Source of the DNA: Nitrosomonas stercoris
GTDB taxonomy: Bacteria > Pseudomonadota > Gammaproteobacteria > Burkholderiales > Nitrosomonadaceae
Assembly: GCA_006742785.1 (NCBI GenBank)
Contig: AP019755.1
Coordinates: forward strand, 372,001-436,000
Length of the DNA: 64,000 nt
Reading direction: 5' to 3'
This document shows positions 1 to 64,000 of the stretch, piece after piece (positions within the stretch are counted from its first letter, which is position 1; each line of letters starts with the position of its first letter). The position numbers were made by a program, and so were the translations under genes. The notes under the pieces are model-generated. The model was not told where the DNA came from. It worked only from the letters and a program-made list of their open reading frames with translations, and made no database searches.

Positions 1-878
1 GCGTTGGCTGCAGCCAGTTGCGCCTCAGCACTGGCGATATCCGGCCGGCGTACCAGCAGATCAGAAGGTAATCCGGCACTGATAGAAGGTACCTGCAATG
101 CATCGAGTCGGCTGCTTTTCACGGTAAAAGTGGAAGCCGGCAGACCCAGCAGCACCGCCAGCGCAGTCTGCGTATCATTTGCCTGCTGACGCAAGGCAGT
201 CAGCATACGCTGTTGAGCCGCTACCAGCCCGCGCTGACGCGCCACATCCAGCAGTGTAGCAGCACCTGCCCGCCGGCGTGCTTCCACCAGTGCCAGGAAA
301 CGACTGGCATTCTCCAGATTACGCTCAGCAATATCGATACGTTGACACAATGCCGTTGTCTGCAGCCATAACTGGGCGGTACCGGCAGTAACCGTCAGTG
401 AAACCGTATCGTGATCAAATTCGGTAGCGCGCAAAATCGCCCGTGCAGCATCGCGCCATGCACTATTCTTGCCCCAGAAGTCGACTTCGTAGCTGGCAAC
501 CAGCCCGCCTGAGAAAGTATTATTGCGAAACGCATTATCACCATATTGCTCCCTGCGGCTGAAATCGGCATTGGCAGATAATTCCGGTAGCAACGGCGCG
601 CCGGCAATGCGGGCAGCAGCTTCGGCCTGATGTACACGTGCGACAGCGGCGACGACATCGAGACTCTGTTGCTGTGCCTGAACGATCAGCTGCGCCAGCT
701 CCCTGCTGCCGAAACTGCGCCACCAGTCACGCGTGACATCCGGTGCGGCAGGATCAGAGGTTGCACGCCATTGGGCCGGCACGCTGAGCGCTTCTGACGG
801 CATATTCGATTCCGTCGGCGTCAGGCTGGTACAGGCAACCGGCAACCATACCAGCAGAAATAATACAATCCTGTTCAT
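1..878 (-). CDS. NodT-family outer-membrane efflux lipoprotein (partial, 3' end outside window)
   Basis: About 292 residues are visible; the reading frame runs off the left edge. The protein starts with a short hydrophobic signal ending in a lipobox-like PVAC (Cys16), so it is predicted to be a lipoprotein. The phrases DWWRSFGSRELAQLI, VDFWGK and LVRRPDIASAEAQLAAAN are typical of the NodT/TolC-like outer-membrane channel of tripartite efflux pumps. It lies 7 nt downstream of the MacB-type fragment, the usual macB-nodT order, so it was probably the outer-membrane partner of that ABC pump. The substrate cannot be told. Because the upstream pump gene is truncated, expression may now depend on the promoter captured from the TonB-receptor remnant. 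Confidence 0.9.
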   Translation of the reverse strand, partial: MNRIVLFLLVWLPVACTSLTPTESNMPSEALSVPAQWRATSDPAAPDVTRDWWRSFGSRELAQLIVQAQQQSLDVVAAVARVHQAEAAARIAGAPLLPELSANADFSRREQYGDNAFRNNTFSGGLVASYEVDFWGKNSAWRDAARAILRATEFDHDTVSLTVTAGTAQLWLQTTALCQRIDIAERNLENASRFLALVEARRRAGAATLLDVARQRGLVAAQQRMLTALRQQANDTQTALAVLLGLPASTFTVKSSRLDALQVPSISAGLPSDLLVRRPDIASAEAQLAAAN

Positions 879-885
879 CAGTGGC

Positions 886-1957
886 TCACTCCGAGGATAA
901 CGCCACGACCGGATCCAGCCGCGCTGCCGTCCGGGCCGGCATATAACCGAATATCAGCCCGGTAATCACCGCACAGGAAAATGCACCGATCATGACACCA
1001 AACGAGAAAATAACCGGGGTCTCCCAGAAAATGAGCAGGGCGCCAATGATCAGACCAAGTATCACACCGACTGTCCCACCCACGATTGTTACCAGCATGG
1101 CCTCGATCAGAAACTGGCTGAGAATGTCGTAATCTCGCGCACCGGTTGCCATCCGGATGCCGATCTCGCGCGTGCGCTCCCGGACGGTCATCAGCATGAC
1201 ATTCATGACACCGATGCCCCCAACCAGCAGCGATACGGCTGCAACCAGCCCCAGCATCCGGGTCATGGTATCGCGTGTTTCCAGCTGTGCCTTCAATCTG
1301 GCGGCTGCATTACCGATGCGGATATCCTCACGCCCATGGCGTTCCAGCAGCAAAGCTCTGACCGCATCTTCGGCCACCTGCACCCGATCCATTGAGGCGG
1401 CTTCCATGACGACATAGTCAGGTTGTTCCTGTGTCTGATAAACACGTGCGCGGCCGGCCCGATAGGGAATAAATACCATATCGTCATAATTCTGCGAGCC
1501 GGATTCCGCACCTCGCTCAGCCATGACACCGATCACTTCGAATGGAGAAGTACCGATCAGCAGATACTGTCCCACAGGATTCGACAAATAAGGAAAAAAA
1601 TCACGATACACCTGGTAGCCAAGGACAACCACAGGGGCCAGTTCACGATCCTCTGCTTCGGTAAAAAAGCGCCCCTGTGCTACTTGCCAGTGATGGACCA
1701 GCGGCATGATATGCGGACTGGCAAACACATAGATCTGTTTGTCTACATTTCGGTGTCTTACCAGAATCGGATCACCAATCACCGGCATGATCCGGTTGAT
1801 TTCAGGCAAACGGGCCACTTCATCCAGATCTTCTTCGGTCAGTACCCCTACTGGCCCGCCTGTAGGTGGAGCACTGCTGTTCAGATACATAATGGTCGTA
1901 CCCAGCGACCCCATTTGGTCGATTACCTGCTGCTTGGTCCCTTCTCCAATGGCCAGC
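886..1957 (-). pseudogene. C-terminal fragment of a MacB-type ABC permease
   Basis: The frame encodes a MacB periplasmic domain (starting at LLAIGEGTKQQV) followed by the FtsX permease domain, with the signature NVMLMTVRERTREIGIRMATGAR and three C-terminal membrane segments. A normal MacB is about 650 aa and begins with an ABC ATPase domain and a first membrane helix; both are absent. The reading frame continues upstream to an ATG at 2043, but those residues resemble nothing in MacB and come from another gene read out of frame. The sequence switches from TonB-receptor to MacB coding near 1952-1957. I therefore call it a deletion remnant. A membrane protein could still be made from an internal start, but it would have no ATPase. 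Confidence 0.85.
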
Positions 1958-2158
1958 AGGCACGTCAAATATTCTGGTACTGATTTCAGCCGATCCGGCG
2001 GCATTGTCCTGTGCCTGTACAGGCTGTATAAAACAGATCCCACTCAATACAAGAAAACCCGGTATCGCACTGCACAATACTGCAACATGCAATAACCGAA
2101 CCAGATCAGGGATGGATGTAAAACAGCAGATAATGCTGCGAGGGGGAAAGATAGTCAT
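1952..2158 (-). pseudogene. N-terminal remnant of a FecA-like TonB-dependent receptor
   Basis: From an ATG at 2158 about 69 codons read as a long signal peptide ending near PVQAQ, followed by ISTRIFDVPAG. The latter matches the opening of the secretin/TonB short N-terminal (STN) domain (FDIPAGxL) that FecA-type transducing receptors use to signal to FecR. After this motif the frame enters MacB coding sequence out of register and is lost. The position, 116 bp downstream of fecI-fecR on the same strand, is where the cognate receptor is expected. The receptor was evidently deleted, with the breakpoint in the short string CCTGCTGGC that suits both genes. Confidence 0.75.
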
Positions 2159-2274
2159 ATTGTTTTTGGTCAGATAGGTTAATAATCAATAAACAAAGCT
2201 CCTACCTGATAGGCCGAACGAGAATTGAAATCCCCTCACTTTTTACAAAATTTTTTCTGACGCTTCTCCCGTTT

Positions 2275-3315
2275 TTATAAGTTCTTCGGGCCCACCAGCA
2301 CCCAGAAACGGGTGCGATATGTCACGCTGATCGGTTGGGTCTGTGCAAGAAACCGCAGTGCCTTGTCGGTATCTTTTACATGGAAAATACCCGATATTGG
2401 CAGATCAGCCACACGCTCGTCACAAGTGATATAGCCAGGGCGGTAACGCGATAGCTCAGCCACCAGATCGGCCAGCCGAATATTTTTACCGGCAATGATA
2501 CCGCTAACCCAGCTATCTTCCTCAAAATGCCGATCTGCCGCAGGCAGGATGCTGCTTCCGGTCAACCGGCGGCTCTCACCGGCCTGTACGATGGCTGATA
2601 AACCACCGGCAGCCGGATGCAGTTCCACTGCTCCTTCCTGCACACTGATGCGGGCATGTTGTTCGTTCAGCCGTACGACAAAACGAGTGCCGAGCGCCTG
2701 CAATTCACCAAATGGCGTGCGTACCCGGAACGGGCGCTTTCTGCCGGTTTGAGCGGCTATTTCTCTGTCGGAACCAGTTGTGATATGCACCTCACCCCGC
2801 TGCAGAACAATGAGTCGCTGTGCATCTGTCAGATCAAAGCTGACCGCACTGTCGGTATTGAGCATGACTACCGTACCATCAGCCAGATGCCACGCACGCT
2901 GTTCGCCTGTAGCAGTACTGGCATCCGCCAGCAGACGCTGCCAGGGAGTATGTTCACGCACTCCCCAACCGGTTACGAAGGTGATGCTCGCCAGAGATAG
3001 CAGCTTGATCGCGTTTCTGCGATTCTGTTTGCGTGACTGGCGCTTGCTGTCCACTTCCTGCAGAGTATCAAACGCCAGTCTGGAAGGAAGATTCTTGCAG
3101 TCATTTCTGAAATCATCCAGGGAATGCACTCGCTGCCAGGCAAGCTTATGCAGCGGATCGGCATGCAGCCACTGCTCAAAGGATTGACGGGTTTCAGGGG
3201 TGGGGTCGTTATAATCGAGTTTGATCGACCAGTTGATAGCGGCCTCGATGATATCTTCGGGAAGAGGAGTGGTTTGCAGCAGATTCTCCTGCTCGACAGG
3301 CGGTGTGCGTGTCAT
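2275..3315 (-). CDS. fecR: FecR-type anti-sigma regulator
   Basis: This is a 346-aa inner-membrane signal transducer that normally holds and activates its FecI sigma factor in response to a ferri-siderophore receptor. Visible parts in order: an N-terminal FecR_N/DUF4880 region (EAAINWSIKLDY...FEQWLHADPLHKLAWQRV), one membrane helix near residues 100-120, the FecR domain (WHLADGTVVMLNTDSAVSFD; LQRGEVHITT) and a C-terminal STN-like domain. I chose the ATG at 3315, 4 nt after the fecI stop, over an upstream in-frame start inside fecI. The receptor that should follow survives only as a 69-codon remnant, so the regulator may have no input. Confidence 0.9.
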   Translation of the reverse strand: MTRTPPVEQENLLQTTPLPEDIIEAAINWSIKLDYNDPTPETRQSFEQWLHADPLHKLAWQRVHSLDDFRNDCKNLPSRLAFDTLQEVDSKRQSRKQNRRNAIKLLSLASITFVTGWGVREHTPWQRLLADASTATGEQRAWHLADGTVVMLNTDSAVSFDLTDAQRLIVLQRGEVHITTGSDREIAAQTGRKRPFRVRTPFGELQALGTRFVVRLNEQHARISVQEGAVELHPAAGGLSAIVQAGESRRLTGSSILPAADRHFEEDSWVSGIIAGKNIRLADLVAELSRYRPGYITCDERVADLPISGIFHVKDTDKALRFLAQTQPISVTYRTRFWVLVGPKNL

Positions 3316-3319
3316 CCGG

Positions 3320-3838
3320 TCATACTTCGAAATGCAATGCGTAGCACTGGCGTAATGCCTTGGCGATATAGCGTTCGACCGTTGCCCGGGAGACATTCAA
3401 CTGGCTTGCGATTTGCGGGCAGCTCAGCCCGTCGATTTGTGCCAGCAGAAAAGCGGTGCGCACTGCCGGTTTGAGTGAATCAAGCACTCGATCTATCTCG
3501 ATCAGTGTTTCCAGAAAAATCAGGCGGCTTTCAGGAGTGGGAGCTTCAGGTTCGGGTAGCGTTGCCAGTATCTCCAGCCAGGTTTGCTCCAGTTCGCGCC
3601 GGCGCCAATGATCGACGACCAGACCACGTGCGATGGAAGACAGATACGCTCGTGGCTTCTCTATTTGCGGTGGATGCCGGCGAGTCAGTATTCGTATGAA
3701 TACATCCTGGGCAATATCTGCCGCATCAAAAGTATTCCCCAGTTTGCAATACAGCCATTTCTGCAGCCAACCATGATGATTATTGTATAAATCACGCGCT
3801 TGCTGCAAGGCTGCCAGCCTGACAACCGGTACAGTCAT
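3320..3838 (-). CDS. fecI: FecI-type ECF sigma factor
   Basis: The 172-aa protein has sigma-70 region 2 (NTFDAADIAQDVFIRIL; KPRAYLSSIARGLVVDHWRR) and region 4 (LDSLKPAVRTAFLLAQIDGLSCPQIA, then a helix-turn-helix LNVSRATVERYI). This is the iron-starvation ECF group that transcribes TonB-receptor genes when released by FecR. It is the first gene of a fecI-fecR pair with 4 nt between the genes. A Fur-like inverted repeat lies 27-45 bp upstream of the start, so iron repression is likely. Its natural target receptor gene just downstream is destroyed. Confidence 0.92.
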   Translation of the reverse strand: MTVPVVRLAALQQARDLYNNHHGWLQKWLYCKLGNTFDAADIAQDVFIRILTRRHPPQIEKPRAYLSSIARGLVVDHWRRRELEQTWLEILATLPEPEAPTPESRLIFLETLIEIDRVLDSLKPAVRTAFLLAQIDGLSCPQIASQLNVSRATVERYIAKALRQCYALHFEV

Positions 3839-3864
3839 TTTCTACCTTCCGATCACACAATATT

Positions 3865-3883
3865 AATGAGAACTATTCGCATT
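3865..3883 (-). promoter_or_regulatory. Fur-like box upstream of fecI
   Basis: The 19-bp stretch AATGCGAATAGTTCTCATT (minus strand) is an imperfect 9-1-9 inverted repeat like a Fur operator and lies just upstream of the fecI start. Binding is inferred from sequence only. Confidence 0.55.
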
Positions 3884-4074
3884 TTATAAGATGTGTATCC
3901 AGCCCGCAATGAAATCTTTTTAATCTGGAAGCAGAAAGAAGAACAGGAGAATTATTCCTGGTTCATATACTCGGAAAGATTCATCATAAATTTAGGTGTC
4001 TACAATACGTTACAGATTAATAATGAACTATGATAACCATACCAAGCCAGAGGCTTTAAGGTAAAATTATTCGC

Positions 4075-5085
4075 ATGAATATGCAGTCACGCTCTTCCCA
4101 AAAAGATGGCAATGTTGACGTCGTAGAAAAAGCGGCGGACTGGTGTATGCGCATACACTCAGATGAGTGCAACCAGCAGGATCGGGAAGCTCTGGAACAA
4201 TGGCTTCAGGAGAATCCGGCTCATGCACAGGCCTATGACAAAATCCTGCGAGTCTGGTCATTAAGTGAACACCTCGCACCTACCGTATCAGCGGCCGAGC
4301 CGCCACAAGAGGATATTCATATTGACATTCCGCGTATTGCCCAGCCTCCCCGCTGGCAATGGCAACGCGCTGCAGTGGCACTATCTTTGACTGCTCTGCT
4401 GCTCATTCCTCTTGGCTACGGGGGCTGGTTGCTGAACTGGATACCTGACGAGTACCACCGCTACAGTACTGACCAGGCTCGCCAGGAAATCACCCTGCCT
4501 GACGGCACACAGGTGGAAATGAACCTCAACACGCAAATCACTTATGCCAATTTCCGAAACAGGCGTCATGTCAGTATCAATGGCAATGGAGAAGCCTTTT
4601 TTAACGTTGCCCACAATGCCGGCCATCCTTTTGAGATCAGTGCTGCCAACGGGATGATCACGGTGACAGGAACAGCGTTCAATGTCTGGAAATATCAGGA
4701 AAATGTTGTAGTCACGGTTACCGAGGGCTCTGTCGTGGTTAGCAATAACGCGTTTGACGTCCACCTGACTCCCGGCATGCAAGCTGAATACAGTGCTCAT
4801 GATTCACCCCAGTCAGAATCTGGCGATCTTGATCGGGCGCTAGCATGGCAATCCGGCAAACTGATATTGGACGATCTGCCGCTTGCCATTGCCATACCAC
4901 AGATTGCCCGCTATCTTGATCAGTCAATTACCCTGAATGATGAAGCTGTTGCCAATTTGCACATCGGCGGCATTTACAATACCGCAAACCTGAATACCCT
5001 TATCAATACCCTTCCTCAGGCCCTGCCACTCACCATCGAAAAACGCTTCTTTGGCGGGCTGGTACTCTCAAGCCGCTCACAATAA
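4075..5085 (+). CDS. FecR-type regulator without a cognate sigma factor
   Basis: A 336-aa FecR-family protein: FecR_N region (EKAADWCMRIHSDECNQQDREALEQWLQENPAHAQAYDK), a membrane helix near residues 101-121, the FecR domain (ITLPDGTQVEMNLNTQITY; NGNGEAFFNVAHN; VTGTAFNVW) and a C-terminal STN-like domain (IPQIARYLDQSITL). It is transcribed divergently from fecI. No fecI-type gene precedes it and no receptor follows it on the same strand, so it is an orphan. It may have lost its partner, may respond with the divergent FecI, or may act with an ECF factor elsewhere. The only other FecI-type gene in the window (14.5 kb) is frameshifted. Confidence 0.88.
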   Translation: MNMQSRSSQKDGNVDVVEKAADWCMRIHSDECNQQDREALEQWLQENPAHAQAYDKILRVWSLSEHLAPTVSAAEPPQEDIHIDIPRIAQPPRWQWQRAAVALSLTALLLIPLGYGGWLLNWIPDEYHRYSTDQARQEITLPDGTQVEMNLNTQITYANFRNRRHVSINGNGEAFFNVAHNAGHPFEISAANGMITVTGTAFNVWKYQENVVVTVTEGSVVVSNNAFDVHLTPGMQAEYSAHDSPQSESGDLDRALAWQSGKLILDDLPLAIAIPQIARYLDQSITLNDEAVANLHIGGIYNTANLNTLINTLPQALPLTIEKRFFGGLVLSSRSQ

Positions 5086-5179
5086 AACAATTCTGCAATT
5101 CATCAGATAACATCTGCAAAACGTTAGCGAAGCAGTCTGTTGGTAATCAACGCGCGAACCATAATAAAGCAGGGATTCT

Positions 5180-5533
5180 TTACTTTAACTTACATTTATT
5201 TTCAATCTGATTAAATTCACCCAACGCAGCAATAGCTGCCTTTCTGGCTGCTGCAGCCTTGTCAGCCTGGGATTCTTTTATAATATCATCCAGGTGTTTC
5301 AATCCTTCCTGAAGATACTCGTTTTTGGGGTCTGTTGATTTAACTCCAATGACATATTCTTTTGCCTCCTGCGCCAATTGGGTCATAACCTTTACATCTG
5401 TTGCCAGAACCACAGCTTCCGTTTGCTTGATTGCTTCCTGCAGACGGATATCCTCTGCCTGCACATTAGCCGAACTGAGCACAAATAGAGACAGAATAAA
5501 AATACTTGGCAGGATTGATAATATTTTGTTCAT
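5180..5533 (-). CDS. SmbP-like small periplasmic protein, His-poor
   Basis: 117 aa. I chose the ATG at 5533, which has a purine-rich site (GGGGAAGG) just upstream and a good signal peptide ending VQAED; a longer in-frame extension lacks these. The mature part is an Ala/Lys/Glu-rich helical repeat (LQEAIKQTEAVVLATD; AQEAKEYV; LQEGLKHLDDIIKES) with the layout of SmbP, a periplasmic metal-binding protein known from N. europaea. SmbP is rich in histidine, but only one His remains here, so copper binding of the usual kind is doubtful. It lies downstream of a csbD gene on the same strand, and the pair is mirrored at 10.4-11.4 kb by a copy that keeps six His. The family call is by pattern only. Confidence 0.7.
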   Translation of the reverse strand: MNKILSILPSIFILSLFVLSSANVQAEDIRLQEAIKQTEAVVLATDVKVMTQLAQEAKEYVIGVKSTDPKNEYLQEGLKHLDDIIKESQADKAAAARKAAIAALGEFNQIENKCKLK

Positions 5534-5690
5534 AACCTTCCCCTGTTTATTGAATGAGATTTTGATGCAGATTGTTCCTGTCCAACAGAATTTCCGCTGC
5601 GGGAGATCGTCCTGATGGGTTGCGAAGGTCACGTTGCTGCTGATCAGAGGAACTGCTATCAGCCTCGGATATTCCAATTTATTCATTATG

Positions 5691-5945
5691 TCAGCAGTCA
5701 TGGAACCCCCCTCCACGGATCAGAAAAGCCTGCACATTTACACTAGGTTTTATAGTCCTGACAAAAGCGTTAACCTGTCTTTCAGCTTCTTCTCTTGCAA
5801 TTTCATATCTGATCTGAATTTTCCCCACCAGCTGCTCACGCTCACCTGCAATAGCATCCAGCTCGTCATCAGTTATATTGCCCCACTTCTCCTTCAGCTT
5901 GCCTTTCAGTTCTTTCCAGTTTCTTTCAACGGTATTCCAGTCCAT
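5691..5945 (-). CDS. CsbD-like stress protein
   Basis: Starts at MDWNTVERNW, the conserved opening of CsbD/YjbJ small stress proteins, followed by ELKGKLKEKWGNITDDELDAIAGEREQLVGKIQIRY and EEAERQVNAF. CsbD proteins are short, very hydrophilic, stress-induced cytoplasmic proteins without a known reaction. This copy is 84 aa because its end (about 20 residues, including FLIRGGGFHDC) differs from the 68-aa paralogue at 10406; the tail looks like read-through into non-homologous sequence. It is followed on the same strand by the SmbP-like gene. Confidence 0.85.
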   Translation of the reverse strand: MDWNTVERNWKELKGKLKEKWGNITDDELDAIAGEREQLVGKIQIRYEIAREEAERQVNAFVRTIKPSVNVQAFLIRGGGFHDC

Positions 5946-6198
5946 GATTTCTCTTCTCTTATTAAATTTCAAAGATCCAAGATCACTAGTTGAGCAGGTA
6001 TATTTCATATGTTCCCCCTATACAAAAACAAGGTTAATTGCCTGTGCAGCCAGGATCAGGAAAGTCGAGTTCTTAAAAAATGACAAACTGCTTTTTGAAT
6101 ATTTTTGTGTCTGCTGGATTACAAGTAACCATTTCGGTAGAAGACAAGTTTCATCATAAAAAACGATCAGCTTCACCCTTTAAAACCCGATCCATTAG

Positions 6199-6217
6199 AA
6201 ATGATTCTCATTATCAA
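6199..6217 (+). promoter_or_regulatory. Fur-like box (distal) upstream of the copper-type TonB receptor
   Basis: AAATGATTCTCATTATCAA matches the AT-rich GATAAT-type hexamers of Fur operators. It lies about 340 bp before the receptor start, in a 609-bp region with no recognisable gene. Confidence 0.5.
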
Positions 6218-6270
6218 TATATGAGAGGTGTTAATCTCCGCAAGCGTTCAATACTTTAATATAAAAAATA

Positions 6271-6287
6271 TTTATGATAATCATAAA
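6271..6287 (+). promoter_or_regulatory. Perfect 17-bp palindrome, Fur-like box (proximal)
   Basis: TTTATGATAATCATAAA is a perfect 8-1-8 palindrome containing the GATAAT/ATTATC-like core of Fur sites. It probably regulates the receptor gene starting at 6555, although about 270 bp separate them. The stretch 6290-6554 has no convincing gene. Confidence 0.5.
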
Positions 6288-6554
6288 ATAGTAATAAGAC
6301 CTTTGCATAACCTTGACGATTTTGTGCGGTGGCGGGGTGATTTCCAAAGGATGTTTTTGTGCGTTTTTAACAGGAAAGTGAAGTTTTACTCTTTTTCAAA
6401 GGAGCTTTTCACCCGTATGGTGTGATAAGTCAGTCGACTTTTAATCTGCTTCTTTTGATTACCCGGGACTGCTGCGACAATTTGTCACATTCCTTTCCCT
6501 TGCTGGAATCGGCAAAATCCACGTTCGATTACACATCAGAATGGGAGATTCAGG

Positions 6555-8747
6555 ATGGTTATGAAATATTATTTCAACCCATTGACATATGTTGTGGCTG
6601 CCGCATTATCTTTTTTTGCTGTGCAGCAGGCATTGGCACAAACTACCTTGAATGAAGTTGTTGTTAAAACCGGCAAGATTCGTGATGCAGCTACGTCAGC
6701 TGAAATTGGGTCAGCTGAAATTGCGGCCCAGCACGCTGTTACCCGTGATACGGCTTCTCTGTTGCAGGATATTCCAGGCGTGCATCTTTATGGTGCAGGG
6801 GGTGTTTCCAGTCTGCCGGTGATTCATGGTCTGGCGGATGATCGTTTGCGTATCACGATTGATGGTATGGATTTCATTGCTTCCTGCGCCAATCATATGA
6901 ATCCGCCACTTTCTTATCTTGATCCGGGTAATGTTGCAAAAATAAAGGTATATGCCGGTATTTCGCCAGTCAGTGTCGGAGGGGATAGTATTGGCGGCAC
7001 CATTATTGCGGAAACGGCTGCCCCTCAATTTGCTGCGCCTGGGCAGCGTTCACTCATCAAAGGGGAAGTCGGCTCTTTTTATCGCAGTAATAATAATGCC
7101 TGGGGAGGAAATCTATCCGCCACGCTGGCCAATGAATTTTTCAGCATCAACTATTCCGGGGCAATTACTACAGCAGATAATTACAAGGCTGGTGGTAATT
7201 TTAAGACAACAACAGCCACGGGGCGGCCAGGGCACACGCTTCCACTGAATGAGGTTGGTTCCACCGCCTACAAAAGTCTGACGCATACTTTGGGGCTTGC
7301 ATTGCGGGCAGATAATCATCTGCTGGAGGCGAAGTTCGGTTATCAGAATGTGCCGTACCAGTTTTATCCAAACCAGCGTATGGATATGCTGGATAACGAA
7401 CAAAAGCGGATAAACGTGCACTATCTTGGCCAGTACAACTGGGGAACGCTCGATGGTCGTGTTTATTACGAAGCAGTTGATCATTACATGAATTTCAGCG
7501 ATGACAAGCAACTGATTTACGGCACAGCATTGAATGGTATGCCGATGTTCAGCCGTGGCCGCACGCTTGGTTTCAATCTAAAAGGAGATGTTTACCTTAC
7601 TGATGATGATCTGCTGCGTGTCGGCGCACTGTATCAGCACTACACCCTGCGTGACTGGTGGCCTCCATCCGGGACAGGTGCCATGTCACCTCTGGATTTT
7701 GAGAATATCAATCATGGCAAGCGTGATCGGCTGGGATTCTTTGCTGAATGGGAACGGCATTTCAATCCACAATGGACCACGTTGCTGGGTGCTCGTTACG
7801 AGCATCTGGAAACGGATGCGGACAATGTTCATGGCTACGGGAACATGATGGGTAATCAGATTCCTGATTCGGCTGCCTTTAATGCGCATGGCCATAAACG
7901 TAATGATAACAACGTTGATCTGACAGCATTGGCACGCTATACACCAAATAACATGCTTGATCTTGAACTGGGCCTTGCGCGCAAGGTACGGACACCTAAT
8001 CTTTATGAACGCTATACCTGGTCTACCTGGGGTATGGCTGCCATCATGAATAATTTTGTTGGGGATGGTAACGGTTACGTTGGCGACATGAATCTGAAAC
8101 CGGAAAAAGCTTATACCGCCGCTCTTACAATTGATCTGCATGCAGCCGAACGTGAATGGGAAATCAAGGCTACACCGTACTTTACTTACGTAGATGATTA
8201 CGTGGATGCGATTCGAGTTCCCGGGGCAACCACGAACAATCAATTCGTTGTCCTGCGGTACGCTAATCATTCTGCCCATCTTTATGGAGTGGATCTTTCC
8301 GGTCGTGCTGTGCTGGCAAAAACCAGCCTGGGTGAGTTTGGTGTGCGTGGCCTGATGAACTATACCCGAGGAGAAAACAAGAAAACAGGAGATGATCTTT
8401 ACAACATCATGCCACTTAACGGCAAGTTAACTCTTACCCACCAATACAGTGGCTGGAGCAACGCTATTGAACTGGTCGGAGTTGCTCGCAAAAGCGATGT
8501 TTCCTCGGTGCGTAATGAAATTCATACGGGAAGCTATTTCCTGACACATTTACGTACCAGCTACACGTGGAAGAATGTTCGTGCCGACTTGGGGGTGGAG
8601 AATCTGTTTGATCGCCTCTATGCCTTACCGCTTGGAGGTGCCTATACCGGACAGGGAATGACCATGGGTATCAATGGTATTCCTCATGGGATTGCTGTAC
8701 CTGGAATGGGGCGCTCGATCTATGCTGGACTGAATATTAAGTTTTGA
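6555..8747 (+). CDS. TonB-dependent receptor, OprC/NosA copper-receptor type
   Basis: A 730-aa outer-membrane beta-barrel with signal peptide ending ALAQ, a TonB-box-like TLNEVVV, a plug domain (LLQDIPGVHLYGAGGVSSLPVIHGLADDRL in part) and a C-terminal barrel ending in an aromatic-rich strand with terminal Phe. The plug carries C111-A-N-H-M115 followed by NPP, a CxxxM arrangement like the copper-binding Cys/Met pair of Pseudomonas OprC. Met-rich loops (GMPMF; GQGMTMGING) support a metal substrate. Two ATGs (6555, 6561) are possible; GGGAG lies 7 nt before the first, AGG before the second. No STN domain is present, so it does not signal through FecR. Two Fur-like boxes lie upstream and csbD-smbP cassettes lie on both sides. 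Copper is the likely ligand, not proven. Confidence 0.87.
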   Translation: MVMKYYFNPLTYVVAAALSFFAVQQALAQTTLNEVVVKTGKIRDAATSAEIGSAEIAAQHAVTRDTASLLQDIPGVHLYGAGGVSSLPVIHGLADDRLRITIDGMDFIASCANHMNPPLSYLDPGNVAKIKVYAGISPVSVGGDSIGGTIIAETAAPQFAAPGQRSLIKGEVGSFYRSNNNAWGGNLSATLANEFFSINYSGAITTADNYKAGGNFKTTTATGRPGHTLPLNEVGSTAYKSLTHTLGLALRADNHLLEAKFGYQNVPYQFYPNQRMDMLDNEQKRINVHYLGQYNWGTLDGRVYYEAVDHYMNFSDDKQLIYGTALNGMPMFSRGRTLGFNLKGDVYLTDDDLLRVGALYQHYTLRDWWPPSGTGAMSPLDFENINHGKRDRLGFFAEWERHFNPQWTTLLGARYEHLETDADNVHGYGNMMGNQIPDSAAFNAHGHKRNDNNVDLTALARYTPNNMLDLELGLARKVRTPNLYERYTWSTWGMAAIMNNFVGDGNGYVGDMNLKPEKAYTAALTIDLHAAEREWEIKATPYFTYVDDYVDAIRVPGATTNNQFVVLRYANHSAHLYGVDLSGRAVLAKTSLGEFGVRGLMNYTRGENKKTGDDLYNIMPLNGKLTLTHQYSGWSNAIELVGVARKSDVSSVRNEIHTGSYFLTHLRTSYTWKNVRADLGVENLFDRLYALPLGGAYTGQGMTMGINGIPHGIAVPGMGRSIYAGLNIKF

Positions 8748-8877
8748 GCGTATGGAAGCAGCAACTCATATACTTTCACTTTCAGGCAATTTGTGCTGAA
8801 GAAATGAGCTGATTGTTTACAGTGGCTGCATTTTCGAGGCACAAGACCAGTCGTTTTATTACAGAGGATTCGTATTT

Positions 8878-9672
8878 ATGGCAGGGTACATAGGTAATGT
8901 CGCAGTTGCGTACGATCGTGATCTGGGGCATATACTTTTTGAGCGATATGCTTCCGATATCGCCAGGCGCGTTGCAAGAAGGCCAGTTAGTGACGTCCTT
9001 GAGGTTGCATCAGGTACAGGAATCGTGACAAGGCAACTACGGAATATGCTGCCTGGAGACGCACAACTGACCGCTATTGATATCAGTGACGCCATGCTGG
9101 ATGTTGCGCGTACGAAATTCTTTCCGCATGAGCAGATTACTTTTCGGATTGCAGATGCGGTGACACTGCCTTTTGATGATCAAGCCTTTGATGCAGTAAT
9201 CTGTCAGTTTGGTGTGATGTTTTTCGACAAGGATAAAGCCTTTCGAGAAACATATCGGGTACTGAAGCAAGGTGGGCGGTATCTGTTCAGTGTATGGGAT
9301 TCACGTGACTATAACCCTTACGCCAGCTTGACTTTTGAAGTCTTGAAACAGTTCTTCCCATCGGATACTCCCCGATTTCTTGAGAATACTGTTTCATCCT
9401 TCAAAATTGATCCCATCAAGGAAATGCTGATTCGTGCCGGATTTGAGCAAATAAATATCTCGGTTCAACGACAAGTTTACGATATACCGGATGCCAGAGC
9501 CTTTGCACGCGGGCTGATATTTAGTCCGGTTATCAGTGAAATTAGTGAACGAGATGAGGTGGATCCTGATGACATTATTGAAGCACTGGCAGATACATTT
9601 GTTATGAAATACGGCTCGAATCCCACACGTTTTCCGATGCAGGCCATACTGTTTGAAGCAGAAAAACTCTGA
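8878..9672 (+). CDS. Class I SAM-dependent methyltransferase
   Basis: The 264-aa protein has the Rossmann motif I VLEVASGTGIVT (residues 40-51), the acidic motif II AIDISDAMLDVA, and the post-motif region FDAVICQFGVMFFDKDKAFRETYRVLKQGG typical of methyltransferase-11/UbiE-like enzymes. The substrate is unknown. It begins 131 bp after the copper-type receptor on the same strand, so co-transcription is possible but not shown. GAGG precedes the start at a workable distance. Confidence 0.85.
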   Translation: MAGYIGNVAVAYDRDLGHILFERYASDIARRVARRPVSDVLEVASGTGIVTRQLRNMLPGDAQLTAIDISDAMLDVARTKFFPHEQITFRIADAVTLPFDDQAFDAVICQFGVMFFDKDKAFRETYRVLKQGGRYLFSVWDSRDYNPYASLTFEVLKQFFPSDTPRFLENTVSSFKIDPIKEMLIRAGFEQINISVQRQVYDIPDARAFARGLIFSPVISEISERDEVDPDDIIEALADTFVMKYGSNPTRFPMQAILFEAEKL

Positions 9673-10405
9673 TCAGAGTACCTTGATTTTCTTCGTGAAA
9701 AAGGAGAGATAAAGATCAGACAGCTAAAAAAGCAAAATCTCTGAAAATTCTGAATCAAGCTGCGCAGTTTCCTCTGAATAATGTATTGAGCATCTGTTTT
9801 TTGTTGAATAATTGTTATGTATTCTGATTTGGATGATGAAGTGCCAGTGTGTCAAAACAACCGATAAGGCCAGCAGCAGCATCACCAACGACTGGGCTGT
9901 TGATAGCGTATGCTGTCACTTGCAGGCTGAGTTCCCGAAGTTGTCAAGCCATCAACGATGTGTGGTTTCTCTGGCAACCTTGTTCAATATGCTCAAAAAC
10001 CAGTGCGACGAATTTCCATTGCTGACGCTACTGTGATCGCCGTTCCCTGATTGAAACTGTCTTTGATCACCACTACGATCTGACTTTCCGTAAATCTGCT
10101 TTTCCTCATCAAGAGCTCCATACAAAAGGAGACTCCAAAATTCTACTCAGAAACGTCTACCAAATTAGTTAAGAAATACTAACTCAACTAGTAAACATGA
10201 ATCTATTAACTATCCATAGGATCATGATTTAATCTGCACAGGTTTTACGACAATACAGAGTTATATTGAAGTGAATATTGATAAAGCCAGAGATAAATCT
10301 ACAGAAACATATAATCCCTAAAAAGAAGGAAGAAACTTAATTGGCTTCTCCTATTCTCTATATTTTGAGATTTTGAATAAAGAAATTCGATAAAGGAGCT
10401 TAATT
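9673..10405 (+). other. Intergenic region, possible decayed transposase
   Basis: No gene is supported. Around 10035-10075 the plus strand reads CDRRSLIETVFDHHYDL, which faintly resembles the end of DDE transposases (RxxIETVFDQL), with no intact frame around it. The rest is AT-rich. A purine-rich site before 10406 belongs to the next gene. Confidence 0.25.
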
Positions 10406-10612
10406 ATGGACTGGAATACAATTGAAGGAAACTGGAAACAATTAAAAGGCAAGCTCCAAGAAACCTGGGGTGATCTGACCGATGACGAACTGGATGTTAT
10501 CGCCGGCAAACGTGATCAGTTGGTAGGAAAAATTCAGGCCAAGTATGGAATTGCAAAAGAAGAAGCCGAAAAACAGGTGGATGACTTTGCCAGCAAGTGT
10601 AATAACTGCTGA
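10406..10612 (+). CDS. CsbD-like stress protein
   Basis: A 68-aa CsbD/YjbJ-family protein from MDWNTIEGNWKQLKGKL through TDDELDVIAGKRDQLVGKIQ to DDFASKCNNC. An AAAGGAG site lies 7 nt before the ATG. It is the intact-length counterpart of the copy at 5691-5945, facing the opposite way. It heads a row of small stress/envelope genes (csbD, smbP-like, DUF1328 pseudogene, 25-aa membrane peptide). The molecular role of CsbD proteins is unknown. Confidence 0.9.
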   Translation: MDWNTIEGNWKQLKGKLQETWGDLTDDELDVIAGKRDQLVGKIQAKYGIAKEEAEKQVDDFASKCNNC

Positions 10613-11019
10613 GTGTCACGTCGCGCCCCTCCAATTATGGATAACGGATTACCACAATCCCATAAAGCATTACCCATAATCTTTTTACTCTAATAATTAG
10701 GAGAAGAAGTACATGTGTCAACCAATCGAGAAGCGTTACAGGTAGTTATCCACACCTGGTCTTTCCACTAACCGGAAAACCATATTCGACAAATTGGCAC
10801 GTTTAAGTACTCAGCAAAAAGATAAAGCTATTTTGGGAAATGGTAATCGAATTATCAGATGGACAGTTGCTATGCTCAAAGCGGAACGATTGAAAGCATT
10901 GAGGAATAGCTGACAAAAGAAGATGACGCAGAAATAGAGTTTGAAGTAGATACAGCCGACCAGTTAATTGAACTAGAGAAAGACTAATTAAACGATAGTT
11001 AACAAAGAGGAAACAAATA
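10613..11019 (+). other. Gap with a decayed short open frame
   Basis: Most of this stretch has no recognisable content. At 10924-10987 the plus strand encodes an acidic tail (DDAEIEFEVDTADQLIELEKD, split here as one run of 21 is avoided: it begins DDAEIEFEVD and ends LIELEKD), preceded in frame by a TAG. It may be the end of a small gene destroyed by nonsense changes. I do not recognise the family. Confidence 0.25.
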
Positions 11020-11355
11020 ATGAAAAAAATGTTATCAAATGTTGCTGTCCTGGTCTTTTTCTTATTCGGCTCGGTCAGCGTGCAGGCTGAGAACTCACAT
11101 CTGCGACAAGCTATCAAACATACTGAAGCTGCCATGGAAGCAGTAGATGCGAGAACGATTGCAGAGCATGCGGAAGAAGCAAGACATCATGCTACTGAAG
11201 CCAAATCTACTGATCCGAAAGATCAGCATATCCTGGAAGGTTTAAAATACCTCGAAGAAGCTATCAAGGAATCAAGTGTTTATAATACTGATTCCGCCAG
11301 ACAAGCTGCGACTGATGCACTAGATAAATTTAAACAAGCTGTGGGTACAGAATAA
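11020..11355 (+). CDS. SmbP-like small periplasmic metal-binding protein
   Basis: A 111-aa protein with signal peptide ending VQAEN and a helical repeat region (HLRQAIKHTEAAMEAVDA; AEHAEEARHHATEAKS; HILEGLKYLEEAIKES) whose spacing of His and Ala/Glu matches SmbP, the periplasmic small metal-binding protein of N. europaea. Six His residues remain in the mature part. A strong site (AAGAGGAAAC) precedes the ATG. It follows csbD on the same strand after a 407-bp gap. It is more similar to classic SmbP than the His-poor paralogue at 5180-5533. Copper or nickel buffering in the periplasm is the expected role by family, not shown here. Confidence 0.78.
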   Translation: MKKMLSNVAVLVFFLFGSVSVQAENSHLRQAIKHTEAAMEAVDARTIAEHAEEARHHATEAKSTDPKDQHILEGLKYLEEAIKESSVYNTDSARQAATDALDKFKQAVGTE

Positions 11356-11417
11356 AGATAAACAGAGGTATTCAGAATCTTTCTAAAATTTTTTACAGCT
11401 TTCGGGAGAAATACAAA

Positions 11418-11581
11418 ATGATGAGCTGAGCTGCTACATTTTTAATTATTGCTTTGATAGCTGGCATCTTTGGACTTACTAGCGTTGCTGGCGTAGCAAT
11501 AATATTGCATGGATAGTGTTTGTCGTAGGATTAATCCTTGCCATTTTCTTTTTTGTTACCGAGAGACGTCCACCTTTATAG
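11418..11581 (+). pseudogene. DUF1328 small membrane protein, broken
   Basis: The region reads MMS-stop-AATFLIIALIAGIFGLTSVAGVA, then after a net one-base loss near 11498 continues NIAWIVFVVGLILAIFFF and VTERRPPL before a TAG. This is the DUF1328/YtjA-type two-helix membrane protein, whose members begin M-L-x-W-A. The Trp codon TGG at position 4 has become TGA, and a frameshift separates the two helices. CGGGAG before the first ATG is a remaining ribosome site. Two independent lesions make function unlikely. Confidence 0.8.
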
Positions 11582-11737
11582 AGGATTAGGAGTCAGGATC
11601 TTAATTATTGAATATTACTCACACAATTCAGATTTCATGTCCGGTGTTCCTATCTCGGTTATAGTGGTGCAATTGTTACTCTTGCGCCACATTTCATAAC
11701 CATTTAACTATAACAATATTATTTAAAGGAGATTGAA

Positions 11738-11815
11738 ATGGGCAAATACATACTGGCATGGCTACTTGGCGTACCAGCAATCCTACTGGTCATTATTTAT
11801 TTGTTCTTTAACTAA
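11738..11815 (+). CDS. 25-aa single-helix membrane peptide
   Basis: MGKYILAWLLGVPAILLVII plus YLFFN: a tiny protein that is nearly all one transmembrane helix. A strong AAAGGAG site lies 6 nt before the ATG, and the peptide resembles short hypothetical membrane proteins (M-x-K-Y-x-L-A-W-L-L-G-V-P) that I recall next to DUF1328 and CsbD genes in other proteobacteria. No function is known. It is the last intact member of the small-protein cluster that begins with csbD. Confidence 0.65.
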   Translation: MGKYILAWLLGVPAILLVIIYLFFN

Positions 11816-11994
11816 AAAATCTGTGCCATTGGTAATCCCTCTTCACGAAGTAACTATACCCAGAAGTAGAATTTCTTTCTTCTACCTTCGGGAGGTGAGA
11901 TAAATGGGGATTACCCACCTTTCCGCAGAACTACCTGAACGGGTCATTTTGTTCCGGATCGTTCAGCCCTAAAACATTATCATCTGTCATTACA

Positions 11995-12240
11995 GTGTTT
12001 CCTGGTTAATCTGCCAGATCTCTATCAACAGGCTACACCGCTCTCTTCCCTTGCATACACCAGATTTGATCATAACTCTCCGGTTAGCCCCAGATCGTGA
12101 AATATGCATGCACTTTGCGCCACTTCGGAAAACCGTCTGGCAACAGACGCACCTGCTCAAATTGTTCGCCACTAATGTCGCTCAGATAGTATTTTTCTCA
12201 TTCAAAGATATCTACCAAGAAAAAGATTTTGAACAGGTTC
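11995..12240 (-). mobile_element. Degenerate, internally deleted copy of IS-A
   Basis: The right part (12083-12240) aligns by eye with the 5' half of the 844-bp IS-A element, including the first transposase codons and the terminal repeat GATTTTGAACAGGTTC. A block of about 80 bp is missing between ACAGACGC and ACCTGCTCAAATTG. Sequence from about 11995 is a more diverged match to the same transposase. The element end is followed by TTA, the kind of TNA flank seen at intact copies. The other end is not found. Confidence 0.75.
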
Positions 12241-12435
12241 TTATGGCAACAATGGCAAACCCAGCTCTTGCAGAAACTGATTATGGCGCTCCTTTGCTTC
12301 ACTAATCTTTTGTTCGACAGCCAGCAAATCAGCGTATACATCAGACAGAATGATTTCCGGCTCAGGTTCCGCCGTACTCACATAGCGTGAGATATTCAAG
12401 CTGAAATCATTGCTCTCAATTTCTTCCATGCTCAC
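12241..12435 (-). pseudogene. C-terminal remnant of a type I restriction-modification HsdM subunit
   Basis: The 64 codons read MEEIESNDFSLNISRYV...EPEIILSDVYADLLAVEQKISEAKERHNQFLQELGL. The motif E-I-x-x-N-D-[FY]-x-L-N-I-x-R-Y-V followed by an acidic stretch and a coiled coil is the conserved C-terminus of type I DNA methyltransferase subunits. The catalytic part is absent, and the stop codon TAA comes from the TTA flank of the IS-A remnant. The upstream side is cut by REP-like repeats. No hsdS or hsdR is present. Confidence 0.75.
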
Positions 12436-12446
12436 CCGACGGGCGC

Positions 12447-12514
12447 AAGGACGGGGTCAAAGGACGGGGTCAGGTCTACAAAGGACGGGGTCAAAGGACG
12501 GGGTCAGGTCTATA
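12447..12514 (+). repeat. Two tandem 34-bp REP-like units beside the RAYT gene
   Basis: Two adjacent 34-bp units (12447-12480 and 12481-12514), each made of AAGGACGGGGTCA repeated and ending CAGGTCTACA or CAGGTCTATA, lie directly at the 3' end of the REP-associated transposase. The GGGGTCAGGTC core is also found, as its complement, on the other side of the gene. Confidence 0.8.
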
Positions 12515-12515
12515 A

Positions 12516-13364
12516 TCACGAATTCCCGTTTTTGCGAACAATAGCTCCAATCGTCGTTGGATGCAGCTGGTAAAATTCTCCAATTTCTCGCTGGCTATAT
12601 GCGCCAGTTTGATACGCTGCAATGATCGCTGCATTACGATCCGGATACCGGGCGGCAATGTCAGACAGAGGTTTTGCAATCGGACGTCTTTGCTATCTGG
12701 GTATGTTCAAATCGTCTTTCTCTTTTCTTATCTTTTTCTGCATTTCAGCAATGAAAGTTTCGTCACCCAGATAAATCTGGCCTTTCAGATTCGACCATAT
12801 TTCAGGCTGATGCTGCACGCCTTCCAGAACAAATTGCCGATATTGTTCTTGCGCAATCTTTTTCCGCTTATCAAACAGGGAAAGAATCCAGTCGGTTGTT
12901 AGCCATTCAGGTTTGGGTGTGTCTCCTACCATGGCCAGATAGCTGCTCCATGGCCAATCTTCGAGACGACTAACCATGTTCCTGGCTCTTAACGGGTTCA
13001 AAACAACATAACGGGAAAGTTCGAGCAGGTAATGATTTTTATCTACCAGAATCGCTTTGTACCGCCCTTGAAACAAGTGGCCACTACGCTTGTGCCGACG
13101 ATTAGAGGTTTGTGTATAAACCCCATTGAGCTGACGCATCCCTTTTGACAAATTACCATCGGGCGTTTCGAGAATGAGATGATAATGATTATCCATCAGA
13201 CAGTAGCCATGGCACAGCCAGTTGTAGTTTGCGATAACTGTCTGGAAGATTCCGAGAAATTTTAGCCAGTCTTCTTCATCTTCATAGATGTTTTCGCGGC
13301 GATCTCCACGCGATGTCACGTGATAAAGTGCATTTGGAAATTACAAGCGAAGGGGTCTGGACAT
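12516..13364 (-). pseudogene. REP-associated tyrosine transposase (RAYT) with two nonsense codons
   Basis: Read from an ATG at 13364 the protein would begin MSRPLRL-stop-FPNALYHVTSRGDRRENIY, the classic RAYT opening with Glu8 changed to TAA (13341-13343). The Y1-transposase core is intact: HGYCLMDNHYHLILETP (HUH-type His pair), LFQGRYKAILVDK and LELSRYVVLNPLRA. A TAG at 12693-12695 then interrupts the frame, which continues for 58 codons (RRPIAKPLSDIA; YPDRNAAIIAAY; SQREIGEFYQLHPTTIGAIV) to a TGA at 12516. An internal GTG at 13319 could restart a 208-aa protein, but it would lack the C-terminal DNA-binding part. RAYTs act on REP sequences, and such repeats flank this gene. Confidence 0.88.
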
Positions 13365-13386
13365 AAGTACAGTACATATTCGTTTT

Positions 13387-13407
13387 CCTCAATTCGCGGC
13401 CTGACCC
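13387..13407 (+). repeat. REP-like sequence (copy 1)
   Basis: CCTCAATTCGCGGCCTGACC occurs here and, with one change, at 14230. Its TGACC end is the complement of the GGTCAGG core in the 34-bp repeats on the other side of the RAYT pseudogene. Confidence 0.6.
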
Positions 13408-13477
13408 TTTTGCGGTGTTGATCTCTTTACGGTGCTACTGTGCTTGATGACAAAATGCACACATATATGCTAGCATT

Positions 13478-13762
13478 ATGTCCATGAAAATCTTCAACTG
13501 GAGCTCTGATAAAAATCAACAGCTTATTGTTGATCGCGGCATGTCATTTGAAGAGGCTGTCTTCAGTATTCTGAACGGAGGGCTGCTGGATGATATTGTT
13601 CATCCAAATATTGCGGATTATCCAAATCAACGAATATTCGTGATCCAGATTCATGATTATGTCTATCTGGTGCCTTACGTAGAAAGCCAGGATGAGATTT
13701 TTCTTAAAACGATTATCCCCAGCAGAAAATTTACCAGGATATACCTTGGAGGTAAAATATGA
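13478..13762 (+). CDS. BrnT-like toxin of a type II toxin-antitoxin pair
   Basis: A 94-aa protein (MSMKIFNWSSDKNQQLI; RGMSFEEAVFSILNGGLLDDI; HPNIADYPNQRIFVIQIHDYVYLVP; FLKTIIPSRKFTRIYLGGKI). The pattern W-x2-K-N-x-x-L-x2-x-R-G-[IM]-S-F-E-E and the C-terminal TIIPSRK are typical of small BrnT-like ribonuclease toxins. It overlaps the following CopG-type gene by 4 nt (ATGA), the usual toxin-first order. It sits in a zone of decayed mobile DNA and is one of few intact genes there. RNase activity is inferred from the family. Confidence 0.75.
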   Translation: MSMKIFNWSSDKNQQLIVDRGMSFEEAVFSILNGGLLDDIVHPNIADYPNQRIFVIQIHDYVYLVPYVESQDEIFLKTIIPSRKFTRIYLGGKI

Positions 13763-14058
13763 ACAAAGAAAAGCTATCACAGGAAGAGAAAGGGTTGCTT
13801 GATGCGGTGGAGTCCGGTGAGTATGAATCAACGCTAACCGAATTACGCAAAAAAGAACTCGAGGCTGCAGCCAACCTTACCTTCAAGAAAGACAAGAGAA
13901 TAAATATTCGTATATCAAACAGGGATCTCGTTGCTATTCAATCCAAGGCAACTGAAGAAGGCATTCCATATCAAACCCTTGTCTCCAGTATTATTCATAA
14001 ATATATATCTGGCTCACTGCAAGATCTCACCGCTAACAAATCAGGCAAGCGTCGTTGA
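13759..14058 (+). CDS. CopG/ribbon-helix-helix antitoxin
   Basis: A 99-aa protein with an acidic, Lys/Glu-rich N-terminus (LLDAVESGEYESTLTELRKKELEAAA) and a C-terminal ribbon-helix-helix (KDKRINIRISNRDLVAIQ; EEGIPYQTLVSSIIHKYISG) as in the CopG-type antitoxins paired with BrnT-like toxins. It overlaps the toxin by 4 nt with GGAGG as its ribosome site. It should neutralise the toxin and repress the pair's promoter, as is usual for such modules. The last codons abut the IS605-type end. Confidence 0.8.
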   Translation: MNKEKLSQEEKGLLDAVESGEYESTLTELRKKELEAAANLTFKKDKRINIRISNRDLVAIQSKATEEGIPYQTLVSSIIHKYISGSLQDLTANKSGKRR

Positions 14059-14165
14059 CATCCTCCCCATCCTGAAGGGCGGGGATTCCTAAGGCGTTCA
14101 GGCTCTCACCCGACTCGCTTCAGCGGGTTCCTGCTTCGCAGAATGGCCTGACCGCACCAATTCTC
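14057..14165 (-). mobile_element. IS200/IS605-type right end with omega-RNA-like hairpin (remnant)
   Basis: Read on the minus strand, this ends GGAATCCCCGCCCTTCAGG, ATGGGGAGGATGTCA, preceded by AGCAGGAACCCGCTGAAGCG and GTGAGAGCCTGAACGCCTTA. This is the familiar 3' region of TnpB-bearing IS605/IS1341 elements, where the end of tnpB overlaps the guide RNA scaffold. The last codons of a TnpB-like frame (SAKQEPAEASRVRA) are visible at 14098-14145. The rest of tnpB is missing, so the element is dead unless served in trans. It lies immediately after the antitoxin stop. Confidence 0.6.
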
Positions 14166-14342
14166 CACACAAAATGAGGTCAGATCTATCATCCGAATGA
14201 CTGTTCTTACGAACAGCAGCTCCAAATTTCCTCAATTCGCGACCTGACCCCTTCGCGTGCTCTAACATCTCGCTGTCTAAGCTGAAAGGCCAACAAGAGT
14301 ACCGCATTTATTTTCCAGTAAAAATACGGGTCAGAATAATGT
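14166..14342 (-). other. Mosaic of RAYT tail and REP-like debris
   Basis: The minus strand encodes KFGAAVRKNSHSDDRS near 14185-14235, recalling the C-terminal helix of RAYT proteins (TTIGAIVRKN), next to a second REP-like copy at 14230-14250. A 69-codon open frame runs through these pieces and the TnpB tail, but it is a patchwork rather than a gene. Confidence 0.5.
14230..14250 (+). repeat. REP-like sequence (copy 2)
   Basis: CCTCAATTCGCGACCTGACC matches copy 1 at 13387 with one change (GGCC to GACC). It lies in the mosaic debris after the toxin-antitoxin pair. Confidence 0.6.
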
Positions 14343-14356
14343 AAAAATTGCTAATA

Positions 14357-14376
14357 GGAATCATTAGCATTATAAT
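14357..14376 (+). promoter_or_regulatory. Fur-like box upstream of the broken sigma factor
   Basis: GGAATCATTAGCATTATAAT resembles Fur hexamers and lies 90 bp upstream of the frameshifted FecI-type gene, as at the intact fecI. The match is partial. Confidence 0.4.
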
Positions 14377-14465
14377 TTTCGCACACTTCGAAGACATGAT
14401 ATGCAATTGATGCTCTATCAGAAAGAGTCATTTTTAACAACAATAACCAAGGTTGGCACCAAAAC

Positions 14466-14980
14466 ATGCCAGATACAAACACTCGGAGCTCATTCACTGC
14501 ATCATGGGTTCAAATTTACACGGAAAATCTATCCGTACTCACCAGATTTGCTCGTAAATTCACCAGTTGCGGCTATCATGCCGAAGATATCGTACAGGAT
14601 GTCTTCTTCAAATTATCCTCTGCCCTCCTATTTCTTCCCCAAAAGATCAGCTGAATTATCTGTTTCAAATAATTCGTAACCTGGCTATCGATCATTACCG
14701 CAAGCAGGCGCTAATAAACAAACATATTGTCACTGTAGAAGAATACGAGAACCTCAACACAAACGAAATATCACCCGAAGCCATATGTGAAGATAAGCAA
14801 GCTCTGGAAAAATTATCTGCCGCATTGTCGGAATTACCAGAACGAACGCGCTACGCCTTTGAAAGACACCGTATAGACGGTGTACCTCAAAAAGAAATCG
14901 CCAAAGAATTAGGCGTTTCTCCTACGCTTATCAATTTTATGATCAAAGATGCACTCATCCATTGTTCAAAATTTCTATAA
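14466..14980 (+). pseudogene. FecI-type ECF sigma factor, frameshifted
   Basis: The first frame (ATG 14466) encodes sigma region 2 start (LSVLTRFARKF; CGYHAEDIVQDVFFKLSSA) and ends at a TGA near 14652. The rest of region 2 and region 4 lie in another frame from about 14635: PKDQLNYLFQIIRNLAIDHY, LSELPERTRYAFERHRIDGV and QKEIAKELGVSPTLINFMIK. A net one-base loss (or two-base gain) near 14625-14640 explains it. No fecR or receptor follows; the next DNA is an IS fragment. A sequencing error could also produce this, but the flanking debris favours real decay. Confidence 0.85.
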
Positions 14981-15003
14981 AACCAGATATATAGTCACGA
15001 GAT

Positions 15004-15349
15004 ACTTGCCTAAAGGGCGATACATCTAATTTGTACAGCAGCAAGGAAAGAAGAAGTATTTTTGGCATGTCTTGTAGCAATGCCGCGCCATTGTTTGAGA
15101 TGCAAAAAAGCATTCTCGACAAGATGCCTCAGTTTATACAGTTCTTTATCGTAAGATCTTTGTATCTTTCGGTTTTCCTTCGGAGGAATAACCACCTTCA
15201 TTCCCTGTTTTTCTGCCTGTTCAATAATGGCATTACTATCGTAGCTACGATCTGCCAACAGATAATGTGCATCCATTCCTGCGAACAGGTGGCCAGCGGG
15301 GAGCCATGATGCGGTGTAGCGAGCATGGTTAAACTGCGCACCCGGTGTG
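15004..15349 (-). mobile_element. 3' fragment of an IS5-family transposase
   Basis: The minus strand encodes AHYLLADRSYDSNAIIEQAE, KQGMKVVIPPKENRK, YDKELYKLRHLVENAFLHLK and RGIATRHAKNTSSFLAA, the C-terminal part of a DDE transposase of IS5-family type, with the catalytic Glu in VENAF. The N-terminal two thirds are absent. The fragment is joined in frame to a lipase-like gene. It is unrelated in sequence to IS-A and IS-B. Confidence 0.8.
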
Positions 15350-15645
15350 CATTGCATGGGATCCAGATGATGAATCAAATAACGGCTGTCCAGCCCGCCC
15401 ATGCTGTGTGCAATTAAATCAATCCGATCGGCACAGATGCGCGCCAGAAAATTTGCCAGCGCCTGAGCACGCACTTCGATAACGCTATTGGGCGGAAGAG
15501 TGGGAAAGAAAATCTGCCGAGGATCGTTTTGCAAGTGTGCGTGCAGCGAGCGGAAATACTGAATTTCCTTGCCAAGGATGGAGTAAGCGGAAAACCCCAG
15601 TAGACCGTGCACAAAGACGATTGCTTCTTTATCCGGGGTATTCAT
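15350..15645 (-). pseudogene. N-terminal part of an alpha/beta-hydrolase (lipase-like)
   Basis: From the ATG at 15645 the protein reads EAIVFVHGLLGFSAYSI (oxyanion-hole HG), SVIEVRAQALANFLARI and IDLIAHSMGGLDSRYLI, where HSMGG is the nucleophile elbow of triacylglycerol lipases. After about residue 97 the sequence switches in frame to an IS5-type transposase tail. The acid and His of the triad, expected later, are missing, so the 211-aa fusion should be inactive as a lipase. Confidence 0.8.
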
Positions 15646-15690
15646 TGTATTTTTTATACTGCGGTTGAAATTTGTTCGCAGAGAAATCAG

Positions 15691-16677
15691 CTAAGGCTTG
15701 AGTAATTCTTCAATTTGGAGTCCTATTCCTGGCTTGCCATTAAATACTGTTCCAGTTTTTTTCTTGTTCAGGTGTTCCAAATTGATAGTATAAGCTTGAG
15801 CTGGTAGCGGGAAATATTTCACCTCTCTTACTAAACTCAGCGCGTTCCTCATATAGAATTCAATGAATGCCTTGACTTCCGGTTTTTCTGCCGATTCAAT
15901 GTTCACGTAGATAAAAATTGGGCGTGATAATGGCCTGTAACGTCCATTCTCTACTGTATTAATAGATGGAACAATGGCGCCTTTACCCCCATCAACAGCG
16001 AGCGCTCGAAGTTTTTTCTGATTTTCATTGTAATAAGCAAAGCCGAAATACCCTAGTGCATTTTCATCATTCTCCACCCCTTTTACTAGTACGTTGTCAT
16101 CTTCAGAAGCAGTGTAATCTCCTCGACTAGATTTAGTTTTTCCAACAATGGCTTCCGTAAAATAGTCAAAAGTGCCAGAATCTGCTCCAGGTCCGTAGAG
16201 ATTTATTGGTCTATCTGGCCATGCCGGATTTACCTGATTCCAGCTGATTATTTTTCTATGGGCATCAGGTTCCCAGATCTTTTTTAATTCTGCGGTAGTA
16301 ATAGTTTTAACCCAATCATTTTTTGGGTTCACTACAATAGTTAATGCGTCGTATGCTATGGGCATTTCAACATATTGTACTCTGGTAGCTTCACATGCAT
16401 CCATTTCCTCTTTCAGGATAGGACGTGAGGCATTAGTGATGTCAATCTCACCACGACAAAATTTCTTGAAGCCACCTCCTGTTCCTGAAATGCCAACTGT
16501 CACTTTGGCTGCACCTTTCTTGGTTATTTGAAAATCTTCTGCGATGGCTTCAGTAATGGGAAAAACAGTGCTAGAACCATCAATTTTTATAATTGGTACG
16601 GCATATGCAGTATTAATAGTTCCAAATAACACACTCAATACTAATCCTATTATTTTAATACTAGACAATTTCAGCAT
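15691..16677 (-). CDS. pstS: Phosphate-binding periplasmic protein, PstS/SphX family
   Basis: A 328-aa secreted protein with signal peptide ending AYA and the PstS-type start IIKIDGSSTVFPITEAIAEDF. Phosphate-contact regions are visible: VGISGTGGGFKKFCRGEIDI, NASRPI and YGPGADSGTFDYFTEAI. The PYxVG region and the C-terminal lobe (YRPLSRPIFIYVN) complete a type II binding protein. It lies 41 bp after the OprP-type porin on the same strand, and the two probably form one Pho-regulated operon. The transporter genes pstC, pstA and pstB are not in the window, so it either feeds a distant Pst permease or scavenges phosphate as SphX-type proteins do. Confidence 0.9.
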   Translation of the reverse strand: MLKLSSIKIIGLVLSVLFGTINTAYAVPIIKIDGSSTVFPITEAIAEDFQITKKGAAKVTVGISGTGGGFKKFCRGEIDITNASRPILKEEMDACEATRVQYVEMPIAYDALTIVVNPKNDWVKTITTAELKKIWEPDAHRKIISWNQVNPAWPDRPINLYGPGADSGTFDYFTEAIVGKTKSSRGDYTASEDDNVLVKGVENDENALGYFGFAYYNENQKKLRALAVDGGKGAIVPSINTVENGRYRPLSRPIFIYVNIESAEKPEVKAFIEFYMRNALSLVREVKYFPLPAQAYTINLEHLNKKKTGTVFNGKPGIGLQIEELLKP

Positions 16678-16717
16678 TTTAACCTCCTAAAATAGTTATG
16701 ACGTTAAGAAACTTGAA

Positions 16718-18196
16718 TTAAAAAGCTATTTGACTACGGAACATAAACGTGTTCAGGCCATTGGGTTTGCCGCCACTTGCGGTAATGAGTGGTGAATCCT
16801 TGATTTCCAATATTTTGTCGTAATTGAACATGAAGCGAATATTGTTGTTAACGTGCCAATTCAGTGCAAATGTCAGGTTTTTCATTTCTCCTGCCTTGAG
16901 AGCATCATTATTTAAATCTACTCCAGCAATGCGTACTGCAAGCTCCCACGCTCCCCATCCACCTCTAGAAAAACTGAAATTGCTGGTTGGTTCTATTCTA
17001 TGAAATTGCCCATCTTTGTATTGACGTGATTCTCCTGTGAGTGTCCATGTAACTTCTCCATACCATCCGTTGAAGTTGAGCGAGTGCAAGCTGTTTCTAC
17101 GGGCAATCCAGCTATGTGTGTATTCACCTCCCGCGCTAAACGGCCCATATACGCCGCTGACTTCCAAGCCTAGCATCTTGATATCTTCAATATTTCCCAA
17201 GGTGCCCGAATCAATCGGAAAAAGATCAGTCATATGTGAGGTTTGGTGCTTGAATCTTACGCCGTTAGAGGGGCCAAACAGCTGGCCATTTCTACTTGGT
17301 TTACGATAATTCCCTGCGATACCCAGATGAACAACTCTTGTTTTCTCATTAACAGGTGCAAAGGTGACGCGTGAACTGGTTCCCCAGCCTTCATCCGAAC
17401 TATTGTTATTGGCATCAATTGATTCTCCAAAAAGGCCGAGCTGCCAAGTCCAATTCTTGTCTATATTTGACAAATTGATGCCAATAGCGCGATCTACGAC
17501 CGGCCCATTTAACACATTCATTAATGATCTTTCCATGAATATAAGATCGTTGGAGCTCTCCTGTAGCTCGCGACTGAAAGGCTGTTTCTGGTGACCCACA
17601 TTGATCTTTACAGGATTTAGCCCCTTGTATGAGATATACATATCCTTGACACCAACCTTGTTATCAGCAAAATCGATCTGGCTTTTAAAGCCCCAATCGT
17701 TAAAGAGAGTGCCTTGAAACTCTATACGCCCCCGCCGAAGTTCTGTGCCATCATTGGCCTGAATTGGAACGCCATTTCTAAAAAAATGATCATTACTGCT
17801 GTGTGTATAATCCACGTGAATCCGACCACCAATCTTGAATCTGAAGCTCTTGTCGGGTGATTCAAACTGCAAACCGTTTTTATCCAATTTGACGAGCTGT
17901 CCTTCATTTGTCTCAAGGCGCTCAGCAAGTTGTGGATACTCTTCTTTTTCCTCCGTTATTGCGGTTGTATCTTCAGATGAAGATTGACTGATTCTCTTTG
18001 TTTCCAGCGTGGGTGATGTGCTTGTTGGTGGAGTGCTCCGGATTTTTTCGTAGGTGCCTAATCGTTCTCGGCCAAGCCCAGGCTTTGCAGATATATGTTT
18101 AGCATCCACATAAAGATCAATCGCAAAAGTGCTGGATGACGTCCCTGTGGTTCCTAAGGTAATCGCTGCTGCCAATGCAAATTTTGGAAATTTCAA
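16718..18196 (-). CDS. oprP: Phosphate-selective porin, OprP/OprO family
   Basis: A 492-aa outer-membrane protein with a signal peptide ending TFA, a linker rich in Ser/Thr, a coiled-coil-like stretch (EEYPQLAERLETNEGQLVKL) and a porin barrel (FRFKIGGRIHVDYTH; GTELRRGRIEFQGTLFNDWG; NVGHQKQPFSRELQESSNDL). The C-terminus ends in a beta-strand with terminal Phe. The ELRRGRIEFQG/FKxQIDFA pattern is typical of the phosphate/pyrophosphate porins OprP and OprO. Four 11-bp Pho repeats lie 72-115 bp upstream and pstS follows 41 bp downstream. It would admit phosphate to the periplasm for PstS. Phosphate versus polyphosphate preference cannot be decided. Confidence 0.9.
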   Translation of the reverse strand: MKFPKFALAAAITLGTTGTSSSTFAIDLYVDAKHISAKPGLGRERLGTYEKIRSTPPTSTSPTLETKRISQSSSEDTTAITEEKEEYPQLAERLETNEGQLVKLDKNGLQFESPDKSFRFKIGGRIHVDYTHSSNDHFFRNGVPIQANDGTELRRGRIEFQGTLFNDWGFKSQIDFADNKVGVKDMYISYKGLNPVKINVGHQKQPFSRELQESSNDLIFMERSLMNVLNGPVVDRAIGINLSNIDKNWTWQLGLFGESIDANNNSSDEGWGTSSRVTFAPVNEKTRVVHLGIAGNYRKPSRNGQLFGPSNGVRFKHQTSHMTDLFPIDSGTLGNIEDIKMLGLEVSGVYGPFSAGGEYTHSWIARRNSLHSLNFNGWYGEVTWTLTGESRQYKDGQFHRIEPTSNFSFSRGGWGAWELAVRIAGVDLNNDALKAGEMKNLTFALNWHVNNNIRFMFNYDKILEIKDSPLITASGGKPNGLNTFMFRSQIAF

Positions 18197-18267
18197 AGTT
18201 ATGATCCCGATTGTAATGTTTGTTGGTCATTTCTTACTGAGTCAAATCGGGAGGGAGGATACAAACG

Positions 18268-18311
18268 TAAAATGACAGTTTGATTACTGTTTTGTTATCG
18301 TTTTGTGACAA
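18268..18311 (-). promoter_or_regulatory. Four tandem Pho-box repeats
   Basis: On the minus strand four 11-bp units follow each other: TTGTCACAAAA, CGATAACAAAA, CAGTAATCAAA and CTGTCATTTTA. Each is a 7-bp PhoB half-site (consensus CTGTCAT) plus a 4-bp A/T-rich spacer, the 11-bp period of PhoB operators. Outer units match best. They precede the porin-pstS operon, indicating control by phosphate starvation. Confidence 0.8.
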
Positions 18312-18471
18312 AATTTTTCTGTTTTTTGTCCGTTGTTCTATCAGGCTTGTCTGAGACATGGTGCATGTGGTGGTAGCACTCTTTGCAAGAGTATAAAGAA
18401 ATGTTATTGCAGATATCATCGGAGGTGGGGCATGTTACGGCGTGCGTTCTTGCGTTTTTAACGTATACGCT

Positions 18472-18835
18472 TTATTTGCGCGCCGGGAATGTAAACTGGA
18501 TACTGTTATCAGTCAGGATTGTATGGATTTTGTAGGAAAGAGTCTCGATCACGACCTTCAAGAAGGCGGTTGCCGTGTTGCGGTTGGCTTTGTTCTGGAG
18601 TTGAACAAAAACAAGCTTTGATGTCCGGTCAATGACTACAAAAAGATAGAGTTTACCTTCCTTCGTACGAACTTCGGCAATATCAATATGGAAGTAGCCA
18701 ATTGGATAGGCATTAAACTTTTTATTTGGCTTGTCGCCATCAACATTGGGCAACCGACTGGTGCCATGCCGTTGAAAGCAGCATCGCTACTGCATGTGTA
18801 CTTGCAACAAAATGACAAGAGGATATGAACCGAAG
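18472..18835 (-). mobile_element. Remnant of an IS481-type transposase
   Basis: The minus strand encodes RLPNVDGDKPNKKF, AYPIGYFHIDIAEVRTKEGK, LYLFVVIDRTSKLVFVQLQ and TILTDNSIQFTF, the central integrase-core (rve) region of IS481-type transposases with two of the DDE acidic residues (HIDIAEV; LTDN). The N-terminal helix-turn-helix part appears only as broken pieces with a TAG (CCFQRHGTSRLP), and the C-terminal Glu region is missing. Stretch 18836-19057 holds nothing I recognise. Confidence 0.75.
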
Positions 18836-19057
18836 GATAGAACCTTCTCAACACCATCAAACTGATAACGGTATTGTCATAATTTCGAATCATTGGGATT
18901 AACCAGTAAAAATAAACCATCACCCACTGCAACACGGTACGGTTTATCTTGCGGTTTTAAACCTCGAATCGCGTTATTCGTGACACCCACAAAAATAAGT
19001 CCATATGAGTTATTTGCGAGATCAGAAACTGCATAAATTATTGATTTTATTGATCAT

Positions 19058-19144
19058 TGGTGCCGGGAGGGGGAATCGAACCCCCATGATGTCACCATCG
19101 CGGGATTTTGAGTCCCGTGCGTCTACCAATTCCGCCATCCCGGC
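19058..19144 (-). tRNA. tRNA-Leu(CAA)
   Basis: The 87-nt minus-strand sequence folds as a class II tRNA: acceptor GCCGGGA/TCCCGGC with encoded CCA, D-arm GCGGAATTGGTAGACGC, anticodon stem CGGGA/TCCCG around CTCAAAA (anticodon CAA), a long variable arm (CGATGGTGACATCATG) and T-arm GGGGGTTCGATTCCCCC. The 290 bp between it and spoT are AT-rich and show no gene. Confidence 0.97.
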
Positions 19145-19434
19145 TACTTGCACGAACAAGGAACGCAATTATCACTGAAATCAGGTTATACGGCAACCAA
19201 TACTATCCAATACTTGATTTTGTTTTCTTAGTCGCTAGCCATTAATACCAGCTCATATTTGCATTAAATAAAAAAAAGATACTAGAATTTCTGCAAACAA
19301 TTAGAAAGGTATAGTACCTATCAAATCCATCAGAAGAAGCAAACATATAAGTTAAAGAAGTTTCTTCTAAAATGAAATAGCTTACCATTATCAACCAATA
19401 AGCAATGACATAAAACTTTACTCTGGAGTTTATT

Positions 19435-21588
19435 TTGCACGCCCTCGATAATACTGCCGCCACCTCTTCAAAAGCCGGACTTCTTTTTGACGAAGTAGCA
19501 CAATACCTCAAACCTGAAGATGTAATCTCACTGAAAAAAGCCTATTTTTTCAGTGAGAAAGCACACACTGGTCAGTTTAGAAAATCCGGAGAGCCTTACA
19601 TCTCCCATCCAGTGGCTGTTGCCAGAATCCTAGGAAAAATGCATCTGGATACCACAACACTAGCAGCGGCTCTGCTGCATGATGTAGTGGAAGATACTGG
19701 TATTTCAAAAGAAGAGATTAGCGAGCAATTTGGTTCTTCTGTCTCAGAACTGGTGGACGGCGTTTCCAAACTGGATCGCATCAAGTTTCAAACACAAGCG
19801 GATGTCCAGGCGGAGAATTTCCGCAAAATGCTGCTGGCCATGGCGCAGGATATACGGGTCATTCTGATTAAGCTGGCTGATCGCTTGCACAATATGCGCA
19901 CGCTGGAAGTCATGCGACCGGAAAAACAGCATCGTATTGCACGTGAAACTCTGGAGATCTATGTTCCAATTGCCAATCGCCTTGGCCTGGAAAATATATA
20001 TCAGGAATTACAGGAACTGGGTTTTCGCTTTTCCTATCCACTGCGCTACAAAGTGTTACGCAAAGCGATTCTAGCTGCAAGAGGCAATCGACGGGAAATT
20101 GTTGGAAAAATTCTGGAAGCAACCAAACAATGTTTGCAGGAAGCCAAGTTGGATGCTGCCGTAACTGGTCGGGAAAAGCATTTGTACAGCATCTACAAAA
20201 AAATGGTAGGCAAAAGCTTGCGCTTTTCTGATGTGCTGGATATTTATGGCTTCAGAATCATCGTTAAGGATATTCCATCTTGTTACGTCGCACTGGGTAC
20301 ATTGCACAGCCTATACAAACCTATTCCTGGCAAATTCAAGGATTACATAGCTATTCCCAAACCCAATGGTTATCAATCACTACACAGCACCCTGCTTGGC
20401 CCTTACGGATTGCCGCTAGAAATCCAGATTCGCACGCATGAAATGCACCACATCGCTGAAGCAGGCGTTGCTTCTCATTGGCTCTATAAAACTCAGGGCA
20501 GCGACACAGCAACGGATGATTTATATATGAAAGCCAATCAGTGGATGAAAGGATTACTGGAAACTCTGGATGATTCTTCCGATTCCCTGGAATTCCTGGA
20601 GCATCTCAAAGTCGATTTATTTCCTGGTGATATCTATGTCTTTACACCACAAGGCAAGATATTAACACTGCCACGTGGCGCCACTGTGGTAGATTTTGCC
20701 TACGCCGTGCATACCGACATTGGCAATAGTTGTGTAGCGGCTCGCATCAATAGTGAAATCGCTCCGCTACGTACACGCTTGAGAAGCGGAGATCGCGTAG
20801 AAATTATCACCGCACCGGTTGCTAAACCTAATCCAGCCTGGCTGTCTTATGTTGTTACTGGTAGAGCGCGCTCCAGTATTCGTTACTTTCTCAGAACCAT
20901 TCAATATAGCGAATCAGTCAAGCTTGGAGAACGTCTCTTGAACCAGGCTTTGCGTTCTTTCGGAACCAATCCGGAAACGATTGAAGCAGCACAATGGGAA
21001 AAGCTGATCAAGGAAAGTGGCATCAAATCCAAAGAAGCTTTATTAGCTAATATCGCACTTGGCAAACAGCTTGCAGCTGTGATTGCCAAACGACTCACTG
21101 CTCCAGCAGGCGAATCCGCAGCACCCAATATAGATCGCGAGACCTCCATTACTATACAAGGAACTGAGGGGATGGCAGTCAAATTTGCTCGCTGCTGCTA
21201 TCCCATCCCTGGTGATGGCATTGTCGGGCTGATAAAGAAAGATCAGGGATTAACCATTCATACACAGGATTGTTCTTCCGTAATTAAAATCAAGGATCAC
21301 AAGAATATAGATAATCAACTGGATGTTGTATGGGGAACAGCTATTGACAGAACTTTTCCTGTTGGCATATTTACGACGGTTATGAACAAAAGCGGTGTTT
21401 TGGCCAGAGTCACCGCTGAGATCGCTAAAGCTGACTCAAATATTGACGATATAACACTGGAAAATGATAAAGATTACACGACAATGCGTTTTGTTCTGCA
21501 AGCCAGAGATCGTCAACACCTCGCACAAATCTTTCGCAGACTGAAACATATTCGTGAAATCGCCAAAATGGGTCGTGTCAGAAACTAA
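19435..21588 (+). CDS. spoT: Bifunctional (p)ppGpp synthetase/hydrolase SpoT/Rel
   Basis: A 717-aa stringent-response enzyme. Order of domains: HD hydrolase (SHPVAVARIL; LLHDVVEDT around residue 81), RelA/SpoT synthetase (GREKHLYSIYKKM; YGFRIIVKD; PKPNGYQSLHSTLLGP), TGS (IYVFTPQGKILTLPRGATVVDFAYAVH), a helical region with a conserved CCYPIPGD zinc-finger-like motif, and a C-terminal ACT domain. The intact HD dyad shows hydrolase activity is retained, so it is the bifunctional type. The start is a TTG at 19435 with GGAG 7 nt upstream; no better ATG exists before the conserved N-terminus. The usual rpoZ and gmk neighbours are absent. Confidence 0.95.
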   Translation: MHALDNTAATSSKAGLLFDEVAQYLKPEDVISLKKAYFFSEKAHTGQFRKSGEPYISHPVAVARILGKMHLDTTTLAAALLHDVVEDTGISKEEISEQFGSSVSELVDGVSKLDRIKFQTQADVQAENFRKMLLAMAQDIRVILIKLADRLHNMRTLEVMRPEKQHRIARETLEIYVPIANRLGLENIYQELQELGFRFSYPLRYKVLRKAILAARGNRREIVGKILEATKQCLQEAKLDAAVTGREKHLYSIYKKMVGKSLRFSDVLDIYGFRIIVKDIPSCYVALGTLHSLYKPIPGKFKDYIAIPKPNGYQSLHSTLLGPYGLPLEIQIRTHEMHHIAEAGVASHWLYKTQGSDTATDDLYMKANQWMKGLLETLDDSSDSLEFLEHLKVDLFPGDIYVFTPQGKILTLPRGATVVDFAYAVHTDIGNSCVAARINSEIAPLRTRLRSGDRVEIITAPVAKPNPAWLSYVVTGRARSSIRYFLRTIQYSESVKLGERLLNQALRSFGTNPETIEAAQWEKLIKESGIKSKEALLANIALGKQLAAVIAKRLTAPAGESAAPNIDRETSITIQGTEGMAVKFARCCYPIPGDGIVGLIKKDQGLTIHTQDCSSVIKIKDHKNIDNQLDVVWGTAIDRTFPVGIFTTVMNKSGVLARVTAEIAKADSNIDDITLENDKDYTTMRFVLQARDRQHLAQIFRRLKHIREIAKMGRVRN

Positions 21589-21608
21589 TCAACTAACTGT
21601 TTAATAAA

Positions 21609-22295
21609 ATGAGTGTAGATAGCTTGCAACTTGACTTTACTTCGCCTGGCGCAATTCCTCCTGATCCCCTGGAAGAAATCCAGAATATTATCGATGAAAT
21701 GCAAATAAAGATGCAAACACTGGCGGCACTACTGGAGAATGATCAAGTAAAGGACACAGTGGGGTGGAAACTGTTAGCAATGTTTTATCTGGTAACGGAA
21801 CGAGCAGATAATTTATCCAAAATTGAAAAACTCTACCAAAAAATTACAGGCGCTCCTCTCTCAGCTAATTTGGAACAAGAATACACACAGTGGTTTGGCG
21901 TCAAAAATACACAACAATCTGTTGTATTCGAGATTCCTAAAAAAATTACAGCAGAAGCATTGCCCGAGAATGCGATTATTCGACATGGCTGCCATGCCTC
22001 TAATCACATCTTGCTTGATTTTTCTAACGTACAGGAAATTGATAGTAGCGGGCTTAAAAAATTAGCAAAACTTTTTACAGGTATTCCTAACAACCATACT
22101 GGCCTTGAACTCAAACAAATTGAGCGTTTTATTGCTCACTTGCAAGATAAAGCAGAAAAAGCTGGCACAGGCGCACCTTTAATCTGGGAGGTGTTATTTG
22201 CTTATGAACGCTTCCGTAACAATAAAGAAGCTTTTGAAGAAAAAGCGATCAAATTTGCTGTTCTTTTTGGTATTTCCCCCCCTTCCTGGGAATAG
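21609..22295 (+). CDS. STAS-like domain protein of unknown function
   Basis: A 228-aa cytoplasmic protein. The middle (ILLDFSNVQEIDSSGLKKLAKLF) looks like the end of a STAS/anti-sigma-antagonist fold, but the phosphorylatable Ser region is not clear. The N-terminal third is acidic and helical, and the C-terminus (IWEVLFAYERFRNNKEAFEEKAIKFA in part; ISPPSWE) recalls a family of betaproteobacterial hypothetical proteins. It begins 20 nt after spoT, so it is probably co-transcribed and may tie to stress signalling. IS-A has inserted 42 bp past its stop; the gene itself appears complete. Confidence 0.7.
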   Translation: MSVDSLQLDFTSPGAIPPDPLEEIQNIIDEMQIKMQTLAALLENDQVKDTVGWKLLAMFYLVTERADNLSKIEKLYQKITGAPLSANLEQEYTQWFGVKNTQQSVVFEIPKKITAEALPENAIIRHGCHASNHILLDFSNVQEIDSSGLKKLAKLFTGIPNNHTGLELKQIERFIAHLQDKAEKAGTGAPLIWEVLFAYERFRNNKEAFEEKAIKFAVLFGISPPSWE

Positions 22296-22337
22296 AAATC
22301 TGAAAACTTACTTACTCACAACCTCTTCTTTCTTTAA

Positions 22338-23181
22338 GAACCTGTTCAAAATCTTTTTTTTGGTAGATACTCTCTGGATGAGAAAATACTATCCTAGCGA
22401 CATTAGTCGAGAACAATTTGAGCAGGTTCGCCTGTTGTTGGAGGGTGCGAGGAAGAAGACACGTCCGCGCACCGTGGATCTGTACGAGGTGTTTTGTGCG
22501 GTGCTATATTTGCTCAAGAGTGGCTGCCAGTGGCGTCTGTTGCCGGACAGTTTTCCGAAGTGGCGCACAGTGCACTCGTACTGGGCCATCTGGAGTGAGC
22601 CAGATGCGGAGGGAGTGAGCCTGCTGGAGCGGGCGTTAAAAAAAATCCGTTGGCGCGGTTCGTACCAGACAGGGGCGCAGCGCTTGCAGCACGTTCTTGA
22701 TCGTGGACGCGCAGAGCGTGAAAAACACGGACACGGCGGGCCAGAAGGGTTATGACGCTGGCAAGAAGATCTCTGGTATCAAGCGTCACATCGCAGTTGA
22801 TACCCAGGGCTTGCCGCATGCCATTGCGGTGACGACGGCAGAAGTGACTGACCGCAAAGGGGCGTTGCAAGCCCTGGAGCACTGCAGACCAAGCTTGGGA
22901 AAAGTACAAAGTCTGCTGTGCGATAGCGGCTATACCGGAGAACCATTTGCTGAAGGCGTGCGAGAAATTCTAGGAAAACTGGTTACGGTGCAGATTGCCA
23001 AGCGCAGTGAATTGCATACCTTCGCCGTTATCCCCAAGCGTTGGGTGGTGGAGCGCAGCTTTGCCTGGCTGGAGAAGAATCGACGGTTGTGGAAAAACTG
23101 CGAGCGTAAACTCAATACCAGCTTGCAATTCATTCAGCTGGCATTCCTGGCTCTTTTGCTTAAAAGATTTTGAACAGGCTC
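22338..23181 (+). mobile_element. IS-A copy 1 (IS5-type, 844 bp)
   Basis: Ends GAACCTGTTCAAAATC and GATTTTGAACAGGCTC form terminal inverted repeats, flanked by TAA on both sides (22335-22337, 23182-23184) as a 3-bp TNA target duplication. It carries a transposase in two overlapping frames. The same element occurs at 51529-52372 and 60995-61838, all 844 bp and nearly identical, so movement was recent. IS-B begins immediately after the right-hand TAA. Confidence 0.93.
22378..23173 (+). CDS. IS-A transposase, made by frameshift
   Basis: The first frame (22378-22755, from MRKYYPSDISREQF) encodes the N-terminal DUF4096-like region (TVDLYEVFCAVLYLLKSG; QWRLLPDSFPKW). The catalytic DDE frame runs on to 23173 (FLIVDAQSVKNTDTA; GYDAGKK; GIKRHIAVDTQGLPHAI; LLCDSGYTG; VVERSFAWL). 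The second frame is +1 relative to the first and opens right after TTAA at an A8 run (22638-22645), so the full protein needs a +1/-2 slip there, by the ribosome or by RNA polymerase on the A-tract. This layout is usual in some IS5 subgroups. The length of about 264 aa fits the family. Confidence 0.88.
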
Positions 23182-23184
23182 TAA

Positions 23185-24004
23185 GAGCCCGTTTACGATC
23201 TCATCATTATTCCTTACGATACGTGGATGAAGAGAACAAAATATGCCAGTGATATTAGCAAAGAGAAGTTTGCCGAGATAGAGCCGCTATTGCGTAGCGT
23301 GAGGCGCAGCACCAAACCCACGACAATAGATTTGTATGAAGTATTTTGTGCTGTGCTGTATCTGCTGCGTACTGGTTGCCAGTGGAGATTTTTGCCCGGA
23401 GAGTTTCCCAAATGGCAGAGTGTATATGCCTATTGGCGCAAATGGAATGAGCCTGACCAGCACGGCGTGAGCGTGCTGGAGCAGGCATTAAAAAAATCAG
23501 GTTGGCGCGGCCCGAGAGAAACTGGGGCGCAACGCTTGCAGCACGTTCTTGATTGTGGACGCGCAAAGCGTGAAGAATACAGACACGGCTGACCAGAAAG
23601 GCTATGACGCCGGCAAGAAGGTGTCGGGCATCAAGCGCCATATCGCTGTTGATACCTTGGGGTTGCCGCACGCCATTGCAGTGACGACAGCGGAAGTGAC
23701 TGACCGTAACGGTGCATTGCAGGCCTTGAAGCGTTGCAGAGTGTGACGGTGGCTATACTGGAGCACCATTTGCCGAAAGTGTGCAAGAAATTCTGGGCAA
23801 ACCTGTCACCGTGCAGATCGCCAAACGCAGCAAACTGCATACCTTCAAGGTTATGCCCAGGCGCTGGATAGTGGAACGTAGTTTCGCCTGGCTGGAAAAG
23901 TGCCGAAGATTATGGAAAAACTGCGAACGTAAACTTGATACCAGCTTGCAGCTCATTCATTTGGCTTTCTTGGCACTATTACTCAGAAGATCGTAAACAG
24001 GCTC
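23185..24004 (+). mobile_element. IS-B copy 1 (820 bp, defective)
   Basis: Ends GAGCCCGTTTACGATC and GATCGTAAACAGGCTC are terminal inverted repeats flanked by TAA (23182-23184 and 24005-24007). The left TAA is shared with IS-A copy 1, so one element inserted into the target duplication of the other. Compared with the 849-bp copy at 61842-62690, 29 bp are missing after GCGTTGCAGA (near 23742), which shifts the catalytic frame. Confidence 0.9.
23227..23996 (+). pseudogene. IS-B transposase, inactivated by 29-bp deletion
   Basis: The N-terminal frame (23227-23592: MKRTKYASDISKEKFAEIEP; TIDLYEVFCAVLYLLRTG) is intact and meets the catalytic frame at an A7 run (23490-23496), as in IS-A. The catalytic frame (IVDAQSVKNTDTADQKGYDA) stops near 23746 because of the 29-bp deletion, while its C-terminal part (QEILGKPVTVQIAKRSKLHT; IVERSFAWLEK) continues in another frame. 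The DDE triad cannot be made on one polypeptide. Confidence 0.88.
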
Positions 24005-24036
24005 TAAGGAGTTTTCAGCAAATTCTTAACTCTTCC

Positions 24037-24681
24037 TTAACCGTTGCCCCGCACAAGACTAGTAGTAACTCCATTTAATTGCAGCGAGGCACGTACTCGA
24101 TCCAATTCTTCCATTTTGGCAAATGGACCAATGCGCACACGATGAACCACTGCATTATTGCCTGTTTTCCCAATTTGCACTGAAGCCATCACTCCCAACA
24201 TGGCAAGCTCAGCTTTCATTCTTTCCGCATCACCCGCATTCATAAAAGAACCGGCTTGCAAATAGTATTTTTCTTTTAGCGTCGCCACCCGCTCCGGCAC
24301 TTTCTCTGGTTTTTTTTCAGTTGCTACTGTAGTAGGCGGCAAGGGAATTCGTTCCAATGTATCTTCTAATGGTGGCTCTTCCACTCCTGGTAAAATCTTG
24401 TAAAAATCAAAACGCGGTTTATTGGTTTCTTGCTGATCTGAACGTGGCGCACTACCTTTATCCGCCAGTAGCGAGGTCGGCTTTTCACCTGATTGGTTCT
24501 GAGAAGATACTTTTCCCGGGTTCTCCTGAGCAAGAAACGGACTAGGTGCTTGGCTAATATAGAGCCACACAGCAATCGCACTCATCAAACCCAAGGTATA
24601 ACCAATAAACATACCGAGCCACAAAGGGTTTCCCTTTTTCTTCGTTCTGGCCAGGTTCCTGGATTTATAATTTCTACTCAT
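24037..24681 (-). CDS. SPOR-domain cell-division-type protein (FtsN-like)
   Basis: A 214-aa inner-membrane protein: basic cytoplasmic N-terminus (MSRNYKSRNLARTKKKGNP), one membrane helix at about 20-43, a Pro/Lys-rich periplasmic linker, and a C-terminal SPOR domain (KEKYYLQAGSFMNAGDAERM; KAELAMLGVMASVQIGK; VHRVRIGPFAKMEELDRVRA). SPOR domains bind denuded septal peptidoglycan; the layout is like FtsN. It lies 29 bp downstream of argS on the same strand, a common betaproteobacterial order. IS-B ends 32 bp after its stop and may have separated it from further operon genes. Confidence 0.9.
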   Translation of the reverse strand: MSRNYKSRNLARTKKKGNPLWLGMFIGYTLGLMSAIAVWLYISQAPSPFLAQENPGKVSSQNQSGEKPTSLLADKGSAPRSDQQETNKPRFDFYKILPGVEEPPLEDTLERIPLPPTTVATEKKPEKVPERVATLKEKYYLQAGSFMNAGDAERMKAELAMLGVMASVQIGKTGNNAVVHRVRIGPFAKMEELDRVRASLQLNGVTTSLVRGNG

Positions 24682-24710
24682 CAGTTTTTCCGTATTCCAT
24701 CTGTCTTTCG

Positions 24711-26477
24711 CTACATTTCATGAGGTGCAGAGACTCCTAATAGCAATAATCCCGTTGCTATTAGTTGACGAATAGCTGAAATCAACGCCAATCTCGCTAT
24801 TGTAAGTGACTCATCTGCTACCAAAAAACGCGTTGAATTATAATAACTATGAAATTCACCTGCTAATTCCCGCAAGAAAAATGCAACCATATGAGGTGCT
24901 CGCTCTCTTGCTGCTGACTCAATTGTATCCGGAAAGTCGATCATCTTCTGCAACAAGGAAAACTCTGCCGGATCAATCAGCAAGGTTGTCTCTGCGCTGT
25001 TCAGCAAATTGGTGTCACCCCCCCATTGTGCAAGCACACTACAAATACGTGCATGTGCATACTGAACATAATAAACAGGATTATCATTACTTTGTGATTT
25101 GGCTAGATCAAGATCAAAATCTAGATGCTGATCACTTTTGCGTAATACATAAAAGAAACGCGCCGCATCATTTCCAACTTCCTGGCGTAATTGTCGCAAA
25201 GTAACAAATTCACCCGACCGTGTAGACATCGGCACTTTATTTTCACCTCGATACAAAACAGCAAATTGAACCAGCGCTATTTCAAGTTTATTCGGATCAA
25301 GTGCTAACGCCTCAATAGCGCCTTTCACTCGAGCAATATAACCATGATGATCTGCTCCCCAGATATTCAGCATGGCATCAAAGCCACGTTCATATTTGCT
25401 AAGGTGATAGGCAATATCCGACGCAAAATAAGTATATTGTCCATTTTCACGCTGTACGACCCGATCTTTCTCATCCCCAAATTCAGTGGAACGAAACCAA
25501 CGCGCGCCATCTTGCTGATATAACAGCCCTTTATCAGCCAACAACTGTATTGCCTGCGCCACTTTGCCACTGGTAAATAGTGATTGCTCCGAAAACCAGT
25601 TATCAAATTCAACCCCGAACTCCAGCAGATCATCACGGCAATCACTTAGCTGTTCTGTCAAGACAAAATCATGTAAATACCGGTAATCCTCTCCTAAAAT
25701 AGATTGGGCGACCGCTATCAATGCGTCCAGATGGGCATCCTCTCCCTCTGCGTTTACCTTTGTACTTGTACTTACCTCAACCAGCTGTTGCATTGCTGCT
25801 GCAGCATAGCGCGCATAATGTTTGCCATGCATTTGGTGCAGTTTTTGAGCCATAGCGACTACGTATTGCCCTTGATAAGCAAGCGCGGGAAAGGGCAAAT
25901 TGAAATCACACAAAGCAAGATAACGTAGCCAGGTTGATAACGTCAGAATATCCATCTGACGGCCAGCATCATTAACATAAAATTCGCGCGTAACAGCATA
26001 GCCCGCAGCTGCCATGATATTTGCCAAACTGGCTCCAAACGCTGCACCACGCCCATGGCCAACATGTAAAGGACCGGTAGGATTGGCAGATACAAATTCA
26101 ATTTGAATACTCTTTCCTGCGCCCAACTTGCTCTGTCCAAATGCCTTGCCTGCTTGCAACACCTCTAGCAAAAACAGTTGCTTTGCTGTTTTTTCCAGAA
26201 AAAAATTGATGAATCCCCCCCCAGCAACAATAGCTTTCTCTACATGTACAGAAGTTGGCAAGGCATCAATTAGCTGCTGTGCTAATTCACGTGGATTACG
26301 GCGCACACGCTTAGCCAACTTCATCGCTAAATTACTAGAATAGTCTCCATGAGCAGCCAATTTAGGACGCTGTAACTCGACTGATATTGCTACTTCATCC
26401 GGGAGGATTTTTGCTGCCGCTTGCAACAACAGCTGCGCACAGTGCGCTCTAAAATTGGAAGGTGTTGTGGTTGTCAT
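24711..26477 (-). CDS. argS: Arginyl-tRNA synthetase
   Basis: 588 aa from the ATG at 26477 (MTTTTPSNFRAH); an upstream in-frame extension of 28 residues is not conserved in type. Seen in order: the N-terminal Arg-S additional domain, the class I HIGH signature within SANPTGPLHVGHGRG, the KMSKS-equivalent region VPMSTRSGE, and the C-terminal DALR anticodon-binding domain (YYVQYAHARICSVL; FHSYYNSTRFLV). It charges tRNA-Arg with arginine in the cytoplasm. It is followed by the SPOR gene, probably in one transcript. Confidence 0.96.
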   Translation of the reverse strand: MTTTTPSNFRAHCAQLLLQAAAKILPDEVAISVELQRPKLAAHGDYSSNLAMKLAKRVRRNPRELAQQLIDALPTSVHVEKAIVAGGGFINFFLEKTAKQLFLLEVLQAGKAFGQSKLGAGKSIQIEFVSANPTGPLHVGHGRGAAFGASLANIMAAAGYAVTREFYVNDAGRQMDILTLSTWLRYLALCDFNLPFPALAYQGQYVVAMAQKLHQMHGKHYARYAAAAMQQLVEVSTSTKVNAEGEDAHLDALIAVAQSILGEDYRYLHDFVLTEQLSDCRDDLLEFGVEFDNWFSEQSLFTSGKVAQAIQLLADKGLLYQQDGARWFRSTEFGDEKDRVVQRENGQYTYFASDIAYHLSKYERGFDAMLNIWGADHHGYIARVKGAIEALALDPNKLEIALVQFAVLYRGENKVPMSTRSGEFVTLRQLRQEVGNDAARFFYVLRKSDQHLDFDLDLAKSQSNDNPVYYVQYAHARICSVLAQWGGDTNLLNSAETTLLIDPAEFSLLQKMIDFPDTIESAARERAPHMVAFFLRELAGEFHSYYNSTRFLVADESLTIARLALISAIRQLIATGLLLLGVSAPHEM

Positions 26478-26715
26478 AACAAAAAAATTCAATAAGTTCA
26501 CATTATAACGACTTGCCTGTAAACTTGTTTGCGCGATTCGTCCAGTAGAATTAATCCCCAAAATCCATCAGATAAAATATTGATACACATTTTTAATATA
26601 GTTTTTATGACTGGATTCACTTTTTACAGCTTGCAAATTGGATGGGTTACGCAGCCAGTATATAATCAAGGAATAAGATTACTATCTCAACAGATAACGT
26701 TCTGATCAGTTCATA

Positions 26716-27369
26716 ATGAAAAATACAGAAGAGAAATTCGGAGAAGAAGTGCTTGAAGCCTGTGTCGCGCATGCAAAAGAAGTATTAGCAGAGCAGGCCT
26801 CGTTGATCAAAGACAAAAAATATGATTTTGCACCTCAGTTCAAAAACTTAACTATTCAGCTGTACCTGGTTGGAGTCATGCAACAATTTTATGACCAATA
26901 CGAAGAGACAACAGCTGATGCACGCGAAAAAGCATTCCAGGCACTCAATCATATGATGCTTAAAGATGGAGCCAGAGTTAAGAACGCAAAAAAACAAATC
27001 GCATTCGTCAGAAAAATGTCAGTGCTGGATGACGGTGATGAAGCATTGGCGCTTGCCTTGGGTTATGAATCTAAGCCAGGTGATCGTAGTCTGGCAGAAG
27101 TTTTTGATCACTACGTTGGTGAATCCAGAGTATCCAAAGGACTATGGAACTACTATGAAAACGGCAAGAAAATTTTACTGCTGGGAGGTTTGTTATTTGC
27201 CATGGCAGGCATCTGGTTCGTCACCATCTATCTGCCGGAAAGTGATGACATTACGATTTTGGCGGTAGGTCTGCTATCCGCTTTTCTGTTTATTACTCCC
27301 ATATTTTTAATCGGCCTGATGATTTATCGCTATAAAGTAAAGAAAGATAATCAATCCGATACCGACTAA
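26716..27369 (+). CDS. Unknown membrane protein with two C-terminal helices
   Basis: A 217-aa protein I do not recognise. The first 145 residues are soluble, acidic and predicted helical (EEVLEACVAHAKEVLAEQAS; FAPQFKNLTIQLYLVGVMQQF). Two strongly hydrophobic segments follow (about 153-170, ILLLGGLLFAMAGIWFVTI; and 181-206, ILAVGLLSAFLFITPIFLIG), ending in a charged tail. The topology suggests a cytoplasmic helical domain tethered to the inner membrane. It stands alone between divergent argS and folD, with 147 bp before folD. Confidence 0.65.
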   Translation: MKNTEEKFGEEVLEACVAHAKEVLAEQASLIKDKKYDFAPQFKNLTIQLYLVGVMQQFYDQYEETTADAREKAFQALNHMMLKDGARVKNAKKQIAFVRKMSVLDDGDEALALALGYESKPGDRSLAEVFDHYVGESRVSKGLWNYYENGKKILLLGGLLFAMAGIWFVTIYLPESDDITILAVGLLSAFLFITPIFLIGLMIYRYKVKKDNQSDTD

Positions 27370-27515
27370 TTGCTGATATTTAAACAAGAGTAAACCATTA
27401 CATTATTCTGCCCAAACAGGAAACCAACAAGCAATATGTTTAAAGTGTGTTACTCCAATCAACTAATTAAATAAATTAACTACTTGCTTTTCCTATTTAA
27501 CAGCTTCGAGATTTT

Positions 27516-28385
27516 ATGAGCGCAACAATCATTGATGGAAAATTGATCGCCAATAAATTACGCGAACAACTAAAACAACGCGCTCAAACGCTATCAGAAA
27601 CATGGATGCAACCTGGTCTGGCCGTCATATTGGCAGGAGATGATCCAGCTTCACGTGTTTATGTGCGCAACAAAGCCAAAACCTGCGAAGCGCTTGGCAT
27701 ACATTCTGAAGTTTTCAATTTTTCCGGTGATACAACCCAAGCTACCATTTTGCAAAAAATACAGGATTTAAACGTCAATCCTAAAATTCACGGTATTTTG
27801 GTGCAACTGCCTTTACCAAAACATATTCGCATTGATGAAGTCATAGCCAGTATTGCAATTGAAAAAGACGTCGATGGTTTTCATCCCTGCAATATCGGTG
27901 CATTAGCAACAGGCAATGCGCTATTTCGACCGTGCACTCCTTTCGGTATCATGACTATGCTGGCAGAACATGCCATACCATTGCAAGGGCAGCACGCTGT
28001 TGTAGTGGGACGCAGTAATATCGTTGGCAAACCAGTTGCACTGATGCTCTTGGAAAAAAATGCCACTGTTACAATCTGTACCTCAAAAACCAAAAGATTA
28101 GCTGACCATACATGTCACGCCGATATCGTTGTAATGGCAACAGGCAAAGCAAACTTGCTCACCAGTGATATGATCAAAGCAGGTGCAACAGTGATCGATG
28201 TTGGTATCAATCGCCAGGCAAATGGTAAGCTTTGTGGCGATGTCGAATTTGCAGGTGTGAAGGAAAAAGCGGGCTACATTACTCCTGTTCCCGGTGGAGT
28301 AGGCCCCATGACCATCACCATGTTAATGCATAACACGATTGAAGCCGCTGAACAGACCAGACTCAGAACACAGATACACGCTTGA
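27516..28385 (+). CDS. folD: Methylenetetrahydrofolate dehydrogenase/cyclohydrolase
   Basis: A 289-aa bifunctional FolD that interconverts 5,10-methylene-THF and 10-formyl-THF with NADP. Signatures: [21 protein letters not shown] (split motif with catalytic Lys), [24 protein letters not shown], the nucleotide-binding [11 protein letters not shown] and the C-terminal [17 protein letters not shown]. The ATG at 27516 gives the normal length. It lies 54 bp upstream of aceE in the same direction; co-transcription is possible. Confidence 0.97.
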
Positions 28386-28439
28386 TGCGACTATTCAATA
28401 ACTTTGAACTCGTTTTGTAAACAAGGAGCAGATCGCAAT

Positions 28440-31100
28440 ATGGATCCACTGGATATTGATCCTCAGGAAACGCAAGAATGGCTGGACGCTTTGGAGACAG
28501 TGCTGACTCACGAAGGAGCAGAACGCGCTCACTTCCTGCTGGAGAAACTGGTAGAAAAAGCACGTCGTTCCGGCGCTTATCTGCCTTACAGTGCTAATAC
28601 CGCTTATATCAACACCATTCCACCAGGCAAAGAAACACGTTCACCTGGCAATCATGCTCTGGAACGTCGCATTCGCTCCTATATTCGCTGGAATGCGGCG
28701 GCAATGGTGTTACGTGCTAATCGCCATACCAATGTAGGTGGACACATTGCCAGCTTTGCTTCAGCCGCCACTCTCTATGATGTGGGCTACAACCATTTTT
28801 GGCGCGCTACCAACGATCAGCAAGAAGGCGATCTGATCTATGTCCAAGGGCATTCTTCACCCGGTATTTATGCGCGTGCTTTTTTGCTGGATCAATTGAC
28901 CAGCGAACAAATGGATAATTTTCGCCAGGAAGTAGACGATAGTGAAAACAGCTTGCCGTCCTATCCTCATCCCTGGCTGATGCCAAATTTTTGGCAATTT
29001 CCCACTGTTTCGATGGGCCTGGGCCCACTCATGTCCATCTACCAAGCGCGCTTCATGAAATATCTCGGCATACGCGGTCTCGCCAAAACCGAGGGACGGA
29101 AAGTTTGGGCGCTAGTTGGAGATGGTGAAGTAGACGAACCAGAAACTCTAGGAGCAATCTCGCTTGGCGCACGAGAAAAATTGGATAACCTGGTATTTGT
29201 TATCAACTGTAATCTGCAACGCCTTGATGGCCCTGTACGTGGCAATGGCAAGATTATTCAAGAACTGGAAAGTACTTTCCGAGGCGCTGGCTGGAATGTC
29301 ATTAAGGTTATCTGGGGTTCTTATTGGGATCCTTTGTTAGCAAACGACACTAAAGGCTTATTGCAACAGCGCATGATGGAATGTGTTGACGGCGAATACC
29401 AAACCTTTAAATCGCGCGATGGTGCCTATGTGCGCGAGCACTTTTTCGGGAAGTATCCGGAATTGCTGGAGATGGTTGCCAATATGTCGGATGATGATAT
29501 TTGGCGACTCAACCGAGGAGGGCATGATCCGCATAAAGTTTATGCCGCTTATAGCGAAGCAATGAAACACACCGGCCAACCTACCGTCATATTGACCAAA
29601 ACAATTAAAGGTTACGGCATGGGTGAAGCCGGAGAAGCGCAAAACATCACTCACCAGCAAAAGAAAATGGGCACAACTTCGCTCAAGGCATTTCGCGATC
29701 GATTTGGATTACCCATTCCGGATGACAAAATTGATGAGATCCCTTATCTCAAATTTGAAGAGGGATCACCTGAATACAATTATATGCGTGAGCGCCAACA
29801 AGCAATGGGTGGATTCATTCATCACCGTCGACGCAAAGCAGAAGCATTACAAATTCCGCCGTTATCCGCATTTGAGAAGCTACTTCAAGCAAGTGGTGAA
29901 GGTCGTGAAATTTCCACCACCATGGCATTTGTTCGCATGCTTAATATCCTGGTGAAAGATAAAAACATCGGGAAACACGTAGTCCCTATCGTCGCTGACG
30001 AATCGCGTACGTTTGGTATGGAAGGCATGTTCCGTCAACTGGGCATCTGGTCCTCGGTGGGGCAATTGTATACGCCAGAAGATGCCGATCAACTGATGTA
30101 TTACAAGGAAGATCGCAGCGGCCAAATTTTGCAAGAAGGAATCAACGAAGCAGGTGCCATGGCTTCCTGGATGGCAGCAGCTACCGCCTATAGCACACAC
30201 AATGTGCAAATGATCCCTTTCTACATTTATTACTCCATGTTTGGTTTCCAGCGCGTAGGAGATCTCACCTGGGCTGCAGGAGACATGCGCTGCCGTGGAT
30301 TTTTACTGGGAGGAACCGCTGGTCGCACAACATTGAATGGTGAAGGATTGCAGCACGCTGATGGCCACAGTCATTTGGCTTCCTCCACAATTCCTAATTG
30401 CATATCCTACGATCCTGCCTTTGCTTATGAATTGATCGTCATTATTCAAGACGGACTACGGCGTATGTATCAGGAGCAGGAAGACGTTTATTACTACATT
30501 ACTGTAATGAACGAAAACTACTCACATCCAGCCATACCTGAAGGAGCGGAACAAAATATCCTAAAAGGCATGTATCTCTTCCGCGAGGGAACGCAGAAAA
30601 ACAAACTGCAAGTACAATTATTGGGATCAGGCACGATTTTTCGCGAAGTGATTGCTGCTGCCGATATCCTGGAGAAAGATTATCAAGTTACTGCTGATAT
30701 TTGGAGCGTTACCAGCTTTACCGAGCTAAGACGTGAAGCGCTGGGTGTGTCACGCTGGAACTTATTGCATCCGGAAGAACCAGCCAAACTTTCACATGTC
30801 GCTACCTGTTTGCAAAACCGGGCAGGCCCAGTGATTGCCTCGACTGATTATATGAAAATTGTGGCGGATCAGATTCGGGAATTTGTTCCGAATCGTTACT
30901 GTGTCTTGGGAACAGACGGTTTTGGTCGATCAGATACACGTGAAAAATTAAGATATTTCTTTGAAGTGGATCGTCATTATGTCGTCGTTGCAGCACTAAA
31001 AGCATTGGCCGATGAAGGAAAAATACCTGCCGCTAAAGTGACACAAGCGATCCAAACCTTTGCAATTGACCCAGAGAAACCTGATCCAACCAAGGTATAA
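28440..31100 (+). CDS. aceE: Pyruvate dehydrogenase E1 component (homodimeric)
   Basis: 886 aa from the ATG at 28440 with AGGAG 11 nt upstream. It decarboxylates pyruvate with thiamine diphosphate and reductively acetylates the lipoyl domain of AceF. Visible: SPGIYARAFLLDQLT, the ThDP motif GDGEVDEPETLGAI...NCNLQRLDGPVRGN, KTIKGYGMGEAGEAQN and the C-terminal transketolase part (DESRTFGMEGMFRQLGIW; YYSMFGFQRVGDL). The length matches the E. coli AceE type rather than the E1-alpha/beta type. aceF follows 77 bp downstream; no lpd (E3) gene is nearby. Confidence 0.97.
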   Translation: MDPLDIDPQETQEWLDALETVLTHEGAERAHFLLEKLVEKARRSGAYLPYSANTAYINTIPPGKETRSPGNHALERRIRSYIRWNAAAMVLRANRHTNVGGHIASFASAATLYDVGYNHFWRATNDQQEGDLIYVQGHSSPGIYARAFLLDQLTSEQMDNFRQEVDDSENSLPSYPHPWLMPNFWQFPTVSMGLGPLMSIYQARFMKYLGIRGLAKTEGRKVWALVGDGEVDEPETLGAISLGAREKLDNLVFVINCNLQRLDGPVRGNGKIIQELESTFRGAGWNVIKVIWGSYWDPLLANDTKGLLQQRMMECVDGEYQTFKSRDGAYVREHFFGKYPELLEMVANMSDDDIWRLNRGGHDPHKVYAAYSEAMKHTGQPTVILTKTIKGYGMGEAGEAQNITHQQKKMGTTSLKAFRDRFGLPIPDDKIDEIPYLKFEEGSPEYNYMRERQQAMGGFIHHRRRKAEALQIPPLSAFEKLLQASGEGREISTTMAFVRMLNILVKDKNIGKHVVPIVADESRTFGMEGMFRQLGIWSSVGQLYTPEDADQLMYYKEDRSGQILQEGINEAGAMASWMAAATAYSTHNVQMIPFYIYYSMFGFQRVGDLTWAAGDMRCRGFLLGGTAGRTTLNGEGLQHADGHSHLASSTIPNCISYDPAFAYELIVIIQDGLRRMYQEQEDVYYYITVMNENYSHPAIPEGAEQNILKGMYLFREGTQKNKLQVQLLGSGTIFREVIAAADILEKDYQVTADIWSVTSFTELRREALGVSRWNLLHPEEPAKLSHVATCLQNRAGPVIASTDYMKIVADQIREFVPNRYCVLGTDGFGRSDTREKLRYFFEVDRHYVVVAALKALADEGKIPAAKVTQAIQTFAIDPEKPDPTKV

Positions 31101-31177
31101 GTAACTGCTTTACGAGTAAAAAAATAATTGTGTTTCATTCTGACAATATTTGTTGCAGCAAGAATTAAGGAGTGCAA

Positions 31178-32503
31178 GTGGCTGAAGTAAAAAAAATATT
31201 GGTTCCAGATATTGGGAATTTTGAAGATATCCCAGTGATTGAAATCATGGTTCAGCCTGGCGATAGCGTACAGGCTGAAGATCCTTTGATCGTACTGGAA
31301 TCTGACAAGGCTACTGTTGAAGTTCCGGCTCCTTACTCCGGAACAATTAAAGAAGTCTTGCTAAAAGTGGGCGACAACGTCTCCAAGGATTCTGAAATTT
31401 TAACCATGGAAGTTACTGCTACTCAAGCAGAAGCAGAGGTAGAAGCAGTAGAAGAAAAAACAGAAATACCACCAGAGCAACCTGCACCTCAGAAAGAACC
31501 TGAAGTCGCTCCGATTGTAAAATCTTCAGCCAACACAACTGCTCAACCAATTAGCCCGCCACCATCGCTGCCAAAGATTGATCCGGAATCTACACAAGAC
31601 AAACCACATGCCAGCCCCTCCGTCAGGCGCTTTGCTCGAGAATTAGGCGTCGATTTACGCCAAGTTACTGGTACAGGTCCAAAAACACGTATCCTTAAAG
31701 AAGATATCCAAGCTTTTGTTAAGCAAACACTGGCTGGCAATCAAGGTGCGGGTGGCTCACTCAACTTACTACCCTGGCCGCATGTAGATTTTGCAAAATT
31801 CGGCCCGATCGAACCGAAACCACTGTCGCGCATTCGCCAAATTTCAGGCGCCAATCTGCACCGCAATTGGGTCATGATTCCGCATGTTACTCAGTTTGAT
31901 GAAGCAGACATCACGGATCTGGAAACACTCAGAAAAACACACAACGAAACCTGGCAGAATAAAGGAGCCAAACTGACTATTTTGGCTTTCCTTATCAAGG
32001 CTGTCACTGCTGCACTGAAAAAATTCCCCGAATTCAATGCTTCTTTGGATAGCAGCACAACAGAAAAACAACTGATTATCAAACATTACTATCATTTAGG
32101 GTTTGCAGTTGATACGCCCAATGGATTGGTTGTGCCAGTCATCCGCGATGCAGATCAGAAAGGGGTAATTAGTATTGCTGAAGAACTTGCCAGATTATCT
32201 GCTCTGGCACGTGAAGGCAAATTGACTCCTGGCGACATGCAAGGCGCGAGCTTCACCATTTCAAGCCTGGGAGGAATTGGTGGAACTGGTTTTACCCCTA
32301 TTATTAATGCTCCAGAAGTGGCTATTTTAGGTGTGTCTCGTGCTAGCCTAAAACCAGTTTATCAAAATGATACATTTGTACCGCGTCTCATGTTGCCATT
32401 TTCGCTATCTTATGATCATCGTGTTATTGACGGAGCGGCAGCAGCACGCTTTACCACACACTTAGGCAACATTCTGACAGATATGCGGTTGGCACTTTTC
32501 TAA
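31178..32503 (+). CDS. aceF: Pyruvate dehydrogenase E2, dihydrolipoamide acetyltransferase
   Basis: 441 aa. I chose the GTG at 31178 ([15 protein letters not shown]), 5 nt after an AAGGAG; an earlier GTG at 31172 overlaps that site. One lipoyl domain (residues 1-76, lipoylated Lys in ESDKATVEV at 44), an Ala/Pro/Glu-rich linker, the E1/E3-binding domain ([32 protein letters not shown]) and the acetyltransferase core ending [15 protein letters not shown] with the catalytic His. A single lipoyl domain is fewer than the three of E. coli. It forms the PDH core with AceE. Confidence 0.96.
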
Positions 32504-32567
32504 ATTAAATGACACCGCCAACCTTCTGGCTGGCCAATTACAATTAATCAGCCGCGCTCAGCAAACA

Positions 32568-33263
32568 ATGACCGCACCTTATTCACTTGTCGGAATTTAC
32601 GGGGGAACATTCGATCCGGTGCATTACGGGCATCTCAGAATAGCCGAAGAGCTATCCGACATCCTGCAATTAGATCATCTCTTTTTTTTACCTGCTGGTA
32701 GCCCTCGATTGCGTAACGCGCCATTCGTATCCAGCGCACACCGTACTGCAATGTTACAAGCAGCCATTCATCACAACGCCCTGTTTTCAGTTGATGACCG
32801 TGAAATAAAACGACTGGGACCAACTTATAGTGTTGAAACATTACGAGAAATCAGGCAGGAATACCAAACACATCACTCAACAGACAAGCCAGTAGCACTA
32901 TGTTTTATTATCGGCAGCGACGCTTTTATCAAATTACCACTCTGGTATCATTGGCATGAACTATTTGAGCTATGTCACCTTATTATTACTAATCGCCCTG
33001 GAACCGCCCTCAATACCTTGTCTGATTTACCCGATGAATTGAAAGCCATCTATAAACACCGTGTAGTTACTACTGCCACAGCATTGAAAAATTCGGCCAA
33101 TGGCTATATTTTCATTCCATCTACTACTTTATTGGATATTTCATCTACAAAGATTAGACATTTGATTGCTTCTGGGCACAGTGCTCGCTACCTGTTACCT
33201 GAAGCAGTACTGCACTATATAGACCAACATCATTTTTACACTAAGAACAATGCAATCATCTGA
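32568..33263 (+). CDS. nadD: Nicotinate-mononucleotide adenylyltransferase
   Basis: A 231-aa cytoplasmic enzyme making nicotinate adenine dinucleotide from NaMN and ATP. Signatures: GIYGGTFDPVHYGHLRIAEE (nucleotidyltransferase GxFxPxHxGH), FIIGSDAFIKLPLWYHW and the C-terminal STTLLDISSTKIR. It overlaps rsfS by 14 nt. The nadD-rsfS-rlmH-maf-rng order is conserved in betaproteobacteria. Confidence 0.96.
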   Translation: MTAPYSLVGIYGGTFDPVHYGHLRIAEELSDILQLDHLFFLPAGSPRLRNAPFVSSAHRTAMLQAAIHHNALFSVDDREIKRLGPTYSVETLREIRQEYQTHHSTDKPVALCFIIGSDAFIKLPLWYHWHELFELCHLIITNRPGTALNTLSDLPDELKAIYKHRVVTTATALKNSANGYIFIPSTTLLDISSTKIRHLIASGHSARYLLPEAVLHYIDQHHFYTKNNAII

Positions 33264-33615
33264 TACACTACTGCAAGTAACCACCGCGGCACTGGAAGAT
33301 CTTAAAGCCAAGGATATTCGTGTTATTAACGCCAGCAAACTTACTGCCTTATTTAGCACGATCATTATCGCCAGCGCTGACTCTACCCGCCAAACTAAGG
33401 CACTAGCCAGCCATGTACAACAAAAAATCAAGGCAGCTGGTGGTACCATTTATGGCATTGAAGGAGAACAAACAGGAGAATGGATGCTGGTCGATCTGGG
33501 CGATATTATCGTCCACATCATGCAACCTGCCATTCGCAGTTACTATAATCTGGAGGAACTTTGGGGGGAATCTACTTGGCAGACATCGCAAGAAGATCTT
33601 GTTACATACAATTAA
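33250..33615 (+). CDS. rsfS: Ribosomal silencing factor RsfS
   Basis: A 121-aa Iojap/RsfS protein that binds ribosomal protein uL14 and blocks subunit joining in starvation. Signatures: AALEDLKAKDIRVINASK, FSTIIIASADSTRQTKALA, IYGIEGEQTGEWMLVDLGDI and RSYYNLEELWGE. The gene starts inside the 3' end of nadD, implying coupled translation, and is followed 110 bp later by rlmH. Confidence 0.95.
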   Translation: MQSSDTLLQVTTAALEDLKAKDIRVINASKLTALFSTIIIASADSTRQTKALASHVQQKIKAAGGTIYGIEGEQTGEWMLVDLGDIIVHIMQPAIRSYYNLEELWGESTWQTSQEDLVTYN

Positions 33616-33725
33616 CCTTCGCCTGCATAGCCGATTCCGTGGCAACTTCGCTTCCTGCACTTAAAGAGAATCTCCAGAAATATCAACAAGACTGTTGATT
33701 CAAAAAAATCAGCAAAATATAAATC

Positions 33726-34202
33726 ATGAAATTCCACATTCTGGCTGTTGGTCACAAAATGCCAGACTGGATTCAAAGAGGTTACACAGAATACAGCCAG
33801 CGTATGCCCAAGGAGGCGGCGATGCAGCTGATAGAAATAAAACCTGAGAAACGTGTAGGCAAAAGTAGTAAAAGTATCGAGCGATTATTACTGGCTGAAA
33901 GTGAACGTATCTGTAGCGCATTGCCTCCTCAGAATCACATTATCGTGCTAGATGAACGGGGAAAACAATGCACCACTATCAGTCTGGCCAAACAAATAAC
34001 CTATTGGATGCAATCTGCCCAAGATGTCACATTTATTATTGGCAGCGCAGATGGATTACACCAAAGCATTAAGCAAATGGCACATGAAAAACTGGCACTT
34101 TCCACCATGACATTACCGCATGGATTAGCCAGAATATTATTGGCAGAACAGCTTTACCGGGCGCTTTCTATTACTCGAAATCACCCCTACCATCGTGCAT
34201 AA
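33726..34202 (+). CDS. rlmH: 23S rRNA pseudouridine-1915 N3-methyltransferase RlmH
   Basis: A 158-aa SPOUT methyltransferase. Signatures: [20 protein letters not shown] at the start, [18 protein letters not shown] (SAM-binding knot) and the conserved end [20 protein letters not shown]...NHPYHRA. It methylates a pseudouridine in helix 69 of 23S rRNA on the assembled ribosome. It is the third gene of the nadD cluster. Confidence 0.96.
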
Positions 34203-34286
34203 TATAGGACAATCAAGTAGCCGTTATCACATATGCATAACATTATTGATAGTAAAAACTGTCCAAATTAAATATACAAATTAAGT

Positions 34287-34907
34287 ATGATTACAGCATA
34301 TGACAGTATTTACCTGGTATCGCGCAGCATTCGTAGACGCAATCTACTCAAACAGATTGGCGTCCGGCATACTATATTACTCATGCGAGAAACCTTATCT
34401 CGTCCAATTGACGTGGATGAAAAACCCGAGCCGGAAGAAACACCTGTCGACTATATCTACAGAATCACCCGTACCAAGGCAGAAGTTGGTTGGTTGCGCT
34501 TAAAAGAACGTAATCTACCAATACAACCGGTATTGGCCGCCGATACCATTGTGGTGCTAGATGGCCGTATTTTGGGAAAACCCAAGGATGCTGCACATGC
34601 AGAAGAAATGCTGCAGGCGCTTTCTGGACAAGAGCATTTGGTGCATACAGCAGTTGGTTTAGTGTCTCAGGGAGAAACAAGATTACGCTTAGCGACTACC
34701 ACCGTTCGATTTCGTGATCTCAGTCCACAAGAAATCCGCACCTATGTCGCCAGCAATGAATCGCACGATAAAGCAGGTGCTTATGCTATTCAGGGAAAAG
34801 CAGCAGTTTTTATCATTAATATTAATGGCAGCTATAGCGGTGTTGTTGGCTTGCCTTTGTTTGAAACTTCGCAGTTACTGGAAGAAACAGGCATTCCCAT
34901 CTTCTAG
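34287..34907 (+). CDS. maf: Maf-family nucleoside triphosphate pyrophosphatase
   Basis: A 206-aa Maf protein: LVSRSIRRRNLLKQIGV (the S-x-R-R-x-x-L-L substrate loop), DYIYRITRTKAEVGW, the catalytic AADTIVVLDGRILGKP and DKAGAYAIQGKAAVFI. Members of this YhdE-like branch hydrolyse dTTP, UTP or modified bases and are linked to septum control when overproduced. The N-terminus YDSIYLVSRS is slightly longer than usual. It ends 11 bp before rng, in the same operon. Confidence 0.93.
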   Translation: MITAYDSIYLVSRSIRRRNLLKQIGVRHTILLMRETLSRPIDVDEKPEPEETPVDYIYRITRTKAEVGWLRLKERNLPIQPVLAADTIVVLDGRILGKPKDAAHAEEMLQALSGQEHLVHTAVGLVSQGETRLRLATTTVRFRDLSPQEIRTYVASNESHDKAGAYAIQGKAAVFIININGSYSGVVGLPLFETSQLLEETGIPIF

Positions 34908-34918
34908 ATAAAACCAAT

Positions 34919-36370
34919 ATGAGTAACGAAATTCTCATCAATATCACACCGCAAGAAACACGAGTCGCCATTATTGAACAAGGTATTACGCAAGAACTGC
35001 ACATCGAACGTACCAGCAATCGTGGCATTGTCGGTAATATCTATAATGGGCGAGTCAGCCGCGTCTTGCCTGGCATGCAATCCGCATTTATCGATATCGG
35101 CCTGGAACGCGCTGCGTTTTTGCATGTTGCAGACATACATGGAACCAGTGATCCTGCACATAACAAACCAATAGAACAGCTGCTATCAGAAGGCAGCAAC
35201 ATCTTGGTCCAGGTAACCAAAGATGCTATTGGTGTCAAAGGTGCCAGACTCTCCACCCAGATCAGTCTAGCAGGACGACTACTAGTTTATTTGCCGCAAG
35301 AATCTCATATCGGCGTCTCTCAGCGTATTGAAGATAATGATGAGCGCGAATCACTACGGCAGAAATTGCAAAATATTTTGCCCGCTGATTCTTCCGGTGG
35401 CTATATTATCCGCACCATGGCTGAAACAGCGCAGGAACATGAACTACAGGCTGATATCGTCTATTTACACAAGCTCTGGCAAGACATCCAAAAAAAATCA
35501 GTTACTGTTTCTCCCCCTTCACTACTCTATCAGGATCTTGATCTGAGTCACCGAGTACTACGCGATTTTGTTGATGCGGACACCTATCGCGTGCGGGTCG
35601 ATTCACGCGAAACCTATCAGAAACTGGCTGCTTTTGCACAGGAATACATGACCAACGATGTGGAAAAGTTGAGCCACTACAATGGAGAACGCCCCTTATT
35701 CGACCTATATGGAGTTGAACAGGAAATTGAAAAATCTCTCACCAGACGAGTCGATCTAAAATCCGGCGGTTACGTGATCATTGATCAGACCGAAGCGCTC
35801 ACCACCATGGATGTCAATACCGGGGGCTTCGTCGGAGTACGAAACTTTGATGACACCATCTTCAAAACCAATCTTGAGGCGGCTCAAGTCATTGCACGTC
35901 AATTACGCTTACGCAATCTGGGCGGCATCATCATTGTTGATTTCATTGATATGGATCGCGAAGAACACCAAGCTGCAGTGCTGGCTGAATTCAACAAAAC
36001 CCTACAAAAAGACCGTACAAAAATGACCATCAATGGTTTCACTGCACTAGGTTTGGTCGAGATGACGCGCAAGCGTACCCGCGAAAGTCTGGCACAGATT
36101 CTGTGTGAAACCTGCCCGACTTGTCAGGGCCGTGGAGAAATTCAGACAGCACAAACCATCTGTTACGAAATATTGCGCGAATTACTGCGCGAATCTCGCC
36201 AATTCGATGCCAAAGAATACCGTATTGTTGCTTCACAACAAGTGATTGATCTTTTCCTGGATGAAGAATCGCAAAGCCTTGCTCAATTAGGTGATTTCAT
36301 CGCCAAGCCCATCAGTCTGCAAGTAGGTTCTTCCTACACACAAGAACAATATGACGTAATTCTTATTTAA
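34919..36370 (+). CDS. rng: Ribonuclease G
   Basis: A 483-aa endoribonuclease that matures the 5' end of 16S rRNA and takes part in mRNA decay. It has the S1-like N-terminus (NEILINITPQETRVAIIEQG; GNIYNGRVSRVLPGMQSAFI; DIGLERAAFLHVADI), the catalytic region QTEALTTMDVNTGGFVG with the Mg-binding Asp, IIIVDFIDMDREEHQ and the zinc-link CETCPTCQGRGE. Its length without a C-terminal scaffold identifies RNase G rather than RNase E. It closes the nadD-rng cluster. Confidence 0.96.
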   Translation: MSNEILINITPQETRVAIIEQGITQELHIERTSNRGIVGNIYNGRVSRVLPGMQSAFIDIGLERAAFLHVADIHGTSDPAHNKPIEQLLSEGSNILVQVTKDAIGVKGARLSTQISLAGRLLVYLPQESHIGVSQRIEDNDERESLRQKLQNILPADSSGGYIIRTMAETAQEHELQADIVYLHKLWQDIQKKSVTVSPPSLLYQDLDLSHRVLRDFVDADTYRVRVDSRETYQKLAAFAQEYMTNDVEKLSHYNGERPLFDLYGVEQEIEKSLTRRVDLKSGGYVIIDQTEALTTMDVNTGGFVGVRNFDDTIFKTNLEAAQVIARQLRLRNLGGIIIVDFIDMDREEHQAAVLAEFNKTLQKDRTKMTINGFTALGLVEMTRKRTRESLAQILCETCPTCQGRGEIQTAQTICYEILRELLRESRQFDAKEYRIVASQQVIDLFLDEESQSLAQLGDFIAKPISLQVGSSYTQEQYDVILI

Positions 36371-36443
36371 ATACACTGCGACAATATGTCGCATTGCAAC
36401 CGCCAACAAGCTGCTCTAAAATCTCTCTTACAATGATGAAGAG

Positions 36444-36463
36444 ATTGATAATCGTTATCGATT
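36444..36463 (+). promoter_or_regulatory. Fur-like box upstream of tonB
   Basis: ATTGATAATCGTTATCGATT is a near-perfect inverted repeat (TGATAA/TTATCG arms) like a Fur operator, about 120 bp before the tonB start. Iron control of the tonB-exbBD operon is the expected consequence. Confidence 0.65.
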
Positions 36464-36580
36464 CTGATAGCATTCGTAACTCGTACCAAGCACATTAGCC
36501 TGACTATCAACTTATAATTTTCAATCGATTCTCAATCAACGACTCTGCATCAGGCATACAGAACATGACGGATTTACAGC

Positions 36581-37309
36581 ATGGCTAAAAATCACCACAA
36601 ACCAGCTCTCACTGGCATATCACTGATCAGTTTCCTGATAGTAGTAGCAGCGCATGCTGCTGCACTTTATGGCATATGGAATTATCATTTTAACACTTCC
36701 ACTCCAGATACCATTACGCTGTATGCGGAATTTATTAGCCCACCCGAGAAACAAGAGCAAGTTTCCCAAGCGCCCAAGGCTGAATTGAAAGCGGAACATA
36801 CGCCTCCTCAAATCAAACCTAAGCCGCCTGTTAGAAAAGTACAACCTCAACCCAAGCGACAACTGGTTGCCAAAGCATCGGCAGTGACGCCACAAGAACC
36901 TGTTGCTCCTCCAATTGAAGAGCACAAACCAGAACCGATACCGGATCCAGAACAGGAACAAAAAATTGTTCCTGAAACGGTTGCTGCGGCACAACCATCA
37001 CAAATGCCGGCTGGCCCTGTTAAATTGTCATCCGAACTATCAGTATCATGTCCAAACCTCGCCAGCCCTGTTTATCCAGCACTTTCTCGTCGTCTGGGAG
37101 AAGAAGGCAAACTTGTTCTTCAGGTAGAATTGGATGAAACAGGTCGTATCAGTAATGCTAAAGTAATTGAGAGCAGCGGACACTCAAGACTGGACAACGC
37201 TGCACTATCCGCAGTCAAAACTTGGCGTTGCCGACCAGCAATGCGCGATGGGCAAGCAGTATCTGCAATAGCCTTACAACCTTTTAATTTTGTCATCGAA
37301 GGAAGTTAA
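36581..37309 (+). CDS. tonB: TonB energy-transducing protein
   Basis: A 242-aa protein: short cytoplasmic N-terminus, one membrane helix (about 13-32, SLISFLIVVAAHAAALYGIW), a long Pro/Lys/Glu-rich periplasmic spacer and a C-terminal TonB domain (YPALSRRLGEEGKLVLQVEL; GRISNAKVIESSGHSRLDNA; AVKTWRCRPAMRDGQ). It passes proton-motive energy from ExbB-ExbD to outer-membrane receptors such as the copper-type receptor at 6.6 kb. It leads a tonB-exbB-exbD operon behind a Fur-like box. Confidence 0.95.
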   Translation: MAKNHHKPALTGISLISFLIVVAAHAAALYGIWNYHFNTSTPDTITLYAEFISPPEKQEQVSQAPKAELKAEHTPPQIKPKPPVRKVQPQPKRQLVAKASAVTPQEPVAPPIEEHKPEPIPDPEQEQKIVPETVAAAQPSQMPAGPVKLSSELSVSCPNLASPVYPALSRRLGEEGKLVLQVELDETGRISNAKVIESSGHSRLDNAALSAVKTWRCRPAMRDGQAVSAIALQPFNFVIEGS

Positions 37310-37312
37310 CGG

Positions 37313-38092
37313 ATGGAAAACACGCTAGGTTTTTCTAATTTTATGGCACAAATTGATGCCATCGGAATGGGTGTATTAGTATTATTACTGGCATTGTCAG
37401 TGGCAAGTTGGTACCTGATCATAACCAAAAGCATTAGTAACACCATTGCTTCCCGACGCGCAAAAGCTTTTCTCAAACAATTCTGGCGCATTGATTCTAT
37501 CTCTCAACTTGAAACAGAGATTAGCGCAACGCCCGATAATCACGCTTTTGCCCGATTAGCTAAAACAGCTCTTGCGACCCTCACTCGTTCAAAAAAACAT
37601 GGACTGGAAAAACTAGCTGCCGCAAGTGGTACAAACGAACTACTCACGCGTTCCTTGCGTAACAACCTGGATCAGGAAGCCGCGCGAATTGAATATGGAT
37701 TAACTATTATTGCTTCGGCAGGATCCGCCTCCCCTTATATCGGATTATTTGGGACGGTTTGGGGAATTTACCATGCCTTGATTCAAATTGGCTTGACCGG
37801 CCAAGGTACATTGGACAAAGTAGCGGGGCCAGTAGGAGAAGCGTTGATCATGACCGCACTGGGGTTGGCTGTCGCCATTCCAGCTGTATTAGCCTACAAC
37901 GCCTTTATACGACGCAATCGCGTCTGGATGGCACAACTGGATGATTTTGCCCATGATCTTTACACTATCATGGCAACTGGCAATAAAACCACCGAAGAAA
38001 ACAAACAACCACAAGCCACTCAAAAACAAGCAGCTACAACTGAATCAGTTAATTTGGTAGCAGCAAATATCATCAGCGGAGAGGGACATTAA
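37313..38092 (+). CDS. exbB: ExbB proton channel protein
   Basis: A 259-aa MotA/TolQ/ExbB-family inner-membrane protein with three helices (about 17-38, then the pair in IASAGSASPYIGLFGTVWGIYHAL and MTALGLAVAIPAVLAYNAFI; shown as separate motifs: SPYIGLFGTVWGI, ALIMTALGLAVAIPAVLAYN). It starts 3 nt after tonB and overlaps exbD by one base (TAATG). With ExbD it forms the proton channel that energises TonB. Confidence 0.95.
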   Translation: MENTLGFSNFMAQIDAIGMGVLVLLLALSVASWYLIITKSISNTIASRRAKAFLKQFWRIDSISQLETEISATPDNHAFARLAKTALATLTRSKKHGLEKLAAASGTNELLTRSLRNNLDQEAARIEYGLTIIASAGSASPYIGLFGTVWGIYHALIQIGLTGQGTLDKVAGPVGEALIMTALGLAVAIPAVLAYNAFIRRNRVWMAQLDDFAHDLYTIMATGNKTTEENKQPQATQKQAATTESVNLVAANIISGEGH

Positions 38093-38532
38093 TGGCTTTC
38101 GGTGATTCCTCTCCTCGCTATCAAAGTAAACCAGCCATGACTGAAATCAACGTGATCCCGTTGGTGGATGTCATGTTGGTATTGCTGATCATCTTCATGA
38201 TCACCGCTCCCCTACTCACTCACTCGGTCAAAATTGATCTGCCTAAAGCATCCAGTACACCTAGCCAAAACAAAACAGAAAATATTGAGTTTTCTATTCG
38301 TGCTGATGGCAATTTTTACTGGGGAGGAGAATCTGTCACATTGGAGCAGTTACCCACTCGCTTTACTGAGGCAGTCAAGCAATCCGACAAAACCGAATTA
38401 CATATTCGTGCAGATCGTGAAGCACATTATGAATTAGTCGCTAAAATAATGAGTATTGCAGCCAAAGCTGGATTAGCACGCATTGGCTTTGTAACTGATC
38501 CCAATGAAGCAGCTGTGAACGACGAAGAATAG
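38092..38532 (+). CDS. exbD: ExbD proton channel protein
   Basis: A 146-aa single-helix protein with EINVIPLVDVMLVLLIIFMI, containing the conserved membrane Asp that carries protons in ExbD/TolR, and a periplasmic domain (ELHIRADREAHYELVAKIMS; GLARIGFVTDPNEA). Translation is coupled to exbB through a one-base overlap. It partners ExbB and TonB. Confidence 0.95.
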   Translation: MAFGDSSPRYQSKPAMTEINVIPLVDVMLVLLIIFMITAPLLTHSVKIDLPKASSTPSQNKTENIEFSIRADGNFYWGGESVTLEQLPTRFTEAVKQSDKTELHIRADREAHYELVAKIMSIAAKAGLARIGFVTDPNEAAVNDEE

Positions 38533-38546
38533 CTCTAATCGCTTCA

Positions 38547-39299
38547 TTAGGTATGCTTCGTTTTCTGGGCATATTGTCGATAGGATTCAAATAAACAGAT
38601 ACCAGCACTCACGGATACATTCAAGCTTTCCACACTACCACGCATAGGAATACTGACCAGCTGATCACAGGTTTCGCGAGTCAAATGGCGTATTCCTTTT
38701 TCTTCCGCTCCCAATACCCAGGCAACAGGTCGCGTCAACGCTACTGCATCTAATGAATCCGATGCTGTAGCAGTGGTACCCACCACCCAGATACCTGCTT
38801 CTTTCAATGTGTGTAACGTTCTGGCCAAATTAGTTACCGCAAAAAAAGGAACGGTATCCGCTGCACCACAGGCCACTTTATGTACCGTTGCTGATAACCC
38901 AACTGCTCGATCTTTGGGCACTATAACTGCATGTACACCAAATGCATCGGCAACACGTAAACACGCGCCTAAATTGTGTGGATCCTTGATGCCATCCAGC
39001 ACCAACAGCAACGCAGGCTCTGTCAATTCATCCAGTAAGTCTTCTACTGTAGCGTATTGTTGCAACTGCATAACATGCGCAACCACCCCTTGATGATGCG
39101 TAGTACCAGCCATGCCCGAAAGACGATCCTGTTCGCATAATATCAATCTCGTAGCAGCCGTCTTAGCCAATTTCACTAAATCACGCGCACGTTGATCCTG
39201 TCTATGAGCATCCAGATAAATTTCCTTGATGCTATCCGAATGTTGGCGCAAACGGCTGGTAATGGCATGAAAGCCAAAAATATACTGAGAACGGCTCAT
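38547..39299 (-). CDS. rlmB: 23S rRNA Gm2251 methyltransferase RlmB
   Basis: 250 aa from the ATG at 39299 (MSRSQYIFGFHAITSRLRQH), preferred over an in-frame extension that overlaps the spacer after rnr. SPOUT-family SpoU signatures: LVLDGIKDPHNLGACLRVAD, VVPKDRAVGLSATVHKVACG, VLGAEEKGIRHLTRETCDQL and IPMRGSVESLNVSVSAGICL. It 2'-O-methylates G2251 of 23S rRNA. It lies 37 bp downstream of rnr, as in E. coli, and converges with exbD. Confidence 0.96.
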   Translation of the reverse strand: MSRSQYIFGFHAITSRLRQHSDSIKEIYLDAHRQDQRARDLVKLAKTAATRLILCEQDRLSGMAGTTHHQGVVAHVMQLQQYATVEDLLDELTEPALLLVLDGIKDPHNLGACLRVADAFGVHAVIVPKDRAVGLSATVHKVACGAADTVPFFAVTNLARTLHTLKEAGIWVVGTTATASDSLDAVALTRPVAWVLGAEEKGIRHLTRETCDQLVSIPMRGSVESLNVSVSAGICLFESYRQYAQKTKHT

Positions 39300-39336
39300 G
39301 GTTATGCTGCTTATCAATAGAGAGAGAGAAAAGAAA

Positions 39337-41562
39337 TTATTTACTTGAACGCTTTCTGCGCGTGTGATTATCTGCCAATACAAAATCTATTTTACGAGTC
39401 GCTAGATCAACTCGCACTAGCTTGATACGCAAATTGTCACCTAGCCGAAAACTGATGCCGCTGCGTTCTCCACGCAGTATGTGTTTGATTGGATCATGCC
39501 GAAAATAATCACTGGGCAATTCTGAAATATAAACCAATCCTTCAACATAAATATCATCCAATGTCACAAACAAACCAAAAGCAGTGACACCCGTGATGAC
39601 TCCTGCAAAACTTTCTCCAATTTTATCCTGCATATAAAAACACTTCAGCCAGGATTCAACCTCACGTGTAGCTTCATCAGCACGACGCTCGGTCTGCGAA
39701 CAATGTTTGCCAATTTCATGCCAATCACCAGGTTCATACTGTTTACCAGCCAACGCTGCCTTAATAGCGCGATGCACTAGCAGATCGGGATAACGACGAA
39801 TGGGCGAAGTAAAATGCGTATATTTGTCATAGGCCAACCCAAAATGGCCAATATTGTCTGGATTATATAATGCTTGGCTCAACGATCTCAACATCACGGT
39901 CTGCAGTAATTGCGCATCCGGCCGCTTACGAATGCGGTCCAGCGCACGCGCATAATTTTTAGCTTGCGGTTTATCCCCTCCCCGCAACTGCAAACCAAAT
40001 TCCTTCAAAAACTCACGTAACGCAACTAGCTTCTCTGTCGTCGGCCCTTCATGCACTCGATATAAAACTGGTTGTTGATGCTTCTGCAAAAAATCAGCAG
40101 CACAAACATTAGCTGCCAACATACATTCTTCAATTAACCGGTGCGCATCATTGCGTTCGACCGGATAGATTTTGTCAATTTTGCCCTGGTTATTGAAAAG
40201 CATCGCTGTTTCAAGCGTATCCACATCGATAGCACCGCGTTTTTTACGTGCTCGGTACAATATTTTGTAGAGCCGATGCAACAGCTTCACATGTGGCAGC
40301 AGTTGCATGTACTCTTGTAATTCTTGCGCTACCTTGCTCTTGGGTTGTGTGAGCAATTTGGCAACCGTGGTATAAGTCAGGCGTGCATGGGAAAACATGA
40401 CTGCTGGGTAAAAACGATATTCCTTCAGCTTCCCTTCAGCTGTCCACACCATTTCACACACCATACACAAGCGATCTACTTGTGGATTCAAAGAACATAA
40501 GCCATTGGAAAGCACCTCCGGCAACATTGGAATCACTCGCCTTGGGAAGTAAACCGAATTGCCGCGATTAAACGCCTCCTTGTCCAAAGCATCCTGATGT
40601 TGTACATAATGGCTCACATCCGCAATGGCAACAAACAGCCTAAAATCCTTGCCCTCCTGGCAACAATAAACCGCATCATCAAAATCCTTGGCGGTCTCAC
40701 TATCGATGGTAACCAGCGGTAAATGACGAATATCCTCTCGTTCTGCCAACTCTTTCTTCAATACCTTCTTGGGAAATTTGGCAGCAAGTACTTCTTCCGG
40801 AAATTCATAAGGCAAATCAAACTTGCGTAGTGCGATCTCGATTTCCATTCCAGGAGCTGCATAATCACCCAGGATTTCAACCACATGTCCAATGGGCTGA
40901 GCATAACGCTCTGGTCCTGGCTGCCGGATGATATTCACCACCACCACCTGCCCCGCATGTGCACGCAGTGTATGCTCTTTAGGTACCAAAATATCCTGAT
41001 TGATACGTTTGTCTTCCGCCACCACAAAGCAAATGCCATGTTCCTCATACAAGCGACCAACCAGCTGCGTATTCGCACTTTCCAACACCCTGACAACCCT
41101 GCATCCGCGACGCCCGCGCCGATCTGTACTACCAGACACTCTGACAATGATACGATCGCCGTGTAGTACCTTATGCATTTCTTTGGGTGTCAAAAACAAA
41201 TCAGCACTACCATCATCCGGAATCAAAAAACCAAAGCCATCACTGTGCCCCTGTACCGTTCCTTTCACCAACTCCAGCTTATCCGTGACACATATATCGC
41301 CTTTACGATTACAGATGATTTGTCCGTCACGGATCATGGCAGCTAATCTGCGATGGAAGAATTCAGATTCTTTCGAGGTAATGCCAAGCAACTCTACTAA
41401 CTTGGCTTCACTGATGGGAACCCCTTGCTTATCCAGCACCTCCAGAATAAACTCTCGGCTGGGAAGTGCGGCAGCCGTACCGTAACGCGCTTGCTCGCGC
41501 TCTAGAAACGGATCAAGTTCTCGCAGCTTGTTTTTCTTGCTACTTTTTCTCTTAATTGACAA
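39337..41562 (-). CDS. rnr: Ribonuclease R
   Basis: A 741-aa 3'-5' exoribonuclease. Order: helix-turn-helix N-terminus (FHRRLAAMIRDGQIICNRKG), cold-shock domains (GTVQGHSDGFGFLIPDDGSA), the RNB catalytic centre (VTIDSETAKDFDDAVYCCQE with clustered Asp), YTHFTSPIRRYPDLLVHRAI and a C-terminal S1 domain (GVITGVTAFGLFVTLDDIYV) plus basic tail (TRRKRSSK). The start is a TTG at 41562, with AGGAAA 8 nt upstream; no ATG fits the N-terminus. It degrades structured RNA and helps quality control of rRNA. It precedes rlmB. Confidence 0.95.
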   Translation of the reverse strand: MSIKRKSSKKNKLRELDPFLEREQARYGTAAALPSREFILEVLDKQGVPISEAKLVELLGITSKESEFFHRRLAAMIRDGQIICNRKGDICVTDKLELVKGTVQGHSDGFGFLIPDDGSADLFLTPKEMHKVLHGDRIIVRVSGSTDRRGRRGCRVVRVLESANTQLVGRLYEEHGICFVVAEDKRINQDILVPKEHTLRAHAGQVVVVNIIRQPGPERYAQPIGHVVEILGDYAAPGMEIEIALRKFDLPYEFPEEVLAAKFPKKVLKKELAEREDIRHLPLVTIDSETAKDFDDAVYCCQEGKDFRLFVAIADVSHYVQHQDALDKEAFNRGNSVYFPRRVIPMLPEVLSNGLCSLNPQVDRLCMVCEMVWTAEGKLKEYRFYPAVMFSHARLTYTTVAKLLTQPKSKVAQELQEYMQLLPHVKLLHRLYKILYRARKKRGAIDVDTLETAMLFNNQGKIDKIYPVERNDAHRLIEECMLAANVCAADFLQKHQQPVLYRVHEGPTTEKLVALREFLKEFGLQLRGGDKPQAKNYARALDRIRKRPDAQLLQTVMLRSLSQALYNPDNIGHFGLAYDKYTHFTSPIRRYPDLLVHRAIKAALAGKQYEPGDWHEIGKHCSQTERRADEATREVESWLKCFYMQDKIGESFAGVITGVTAFGLFVTLDDIYVEGLVYISELPSDYFRHDPIKHILRGERSGISFRLGDNLRIKLVRVDLATRKIDFVLADNHTRRKRSSK

Positions 41563-41646
41563 ATTAAGGGTTTCCTATAGAATTTGCGATCTTCGCGCGT
41601 TGTTTTTTGTCTGGTTCACAATTCAGAAAACAACACAGTAATCATC

Positions 41647-41731
41647 GCCCAGATGGCGGAATTGGTAGACGCGCATGGTTCAGGTCCATGTGCCTTCGGG
41701 TGTGGAGGTTCGAGTCCTCTTCTGGGCACCA
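41647..41731 (+). tRNA. tRNA-Leu(CAG)
   Basis: The 85-nt sequence folds as a class II tRNA with acceptor GCCCAGA/TCTGGGC and encoded CCA, D-arm GGCGGAATTGGTAGACGC, anticodon stem CATGG/CCATG around TTCAGGT (anticodon CAG), variable arm TGCCTTCGGGTG and T-arm GGAGGTTCGAGTCCTCT. It is transcribed away from rnr. Confidence 0.97.
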
Positions 41732-41862
41732 TCATATTTTTCTGAAAAACTTACATTTCCGAACAACACTATTGTATAGATTCTTCAGCGGAGTCTCATA
41801 CAATTTGATCAAACAATGACAGTTTAGTGCACAAAAAACTGAGTAGCCAAATCACCTTTTTA

Positions 41863-42660
41863 TCAGCGACGACCATAGCCCAACCAGCGCACAATTCGGT
41901 GCGATAGTGCGGATGGCAATGCTGCCAACCACCAGGCACCCCAATTAAGTGGAAAGGGGAAGCTGATACGAGCCTGATCACGTATTAACCCACGATGAAT
42001 CGCTAGTGCGGCTTGCTGAGGAGACCATACCCATGGTTTGGGCCCTGGCATTGCGTCACACATCGGTGATTCCACATAGCCAGGCATAATGACATTCACG
42101 TGAATACCTTCCGGAGCCAGCCAGCCACGCAATGCTTCTCCATAGGCTTTGAGCGCTGCTTTGCTAGCACTATAAGCAGGGATCGCGGGCAAACCAAAAT
42201 AGCCAGCTAGCGAACTTATCAGTGCAATTTGTCCTGCGCCGCGCTTACGCATGGCGGGCAAAACTAAATGGACAATTAACATGGCAGCTTTCAAATTAAC
42301 ATCCAGCAACGCCGCTACTTCATCCCATGACTCCAGTTCTCCAGCAGCTGCATGCGTATTCATACCGGCATTAATAATGACCAGATCCAGCGGCTCGGTT
42401 AATGCTTGCAACCAATCCTGTAAAGCGACAAAATCTCGCAAGTCTAATAGACAGGGAGTAACTTGAGCACCGCGCTCAATACATTTATCTGTTATCTGCT
42501 GTAGTCGATCTTGCTGACGACCGTGCAGATACAACATAACCCCCGGGCGTGCATAGGTCAGTGCCAGAGCACTTCCCAGAGCACCGGTTGCGCCAGTGAT
42601 AAATATATGTTGATTGTAGTAAGCGCCGGCAGCATTTACTGCTTCAGTCTTCTGCTGCAT
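41863..42660 (-). CDS. Short-chain dehydrogenase/reductase
   Basis: 265 aa from the ATG at 42660 (GGAAA upstream); an earlier TTG would add 17 residues. Classical SDR: TGATGALGSALALTYA (TGxxxGxG), NAGMNTHAAAG, ISSLAGYFGLP with catalytic Ser, YSASKAALKAYGEAL (YxxxK) and a hydrophobic C-terminal segment (NWGAWWLAALPSALSH). It probably reduces or oxidises a hydrophobic substrate at the membrane. It stands alone between tRNA-Leu and the cytochromes; the substrate is unknown. Confidence 0.9.
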   Translation of the reverse strand: MQQKTEAVNAAGAYYNQHIFITGATGALGSALALTYARPGVMLYLHGRQQDRLQQITDKCIERGAQVTPCLLDLRDFVALQDWLQALTEPLDLVIINAGMNTHAAAGELESWDEVAALLDVNLKAAMLIVHLVLPAMRKRGAGQIALISSLAGYFGLPAIPAYSASKAALKAYGEALRGWLAPEGIHVNVIMPGYVESPMCDAMPGPKPWVWSPQQAALAIHRGLIRDQARISFPFPLNWGAWWLAALPSALSHRIVRWLGYGRR

Positions 42661-42755
42661 GTTTATACTATTTCCACCTTTACCATTCGGAATTATTGCT
42701 TTCCTTGCCAACTCAGATTGCTAAAGCGCACTGAATCACTAACCTAATCACAGCA

Positions 42756-44027
42756 TTAAAATTCATTGCCGCGGCTATCATCAATTTCTTCCGGTTTCAC
42801 CAAGCTACCCAAATTCCCCCAGGCATTACGAATATAAGAAATCACCCAAGCAATTTCGTGATCACGGATGATATGTTGAAAGGGAGGCATACCATAAGGT
42901 CGAGGATTACTCGCTGTCGTCGGAGGAAAGCCACCATACAACACACTGCGAATCATATTATGGGGCGATTTCATAGTGACACTACGATTACCCGCTAATG
43001 GAGGGTAAATCCCTGGCACACCTTCGCCTGATACACCATGACAACTCTGGCAATGTTCCTGATACACCCTTTCTCCCATATCTAAATATCGTTTAACCTG
43101 ATCTGGCATAGGAGGAATTTTTTTAGGTGTCTCATTTTCCATATGCTTTTCACCAATTGATTGCAGATAAACCGCCATGGCTCGCATATCTTCTGGTGTT
43201 AAATGCTGCAAACTTTGTCGCACAATAGTTGCCATTGGTCCAGAAGTAACCGCATGTTCATTGATGCCGGTAGATAACAGTTTCACAATGTCATCTATTG
43301 ACCACTCTCCCACACCAGCTTCCAGAGGAGAAATCAATGAGGGTGCGTACCAGTGGGTGCCCATTATTTCACCACCTGCCACCTTGCTATTCTGGCTTGC
43401 TCCCCAGACATTGCGTGGTGTATGGCAAGCATTACAATGACCCAATCCCTGTACCAGATAGTTACCGCGGTTCCACTCTTCGCTTTTGGAGGTATCCGGC
43501 TGGTAGACACCCTCATCGAAATACCACATGCGCCACAAAAACAGCAAAAACTGGTTATCGTAAGGAGATTTGATCTTATGCGGTGGATTGGTCTGTGCAA
43601 CCGGTTTCAGCGAATGCAAATAGGCAAACATCGCATCGGCATCTTCGCGTGTAACCTTGGTATATTCCGTATAAGGAAAAACCGGGTACAAATAGCTACC
43701 ATCACGCGCCTTGCCTGAATGCAGCGCCTGCCAGAAATCCTCGCTGCTCCAATGTCCAATACCCGTTTCATTATCTGGTGTGATATTGGGCGCTACAAAT
43801 TCTCCAAATGGTGTCTTTAATGTACGCCCCCCAGCATACGGCTCCCCTCCCCGAGCAGTATGGCATCCCATACAATTGGCCGCCCGTGATAGATATTCTC
43901 CACGTTTGATTTGCTCAGTATCGGCAGTTTGGCTCACAGCTATCACAGACAATGGCATCATCAAACCAGCCACAACAACAGTTATTTGCCATTTCCTGAC
44001 AAATCTAAATATATTAATTTTCTTCAT
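42756..44027 (-). CDS. Triheme cytochrome c (alcohol/gluconate dehydrogenase cytochrome-subunit type)
   Basis: 423 aa from the ATG at 44027, which overlaps the previous stop (ATGA). A signal helix (ITVVVAGLMMPLSVIAV) is followed by three heme-binding motifs CMGCH, CNACH and CQSCH in three cytochrome c domains, the architecture of the membrane cytochrome subunits of alcohol (AdhB) and gluconate dehydrogenases (GEYLSRAANCMGCHTARGG; FGEFVAPNITPDNETGIGHW; CHGVSGEGVPGIYPPLAGN). No dehydrogenase gene is adjacent. It could instead carry electrons from another periplasmic enzyme to quinone or oxidase. It forms an operon with the upstream diheme cytochrome. Confidence 0.9.
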   Translation of the reverse strand: MKKINIFRFVRKWQITVVVAGLMMPLSVIAVSQTADTEQIKRGEYLSRAANCMGCHTARGGEPYAGGRTLKTPFGEFVAPNITPDNETGIGHWSSEDFWQALHSGKARDGSYLYPVFPYTEYTKVTREDADAMFAYLHSLKPVAQTNPPHKIKSPYDNQFLLFLWRMWYFDEGVYQPDTSKSEEWNRGNYLVQGLGHCNACHTPRNVWGASQNSKVAGGEIMGTHWYAPSLISPLEAGVGEWSIDDIVKLLSTGINEHAVTSGPMATIVRQSLQHLTPEDMRAMAVYLQSIGEKHMENETPKKIPPMPDQVKRYLDMGERVYQEHCQSCHGVSGEGVPGIYPPLAGNRSVTMKSPHNMIRSVLYGGFPPTTASNPRPYGMPPFQHIIRDHEIAWVISYIRNAWGNLGSLVKPEEIDDSRGNEF

Positions 44028-44746
44028 TGAACAAATCCTTCCGCAGAAAAGATTGACTGACAACGCTGCGCCAATTCTGGCGCCAGCTCTTCCGCTTCTG
44101 CAGAGTCACTCGTCACTGGTTGCGTAGGAAGCCATAGTGCCAATGCATTGACTTCCTCTTGCGTCATTTTTTTGGCTATTTCTGACATACAATCTGGTGT
44201 TTGACCACGCATAATCCCGCCATTACGCCAACCACCAAATTGCGCCACCAGGTAAGCGTGTGGCAAACCAAGCAAGCTGGGTACAAAAGGTTTAGTACCA
44301 GTCAAAGCTTTACCATGACAAGCATCACAAGCTGGAATACCCCGGTTGGCATCTCCTGAATAAATCAGTGTTTCTACCATTTTGGTTTCTTCGGCAGACA
44401 ATGTATTGGCAACAGGATCGGGATACGGATATTGCAGATCTGAAAAATAATGTGCAATTTCCAGCAAATATTCATCTGACAAATCTTCCAGTAAAATAGC
44501 CATCGCTTGATAGTAGCGTTCGCCATCACGAAAATTACGCAACTGGTTAAACAAATAGCCAGCTGGTTTGCCGGCAATCCGCGGATAATAAGCATCTCGT
44601 CCAGCTCTGTCTGCATCACCATGACAAATAATACAAGGCTTGACCCGCTGCTCCAGCGTATCAGGAATCTCAAGTGGCGAAGCCGGCTCTACTGCCCAAG
44701 CTAAACTCACCACACCCCATAACAAGATAGAAATAATAAATTTCAT
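44024..44746 (-). CDS. Diheme cytochrome c (c4-like)
   Basis: A 240-aa periplasmic protein with signal peptide ending AWA and two heme sites, CIICH and CDACH, in tandem class I domains (YYPRIAGKPAGYLFNQLRNF; RDGERYYQAM; PSLLGLPHAYLVAQFGGWRN), the layout of cytochrome c4. Its stop overlaps the start of the triheme gene by 4 nt, so the two are translationally coupled and likely work as one electron-transfer chain. Met ligands cannot be assigned with certainty. Confidence 0.9.
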   Translation of the reverse strand: MKFIISILLWGVVSLAWAVEPASPLEIPDTLEQRVKPCIICHGDADRAGRDAYYPRIAGKPAGYLFNQLRNFRDGERYYQAMAILLEDLSDEYLLEIAHYFSDLQYPYPDPVANTLSAEETKMVETLIYSGDANRGIPACDACHGKALTGTKPFVPSLLGLPHAYLVAQFGGWRNGGIMRGQTPDCMSEIAKKMTQEEVNALALWLPTQPVTSDSAEAEELAPELAQRCQSIFSAEGFVQ

Positions 44747-44759
44747 TTATCTTCAACCA

Positions 44760-45278
44760 GTGAAAGTGAAAAATTCTCAAAAAAACCAATATGATTTTGT
44801 ATCTCCCTCAGAACACGCAGCATGGCATTCAATCATTTTACAAACAACTCATGCAACCACTCTTCCTGAAAATATGATCCAAGCTTATCTAGCTGCTCAG
44901 TACCAGGCGCAGATTACATCTGATTGCAGCATGACATTACACATCGGTAAAGTATCTAAATCGCTGGCAACCTATATGCACACAATAAACATTCGCACCG
45001 CAACTTACCTGACTGCTTGCAATCCAGCAAGTCGCATCGCAACCCCTGCAGCAAACCAGTCTGCCATGACCCGGTTACACAAACAACTTTCTCGTTATAC
45101 CAAGCATATTTATGCAGGTGAAAGCATTGATCCTGCTGGAAAATGGCCAGCTGAAGCAAGCTTTCTTGCATTAGGCATTGATCTCCCTACCATTATCACA
45201 ATTGGCCAGCTATTTGGGCAAAATGCCATTGTCTGGATCAATAGTGACGCCATACCTAAACTGGTGTTACTACGCTGA
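44760..45278 (+). CDS. DUF3293 domain protein
   Basis: About 172 aa from a GTG at 44760 (a second GTG at 44766 is equally possible; no strong ribosome site). Sequence features such as IQAYLAAQYQAQI, AYMHTINIRTATYLTACNPAS and WPAEASFLALGID fit DUF3293, a family of small cytoplasmic proteins with no known role (the aYxxT-x-Y and T-A-xNP pattern). It is divergent from the diheme cytochrome, starting 13 bp away, and its last 9 bp overlap the end of ftsH on the other strand. Confidence 0.65.
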   Translation: MKVKNSQKNQYDFVSPSEHAAWHSIILQTTHATTLPENMIQAYLAAQYQAQITSDCSMTLHIGKVSKSLATYMHTINIRTATYLTACNPASRIATPAANQSAMTRLHKQLSRYTKHIYAGESIDPAGKWPAEASFLALGIDLPTIITIGQLFGQNAIVWINSDAIPKLVLLR

Positions 45279-47120
45279 AGATGCTGCTTCACCTAAGATC
45301 TGCTGTTTCAATACCTCTATTTCTGGTTGGTTCAAGGTTTCAGTTTCCAGCAATTGCTGTGCAGTCTGATCCAGCAATGTGCGATTCTGCTCCAAAATCT
45401 TAATCGCACGTTCAAATGCTTGATCCAGCAATGCCCGTATGGTCATATCAATCTTGTTCGCTGTTTCCTCACTATAATCTCGGCTTTTCGGCACAGGATA
45501 ATTATCAGGAAGATGCGACATTTGCTCCCGGTCATACACCACATTCCCAATAGCATCACTCATGCCATAACGTAACACCATCGCACGCGCAATATCCGTC
45601 GCGCGTGCCAGGTCATCTGAAGCCCCGGTAGAAATTTCACTGAATATCAATTGTTCTGCAGCACGCCCACCCAGCAGCACTGCCATTTTATTTTTCAGCT
45701 CTTGGCGCGTCATCAGAAAACGATCTTCAGTGGGGCGTTGAATCGTATAGCCCAGCGCACCGATACCACGCGGAATGATCGAGACTTTATGCACTTCATC
45801 TGTGCCTGGCAAGGCGAGTGCTACCAAAGTATGTCCCAGTTCATGATAAGCAACCGTGCGTCTTTCAACAGGGTTTAGCAAACGATTACGCTTCTCCAAC
45901 CCAGCTACAATACGTTCGACGGCATTATTAAAATCATCCATCGTCACCGCATGCCCACCACGCCGAGTCGCCAGTAATGCCGCTTCATTAATCAAATTGG
46001 CTAAATCTGCACCAGTAAAACCGGGTGTCAACGCTGCAATCTGTTCGGTATTTACATCTGATGCCAGAGTAATCTTGCCAATATGCACTGCCAAAATCTG
46101 CTGTCGACCTTTTTTATCCGGACGATCAACCAACACTTGTCGATCAAAACGCCCCGCACGCAGCAGCGCAGCATCCAAAATTTCCGGGCGATTCGTTGCG
46201 GCCAGCAATACAATACCGCTGGAAGGATCAAAGCCATCCAACTCTGCCAATAACTGATTTAAGGTCTGTTCTTTTTCATCATGACCACCACCAAATCCAC
46301 CGACCCCACGGGCACGCCCCAACGAATCCAGCTCATCAATAAAAATAATAGCAGGTGCCATTTGACGTGCTTGCTCAAACAAATCTCGCACCCGAGCAGC
46401 ACCTACACCGACAAACATTTCTACAAACTCTGAACCGGAAATAGAAAAAAAGGGAACAGCAGCTTCACCCGCCACTGCACGTGCTAACAAAGTTTTACCG
46501 GTTCCAGGTGGCCCCACTAACAAAATACCTTTGGGAGCTCGCCCACCAAGCCGACTATATTCATCCGGGTTCTTAAGAAAATTGACGATCTCTATTAATT
46601 CTTCTTTGGCTTCGTCCACACCCGCTACATCAGCAAAAGTAACCTTGGTTTCCTTTTCCACATAAACCTTGGCACGGCTTTTGCCAATCGACATCATGCC
46701 ACTACCCATGATGTTTTTATTCAAACGCCGGATGATAAACAGCCAGATCCCAATAAAAATGGCCATTGGGATGACCCAAGACAGAATATCGCGCAGCCAG
46801 GTGCTCTGCACGACACCGGTATAAGTGACATCGTATTTTTCCAACATTTCTGCCAAATCTGATTCCACTCGGGTGGTGACAAACTCAGTGTATTTTTCGC
46901 TACTTGAATCTTTGAGTTTGCCAAAAATCTGTTGATCGGTAATAGCTACTTCCGCTACTTTATTTTGCTCCAGCAATGCCTGGAAACGGCTATAGGGAAT
47001 CGGTTCCACTTTTGTATATTGTGTATACAGATTCTGAATAAAAAGAATGCTGAATACGGCAATTAATACATACCAAAAATTGATTTGTGCTTTTTTGTCA
47101 ATTGGTGCTGGGTTCTTCAT
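45270..47120 (-). CDS. ftsH: FtsH-type membrane ATP-dependent zinc metalloprotease
   Basis: 616 aa: two membrane helices (about 13-31 and 113-131) around a periplasmic domain, AAA+ ATPase with Walker A GPPGTGKT (203-210), Walker B IIFIDELD (258-265) and arginine finger region [10 protein letters not shown], then the M41 peptidase with HELGH (426-430) and the downstream [13 protein letters not shown]. Most FtsH proteins have HEAGH; HELGH keeps the HExxH zinc site. The gene is not in the usual rlmE-ftsH context, and the C-terminus lacks the long tail of E. coli FtsH, so it may be a second FtsH paralogue in this genome. Confidence 0.93.
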
Positions 47121-47337
47121 GCATCCTCCTTGTAACTGTATCCAGTTTGGAAAACTGGTATATAAACCATTAAATCATACCCAATTTTAATTACCCTGAA
47201 ATCTAAAAATCACCTTTCGACTATTTATTTCCGAATCCAGTTGCACAACTAGCCCAGTCACATACAATAATTGTTTTAAAGCTCCCTCCAAAAATACTTG
47301 CTTGAAACAATTACTCTAAAGGTAAAGGAAATTTTTA

Positions 47338-48444
47338 ATGAAAACACGCGCAGCAATTGCCTGGCAGGCTGGCCAACCTCTTACTATTGAAGAAGTTGAT
47401 CTGGCTGCTCCACGTGCAGGTGAAGTACTGATTGAAGTCAAAGCAACCGGTATTTGCCATACTGATTACTACACGCTTTCCGGAGCAGATCCGGAAGGCA
47501 TTTTTCCAGCTATTCTTGGGCACGAAGGCGCTGGCATTGTAGTTGAAACCGGTGCAGAGGTTAAATCGCTGCGCCCGGGAGATCATGTCATTCCTTTGTA
47601 TACACCGGAATGTCGAGAATGCAAATTTTGTCGCTCCCACAAAACCAATTTATGCCAGGCTATCCGTACCACACAAGGGCGCGGCCTGATGCCAGATGGC
47701 ACTTCACGTTTTTCATTAAACGGTCAGCCTATCATGCACTACATGGGCACTTCGACTTTTTCCAACTACATCGTGGTGCCCGAAATAGCCGTTGCCAAAA
47801 TTCGTGAAGATGCCCCCTTTGACAAGGCTTGCTACATTGGCTGTGGTGTTACTACCGGCATTGGTGCCGTCCTGTTCACCGCCAAAGTAGAAGCCGGCGC
47901 GAATGTTGCTGTATTTGGCTTAGGAGGGATTGGCCTCAACGTAATCCAGGGCGCACGTATGATTGGCGCCGACAAAATTATCGGGATTGATATCAATCCA
48001 CAACGCGAAGCACTCGGCCGGCAATTTGGCATGACTCACTTCATCAACCCAAATGAAGTAGAAAATGTAGTGGATGCGATTATCCAGCTAACAGATGGCG
48101 GCGCAGATTACAGCTTTGAATGTATCGGCAATACCGATGTGATGCGCCAGGCATTGGAGTGCACGCACAAAGGTTGGGGACGTAGTATTATCATTGGCGT
48201 GGCGGAAGTTGGCGCTGAAATCAGCACCCGCCCCTTTCAGCTGGTTACAGGCAGAAAATGGGAAGGCACAGCCTTTGGTGGTGCGCGTGGCCGTACAGAT
48301 GTGCCACGTATTGTTGACTGGTACATGGATGGCAAAATCAGCATTGATCCACTGATTACTCACACCTTGAAGCTGGAAGATATTAATGAAGGATTCAAAT
48401 TGATGGAAGCTGGGGCATCCATACGCTCAGTAGTCATCTATTAA
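47338..48444 (+). CDS. frmA: S-(hydroxymethyl)glutathione dehydrogenase (class III ADH)
   Basis: A 368-aa zinc-dependent class III alcohol dehydrogenase that oxidises the formaldehyde-glutathione adduct with NAD. Signatures: [14 protein letters not shown] (catalytic-zinc Cys), GHEGAGIV, structural-zinc [24 protein letters not shown] and the NAD-binding [15 protein letters not shown]. An AAAGG-type site precedes the ATG. frmB follows 11 bp later, giving the complete glutathione-dependent formaldehyde route to formate. Confidence 0.96.
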
Positions 48445-48455
48445 CGACTTAAACC

Positions 48456-49322
48456 ATGACAATTAAACTGGAAATTCGCAATCAACATCGCTGTTTTGAT
48501 GGTACACAAAGCTACTACCAGCATCATTCGGAAGTGATTGGCTTACCTATGCGCTTCTCAGTGTATGCGCCACCACAAGCAGGCAAACAACGTTTGCCGG
48601 TGCTGTTTTTTCTGGCGGGCTTAACCTGTACCGAAGAAACCTTCATGATTAAGGCAGGTGCACAACGCTATGCCGCTGAATTAGGATTAGTATTGGTCAG
48701 CATGGATACCAGTCCACGCAATACGGGTATTCCTGGGGAAGGAGATGATTGGGAAATAGGTGCGGGTGCCGGTTTCTATTTAGATGCTACTCAAGCACCC
48801 TGGTCTCAATATTTCCGTATGGAAAGTTATCTGACACAGGAGTTGTACCGCATCATACTGGAACAATTTCCAGTCAATCCAGAACAAGTTGGCATTACAG
48901 GTCATTCCATGGGAGGACATGGCGCGCTTACCTTAGCCTTGCGCCATCCTGAGTTATATCGATCGGTTTCCGCTTTTGCGCCTATTGCCGCTCCTGCCAG
49001 CTGCCCTTGGGGAGAAAAAGCTTTTAGCCTCTATTTGGGAGAATCACCAGAGGATTGGCATCAGCATGATGCAACTGCCTTAATCGCAGCAGGCCATCAC
49101 CTGCCAACTACTCCTCTTATTGATCAAGGCATGGCTGATCCATTTCTGGCCAAGCAATTGCATCCTGATTATCTCGTAGCAGCTTGTGAACAAGCAGGAC
49201 AACCTATTACTTTACGTCGTCATGCCGATTATGATCACAGCTACTTCTTTATTAGCACCTTCATTGAAGATCACTTGCGACACCATCACACCGTACTAAC
49301 GCTCGATCAAATGGATGGGTAA
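48456..49322 (+). CDS. frmB: S-formylglutathione hydrolase
   Basis: A 288-aa esterase-D-type alpha/beta-hydrolase that releases formate from S-formylglutathione. Signatures: VLFFLAGLTCTEETFMIKAG (oxyanion region), MDTSPRNTGIPGEGDDWEIG, the nucleophile elbow GHSMGGHGALTLAL and the catalytic His in DYDHSYFFISTF. It lies 11 bp after frmA in one operon. The pair would detoxify formaldehyde in a chemolithotroph. Confidence 0.95.
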   Translation: MTIKLEIRNQHRCFDGTQSYYQHHSEVIGLPMRFSVYAPPQAGKQRLPVLFFLAGLTCTEETFMIKAGAQRYAAELGLVLVSMDTSPRNTGIPGEGDDWEIGAGAGFYLDATQAPWSQYFRMESYLTQELYRIILEQFPVNPEQVGITGHSMGGHGALTLALRHPELYRSVSAFAPIAAPASCPWGEKAFSLYLGESPEDWHQHDATALIAAGHHLPTTPLIDQGMADPFLAKQLHPDYLVAACEQAGQPITLRRHADYDHSYFFISTFIEDHLRHHHTVLTLDQMDG

Positions 49323-49405
49323 AAAACGACGGATGACAAATTCGATCAGCGCACACACACACTCTGCCAACTTCTTTGTCATCCGAAACGTTCTTTTCTT
49401 AATTC

Positions 49406-50584
49406 TTAAACTACTACCACATCCGGCAACGGGAAGCCATTGAAATTGCTCGCATATGATGTTGTATACGCACCCGCATTAGGAATAAAGATAAAATCAT
49501 CTTCCTGTATATCTTCCGGCAGCATTTCATCGTGCATCAGTACATCAACAGAATCACAAGTCGGGCCAGCAATGGACCAGGGAACTGGTGATCCTGTACG
49601 CTGCGTCAAGATTTCATAACGCAACCCTTCGCTTACTTCGATAATGCCACCGAAAATACCCGCATCCCAATACATCCAGCGTTTGCCATTGCGCACCGCT
49701 GTTCCAACAACACGACATACAAAACAGGCTGAATCAGACACCAGATAACGCCCTGGTTCCGCCATAATGCGTATGGTTTCTGGCAAATCTGCTATGGCTT
49801 CGTTGATGACTTCAGCAATAATTTCAATCGCAGGAATCGGTTTAACATAACGTACTGGATAACCCCCACCCAGATTCAGCAAGCGTGGGTTGAGCCCTGC
49901 TTCGCGCATGCTGGCAAATACTGTTTTGGCACGTTCAATTCCTACCCGCCAATTTTGTGGATTACGACACTGGGAACCCACATGAAAAGTCACACCAGCT
50001 AAATCTGCATGCAACTTCACTGCTTCATCAATAATTTCACGTACATCCACCAAATGCGTGCCAAATTTGCCAGCCAATGGCCAATCACTGCCAATATTAG
50101 GGGTATCAACGCGCAAATACAATTTGGCATCTGGCTTGATACTGACAATCTTACGCAGTTCTTCCATACTATCGATCACATACCATTCCACCCCTTTTTC
50201 GGCGGCATACTGAATATATGCACGTGATTTCATCGGGTTACTGTAAAAAATCTCGACAGCTGGCACACCCAAGCTCATCAAAAGATCAAGCTCTGCAATT
50301 GAAGCGATTTCAAACCCGACACCTTCCTCAATCAAGGTTTTCAATACGCGTGGATCAGGATTGGCTTTTGCAGCGTAATGCGGATGTACGCGCGGCATCG
50401 CTGCTTTAAAACGGCGCGCTTTATTGCGCACAATAGCAGTATCCAGCATCAAGAAAGGATGCTGGTAACCTTCTTGTGCTAATTTAGCTTTTACCAGGGA
50501 AAGATCGATACTGACTTCAGGATGCGTATCGAAAATGATGTTTTCTGTTTGCTGTTGTACAGCTGCGGTGGACAGTTTTTTCAT
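49406..50584 (-). CDS. PLP-dependent ornithine/lysine decarboxylase (fold type III)
   Basis: 392 aa from the ATG at 50584 with GGAGG 7 nt upstream. Group IV decarboxylase signatures: HYAAKANPDPRVLKTL (PLP Lys about residue 73), GVTFHVGSQC, NLGGGYPVRY, EPGRYLVSDSACFV and the active-site Cys in GPTCDSVDVL. These fit eukaryotic-type ornithine decarboxylases and bacterial lysine/ornithine decarboxylases that make putrescine or cadaverine. Substrate choice between ornithine and lysine cannot be read with confidence. It is a single gene, convergent with frmB. Confidence 0.92.
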   Translation of the reverse strand: MKKLSTAAVQQQTENIIFDTHPEVSIDLSLVKAKLAQEGYQHPFLMLDTAIVRNKARRFKAAMPRVHPHYAAKANPDPRVLKTLIEEGVGFEIASIAELDLLMSLGVPAVEIFYSNPMKSRAYIQYAAEKGVEWYVIDSMEELRKIVSIKPDAKLYLRVDTPNIGSDWPLAGKFGTHLVDVREIIDEAVKLHADLAGVTFHVGSQCRNPQNWRVGIERAKTVFASMREAGLNPRLLNLGGGYPVRYVKPIPAIEIIAEVINEAIADLPETIRIMAEPGRYLVSDSACFVCRVVGTAVRNGKRWMYWDAGIFGGIIEVSEGLRYEILTQRTGSPVPWSIAGPTCDSVDVLMHDEMLPEDIQEDDFIFIPNAGAYTTSYASNFNGFPLPDVVVV

Positions 50585-51157
50585 GAAGGTTCCTCCAGGG
50601 ATCGCTACGTTTCGGGAATATGAATTTGAATCCAATCAGTTGAAACAAACAGGTTTACCTTACTTCTCATGATGACCTCTTTTATGCGCTGTTCGCTACC
50701 GGTATTTCCAAAGGCACGCATTATAGACCTGATTTTTCTAGAATCAAGTCTTTTTTTGCATTAATTTTATTTAAAAAATACTTAAAAATCATTGCGTTAC
50801 AAAATTAAACTTATTTAATTGCTCTTATTATTTTTTACTTGAAAGACTTGTAGCTCAACAAGCAATCATTCAAGTCACAATCCTCAACAAAAGAATCAGG
50901 CAAATCCATTTTATGATGTTAATTTATTAACTCATTTGGCCCGTTGGACAAAAAATACCAAATAATATTCCTTTTAAATTCCTATGAACCTATCCAAAAA
51001 AGATCAGCAGATAAAAACGTGCAGGATTACCATATCGTCATTTATCTGGAAACCAACCATCAAAAATGTACTCTACGTAAATAGTTGCACTCAATTGATT
51101 CATTCAATGCAAAAACCAGCACAAATACTTACAACCAGCTGAAAGGAAATGACGAAA
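50585..51157 (+). other. 573-bp AT-rich intergenic region
   Basis: No gene is supported here. The region holds the decarboxylase promoter on the minus strand, a plus-strand terminator-like hairpin at 50726-50757 and the PepSY gene leader. The part 50760-51090 is very AT-rich without repeats I can define. Confidence 0.4.
50726..50757 (+). terminator. Terminator-like hairpin with no upstream gene on its strand
   Basis: GACCTGATT and AATCAAGTC (one mismatch) form a 9-bp stem with a short loop, followed by seven T on the plus strand. The only nearby plus-strand gene, frmB, ends 1.4 kb earlier. It could end an antisense or small RNA across the decarboxylase region, or be chance. Confidence 0.4.
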
Positions 51158-51427
51158 ATGAACAAGATCACAGCAGCAGTTACTTTTGCCAGTATTATGC
51201 TTTTTCCATTCAATCATGCCTTTGCCAGCAACGAAGCATTACCGGCCAGCCAGGTGATTGCAGCCATTCAAACTGCTGTTGCAGCTTATCCTGGCAACAT
51301 TAAGGAAGCTGAAGTAGAAAGAAAACAGGGAAACTTGATCGTCGAGATAAAAATTATTGATACCAATGGTCAAAAGATCAAAGTAAAGGTAGACCCAACA
51401 AACAACACTCTTCTGCCAGTCAACTAA
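51158..51427 (+). CDS. PepSY-domain periplasmic protein
   Basis: 89 aa from the ATG at 51158; AAAGGAA lies 9 nt upstream, whereas an ATG three codons earlier is too close to it. Signal peptide ending AFAS, then a single PepSY-like domain (SQVIAAIQTAVAAYPGNIKE; AEVERKQGNLIVEIKIIDTN; KIKVKVDPTNNTLLPV). Such one-domain secreted proteins are often regulators or inhibitors of periplasmic enzymes, without a defined reaction. It stands alone, 101 bp before IS-A copy 2. Confidence 0.82.
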   Translation: MNKITAAVTFASIMLFPFNHAFASNEALPASQVIAAIQTAVAAYPGNIKEAEVERKQGNLIVEIKIIDTNGQKIKVKVDPTNNTLLPVN

Positions 51428-51528
51428 CTACCACCTAATTAATATACCAAGCAAAAATGCTCCGGATTATTTTGTTGCAGTTACGTTACACCACAATTGC
51501 AATCAAAGTAATCTGGTATATCTTCTTA

Positions 51529-52372
51529 GAGCCTGTTCAAAATCTTTTAAGCAAAAGAGCCAGGAATGCCAGCTGAATGAATTGCAAGCTGGTATTGAGT
51601 TTACGCTCGCAGTTTTTCCACAACCGTCGATTCTTCTCCAGCCAGGCAAAGCTGCGCTCCACCACCCAACGCTTGGGGATAACGGCGAAGGTATGCAATT
51701 CACTGCGCTTGGCAATCTGCACCGTAACCAGTTTTCCTAGAATTTCTCGCACGCCTTCAGCAAATGGTTCTCCGGTATAGCCGCTATCGCACAGCAGACT
51801 TTGTACTTTTCCCAAGCTTGGTCTGCAGTGCTCCAGGGCTTGCAACGCCCCTTTGCGGTCAGTCACTTCTGCCGTCGTCACCGCAATGGCATGCGGCAAG
51901 CCCTGGGTATCAACTGCGATGTGACGCTTGATACCAGAGATCTTCTTGCCAGCGTCATAACCCTTCTGGCCCGCCGTGTCCGTGTTTTTCACGCTCTGCG
52001 CGTCCACGATCAAGAACGTGCTGCAAGCGCTGCGCCCCTGTCTGGTACGAACCGCGCCAACGGATTTTTTTTAACGCCCGCTCCAGCAGGCTCACTCCCT
52101 CCGCATCTGGCTCACTCCAGATGGCCCAGTACGAGTGCACTGTGCGCCACTTCGGAAAACTGTCCGGCAACAGACGCCACTGGCAGCCACTCTTGAGCAA
52201 ATATAGCACCGCACAAAACACCTCGTACAGATCCACGGTGCGCGGACGTGTCTTCTTCCTCGCACCCTCCAACAACAGGCGAACCTGCTCAAATTGTTCT
52301 CGACTAATGTCGCTAGGATAGTATTTTCTCATCCAGAGAGTATCTACCAAAAAAAAGATTTTGAACAGGCTC
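51529..52372 (-). mobile_element. IS-A copy 2 (844 bp)
   Basis: Same length and terminal repeats as copy 1 (GAGCCTGTTCAAAATC at the left edge), flanked by TTA on both sides (51526-51528, 52373-52375), a clean 3-bp TNA target duplication. It has inserted between the PepSY gene and the acyltransferase upstream region. Both transposase frames look intact. Confidence 0.94.
51537..52332 (-). CDS. IS-A transposase, made by frameshift (copy 2)
   Basis: The N-terminal frame runs 52332-51955 and the DDE frame ends at 51537, joined through the same A8 run as in copy 1. Motifs VDAQSVKNTDTA, LLCDSGYTG and VVERSFAWL are present. The protein appears identical to copy 1. Confidence 0.88.
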
Positions 52373-52375
52373 TTA

Positions 52376-52750
52376 TCAAGAAGAAAGCATAATCCGATCG
52401 ATCCGATCAAGTTTCACAGCAACCGCACCATGTTATTTTTAACTGACGTAGCAATCCGACAACCCCAGTATTGCGCACCTTACCCGCTTGTATATTACGA
52501 TCAATAGCATTCTTACCTATTTGTAATAATGATTCTCATTTTCATGTCTCTCAAAAGAGACAAATAATTTGCTTATAAAACAATTACTTATGATTATTCA
52601 TTATTTTTATGTGGATTATAACGACAATTTCTTATTTTCTTCATAGCAACAGTGATTACAAGTAGTTGATTTACCATCATTTTTTATGATGGCATGGATT
52701 GTGCTACGTATAAAGGCAATTAGCTATTTTGTCTTCAAGGAGCACAATTC
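52376..52750 (+). other. Upstream region of the acyltransferase gene
   Basis: This 375-bp stretch holds a Fur-like box and AT-rich sequence. No gene is supported. An AAGGAG ribosome site lies just before the ATG at 52751. Confidence 0.4.
52525..52544 (+). promoter_or_regulatory. Fur-like box upstream of the FeeM-like gene
   Basis: AATAATGATTCTCATTTTCA matches Fur-type hexamers (AATGATTCTCATT core, as at 6199). It is about 207 bp before the acyltransferase start, so control of that gene is possible but the distance is large. Confidence 0.45.
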
Positions 52751-53638
52751 ATGCATATTGCACATCGATCGACACCAACAAATACTGCAAAGAATATTCA
52801 CCTCTCACATATCACCCTCAACCCTTCCTATCCTGATTCACTCGCATTTAATCTCAGCCGAACATACTCAACCCCGCACCAGCAAACACAACCGACTCCC
52901 CCTACACACCCCCCACTGAATTGCCTGCTACAACGAAATGGCTACAGCATCCACCTAGTTAACTCACTCAAGCAACGCATCAAAGCCACCACACTCATCA
53001 AACGCATGTACGCCTCGCGCGGCTACCAAACTAATAATGCCTGCGCTTTTACAAACTCCTCCAATCAGTACACTTTTGAAGCACGCCAATCACAACAGCT
53101 CATTGGCACCATGACCCTCACCATCGACACCCATAACAAACTGCTTGCTGACACGCTCTATCAAACAGAACTGAATCAGTTTCGCCAGCGTAATCGTCGA
53201 TTATGTGAACTTTCCAAACTGGCATTCGACTCGGAAAGCAGCTCAAAAGAGATTTTTGCCTCTCTGTTTCATATTGCTTACATTTTTGCCCGTAACATTC
53301 ACAACGTTGACGACGCTTTCATAGAAATTAACCCTCGCCACGCCGCATTCTACAAACGCATGCTTGGTTTCCAGCAAATAGGAGAACTACGCACCTGCCC
53401 GCGCGTCAATGCTCCAGCCGTGTTACTACAATTGAATCTGGAATACATGAAGCAACAAATCATCACTCAAGCAGGACAACTTAATCAAAATACAAGAAGC
53501 ATTTACCCGCAATTTCTTTCTCAGAATCAAGAAAAAGAAATTACTCAACGCATCCAAACTAAATATACGACTACTACTTTCTTCCCCTCTTATCAATCTA
53601 CACCTGACTATCGTCAAAACCACTACCAACCCGCATAA
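52751..53638 (+). CDS. FeeM-like N-acyltransferase (N-acyl amino acid synthase type)
   Basis: A 295-aa protein with a low-complexity Thr/Pro/Gln-rich first 55 residues, then a GNAT-like acyltransferase core: LIKRMYASRGYQTNN, QQLIGTMTLTIDTHNKLLAD, LYQTELNQFRQRNRRLCELS, KLAFD and DAFIEINPRHAAFYKRMLGF. This order (RMYxxRGY, LxADxLYxxELxxFR, EINPRHxxFY) is that of FeeM and of PEP-CTERM/exosortase-associated acyltransferases, relatives of acyl-homoserine-lactone synthases. It would join an acyl-ACP fatty chain to an amino acid or amine. AAGGAG lies 9 nt before the ATG. A desaturase, PEP-CTERM protein and ThiF/nitroreductase pair lie 3-8 kb downstream. The product is unknown. Confidence 0.78.
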   Translation: MHIAHRSTPTNTAKNIHLSHITLNPSYPDSLAFNLSRTYSTPHQQTQPTPPTHPPLNCLLQRNGYSIHLVNSLKQRIKATTLIKRMYASRGYQTNNACAFTNSSNQYTFEARQSQQLIGTMTLTIDTHNKLLADTLYQTELNQFRQRNRRLCELSKLAFDSESSSKEIFASLFHIAYIFARNIHNVDDAFIEINPRHAAFYKRMLGFQQIGELRTCPRVNAPAVLLQLNLEYMKQQIITQAGQLNQNTRSIYPQFLSQNQEKEITQRIQTKYTTTTFFPSYQSTPDYRQNHYQPA

Positions 53639-53980
53639 AGACAAAACCTAAAAGATAACACGCCTTGTTTTAAAGCATCTCTGGTTACCGGTGCAAAAGA
53701 ACAAGATAGATGGCTTGCAAAAGTTATTCAGAACTTGCTCAAGCCATCTACCAAAGGAGGCCACACAAGACAAAATTGAACGAAAAAGCGGAACATACTT
53801 TTTCATATGTATCCCAAGCGCAATTTTAACGCCGCAATGCGCCTCTCAACGGGACATTGAGCACAAGCTATAAGAACTAATCACTACATATCAAATCAGA
53901 AATAAGACCAGGATTCCTGCATAACCAACTATTTCTTGAGATTTATGGATACGGTTCAGAGTCATTTCATTGATGATTTA
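53639..53980 (+). other. Gap with no recognisable gene
   Basis: A 60-codon open frame (53691-53873) is present, but its composition, lack of a ribosome site and lack of any family pattern give no support for a gene. The stretch ends at the TTA flank of the MITE. Confidence 0.3.
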
Positions 53981-54112
53981 GGGAGCCTCCGCACAACCTC
54001 GGTCATTGCGAGGAGCGCAGCGACGCGGCAATCCATAAGATGTTGATCTCATTATTAATACAATGAATTACTTCGCTCGCAATAATAAGATTCGAGGTTG
54101 CACAGAGGCTCC
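53981..54112 (+). mobile_element. MITE copy 1 (132 bp)
   Basis: The ends GGAGCCTCCGCACAACCTCG and, inverted, GGAGCCTCTGTGCAACCTCG are long terminal repeats, flanked by TTA on both sides (53978-53980, 54113-54115). The inside carries GTCATTGCGAGGAGCGCAGC and GCGGCAATCCATAAGATG and no coding capacity. The GAGCC terminus and TNA duplication match IS-A and IS-B, so a related transposase may move it. Confidence 0.8.
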
Positions 54113-54172
54113 TTAGGTAAGTAGCAATCTCTGGTATGCTTTAACTGTTTTGAGATTGTATTGAGGATCACT

Positions 54173-54652
54173 ATGGCACTCACAAAAGAAGACATTACCG
54201 AAATCAGGGAGTTGATTGGCGAAGTAATCACCGAACGACAACCAAAGACAATAAACAACAATGTCCACTACGAACTGGAAATCAGGGAAAGAACCCTGCG
54301 AGTGGAAGAAGGATTAAAACATCAGCGCGAACTGATGCAGGAAGGCTTCAAACGCATGGATCAGCGTTTCGAGCAAATGGAAAAACGCTTCGAGCAGATC
54401 GATAAGCGGTTTGAACAGGTTGATAAACGCTTTGAATCGCTGATAGCTGAAATGAATGCACGTTTTGAGCAGATCGACAGGCGTTTCGAACAAGTTGATA
54501 AACGTTTTGAGTAGATGGACAAACGCTTTGAACAAGCCGATAAGCGTTTTGAATCGTTAACCAGACGTATCGATCGCTTCATGATCTGGTCATTTGCCAC
54601 CACACTGACTGTTGGCGGTATTGTCGTGGCTGCCATTAAATATCTGCCCTGA
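54173..54652 (+). pseudogene. Heptad-repeat coiled-coil membrane protein split by an amber codon
   Basis: From the ATG at 54173 (GAGG upstream): MALTKEDITEIRELIGEVIT, then a 7-residue repeat of the form RFEQMEK-RFEQIDK-RFEQVDK. A TAG at 54512-54514 interrupts it in frame; the repeat then continues (MDKRFEQADKRFESLTRRID) to a C-terminal membrane helix (WSFATTLTVGGIVVAAIKYL) and a TGA at 54652. The TAG lies exactly where the pattern FEQ-MDK predicts CAG, so one C-to-T change explains it. The full 159-aa protein would be a membrane-anchored parallel coiled coil of unknown role. It precedes the mntA-hepT pair by 12 bp. Confidence 0.8.
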
Positions 54653-54664
54653 ATCACAACTATC

Positions 54665-55099
54665 ATGCAATCACAATCCAACGACGATTCATCGCTTGCG
54701 CAGCAGTTGACCGCCCTGTTGTCACGTTATCCTCTAATCAAACTAGCAATCTTATTTGGCTCGCAAGCAGATCCAACCCGCAAAAAACACTTTGGCAGCG
54801 ATATTGACCTAGCAATCATGACTACCGAGCCAGTCAGCAGCCACTTTAAAATGGAGCTCACACAAACTATCAGCACTGAGCTGGATCGTCCGGTAGACAT
54901 CGTCGTTATCAATGATGCACCCGAGCCGATACTGGGAGAAGTGCTCAAAGGCCAACGCCTGCTCGGTGATCACAATACCTACGCCCAGCTGCTTACCCGC
55001 CACCTGCTGAATGTGGCTGATTTTCTCCCACTGCGACAACGCATATTGAAGGAAAGGCGCGACCGATGGATGCAAGATGGATACAACCGTACTAACTGA
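54665..55099 (+). CDS. mntA: MntA-type nucleotidyltransferase antitoxin
   Basis: A 144-aa minimal nucleotidyltransferase with GSQ (32-34) and SDIDLAI (45-51), the GS-x10-DxD metal/nucleotide motif of MntA antitoxins, and a third Asp in VDIVVINDAP. In studied pairs MntA adds AMP to a Tyr of the HepT toxin and so silences it. It overlaps hepT by 23 nt. Confidence 0.88.
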   Translation: MQSQSNDDSSLAQQLTALLSRYPLIKLAILFGSQADPTRKKHFGSDIDLAIMTTEPVSSHFKMELTQTISTELDRPVDIVVINDAPEPILGEVLKGQRLLGDHNTYAQLLTRHLLNVADFLPLRQRILKERRDRWMQDGYNRTN

Positions 55100-55493
55100 A
55101 AAGCTGGAATCACTCAGACGTTGCGTACAACGTATTGAAGAAAAGCAGCCACGCCATATTGACGAGCTGAAACAAAACATTGATCTGCAAGATATCCTGG
55201 TGCTTAATCTCACACGCGCCATACAACTGTGCGTTGATATCGGCAGCCATCTTCTCAGCCAAACCAATTGCCCGGCACCGCGAACAATGGGTAACGTATT
55301 TACCCTGCTGCAAGAAGCAAACATTATTTCACCAACCACCAGCCAGCAACTAAAAAAGGCGGTCGGTTTCAGAAACATCGCGATACACCAGTATGAAGCA
55401 ATCAACTGGGAAATCGTCTACGTAGTCAGCCAACACGCCCCTCAGGATTTCCGCCAATTCGCCCAAGAGATCAGCCATTACGCTAAGCTATAA
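55077..55493 (+). CDS. hepT: HepT-type HEPN ribonuclease toxin
   Basis: A 138-aa all-helical HEPN protein (DUF86) with the active-site R99-NIAI-H104-Q-Y106, the RxxxxH-x-Y motif in which Tyr is the AMPylation target. The start at 55077 lies inside mntA. Together they are a type VII toxin-antitoxin module by family knowledge. Both genes look intact. Confidence 0.88.
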   Translation: MDTTVLTEKLESLRRCVQRIEEKQPRHIDELKQNIDLQDILVLNLTRAIQLCVDIGSHLLSQTNCPAPRTMGNVFTLLQEANIISPTTSQQLKKAVGFRNIAIHQYEAINWEIVYVVSQHAPQDFRQFAQEISHYAKL

Positions 55494-55567
55494 TTTCCAG
55501 CTCTGGAAACATACCGACCAAAATTTTCGTATTTTGTCTTATCTTTACAAATGGCATTGTCGGCTTC

Positions 55568-56671
55568 ACGATGACAGTGAAAAAAACGTCTTTGCGAAAC
55601 GACGTAGTCGGTGAAGCAATCCAGTGCAATCGCTACAACAAAGAAAATCGGTAATTTTTTGCGTATTCAGTTGCCACATCACTGGATCGCCGCAGCCTTG
55701 TGGCTTCGCGATGACGGCGCCATTTTGTCAATTCTTCCAGATAACCACATCGCGCTGTTCCTCGCGAAAGCGGCGTCTTTGCGAAATGACGTAGTCGGTG
55801 AAGCAATCCAGCGCAATCGCTACAACAAAGAAAATCGGGAATTTTTTGCGTATTCAGTTACCACATCACTGGATCGCCGCAGCCCCTTGGAGGCTTCGCG
55901 ATGACGGCGCCATTTTGTCAATTCTTCCAGATAGCCACGTCGCGCTGCTCCTCGCGAAAGCGGCGTCTTTGCGAAATGACGTAGTCGGTGAAGCAATCCA
56001 GCGCAATCGCTACAACAAAGAAAATCGGGAATTTTTTGCGTATTCAGTTGCCACATCACAGGATCGCCACAACCCTTGGAGGCTTCGCGATGACAGTGCC
56101 TCTTTGTCAATTCTTCCAGATAACCACGTCGCGCTGCTCCTCGCGAAAGCGGCGTCTTTGCGAAATGACGTAGTCGGTGAAGCAATCCAGCGCAATCGCT
56201 ACAACAAAGAAAATCGGGAATTTTTTGCGTATTCAGTTACCACATCACTGGATCGCCGCAGCCCCTTGGAGGCTTCGCGATGACGGCGCCATTTTGTCAA
56301 TTCTTCCAGATAGCCACGTCGCGCTGCTCCTCGCGAAAGCGGCGTCTTTGCGAAATGACGTAGTCGGTGAAGCAATCCAGCGCAATCGCTACAACAAAGA
56401 AAATCGGGAATTTTTTGCGTATTCAGTTGCCACATCACAGGATCGCCACAACCCTTGGAGGCTTCGCGATGACAGTGCCTCTTTGTCAATTCTTCCAGAT
56501 AACCACGTCGCGCTGCTCCTCGCGAAAGCGGCGTCTTTGCGAAATGACGTAGTCGGTGAAGCAATCCAGTGCAATCGCTGCAACAAAGAAAATCGGTAAT
56601 TTTTTGCGCATTCAGTTTCCACTACCACCGGATCACCACGTTGCGTTGTTCCCTGCGAAAGCAACGGTAAA
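55568..56671 (+). repeat. Tandem array of ~189-bp units with a duplicated 379-bp dimer
   Basis: Units sharing GCGAAATGACGTAGTCGGTG and AAGCAATCCAGCGCAATCGC start near 55611, 55798, 55988, 56177, 56367 and 56556, spacing 187-190 bp. The blocks 55798-56176 and 56177-56555 appear identical, so a 379-bp dimer was duplicated whole. Outer units (first and last) are more diverged. Open frames of 60-160 codons on both strands run through the units, but they reflect repeat composition and are not genes. The unit resembles the inner part of the MITE (TCATTGCGAGG...GGCAATCC). Confidence 0.9.
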
Positions 56672-56803
56672 AGCACAAGAAATGCTTATGACAAATCTTT
56701 CAAAGCACCTTAATTCTCAATTAATTCACGGTTATGCCGCTGCATAAACAGGGGAAAACACTTTTCTCTGTTTATCTAATATGTGAATCAAACGAGGTGC
56801 TTT

Positions 56804-57790
56804 ATGAATCAGTCACGTACGCTTCCACCTGCTTTGACAGGGGATCACAGTCATTTATCTGCACAGGCACGCCAAGAGATTCGAGCGCTCAGCGGTGCGC
56901 AGCCAAAAGCATTTTTTATACAAGCATTAGGCGCATGGATTGTTATTATCGCTACGATTGCGTTAGCTATTCACGTCAACAATATCTGGATGACATTGCT
57001 GGCCCTACCAATTATTGCCACTCGTTTTAATATTTTGGGATTGTTAGTACATGAGCAAGTACACCAGCTTGGTTTGCGGGGGCGGTACGGAGATATTATC
57101 GCTAATATTCTGACAGCCTACCCTATAGGAATTACAGTAGAAGATTACGCCAAAGTCCATTTATCCCACCACAAGCATTATTTCACTGAAGATGATCCAG
57201 ATTTTTTGCGCAAAGCTGGGCCAGATTGGACATTTCCCATGCCAACTCTGCATTTGATTAAGCTATTATTAAGTGATTTGTGTGGCGTAAGTTTTTACAA
57301 GATTATAAAGGGCAAGCGCCTGGAAAATAAACAGGTTTACAAACGACTGCACCTCACACCGAAATGGCTGCGGCCTACTTTTTACATTGGGTTGTCTATT
57401 CTGTTGACCTATTTTGAACTGTGGCCTGTATTTCTGGTGTATTGGCTACTACCGCTCATGACATTTATGCCGCTGATTGTGCGTCTGGGTGCGATTTGCG
57501 AACATGTGTATAACCTGCCTCACGCTGGAATTATCGAGTCCTCCCCACTTATTATTCTACGTTGGTGGGAAAAACTGTTACTACCCAACCTCAACTTCGC
57601 AATGCACGCCTACCACCACTTCTTCCCGGGAGTGGCCTGGTGCAATCTACCCAAAGTACACAAAATATTTGAACGTGAGAACATGGTGAATAAAACAGCA
57701 GTTTTTTATGGCTATTGGGATTATTTTGCATTCTTGCAAAGACAAGATAAAAATTTACACACCATCAAACAACCTGTTCACTTACAGTAA
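56804..57790 (+). CDS. Membrane fatty-acid desaturase
   Basis: 328 aa from the ATG at 56804 (GAGGTG upstream; an earlier in-frame ATG has no such site). Membrane di-iron desaturase with three histidine boxes: HEQVH (83-87), HLSHH (119-123) and HAYHH (269-273), plus hydrophobic segments at about 42-75 and 195-230. It introduces a double bond (or hydroxyl) in an acyl chain at the inner membrane. It may act in general lipid remodelling or supply an acyl group for the FeeM-like enzyme 3 kb upstream. A bidirectional terminator follows. Confidence 0.88.
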   Translation: MNQSRTLPPALTGDHSHLSAQARQEIRALSGAQPKAFFIQALGAWIVIIATIALAIHVNNIWMTLLALPIIATRFNILGLLVHEQVHQLGLRGRYGDIIANILTAYPIGITVEDYAKVHLSHHKHYFTEDDPDFLRKAGPDWTFPMPTLHLIKLLLSDLCGVSFYKIIKGKRLENKQVYKRLHLTPKWLRPTFYIGLSILLTYFELWPVFLVYWLLPLMTFMPLIVRLGAICEHVYNLPHAGIIESSPLIILRWWEKLLLPNLNFAMHAYHHFFPGVAWCNLPKVHKIFERENMVNKTAVFYGYWDYFAFLQRQDKNLHTIKQPVHLQ

Positions 57791-57822
57791 AAAATAGTTT
57801 ATCTCAGTTTTTATGGAATCGT

Positions 57823-57851
57823 AAAAAAGCTCCGTGTTACGGAGCTTTTTT
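57823..57851. terminator. Bidirectional rho-independent terminator
   Basis: AAAAAAGCTCCGTG, TTA, CGGAGCTTTTTT: a GC-rich 6-bp stem with A and T tracts on both sides. It sits between the convergent desaturase and PEP-CTERM genes and can serve both. Confidence 0.88.
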
Positions 57852-57868
57852 ACAGTAGAAATAATAAT

Positions 57869-58693
57869 TTAATTTTTTCTACGTGCCACAGCACCCATTC
57901 CTAAAATACCCAGAGCCAACAAAGCCAATGTCGCAGGTTCTGGAATTTCACTGCTCGATCTTAACGCGTCAATCTTGCCCTGTTGTGTCACAACAATTTG
58001 AGAGCAGAGTCCACCTACTCCAAAGGTGTCACATGCAGCCGGAGCAGAAGCTGGAGTAAAAATCTGGTTAGTAGTATCTATAGCAAAAAACACATTACCT
58101 GGTAGAAGATTTCCGCCATCTTTATCTTGAAAAAGGGAATCATCTGATACTGATGTCAATGCAAATAGCAAGTTTGAAGTACCACTTATATTTACTCCAC
58201 CATGAAAATTACCCAGTGAACCACCCGATGGAGCCGCAGGAGCAAACGTAGCAAGTACATTAGAATCGCCCACTATATTCAATTCAGCCGTACCTACACC
58301 AGCATCAAATACATACTCAACCGCACCAGTCGTCAAGTCATAACTCGTAACCGTACCAGTCAAACCACTGAAATTATATTCAATCGTAATCGGCAAAGGA
58401 TCAGGCGCTCCAAAATCACACCCACCTACACAGCTTTCAGGTGTATAGGTTATCGAGTACAGCCCACCGAAATTATTAAATTTTGATCCAACTTCAATCT
58501 CTCCAGCTGCATTCAACTGCTGAGTTACAGTAGTCAGACCACCTGACACAACCAAATGACCAATATTACTTACACCTGCGTAGCCCGGAAGATTCAGTTG
58601 CCAAGCATCCAGAACTTCAGCCTGAACTGGTGCGCTCATTATTGCTGCTGAACCTACCAGAGTTGCTACTGCTGCTAATTTCTTAAATTCCAT
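57869..58693 (-). CDS. PEP-CTERM exported surface protein
   Basis: 274 aa from the ATG at 58693, 4 nt after GGAGGT; further ATGs lie just upstream. Signal peptide ending VQAE, a Gly/Thr/Ser-rich beta-type middle with one Cys pair (CVGGC) and the C-terminal sorting signal IPEPATLALLALGILGMG followed by ARRKN: PEP motif, hydrophobic helix, basic tail. Such proteins are cut by an exosortase and placed on the surface or in an exopolysaccharide matrix. No exosortase is in the window. Confidence 0.92.
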   Translation of the reverse strand: MEFKKLAAVATLVGSAAIMSAPVQAEVLDAWQLNLPGYAGVSNIGHLVVSGGLTTVTQQLNAAGEIEVGSKFNNFGGLYSITYTPESCVGGCDFGAPDPLPITIEYNFSGLTGTVTSYDLTTGAVEYVFDAGVGTAELNIVGDSNVLATFAPAAPSGGSLGNFHGGVNISGTSNLLFALTSVSDDSLFQDKDGGNLLPGNVFFAIDTTNQIFTPASAPAACDTFGVGGLCSQIVVTQQGKIDALRSSSEIPEPATLALLALGILGMGAVARRKN

Positions 58694-58843
58694 CATTACC
58701 TCCATATATACTAATTCTTAGGGACATCCCTATCTTTTAATAAAGCACGATACGTGCCAATATATTTATATTTTTATTATCAGATACTTACAGATTCTTT
58801 ATATTTAAAATATCAAAAGTGTAAAAAAAATCGACATTCCTGT

Positions 58844-59920
58844 CTATTCAGCGCTCCACATAAGTTTACTTAACGGTAACCGTATGGAACGTGAAGCTGG
58901 TGATGAAGCAGCACCAATACGGCACATAAAAACAGCTTGTTGCGATGCTGTATCTGCCAATGCGTGGAATTTTTCTGCCAGTTCATTTATTTCCTGGTTG
59001 ATCTTCTCCAACTGGGATGGTTGTACTTGCTGAATTGCATACCAATTGAAAATAACCGGGGTCATCTCTGGTTGCAAAAACAGATTATTGGCTGCGCAAG
59101 TTAGCCACACGCGCTGCATCATCATACCAGCCGCAACAAAATCAAGCAGAGTTTGTGGCGTCTTGTTTGCCTGAATCAATAAATGACTCGCACAAAACAT
59201 TGCTGGTAGAAAATCCAGTTGAATACGTGGTGCAATTGTTCCAAACAGATAGCGATTAAAAAAATCGAGACGTTCCCAGCTTTGCATGACCCAACGCATT
59301 AATTGGGCGGTTAATGTATCTACCCCCACAGCACGCTCAGGTATGCGATCTTGGCTGAATGTCGCGCCCCATTCGATGATTTGCTTATGCACTTGGTACG
59401 CCTCCGGGCAGGTTAGGCGAATATGTGCATTTTGCCAAAGCAGGCTGGCTACTTTGCGACGGTCTGACCAAGTTTCAAAAAATTTTACTGTGTATTCTTC
59501 ACCTGCCGCTGCTTGTATTGCTGCGCGTTGAATGGCGGTTAATGGAGTCGTTTTCATTAATCGTCTTTGAACAGTGCGCGTTTTGATAAATGGATAGAGT
59601 GCATCAGATTGCAATGCTGTATTCGGTTCAAATTTCACATCATAAATCGGTGCGGTATCCGGAGTATTTGCCCGATGTTGCCAAGTGGCTTCTAACCCAT
59701 AATGAGTAGCTGCAATACGAATGGTTTCCAGCAAAGCACCATGCGCCATGTGGCTGGCACGCCCCGCAAAATCATACAAACACCAGTCACGCGTATCATA
59801 GCCATGCACTGCTATATGCTTATGGTTAATAATCTCAAAACGCCAAGGTTGCGTATTATCCCCGCTGGGCGCCCAACGCGCTGTATCGAGAATTTCCAAT
59901 AACACATCATGATCAGACAT
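58844..59920 (-). CDS. Nitroreductase-family protein paired with ThiF
   Basis: 358 aa from the ATG at 59920 with GGGAGGTG 5 nt upstream. N-terminal TARWAPSGDNTQPWRFEI is the FMN-binding opening of the nitroreductase fold; LLIQANKTPQTLLDFVAAGM and MQRVWLTCAANNLFLQP form the second half. It is longer than simple nitroreductases and fits the C-terminal domain of Rv1355c-like proteins, where ThiF and nitroreductase domains are fused. It overlaps the ThiF gene by 8 nt. The reaction is unknown; a flavin-dependent step on an activated acyl or peptide group is an inference. Confidence 0.82.
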   Translation of the reverse strand: MSDHDVLLEILDTARWAPSGDNTQPWRFEIINHKHIAVHGYDTRDWCLYDFAGRASHMAHGALLETIRIAATHYGLEATWQHRANTPDTAPIYDVKFEPNTALQSDALYPFIKTRTVQRRLMKTTPLTAIQRAAIQAAAGEEYTVKFFETWSDRRKVASLLWQNAHIRLTCPEAYQVHKQIIEWGATFSQDRIPERAVGVDTLTAQLMRWVMQSWERLDFFNRYLFGTIAPRIQLDFLPAMFCASHLLIQANKTPQTLLDFVAAGMMMQRVWLTCAANNLFLQPEMTPVIFNWYAIQQVQPSQLEKINQEINELAEKFHALADTASQQAVFMCRIGAASSPASRSIRLPLSKLMWSAE

Positions 59921-60797
59921 TATCACCTCCCGCAAATTGCATGCGCGCAAACATCCTGCGTGCTATTCCAAGGCCAATCTGCTGGAGAGGATTGCGATTT
60001 CCTCCTGGCCGCCAAGTTTTTACAAATTTATTTTTATAGGCATCAAAATGATAACCATGCGGTGCAGCAGCCACCTCTCCCCTTCCAAGTAAAATTTTTA
60101 ACGCTTCAGTTGCTGCCAGACCACAACAAAGCTGACATGCCATAACAGTAGAAGGGCCTCTATGCTGCAGAAAATTAACTTGTGATGGATCTACCAAATA
60201 GCCATTCTGCAGCATAGCTGGCGATAAGCCTAGCAGAAAACGAATCAGCATTTCCTGCTCAGTATGCCCTTCCAAACAAAAATATTGTTCGAAAGACATT
60301 TTGTTCGGCAAAAAAATTAATACAGCTGCACCCATACCTAAAGGAGCAGCTGTAACAGCAGGAATTCCCAACCGATGACAAGCAGCAAAAACAGCTCTAC
60401 GAGCAGATAACGCAAAGAAATCTAGTCCATCAATATATAAATCTACGCCTTGCAAAAAATTGTTCAGATTTACTTCGTTTACACCATCCGGAAATTGTGT
60501 GATTTTCAGAGCTGGATTGATGTCACACGCCATGTCAGTCAGTACTTGCACTTTAGGTTCGCCCAAAGAAGATGCCATTGCGCCTGCTTGGCGATTAAAA
60601 TTGGCAAGCTCAAACGTATCAAAATCAGCTATGTTAAAAGCGCCAATTCCCAGTCTAGCTAATGTCAAAAGATGTCCGCCCCCAACCCCTCCCATTCCAG
60701 CAATTGCAATACGTTTGTTACATAATAACGATTGCTCAGCCTCTGTGACCCAACCTATGTTGCGTGAAAATGCGGTTTTATAATCAAATTTGTTCAT
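59913..60797 (-). CDS. ThiF/E1-like adenylyltransferase
   Basis: About 294 aa from an ATG at 60797 (others lie 6 and 18 nt upstream). E1-like fold: RIAIAGMGGVGGGHLLTLAR (ATP-binding GxGGxG at about 35-40), FDTFELANFNRQ (the D-x-D/E-x-x-N-x-x-R-Q adenylation motif), DLYIDGLDFFALSARRAVFA and PAVTAAPLGMGAAV. Only one CxxC-like pair (CQLCC) is seen, so a full zinc site is doubtful and no clear catalytic Cys is evident. It should activate a carboxylate as acyl-AMP. It overlaps a nitroreductase gene, a pair fused in some bacteria. No ubiquitin-like partner is seen. Confidence 0.85.
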   Translation of the reverse strand: MNKFDYKTAFSRNIGWVTEAEQSLLCNKRIAIAGMGGVGGGHLLTLARLGIGAFNIADFDTFELANFNRQAGAMASSLGEPKVQVLTDMACDINPALKITQFPDGVNEVNLNNFLQGVDLYIDGLDFFALSARRAVFAACHRLGIPAVTAAPLGMGAAVLIFLPNKMSFEQYFCLEGHTEQEMLIRFLLGLSPAMLQNGYLVDPSQVNFLQHRGPSTVMACQLCCGLAATEALKILLGRGEVAAAPHGYHFDAYKNKFVKTWRPGGNRNPLQQIGLGIARRMFARMQFAGGDNV

Positions 60798-60851
60798 TTT
60801 CATCCAGTCTATCAAATGTTAAGCAGCAACTTTAACTGTCTATTTCATTTA

Positions 60852-60991
60852 GAGCACCTCTGCACAACTTCGTCATTGCGAAAAGTGCAGCGCCACAGCA
60901 ACCCATAAGATGTTGATTTCATTGATGCAGTGAATTATTTCCCACCTGCGGCGATCGTTAATGACGAGATTCGAGGCTAATCAGAGATTTC
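60852..60991 (+). mobile_element. MITE copy 2 (140 bp, diverged)
   Basis: GAGCACCTCTGCACAACTTC GTCATTGCG (two parts) at the left and the inverted CGAGGCTAATCAGAGATTTC at the right match MITE copy 1, as does the inner CCATAAGATGTTGAT. TTA flanks both ends (60849-60851, 60992-60994). IS-A copy 3 has used the right-hand TTA as its target. Confidence 0.72.
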
Positions 60992-60994
60992 TTA

Positions 60995-61838
60995 GAGCCT
61001 GTTCAAAATCTTTTAAGCAAAAGAGCCAGGAATGCCAGCTGAATGAATTGCAAGCTGGTATTGAGTTTACGCTCGCAGTTTTTCCACAACCGTCGATTCT
61101 TCTCCAGCCAGGCAAAGCTGCGCTCCACCACCCAACGCTTGGGGATAACGGCGAAGGTATGCAATTCACTGCGCTTGGCAATCTGCACCGTAACCAGTTT
61201 TCCTAGAATTTCTCGCACGCCTTCAGCAAATGGTTCTCCGGTATAGCCGCTATCGCACAGCAGACTTTGTACTTTTCCCAAGCTTGGTCTGCAGTGCTCC
61301 AGGGCTTGCAACGCCCCTTTGCGGTCAGTCACTTCTGCCGTCGTCACCGCAATGGCATGCGGCAAGCCCTGGGTATCAACTGCGATGTGACGCTTGATAC
61401 CAGAGATCTTCTTGCCAGCGTCATAACCCTTCTGGCCCGCCGTGTCCGTGTTTTTCACGCTCTGCGCGTCCACGATCAAGAACGTGCTGCAAGCGCTGCG
61501 CCCCTGTCTGGTACGAACCGCGCCAACGGATTTTTTTTAACGCCCGCTCCAGCAGGCTCACTCCCTCCGCATCTGGCTCACTCCAGATGGCCCAGTACGA
61601 GTGCACTGTGCGCCACTTCGGAAAACTGTCCGGCAACAGACGCCACTGGCAGCCACTCTTGAGCAAATATAGCACCGCACAAAACACCTCGTACAGATCC
61701 ACGGTGCGCGGACGTGTCTTCTTCCTCGCACCCTCCAACAACAGGCGAACCTGCTCAAATTGTTCTCGACTAATGTCGCTAGGATAGTATTTTCTCATCC
61801 AGAGAGTATCTACCAAAAAAAAGATTTTGAACAGGTTC
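60995..61838 (-). mobile_element. IS-A copy 3 (844 bp)
   Basis: Same length and gene content as the other copies. The left flank is TTA (shared with the MITE) and the right flank is TAA, joined directly to IS-B copy 2, so its own target duplication does not match. The 5' end has the GAACCTG variant seen in copy 1, whereas copy 2 has GAGCCTG. Confidence 0.92.
61003..61798 (-). CDS. IS-A transposase, made by frameshift (copy 3)
   Basis: Two frames (61798-61421 and 61479-61003) meet at the A8 run; protein motifs are the same as in copy 1. It appears intact. Confidence 0.87.
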
Positions 61839-61841
61839 TAA

Positions 61842-62690
61842 GAGCCCGTTTACGATCTTCTGAGTAATAGTGCCAAGAAAGCCAAATGAATGAGCTGCAA
61901 GCTGGTATCAAGTTTACGTTCGCAGTTTTTCCATAATCTTCGGCACTTTTCCAGCCAGGCGAAACTACGTTCCACTATCCAGCGCCTGGGCATAACCTTG
62001 AAGGTATGCAGTTTGCTGCGTTTGGCGATCTGCACGGTGACAGGTTTGCCCAGAATTTCTTGCACACTTTCGGCAAATGGTGCTCCAGTATAGCCACCGT
62101 CACACAGCAAACCTTGCACTTGTCCCAAACTCGATCTGCAACGCTTCAAGGCCTGCAATGCACCGTTACGGTCAGTCACTTCCGCTGTCGTCACTGCAAT
62201 GGCGTGCGGCAACCCCAAGGTATCAACAGCGATATGGCGCTTGATGCCCGACACCTTCTTGCCGGCGTCATAGCCTTTCTGGTCAGCCGTGTCTGTATTC
62301 TTCACGCTTTGCGCGTCCACAATCAAGAACGTGCTGCAAGCGTTGCGCCCCAGTTTCTCTCGGGCCGCGCCAACCTGATTTTTTTAATGCCTGCTCCAGC
62401 ACGCTCACGCCGTGCTGGTCAGGCTCATTCCATTTGCGCCAATAGGCATATACACTCTGCCATTTGGGAAACTCTCCGGGCAAAAATCTCCACTGGCAAC
62501 CAGTACGCAGCAGATACAGCACAGCACAAAATACTTCATACAAATCTATTGTCGTGGGTTTGGTGCTGCGCCTCACGCTACGCAATAGCGGCTCTATCTC
62601 GGCAAACTTCTCTTTGCTAATATCACTGGCATATTTTGTTCTCTTCATCCACGTATCGTAAGGAATAATGATGAGATCGTAAACGGGCTC
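61842..62690 (-). mobile_element. IS-B copy 2 (849 bp, full length)
   Basis: Inverted ends GAGCCCGTTTACGATC at both edges; left flank TAA (shared with IS-A copy 3), right flank TTA (62691-62693). It has the 29 bp missing from IS-B copy 1 and intact transposase frames, so it is the reference copy. Confidence 0.92.
61850..62648 (-). CDS. IS-B transposase, made by frameshift
   Basis: The N-terminal frame (62648-62283, MKRTKYASDISKEKFAEIEP) and the DDE frame (to 61850; VDAQSVKNTDTADQKGYDA, LLCDGGYTGAPFAESVQEIL, IVERSFAWLEKCRRLWKNCE) overlap and are joined by a +1/-2 slip at an A7 run. It is similar to but clearly distinct from the IS-A enzyme. Confidence 0.87.
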
Positions 62691-62817
62691 TTAGAGAATA
62701 CCAATTTTAAATATTAATTGTTATTGGATATCAGCCTATTTTTCTAGCCGATTTCATCATTGATTTGCGATCAGACCCTAGTACACTAGCTTTTGATAAC
62801 AATTCTGCCTGAAATTT

Positions 62818-64000
62818 ATGTCACGATTCAAAATAGCTCTTCGCAATGTAATCCGCCACAAACGACGCAGCGGTCTTGCAATTGGAGCAACGGCTTTTGG
62901 CATCGTAGCCTTACTTTTGGCAAGCGGTTTTATTGAATGGATCTATCAGGATATGCGAGAATCAACCATCCACTCGCAACTGGGGCATATGCAAATTGTC
63001 AAGCATGGTTATTTTGAAGCTGGCAAGGCAGATCCTTACCGATTCTTGTTTGTAGACAATTTGAGACAAAAATTGTCGGAAAATTTTACACTCCCAGATA
63101 ACAGCCATCCTGTTAAAACAGTAGTACCGCGTTTGGGATTCAGTGGCTTGCTCAGCTATGGCGATGCCACGCTGTCTTTTATGGGGGAAGGGATCGATCC
63201 GGCAGAACAGGAATATTTTGGTAATGCGCTCAAGCTTTCAGCTGGCGACCATTTATCAGCCGAGCAGCCGCATCACTTGATTATGGGCGAAGGGCTGGCG
63301 CGCAATCTAGGTGTGGCGGTGGGTGATCAGGTGGTGTTGCTGGTGAACACAGCAACGGGTGGAATCAACGCAGTTGAAATGACGGTGGGTGGGCTGTTTA
63401 CAACCGTGACAAAATCTTACGACGATAACGCACTGCGCCTGCCAATTAGTACTACACAGCAGTTGCTGCGGACCCAAGGCGCGCACAGCTGGGTAGTGTT
63501 GCTGCATGATACTGCGCAAACTGATGCAGTATTGGCAGCGCTACGCGAGCAGCTATCGCCAGAGCAGTTTGAAATTGTGCCTTGGTATCAATTGGCTGAT
63601 TTCTACAATAAAACCACGGTGTTATTTTCTAAACAGGTGCAAGCTATCAAGCTGATTATCGCACTTATTATCTTGTTAGGCATTTCCAACACCATGACCA
63701 TGAATGTGATGGAGCGTACTGGCGAAATCGGTACCGCCATGGCATTAGGTGTAAAGAAAATCGACATTTTGCGTCAATTCCTGTGTGAAGGCGCACTGAT
63801 TGGCGGTATCGGTGGCATATTGGGTATGCTAATCGGATTACTACTTGCCACCATCATTTCTGCTGTTGGCATCCCCATGCCGCCTCCACCAGGCATGGCA
63901 CGTGGTTATACTGGAGAAATCCTCATTACCCCCGACATGCTGCTAGAAGCACTGGCATTGGCGATTATCACCACTCTCATCGCCAGCCTCTACCCTGCTT
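62818..64000 (+). CDS. ABC transporter permease, FtsX/MacB-LolC type (partial)
   Basis: 394 residues are visible and the frame runs off the right edge. N-terminus MSRFKIALRNVIRHKRRSGL, first helix (LAIGATAFGIVALLLASGFI), a MacB-like periplasmic domain (GHMQIVKHGYFEAGKADPYR; HHLIMGEGLARNLGVAVGDQ) and the FtsX domain (IIALIILLGISNTMTMNVME; RTGEIGTAMALGVKK). The ATPase would be a separate protein, as in LolD-type systems. The ATG at 62820 lies 127 bp after IS-B. Function could be lipoprotein release or export of a lipid-like product. Confidence 0.88.
   Translation, partial: MSRFKIALRNVIRHKRRSGLAIGATAFGIVALLLASGFIEWIYQDMRESTIHSQLGHMQIVKHGYFEAGKADPYRFLFVDNLRQKLSENFTLPDNSHPVKTVVPRLGFSGLLSYGDATLSFMGEGIDPAEQEYFGNALKLSAGDHLSAEQPHHLIMGEGLARNLGVAVGDQVVLLVNTATGGINAVEMTVGGLFTTVTKSYDDNALRLPISTTQQLLRTQGAHSWVVLLHDTAQTDAVLAALREQLSPEQFEIVPWYQLADFYNKTTVLFSKQVQAIKLIIALIILLGISNTMTMNVMERTGEIGTAMALGVKKIDILRQFLCEGALIGGIGGILGMLIGLLLATIISAVGIPMPPPPGMARGYTGEILITPDMLLEALALAIITTLIASLYPA

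Follow-up and report, generated by a model that had tools for sequence, protein, structure and literature searches.

The combination of an N-acyltransferase, a ThiF-type cyclase and a nitroreductase-superfamily oxidase is common to tyzABC of Mycobacterium tuberculosis and oxzAB of Pseudoalteromonas rubra, and the chemistry published for TyzABC and OxzAB, as given in the available part of PMC10404671, consists of N-acylation, ThiF activation and flavoprotein oxidation of an amino-acid head. TrzAS has the same enzyme types according to the available text of PMC12856293, and the catalytic residues of TrzS are D217, R540 and Q651. The stieleriacine cluster of Stieleria maiorica contains, as far as the accessible part of PMC7293339 describes it, synthases, an oxidoreductase, a putative fatty acid desaturase, a PEP-CTERM gene and putative transporters. 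The producers of stieleriacine- and kyonggic-type clusters are compared in PMC12479983, whose available text reports no oxazolone for stieleriacine, kyonggic or thalassotalic acids. The kyonggic acid producers need no methyltransferase. A FeeM gene beside a PEP-CTERM gene is also a known pairing (as cited in the available parts of PMC4897644 and PMC7293339).

We analysed a 64,000-nucleotide stretch of the Nitrosomonas stercoris genome (the window) in which the same enzyme families occur. The FeeM N-acyltransferase gene lies at 52751-53638 on the forward strand (PF21926, 186.5 bits against a cut-off of 27, E 3.7e-55), and residues 74-239 of its product matched the solved FeeM structure 2g0b (E 7e-15). 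A gene for a membrane fatty-acid-desaturase-like di-iron enzyme follows at 56804-57790 on the same strand (PF00487, E 1.4e-32; the open reading frame starts at the GTG at 56783). On the reverse strand are genes for an exported PEP-CTERM protein (57869-58705; PF07589, E 1e-6), a nitroreductase-superfamily protein (58844-59920; PF00881, E 3.5e-11) and a ThiF/E1-like adenylating enzyme (59913-60797; PF00899, 145.7 bits, E 1.6e-42), and there is an 8-base overlap between the last two. Thus the Pfam and NCBIfam profiles bore out the preliminary description, which had listed FeeM, a three-His-box desaturase, a PEP-CTERM protein and an overlapping ThiF/nitroreductase pair at these positions. Judged by sequence, the five genes form a single cluster.

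The likeness to tyzABC and oxzAB is one of enzyme families. As in tyz, each of the three enzymes has its own gene: those for ThiF and nitroreductase are adjacent, and the acyltransferase gene is on the other strand. Unlike tyz and oxz, the neighbourhood includes a desaturase, a PEP-CTERM protein and a LolCDE-like exporter, and insertions split the acyltransferase from the ThiF/nitroreductase pair, which puts ThiF 6.3 kb from FeeM. The stieleriacine and kyonggic acid (Massilia kyonggiensis) clusters likewise have the N-acyl amino acid synthase, ThiF and nitroreductase, and the Stieleria cluster shares the desaturase and PEP-CTERM gene at family level (PMC7293339, available part). However, Stieleria belongs to a different phylum, and the window has one FeeM gene instead of four. 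No tyrosine-ring methyltransferase was found among the ten proteins of 49406-60815 that were scanned. A fungal pathway (PMC11375781, available part) was considered and has no bearing on this locus.

Gene identities, conserved linkage, insertions and the split of the island were read from the sequence, and from them we infer every chemical step of the following route. FeeM would attach a fatty acyl group to the amino nitrogen of an amino acid, for which tyrosine is the likeliest choice. ThiF would adenylate the carboxylate, upon which the amide oxygen could close an oxazolone ring, and the nitroreductase-family flavoprotein would use O2 to remove two hydrogens from Calpha-Cbeta. Hydrolysis of the oxazolone would then give an alpha,beta-dehydro N-acyl amino acid. 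Unsaturation of the acyl chain is probably the work of the membrane desaturase, and outward transport of the product probably that of a LolCDE-like ABC system acting with a LolA-like protein. The PEP-CTERM protein would itself be exported and probably comes into use at the same time. We consider it likely that the locus encodes these three core steps, with an N-acylated aromatic amino acid, the acyl-oxazolone (azlactone) formed from it and/or its alpha,beta-dehydro derivative as products. The earlier proposal had ThiF activate the head group of an N-acylated, possibly unsaturated small molecule and the flavoprotein oxidise or reduce it; with an amino-acid head and oxidation, this agrees with what is known of TyzABC, OxzAB and TrzAS. 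Its label of an undescribed pathway had to be dropped, since an acyltransferase, ThiF and an FDO-type nitroreductase together are the acyl-oxazolone set of oxzAB, tyzABC and trzAS and the enzyme set of stieleriacine and kyonggic acid.

The window ThiF is the proposed cyclase, in the role of TyzB. It scored 447 bits against PRK08223 (cut-off 266), and models for a molybdopterin, ThiS or TcdA role, which were rejected, scored far lower. GxGGVGG, NFNRQ, K82 and D126, which we take to be the nucleotide-binding residues, were invariant in 10 aligned ThiF sequences, and their counterparts in solved TcdA, aligned among PDB ThiF-family chains, are GIGGVGS, NTNRQ, K and D. Another ThiF-family gene lies at C1:647206 of this genome. 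The nitroreductase is the proposed flavin-dependent oxidase, in the role of TyzC. As regards the flavin-dependent oxidase (FDO-A) subgroup, it reached 121.8 bits against the Acg-family model NF047509 (below the cut-off of 199) and 120.3 bits against the Rv1355c model (cut-off 476), and matched solved Acg (2ymv) weakly (E 0.13). By local HMM, a nitroreductase was fused to ThiF or within 6 kb of it in 72 of 80 named ThiF loci at a threshold of 30 bits and in 63 of 80 at 150 bits; 7 of 27 loci in the order carry the fusion. In Nitrosospira briensis (L115), the 20.9 kb examined held FeeM, ThiF, desaturase, PEP-CTERM and exporter genes and no nitroreductase.

Linkage of FeeM to ThiF bears on whether one pathway or two adjoining systems are present. 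In the second case, an unsaturated N-acyl amino acid would come from FeeM and the desaturase, and another substrate, perhaps the product of an exosortase-associated acyltransferase (TIGR03694), would be handled by ThiF and the nitroreductase. FeeM-desaturase pairs without ThiF do exist (genomes G156 and G189), and a TIGR03694-type match, with no FeeM, lies within 6 kb of ThiF in 41 of the 80 named loci, a count made with a local HMM built from genes of the genus, of which one member only was itself checked against TIGR03694. The window FeeM did not match TIGR03694 at E 0.001, and the two members above cut-off in this genome are far off, at 1.31 and 1.53 Mb. In an order-wide sample, strong FeeM (at least 90 bits, a line set after the scores had been inspected) was present in 26 of 28 genomes with this type of ThiF, but in only 5 of 122 without it (Fisher p 6e-22, with kinship of the genomes ignored). 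The two genes were within 10 kb of each other in 23 of the 28 ThiF-bearing genomes, and FeeM directly adjoins ThiF or ThiF-nitroreductase in many loci of the order. The association of FeeM with ThiF exceeds chance. One NCBIfam model, PRK14852 (989 positions), also joins all three domains, and PRK14851 and PRK07877 (Rv1355c) join ThiF and nitroreductase. FeeM matched PRK14852 at 84-229 (43 bits), ThiF at 302-590 (261 bits) and the nitroreductase at 614-753 (35 bits). These scores fall well short of the full-length cut-off of 1337, which is to be expected when each protein covers a single part of the model.

Within the genus, FeeM was found in 5 of the 6 genomes with ThiF, one of which (G150) has a ThiF of only 43% identity and a nitroreductase of 37 bits. 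Since 11 of the 16 FeeM-bearing genomes lack this ThiF, FeeM is not tied to it, which is a further point for two systems. Taken together, we regard two separate systems as improbable. The preliminary description had named the co-occurrence of FeeM and ThiF as its check, and they do co-occur at both levels; the contrary outcome, ThiF mostly in genomes lacking FeeM, did not appear.

In the Nitrosomonas relative G172 all five genes recur in this arrangement, FeeM, ThiF and nitroreductase being in one block with the desaturase and PEP-CTERM genes between. This block is free of the other elements of the window locus, so these are probably later insertions: an MntA/HepT type VII toxin-antitoxin pair (54665-55493, forward strand, both above the NCBIfam cut-off), a tandem array of about six units of ~190 bases (55587-56759), and IS copies at the left flank (51523-52370, reverse strand) and between ThiF and the permease (60989-61835, reverse strand). 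We place the toxin-antitoxin pair and the array outside the pathway. The desaturase directly adjoins FeeM in G172 and G156, where the gap is without MntA/HepT, and G189 has MntA/HepT remnants there; before the insertion the desaturase was probably the next gene after FeeM. The flanking IS copies, absent from the preliminary description, are 100% identical to each other and to a third copy at 22341-23186. Identical copies on both flanks, with a toxin-antitoxin pair and repeats inside, would fit mobile accessory genes gathered by chance, but the insertion-free arrangement of G172 and the conserved neighbouring permease make this very improbable. The same arrangement leaves a composite transposon unsupported. 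A plasmid origin was also rejected, as a megablast search of the plasmid collection, which finds near matches only, yielded nothing for 52751-60815.

The histidines of the three desaturase boxes (HEQVH, HLSHH and HAYHH in the window) were invariant in 9 of 9 aligned desaturases. The enzyme was present in 1 of the 80 named and 0 of the 27 order ThiF loci, so it does not count as a general component of these pathways.

For the final product, an open-chain N-acyl dehydroamino acid like kyonggic acid or stieleriacine, with the oxazolone merely a passing intermediate, is a serious candidate that we rate somewhat short of even; it is a version of the preferred route, not its opposite. The betaproteobacterium Massilia kyonggiensis, a producer that has the three genes, yields dehydro acids, with no oxazolone seen in the available text of PMC12479983. 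However, oxazolones are acid- and methanol-labile (PMC12856293, available part), so they may have been missed. A p-cresol-methylhydroxylase-like oxidase of related loci could give a dehydrotyrosine without ThiF, but in the genus loci read ThiF accompanies the nitroreductase.

FeeM, PEP-CTERM and LolCDE-like exporter genes are retained in the loci of Nitrosomonas relatives. The window has a LolC/E-MacB-type ABC permease, a proposed part of the exporter, at 62818-64000 on the forward strand, running beyond the window end; it is 76% identical to the conserved G172 permease that adjoins ThiF. The exporter half lies ~0.88 Mb away in this genome, and thus the island is split. Other Nitrosomonas carry, in place of ThiF and nitroreductase, a flavoenzyme resembling p-cresol methylhydroxylase and vanillyl-alcohol/eugenol oxidases, enzymes whose substrates are para-substituted phenols; in G156 its gene is at L066:2394-3989. 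This resemblance points to tyrosine as the head group. Relatives seem to swap the product-finishing enzymes and keep the rest, and we found no published account of such a swap. Relative to the known FeeM/PEP-CTERM pairing (PMC4897644 and PMC7293339, available parts), the present analysis adds the counts, ThiF/nitroreductase and the exchange of the finishing cassette.

A tentative and, taken jointly, rather doubtful extension is that the Nitrosomonas locus has a constant chassis to which one or another finishing cassette is fitted, and that the PEP-CTERM protein is the surface partner of the lipid. The chassis may consist of FeeM (often with the desaturase), the PEP-CTERM protein and the LolCDE/LolA-like exporter. 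One cassette, ThiF with a flavin oxidase, may oxidise the N-acyl tyrosine head by the oxazolone route, and the other, the p-cresol-methylhydroxylase-like flavoenzyme, may do so via a quinone methide, with no ThiF and no oxazolone. The PEP-CTERM protein would be a surface protein working with the resulting lipid or attached to it, and might thereby help to identify the partner of the exosortase system.

On the preferred route, the genes probably make a small lipid built on an amino acid, of a type that has lately come to light in a few other bacteria. Ammonia-oxidising bacteria would then join the sources of acyl-oxazolone or dehydrotyrosine lipids. Among the open-licence literature matches listed, going by titles and the opening lines of abstracts, none reported such lipids in Nitrosomonas. 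The travelling of PEP-CTERM protein and exporter with the pathway also offers a clue to what brings N-acyl amino acid synthases together with PEP-CTERM genes.

Iron regulation, an earlier suggestion, proved weak. A Fur-box-like sequence at 52525-52543, 226 bases upstream of FeeM, matched 15 of 19 positions of what we take to be the Fur consensus, and ten Markov copies of the window had no site of at least 15. But the relatives did not reach this level: their 16 FeeM genes, from 15 genomes, gave 14 at best (G189, a different sequence) and otherwise at most 13, so Fur-type control was set aside.

The PEP-CTERM protein family varies between loci. Homologues of the window protein were near ThiF in G172, G021 and G112. 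Against the model for PepA, the flocculation PEP-CTERM protein of Aquincola (PMC9850573, available part), the window protein scored 38.3, below the floc_PepA cut-off of 80, whereas the G154 protein beside ThiF/nitroreductase scored 111.6.

The five genes named in the preliminary description, which encode a FeeM N-acyltransferase, a three-His-box desaturase, a PEP-CTERM protein, a nitroreductase-superfamily protein (NTR) and ThiF, were all confirmed as real in the window. FeeM (52751-53638) and the desaturase (56804-57790) lie on the plus strand and face the PEP-CTERM, NTR and ThiF genes (together 57869-60797, minus strand), with an 8-base overlap between the ThiF and NTR genes. The gap between FeeM and the desaturase holds a MntA/HepT toxin-antitoxin pair and a tandem array of units of about 190 bases, and two IS copies (51523-52370 and 60989-61835) are 100% identical. 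A coiled-coil ORF at 54161-54514 carries repeated RFEQ(V/I)D(K/R) units; an in-frame stop ends the ORF and the repeat runs on downstream. Similar proteins (family F5) were found in five of the genus loci that were clustered, our own counted. The best match in the window to the Fur consensus is a putative site at 36441-36459 (16/19) upstream of a putative TonB-like ORF (36581).

Among known systems, OxzAB was reportedly described by de Rond et al. in 2021. Acyl-tyrazolones are the products of tyzABC, where acylation of Tyr or Phe is the first step and is followed by ThiF-type cyclisation with ATP and then by a desaturation in which a nitroreductase-family oxidase uses O2 (PMC10404671). Equivalent chemistry on Trp is ascribed to trzAS (PMC12856293), and the same three genes (acyltransferase, ThiF and nitroreductase) are common to the producers of stieleriacine, kyonggic and thalassotalic acid (PMC12479983). 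The S. maiorica cluster adds a PEP-CTERM gene and a putative fatty acid desaturase whose presumed target is the acyl chain (PMC7293339), and both gene types are present in the window block too. Because these published enzyme sets share with the window block the combination of acyltransferase, ThiF and nitroreductase, the block is, by its gene content, a further example of such clusters, with NTR, by its scores, a candidate member of the flavin-dependent oxidase (FDO) group.

The linkage was followed in an order sample of 150 genomes (our own included), 28 of which had ThiF above the PRK08223 cut-off used to call it. FeeM reached at least 90 bits in 26 of these 28 (exceptions G103 and G049) and in 5 of the other 122 (G005, G039, G055, G067 and G140). 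The 90-bit line was chosen after the scores were seen, because weaker hits are mostly confined to the initial portion of the model and resemble cross-matches of TIGR03694, the PEP-CTERM/exosortase-associated acyltransferase; at the curated cut-off, FeeM was called in 54 of 150. The proposed co-occurrence within 10 kb held up for FeeM and ThiF, since FeeM lay that close to ThiF in 23 of the 28 genomes, our own counted (not in G049, G092, G103, G111 and G128). A window-like NTR (at least 150 bits) was present in 19 of the relatives' 27 order loci, 7 times as a ThiF-NTR fusion; it was weak (25-48 bits) in 4 and absent in 4.

Named loci were analysed as the best 80 of 562 confirmed ones, hence biased to close ones, with local HMMs and a limit of 6 kb from ThiF or fusion to it. 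Within these 80, NTR was near or fused to ThiF in 72 (in 63 with at least 150 bits). The corresponding counts were 53 for a FeeM or TIGR03694-like gene, 45 for PEP-CTERM, 23 for the permease of the proposed exporter, 1 for the desaturase and 0 for the flavoenzyme type seen in G156, a Nitrosomonas genome. The Nitrosospira briensis Nsp8 locus (L115:9081-20466) has no NTR, yet ThiF, desaturase, exporter, PEP-CTERM and FeeM occur together; there the desaturase occupies the usual NTR place after ThiF.

A link between FeeM and PEP-CTERM has already been published (Craig et al. 2011, as cited in PMC4897644 and PMC7293339). Our count covered 14 genus genomes, namely G155 and 13 of the 16 FeeM-bearing ones (all but G150, G197 and G217), and gave 103 PEP-CTERM motifs over some 40 Mb. 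A motif lay within 5 kb of FeeM in 10 of the 13 (not in G189, at 9.1 kb, G161 or G200), against about 0.4 of 13 expected from motif density, for loci that share ancestry. Distances from ThiF to PEP-CTERM, called by a local tail HMM, fell into 0-3, 3-6 and 6-9 kb as 29, 4 and 5 for named loci (46 of the best 80 of 562 having full flanks) and as 13, 2 and 1 for order loci (16 of 27 with full flanks). In another family, G021 and G112 of genus g21 carry a homologue of the window PEP-CTERM protein next to ThiF; G021 has two further copies away from ThiF, and 3 of the 150 order genomes have such homologues overall. In G154, the PEP-CTERM neighbour of ThiF/NTR (L069:12722-13564) exceeds the cut-off of flocculation protein PepA (111.6 vs 80).

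Within 85 Nitrosomonas genomes, where drafts may cause errors in presence/absence calls, ThiF was found in 6 (E 1e-40), FeeM in 16 (E 1e-10), the desaturase in 10 (E 1e-20; in pieces in two) and the window-type PEP-CTERM protein in 2 (E 1e-8). G172 has ThiF, NTR and PEP-CTERM in that order on the same strand; desaturase and FeeM face them from the opposite strand, and the window's insertions are absent. Beside its ThiF are two related permeases, the nearer being FtsX/MacB_PCD (Pfam) and LolC/E-like, together with a DUF1302 protein, an ABC ATPase, a LolA-like protein and a TIGR03694 acyltransferase. In N. stercoris the first permease stands at the window end (62818), and the second permease and the DUF1302, ATPase, LolA-like and TIGR03694 genes (74-85% identical to their G172 counterparts) lie at 1.310-1.318 Mb of the chromosome. 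The two halves of the island are thus about 0.88 Mb apart. If the G172 arrangement is taken as the older one, the island would have been split between its permeases and the remaining half entered by the IS copies and the toxin-antitoxin pair. In the distant half, the second permease is separated from the DUF1302 gene by three genes of 404, 110 and 173 aa (L188:10781-13881, chromosome about 1.3138-1.3169 Mb); the first presumably resembles a chromate transporter and the second a YnfA-like membrane protein.

In G156, the ThiF-NTR place between the permease and FeeM-desaturase is taken by a flavoenzyme, accompanied by a PEP-CTERM protein of another type. Solved structures like this flavoenzyme include p-cresol methylhydroxylase (E 5e-53) and eugenol and vanillyl-alcohol oxidases (3e-40 and 7e-33); the top match (E 4e-59) bears only the name FAD-binding oxidoreductase. 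Para-substituted phenols are the substrates of the p-cresol-methylhydroxylase/vanillyl-alcohol-oxidase-type family, which points to tyrosine as the likely head group. The flavoenzyme (E 1e-60) occurred in 7 of the 85 genus genomes and in none of the 6 with ThiF. Six of the 7 also have FeeM (hypergeometric p 1e-4, relatedness ignored), on the same contig in G156, G173 and G215 and on different contigs in G161, G162 and G217; G155 has the desaturase without FeeM. More distant flavoenzyme copies adjoin FeeM in three further loci (G158, G170 and G182).

A tree of 52 FeeM proteins was labelled by ThiF or flavoenzyme. Sixteen Nitrosomonadaceae rows (15 of the genus plus Nitrosospira) formed one group with support 96/68, under the tool's star line, and two genus rows (G200 and G197b) were placed elsewhere. 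The labels were intermixed: the entire tree needed five changes from one to the other, a number that relabelling G162 and G217 left as it was and that fell to four with same-locus linkage only. The flavoenzyme label was no more clustered than expected from shuffling, since 116 of 500 shuffles gave a value as low. The letter composition of the window row is unusual, and the pairings window-G189 (88/28) and G172-G156 (92/93) lack firm support. A five-row set holding both labels was starred (100/92). From the interspersed labels and this starred set, the finishing cassette, that is, the enzymes acting after FeeM, therefore appears to have changed while FeeM remained. In the literature searched, on exosortase-linked acyltransferases with ThiF, on N-acyl tyrosines, desaturases and PEP-CTERM proteins, and on N-acyl amino acids with vanillyl-alcohol oxidase, no report of an exchange between ThiF/NTR and flavoenzyme appeared, and the single paper on an N-acyl amino acid and vanillyl-alcohol oxidase concerns a fungus. 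In G189 and G155, a reductase, an AMP-binding ligase and a WbuX-like protein adjoin the desaturase (L065:10200-14675 and L067:9779-13875), and this set is perhaps a third finishing cassette.
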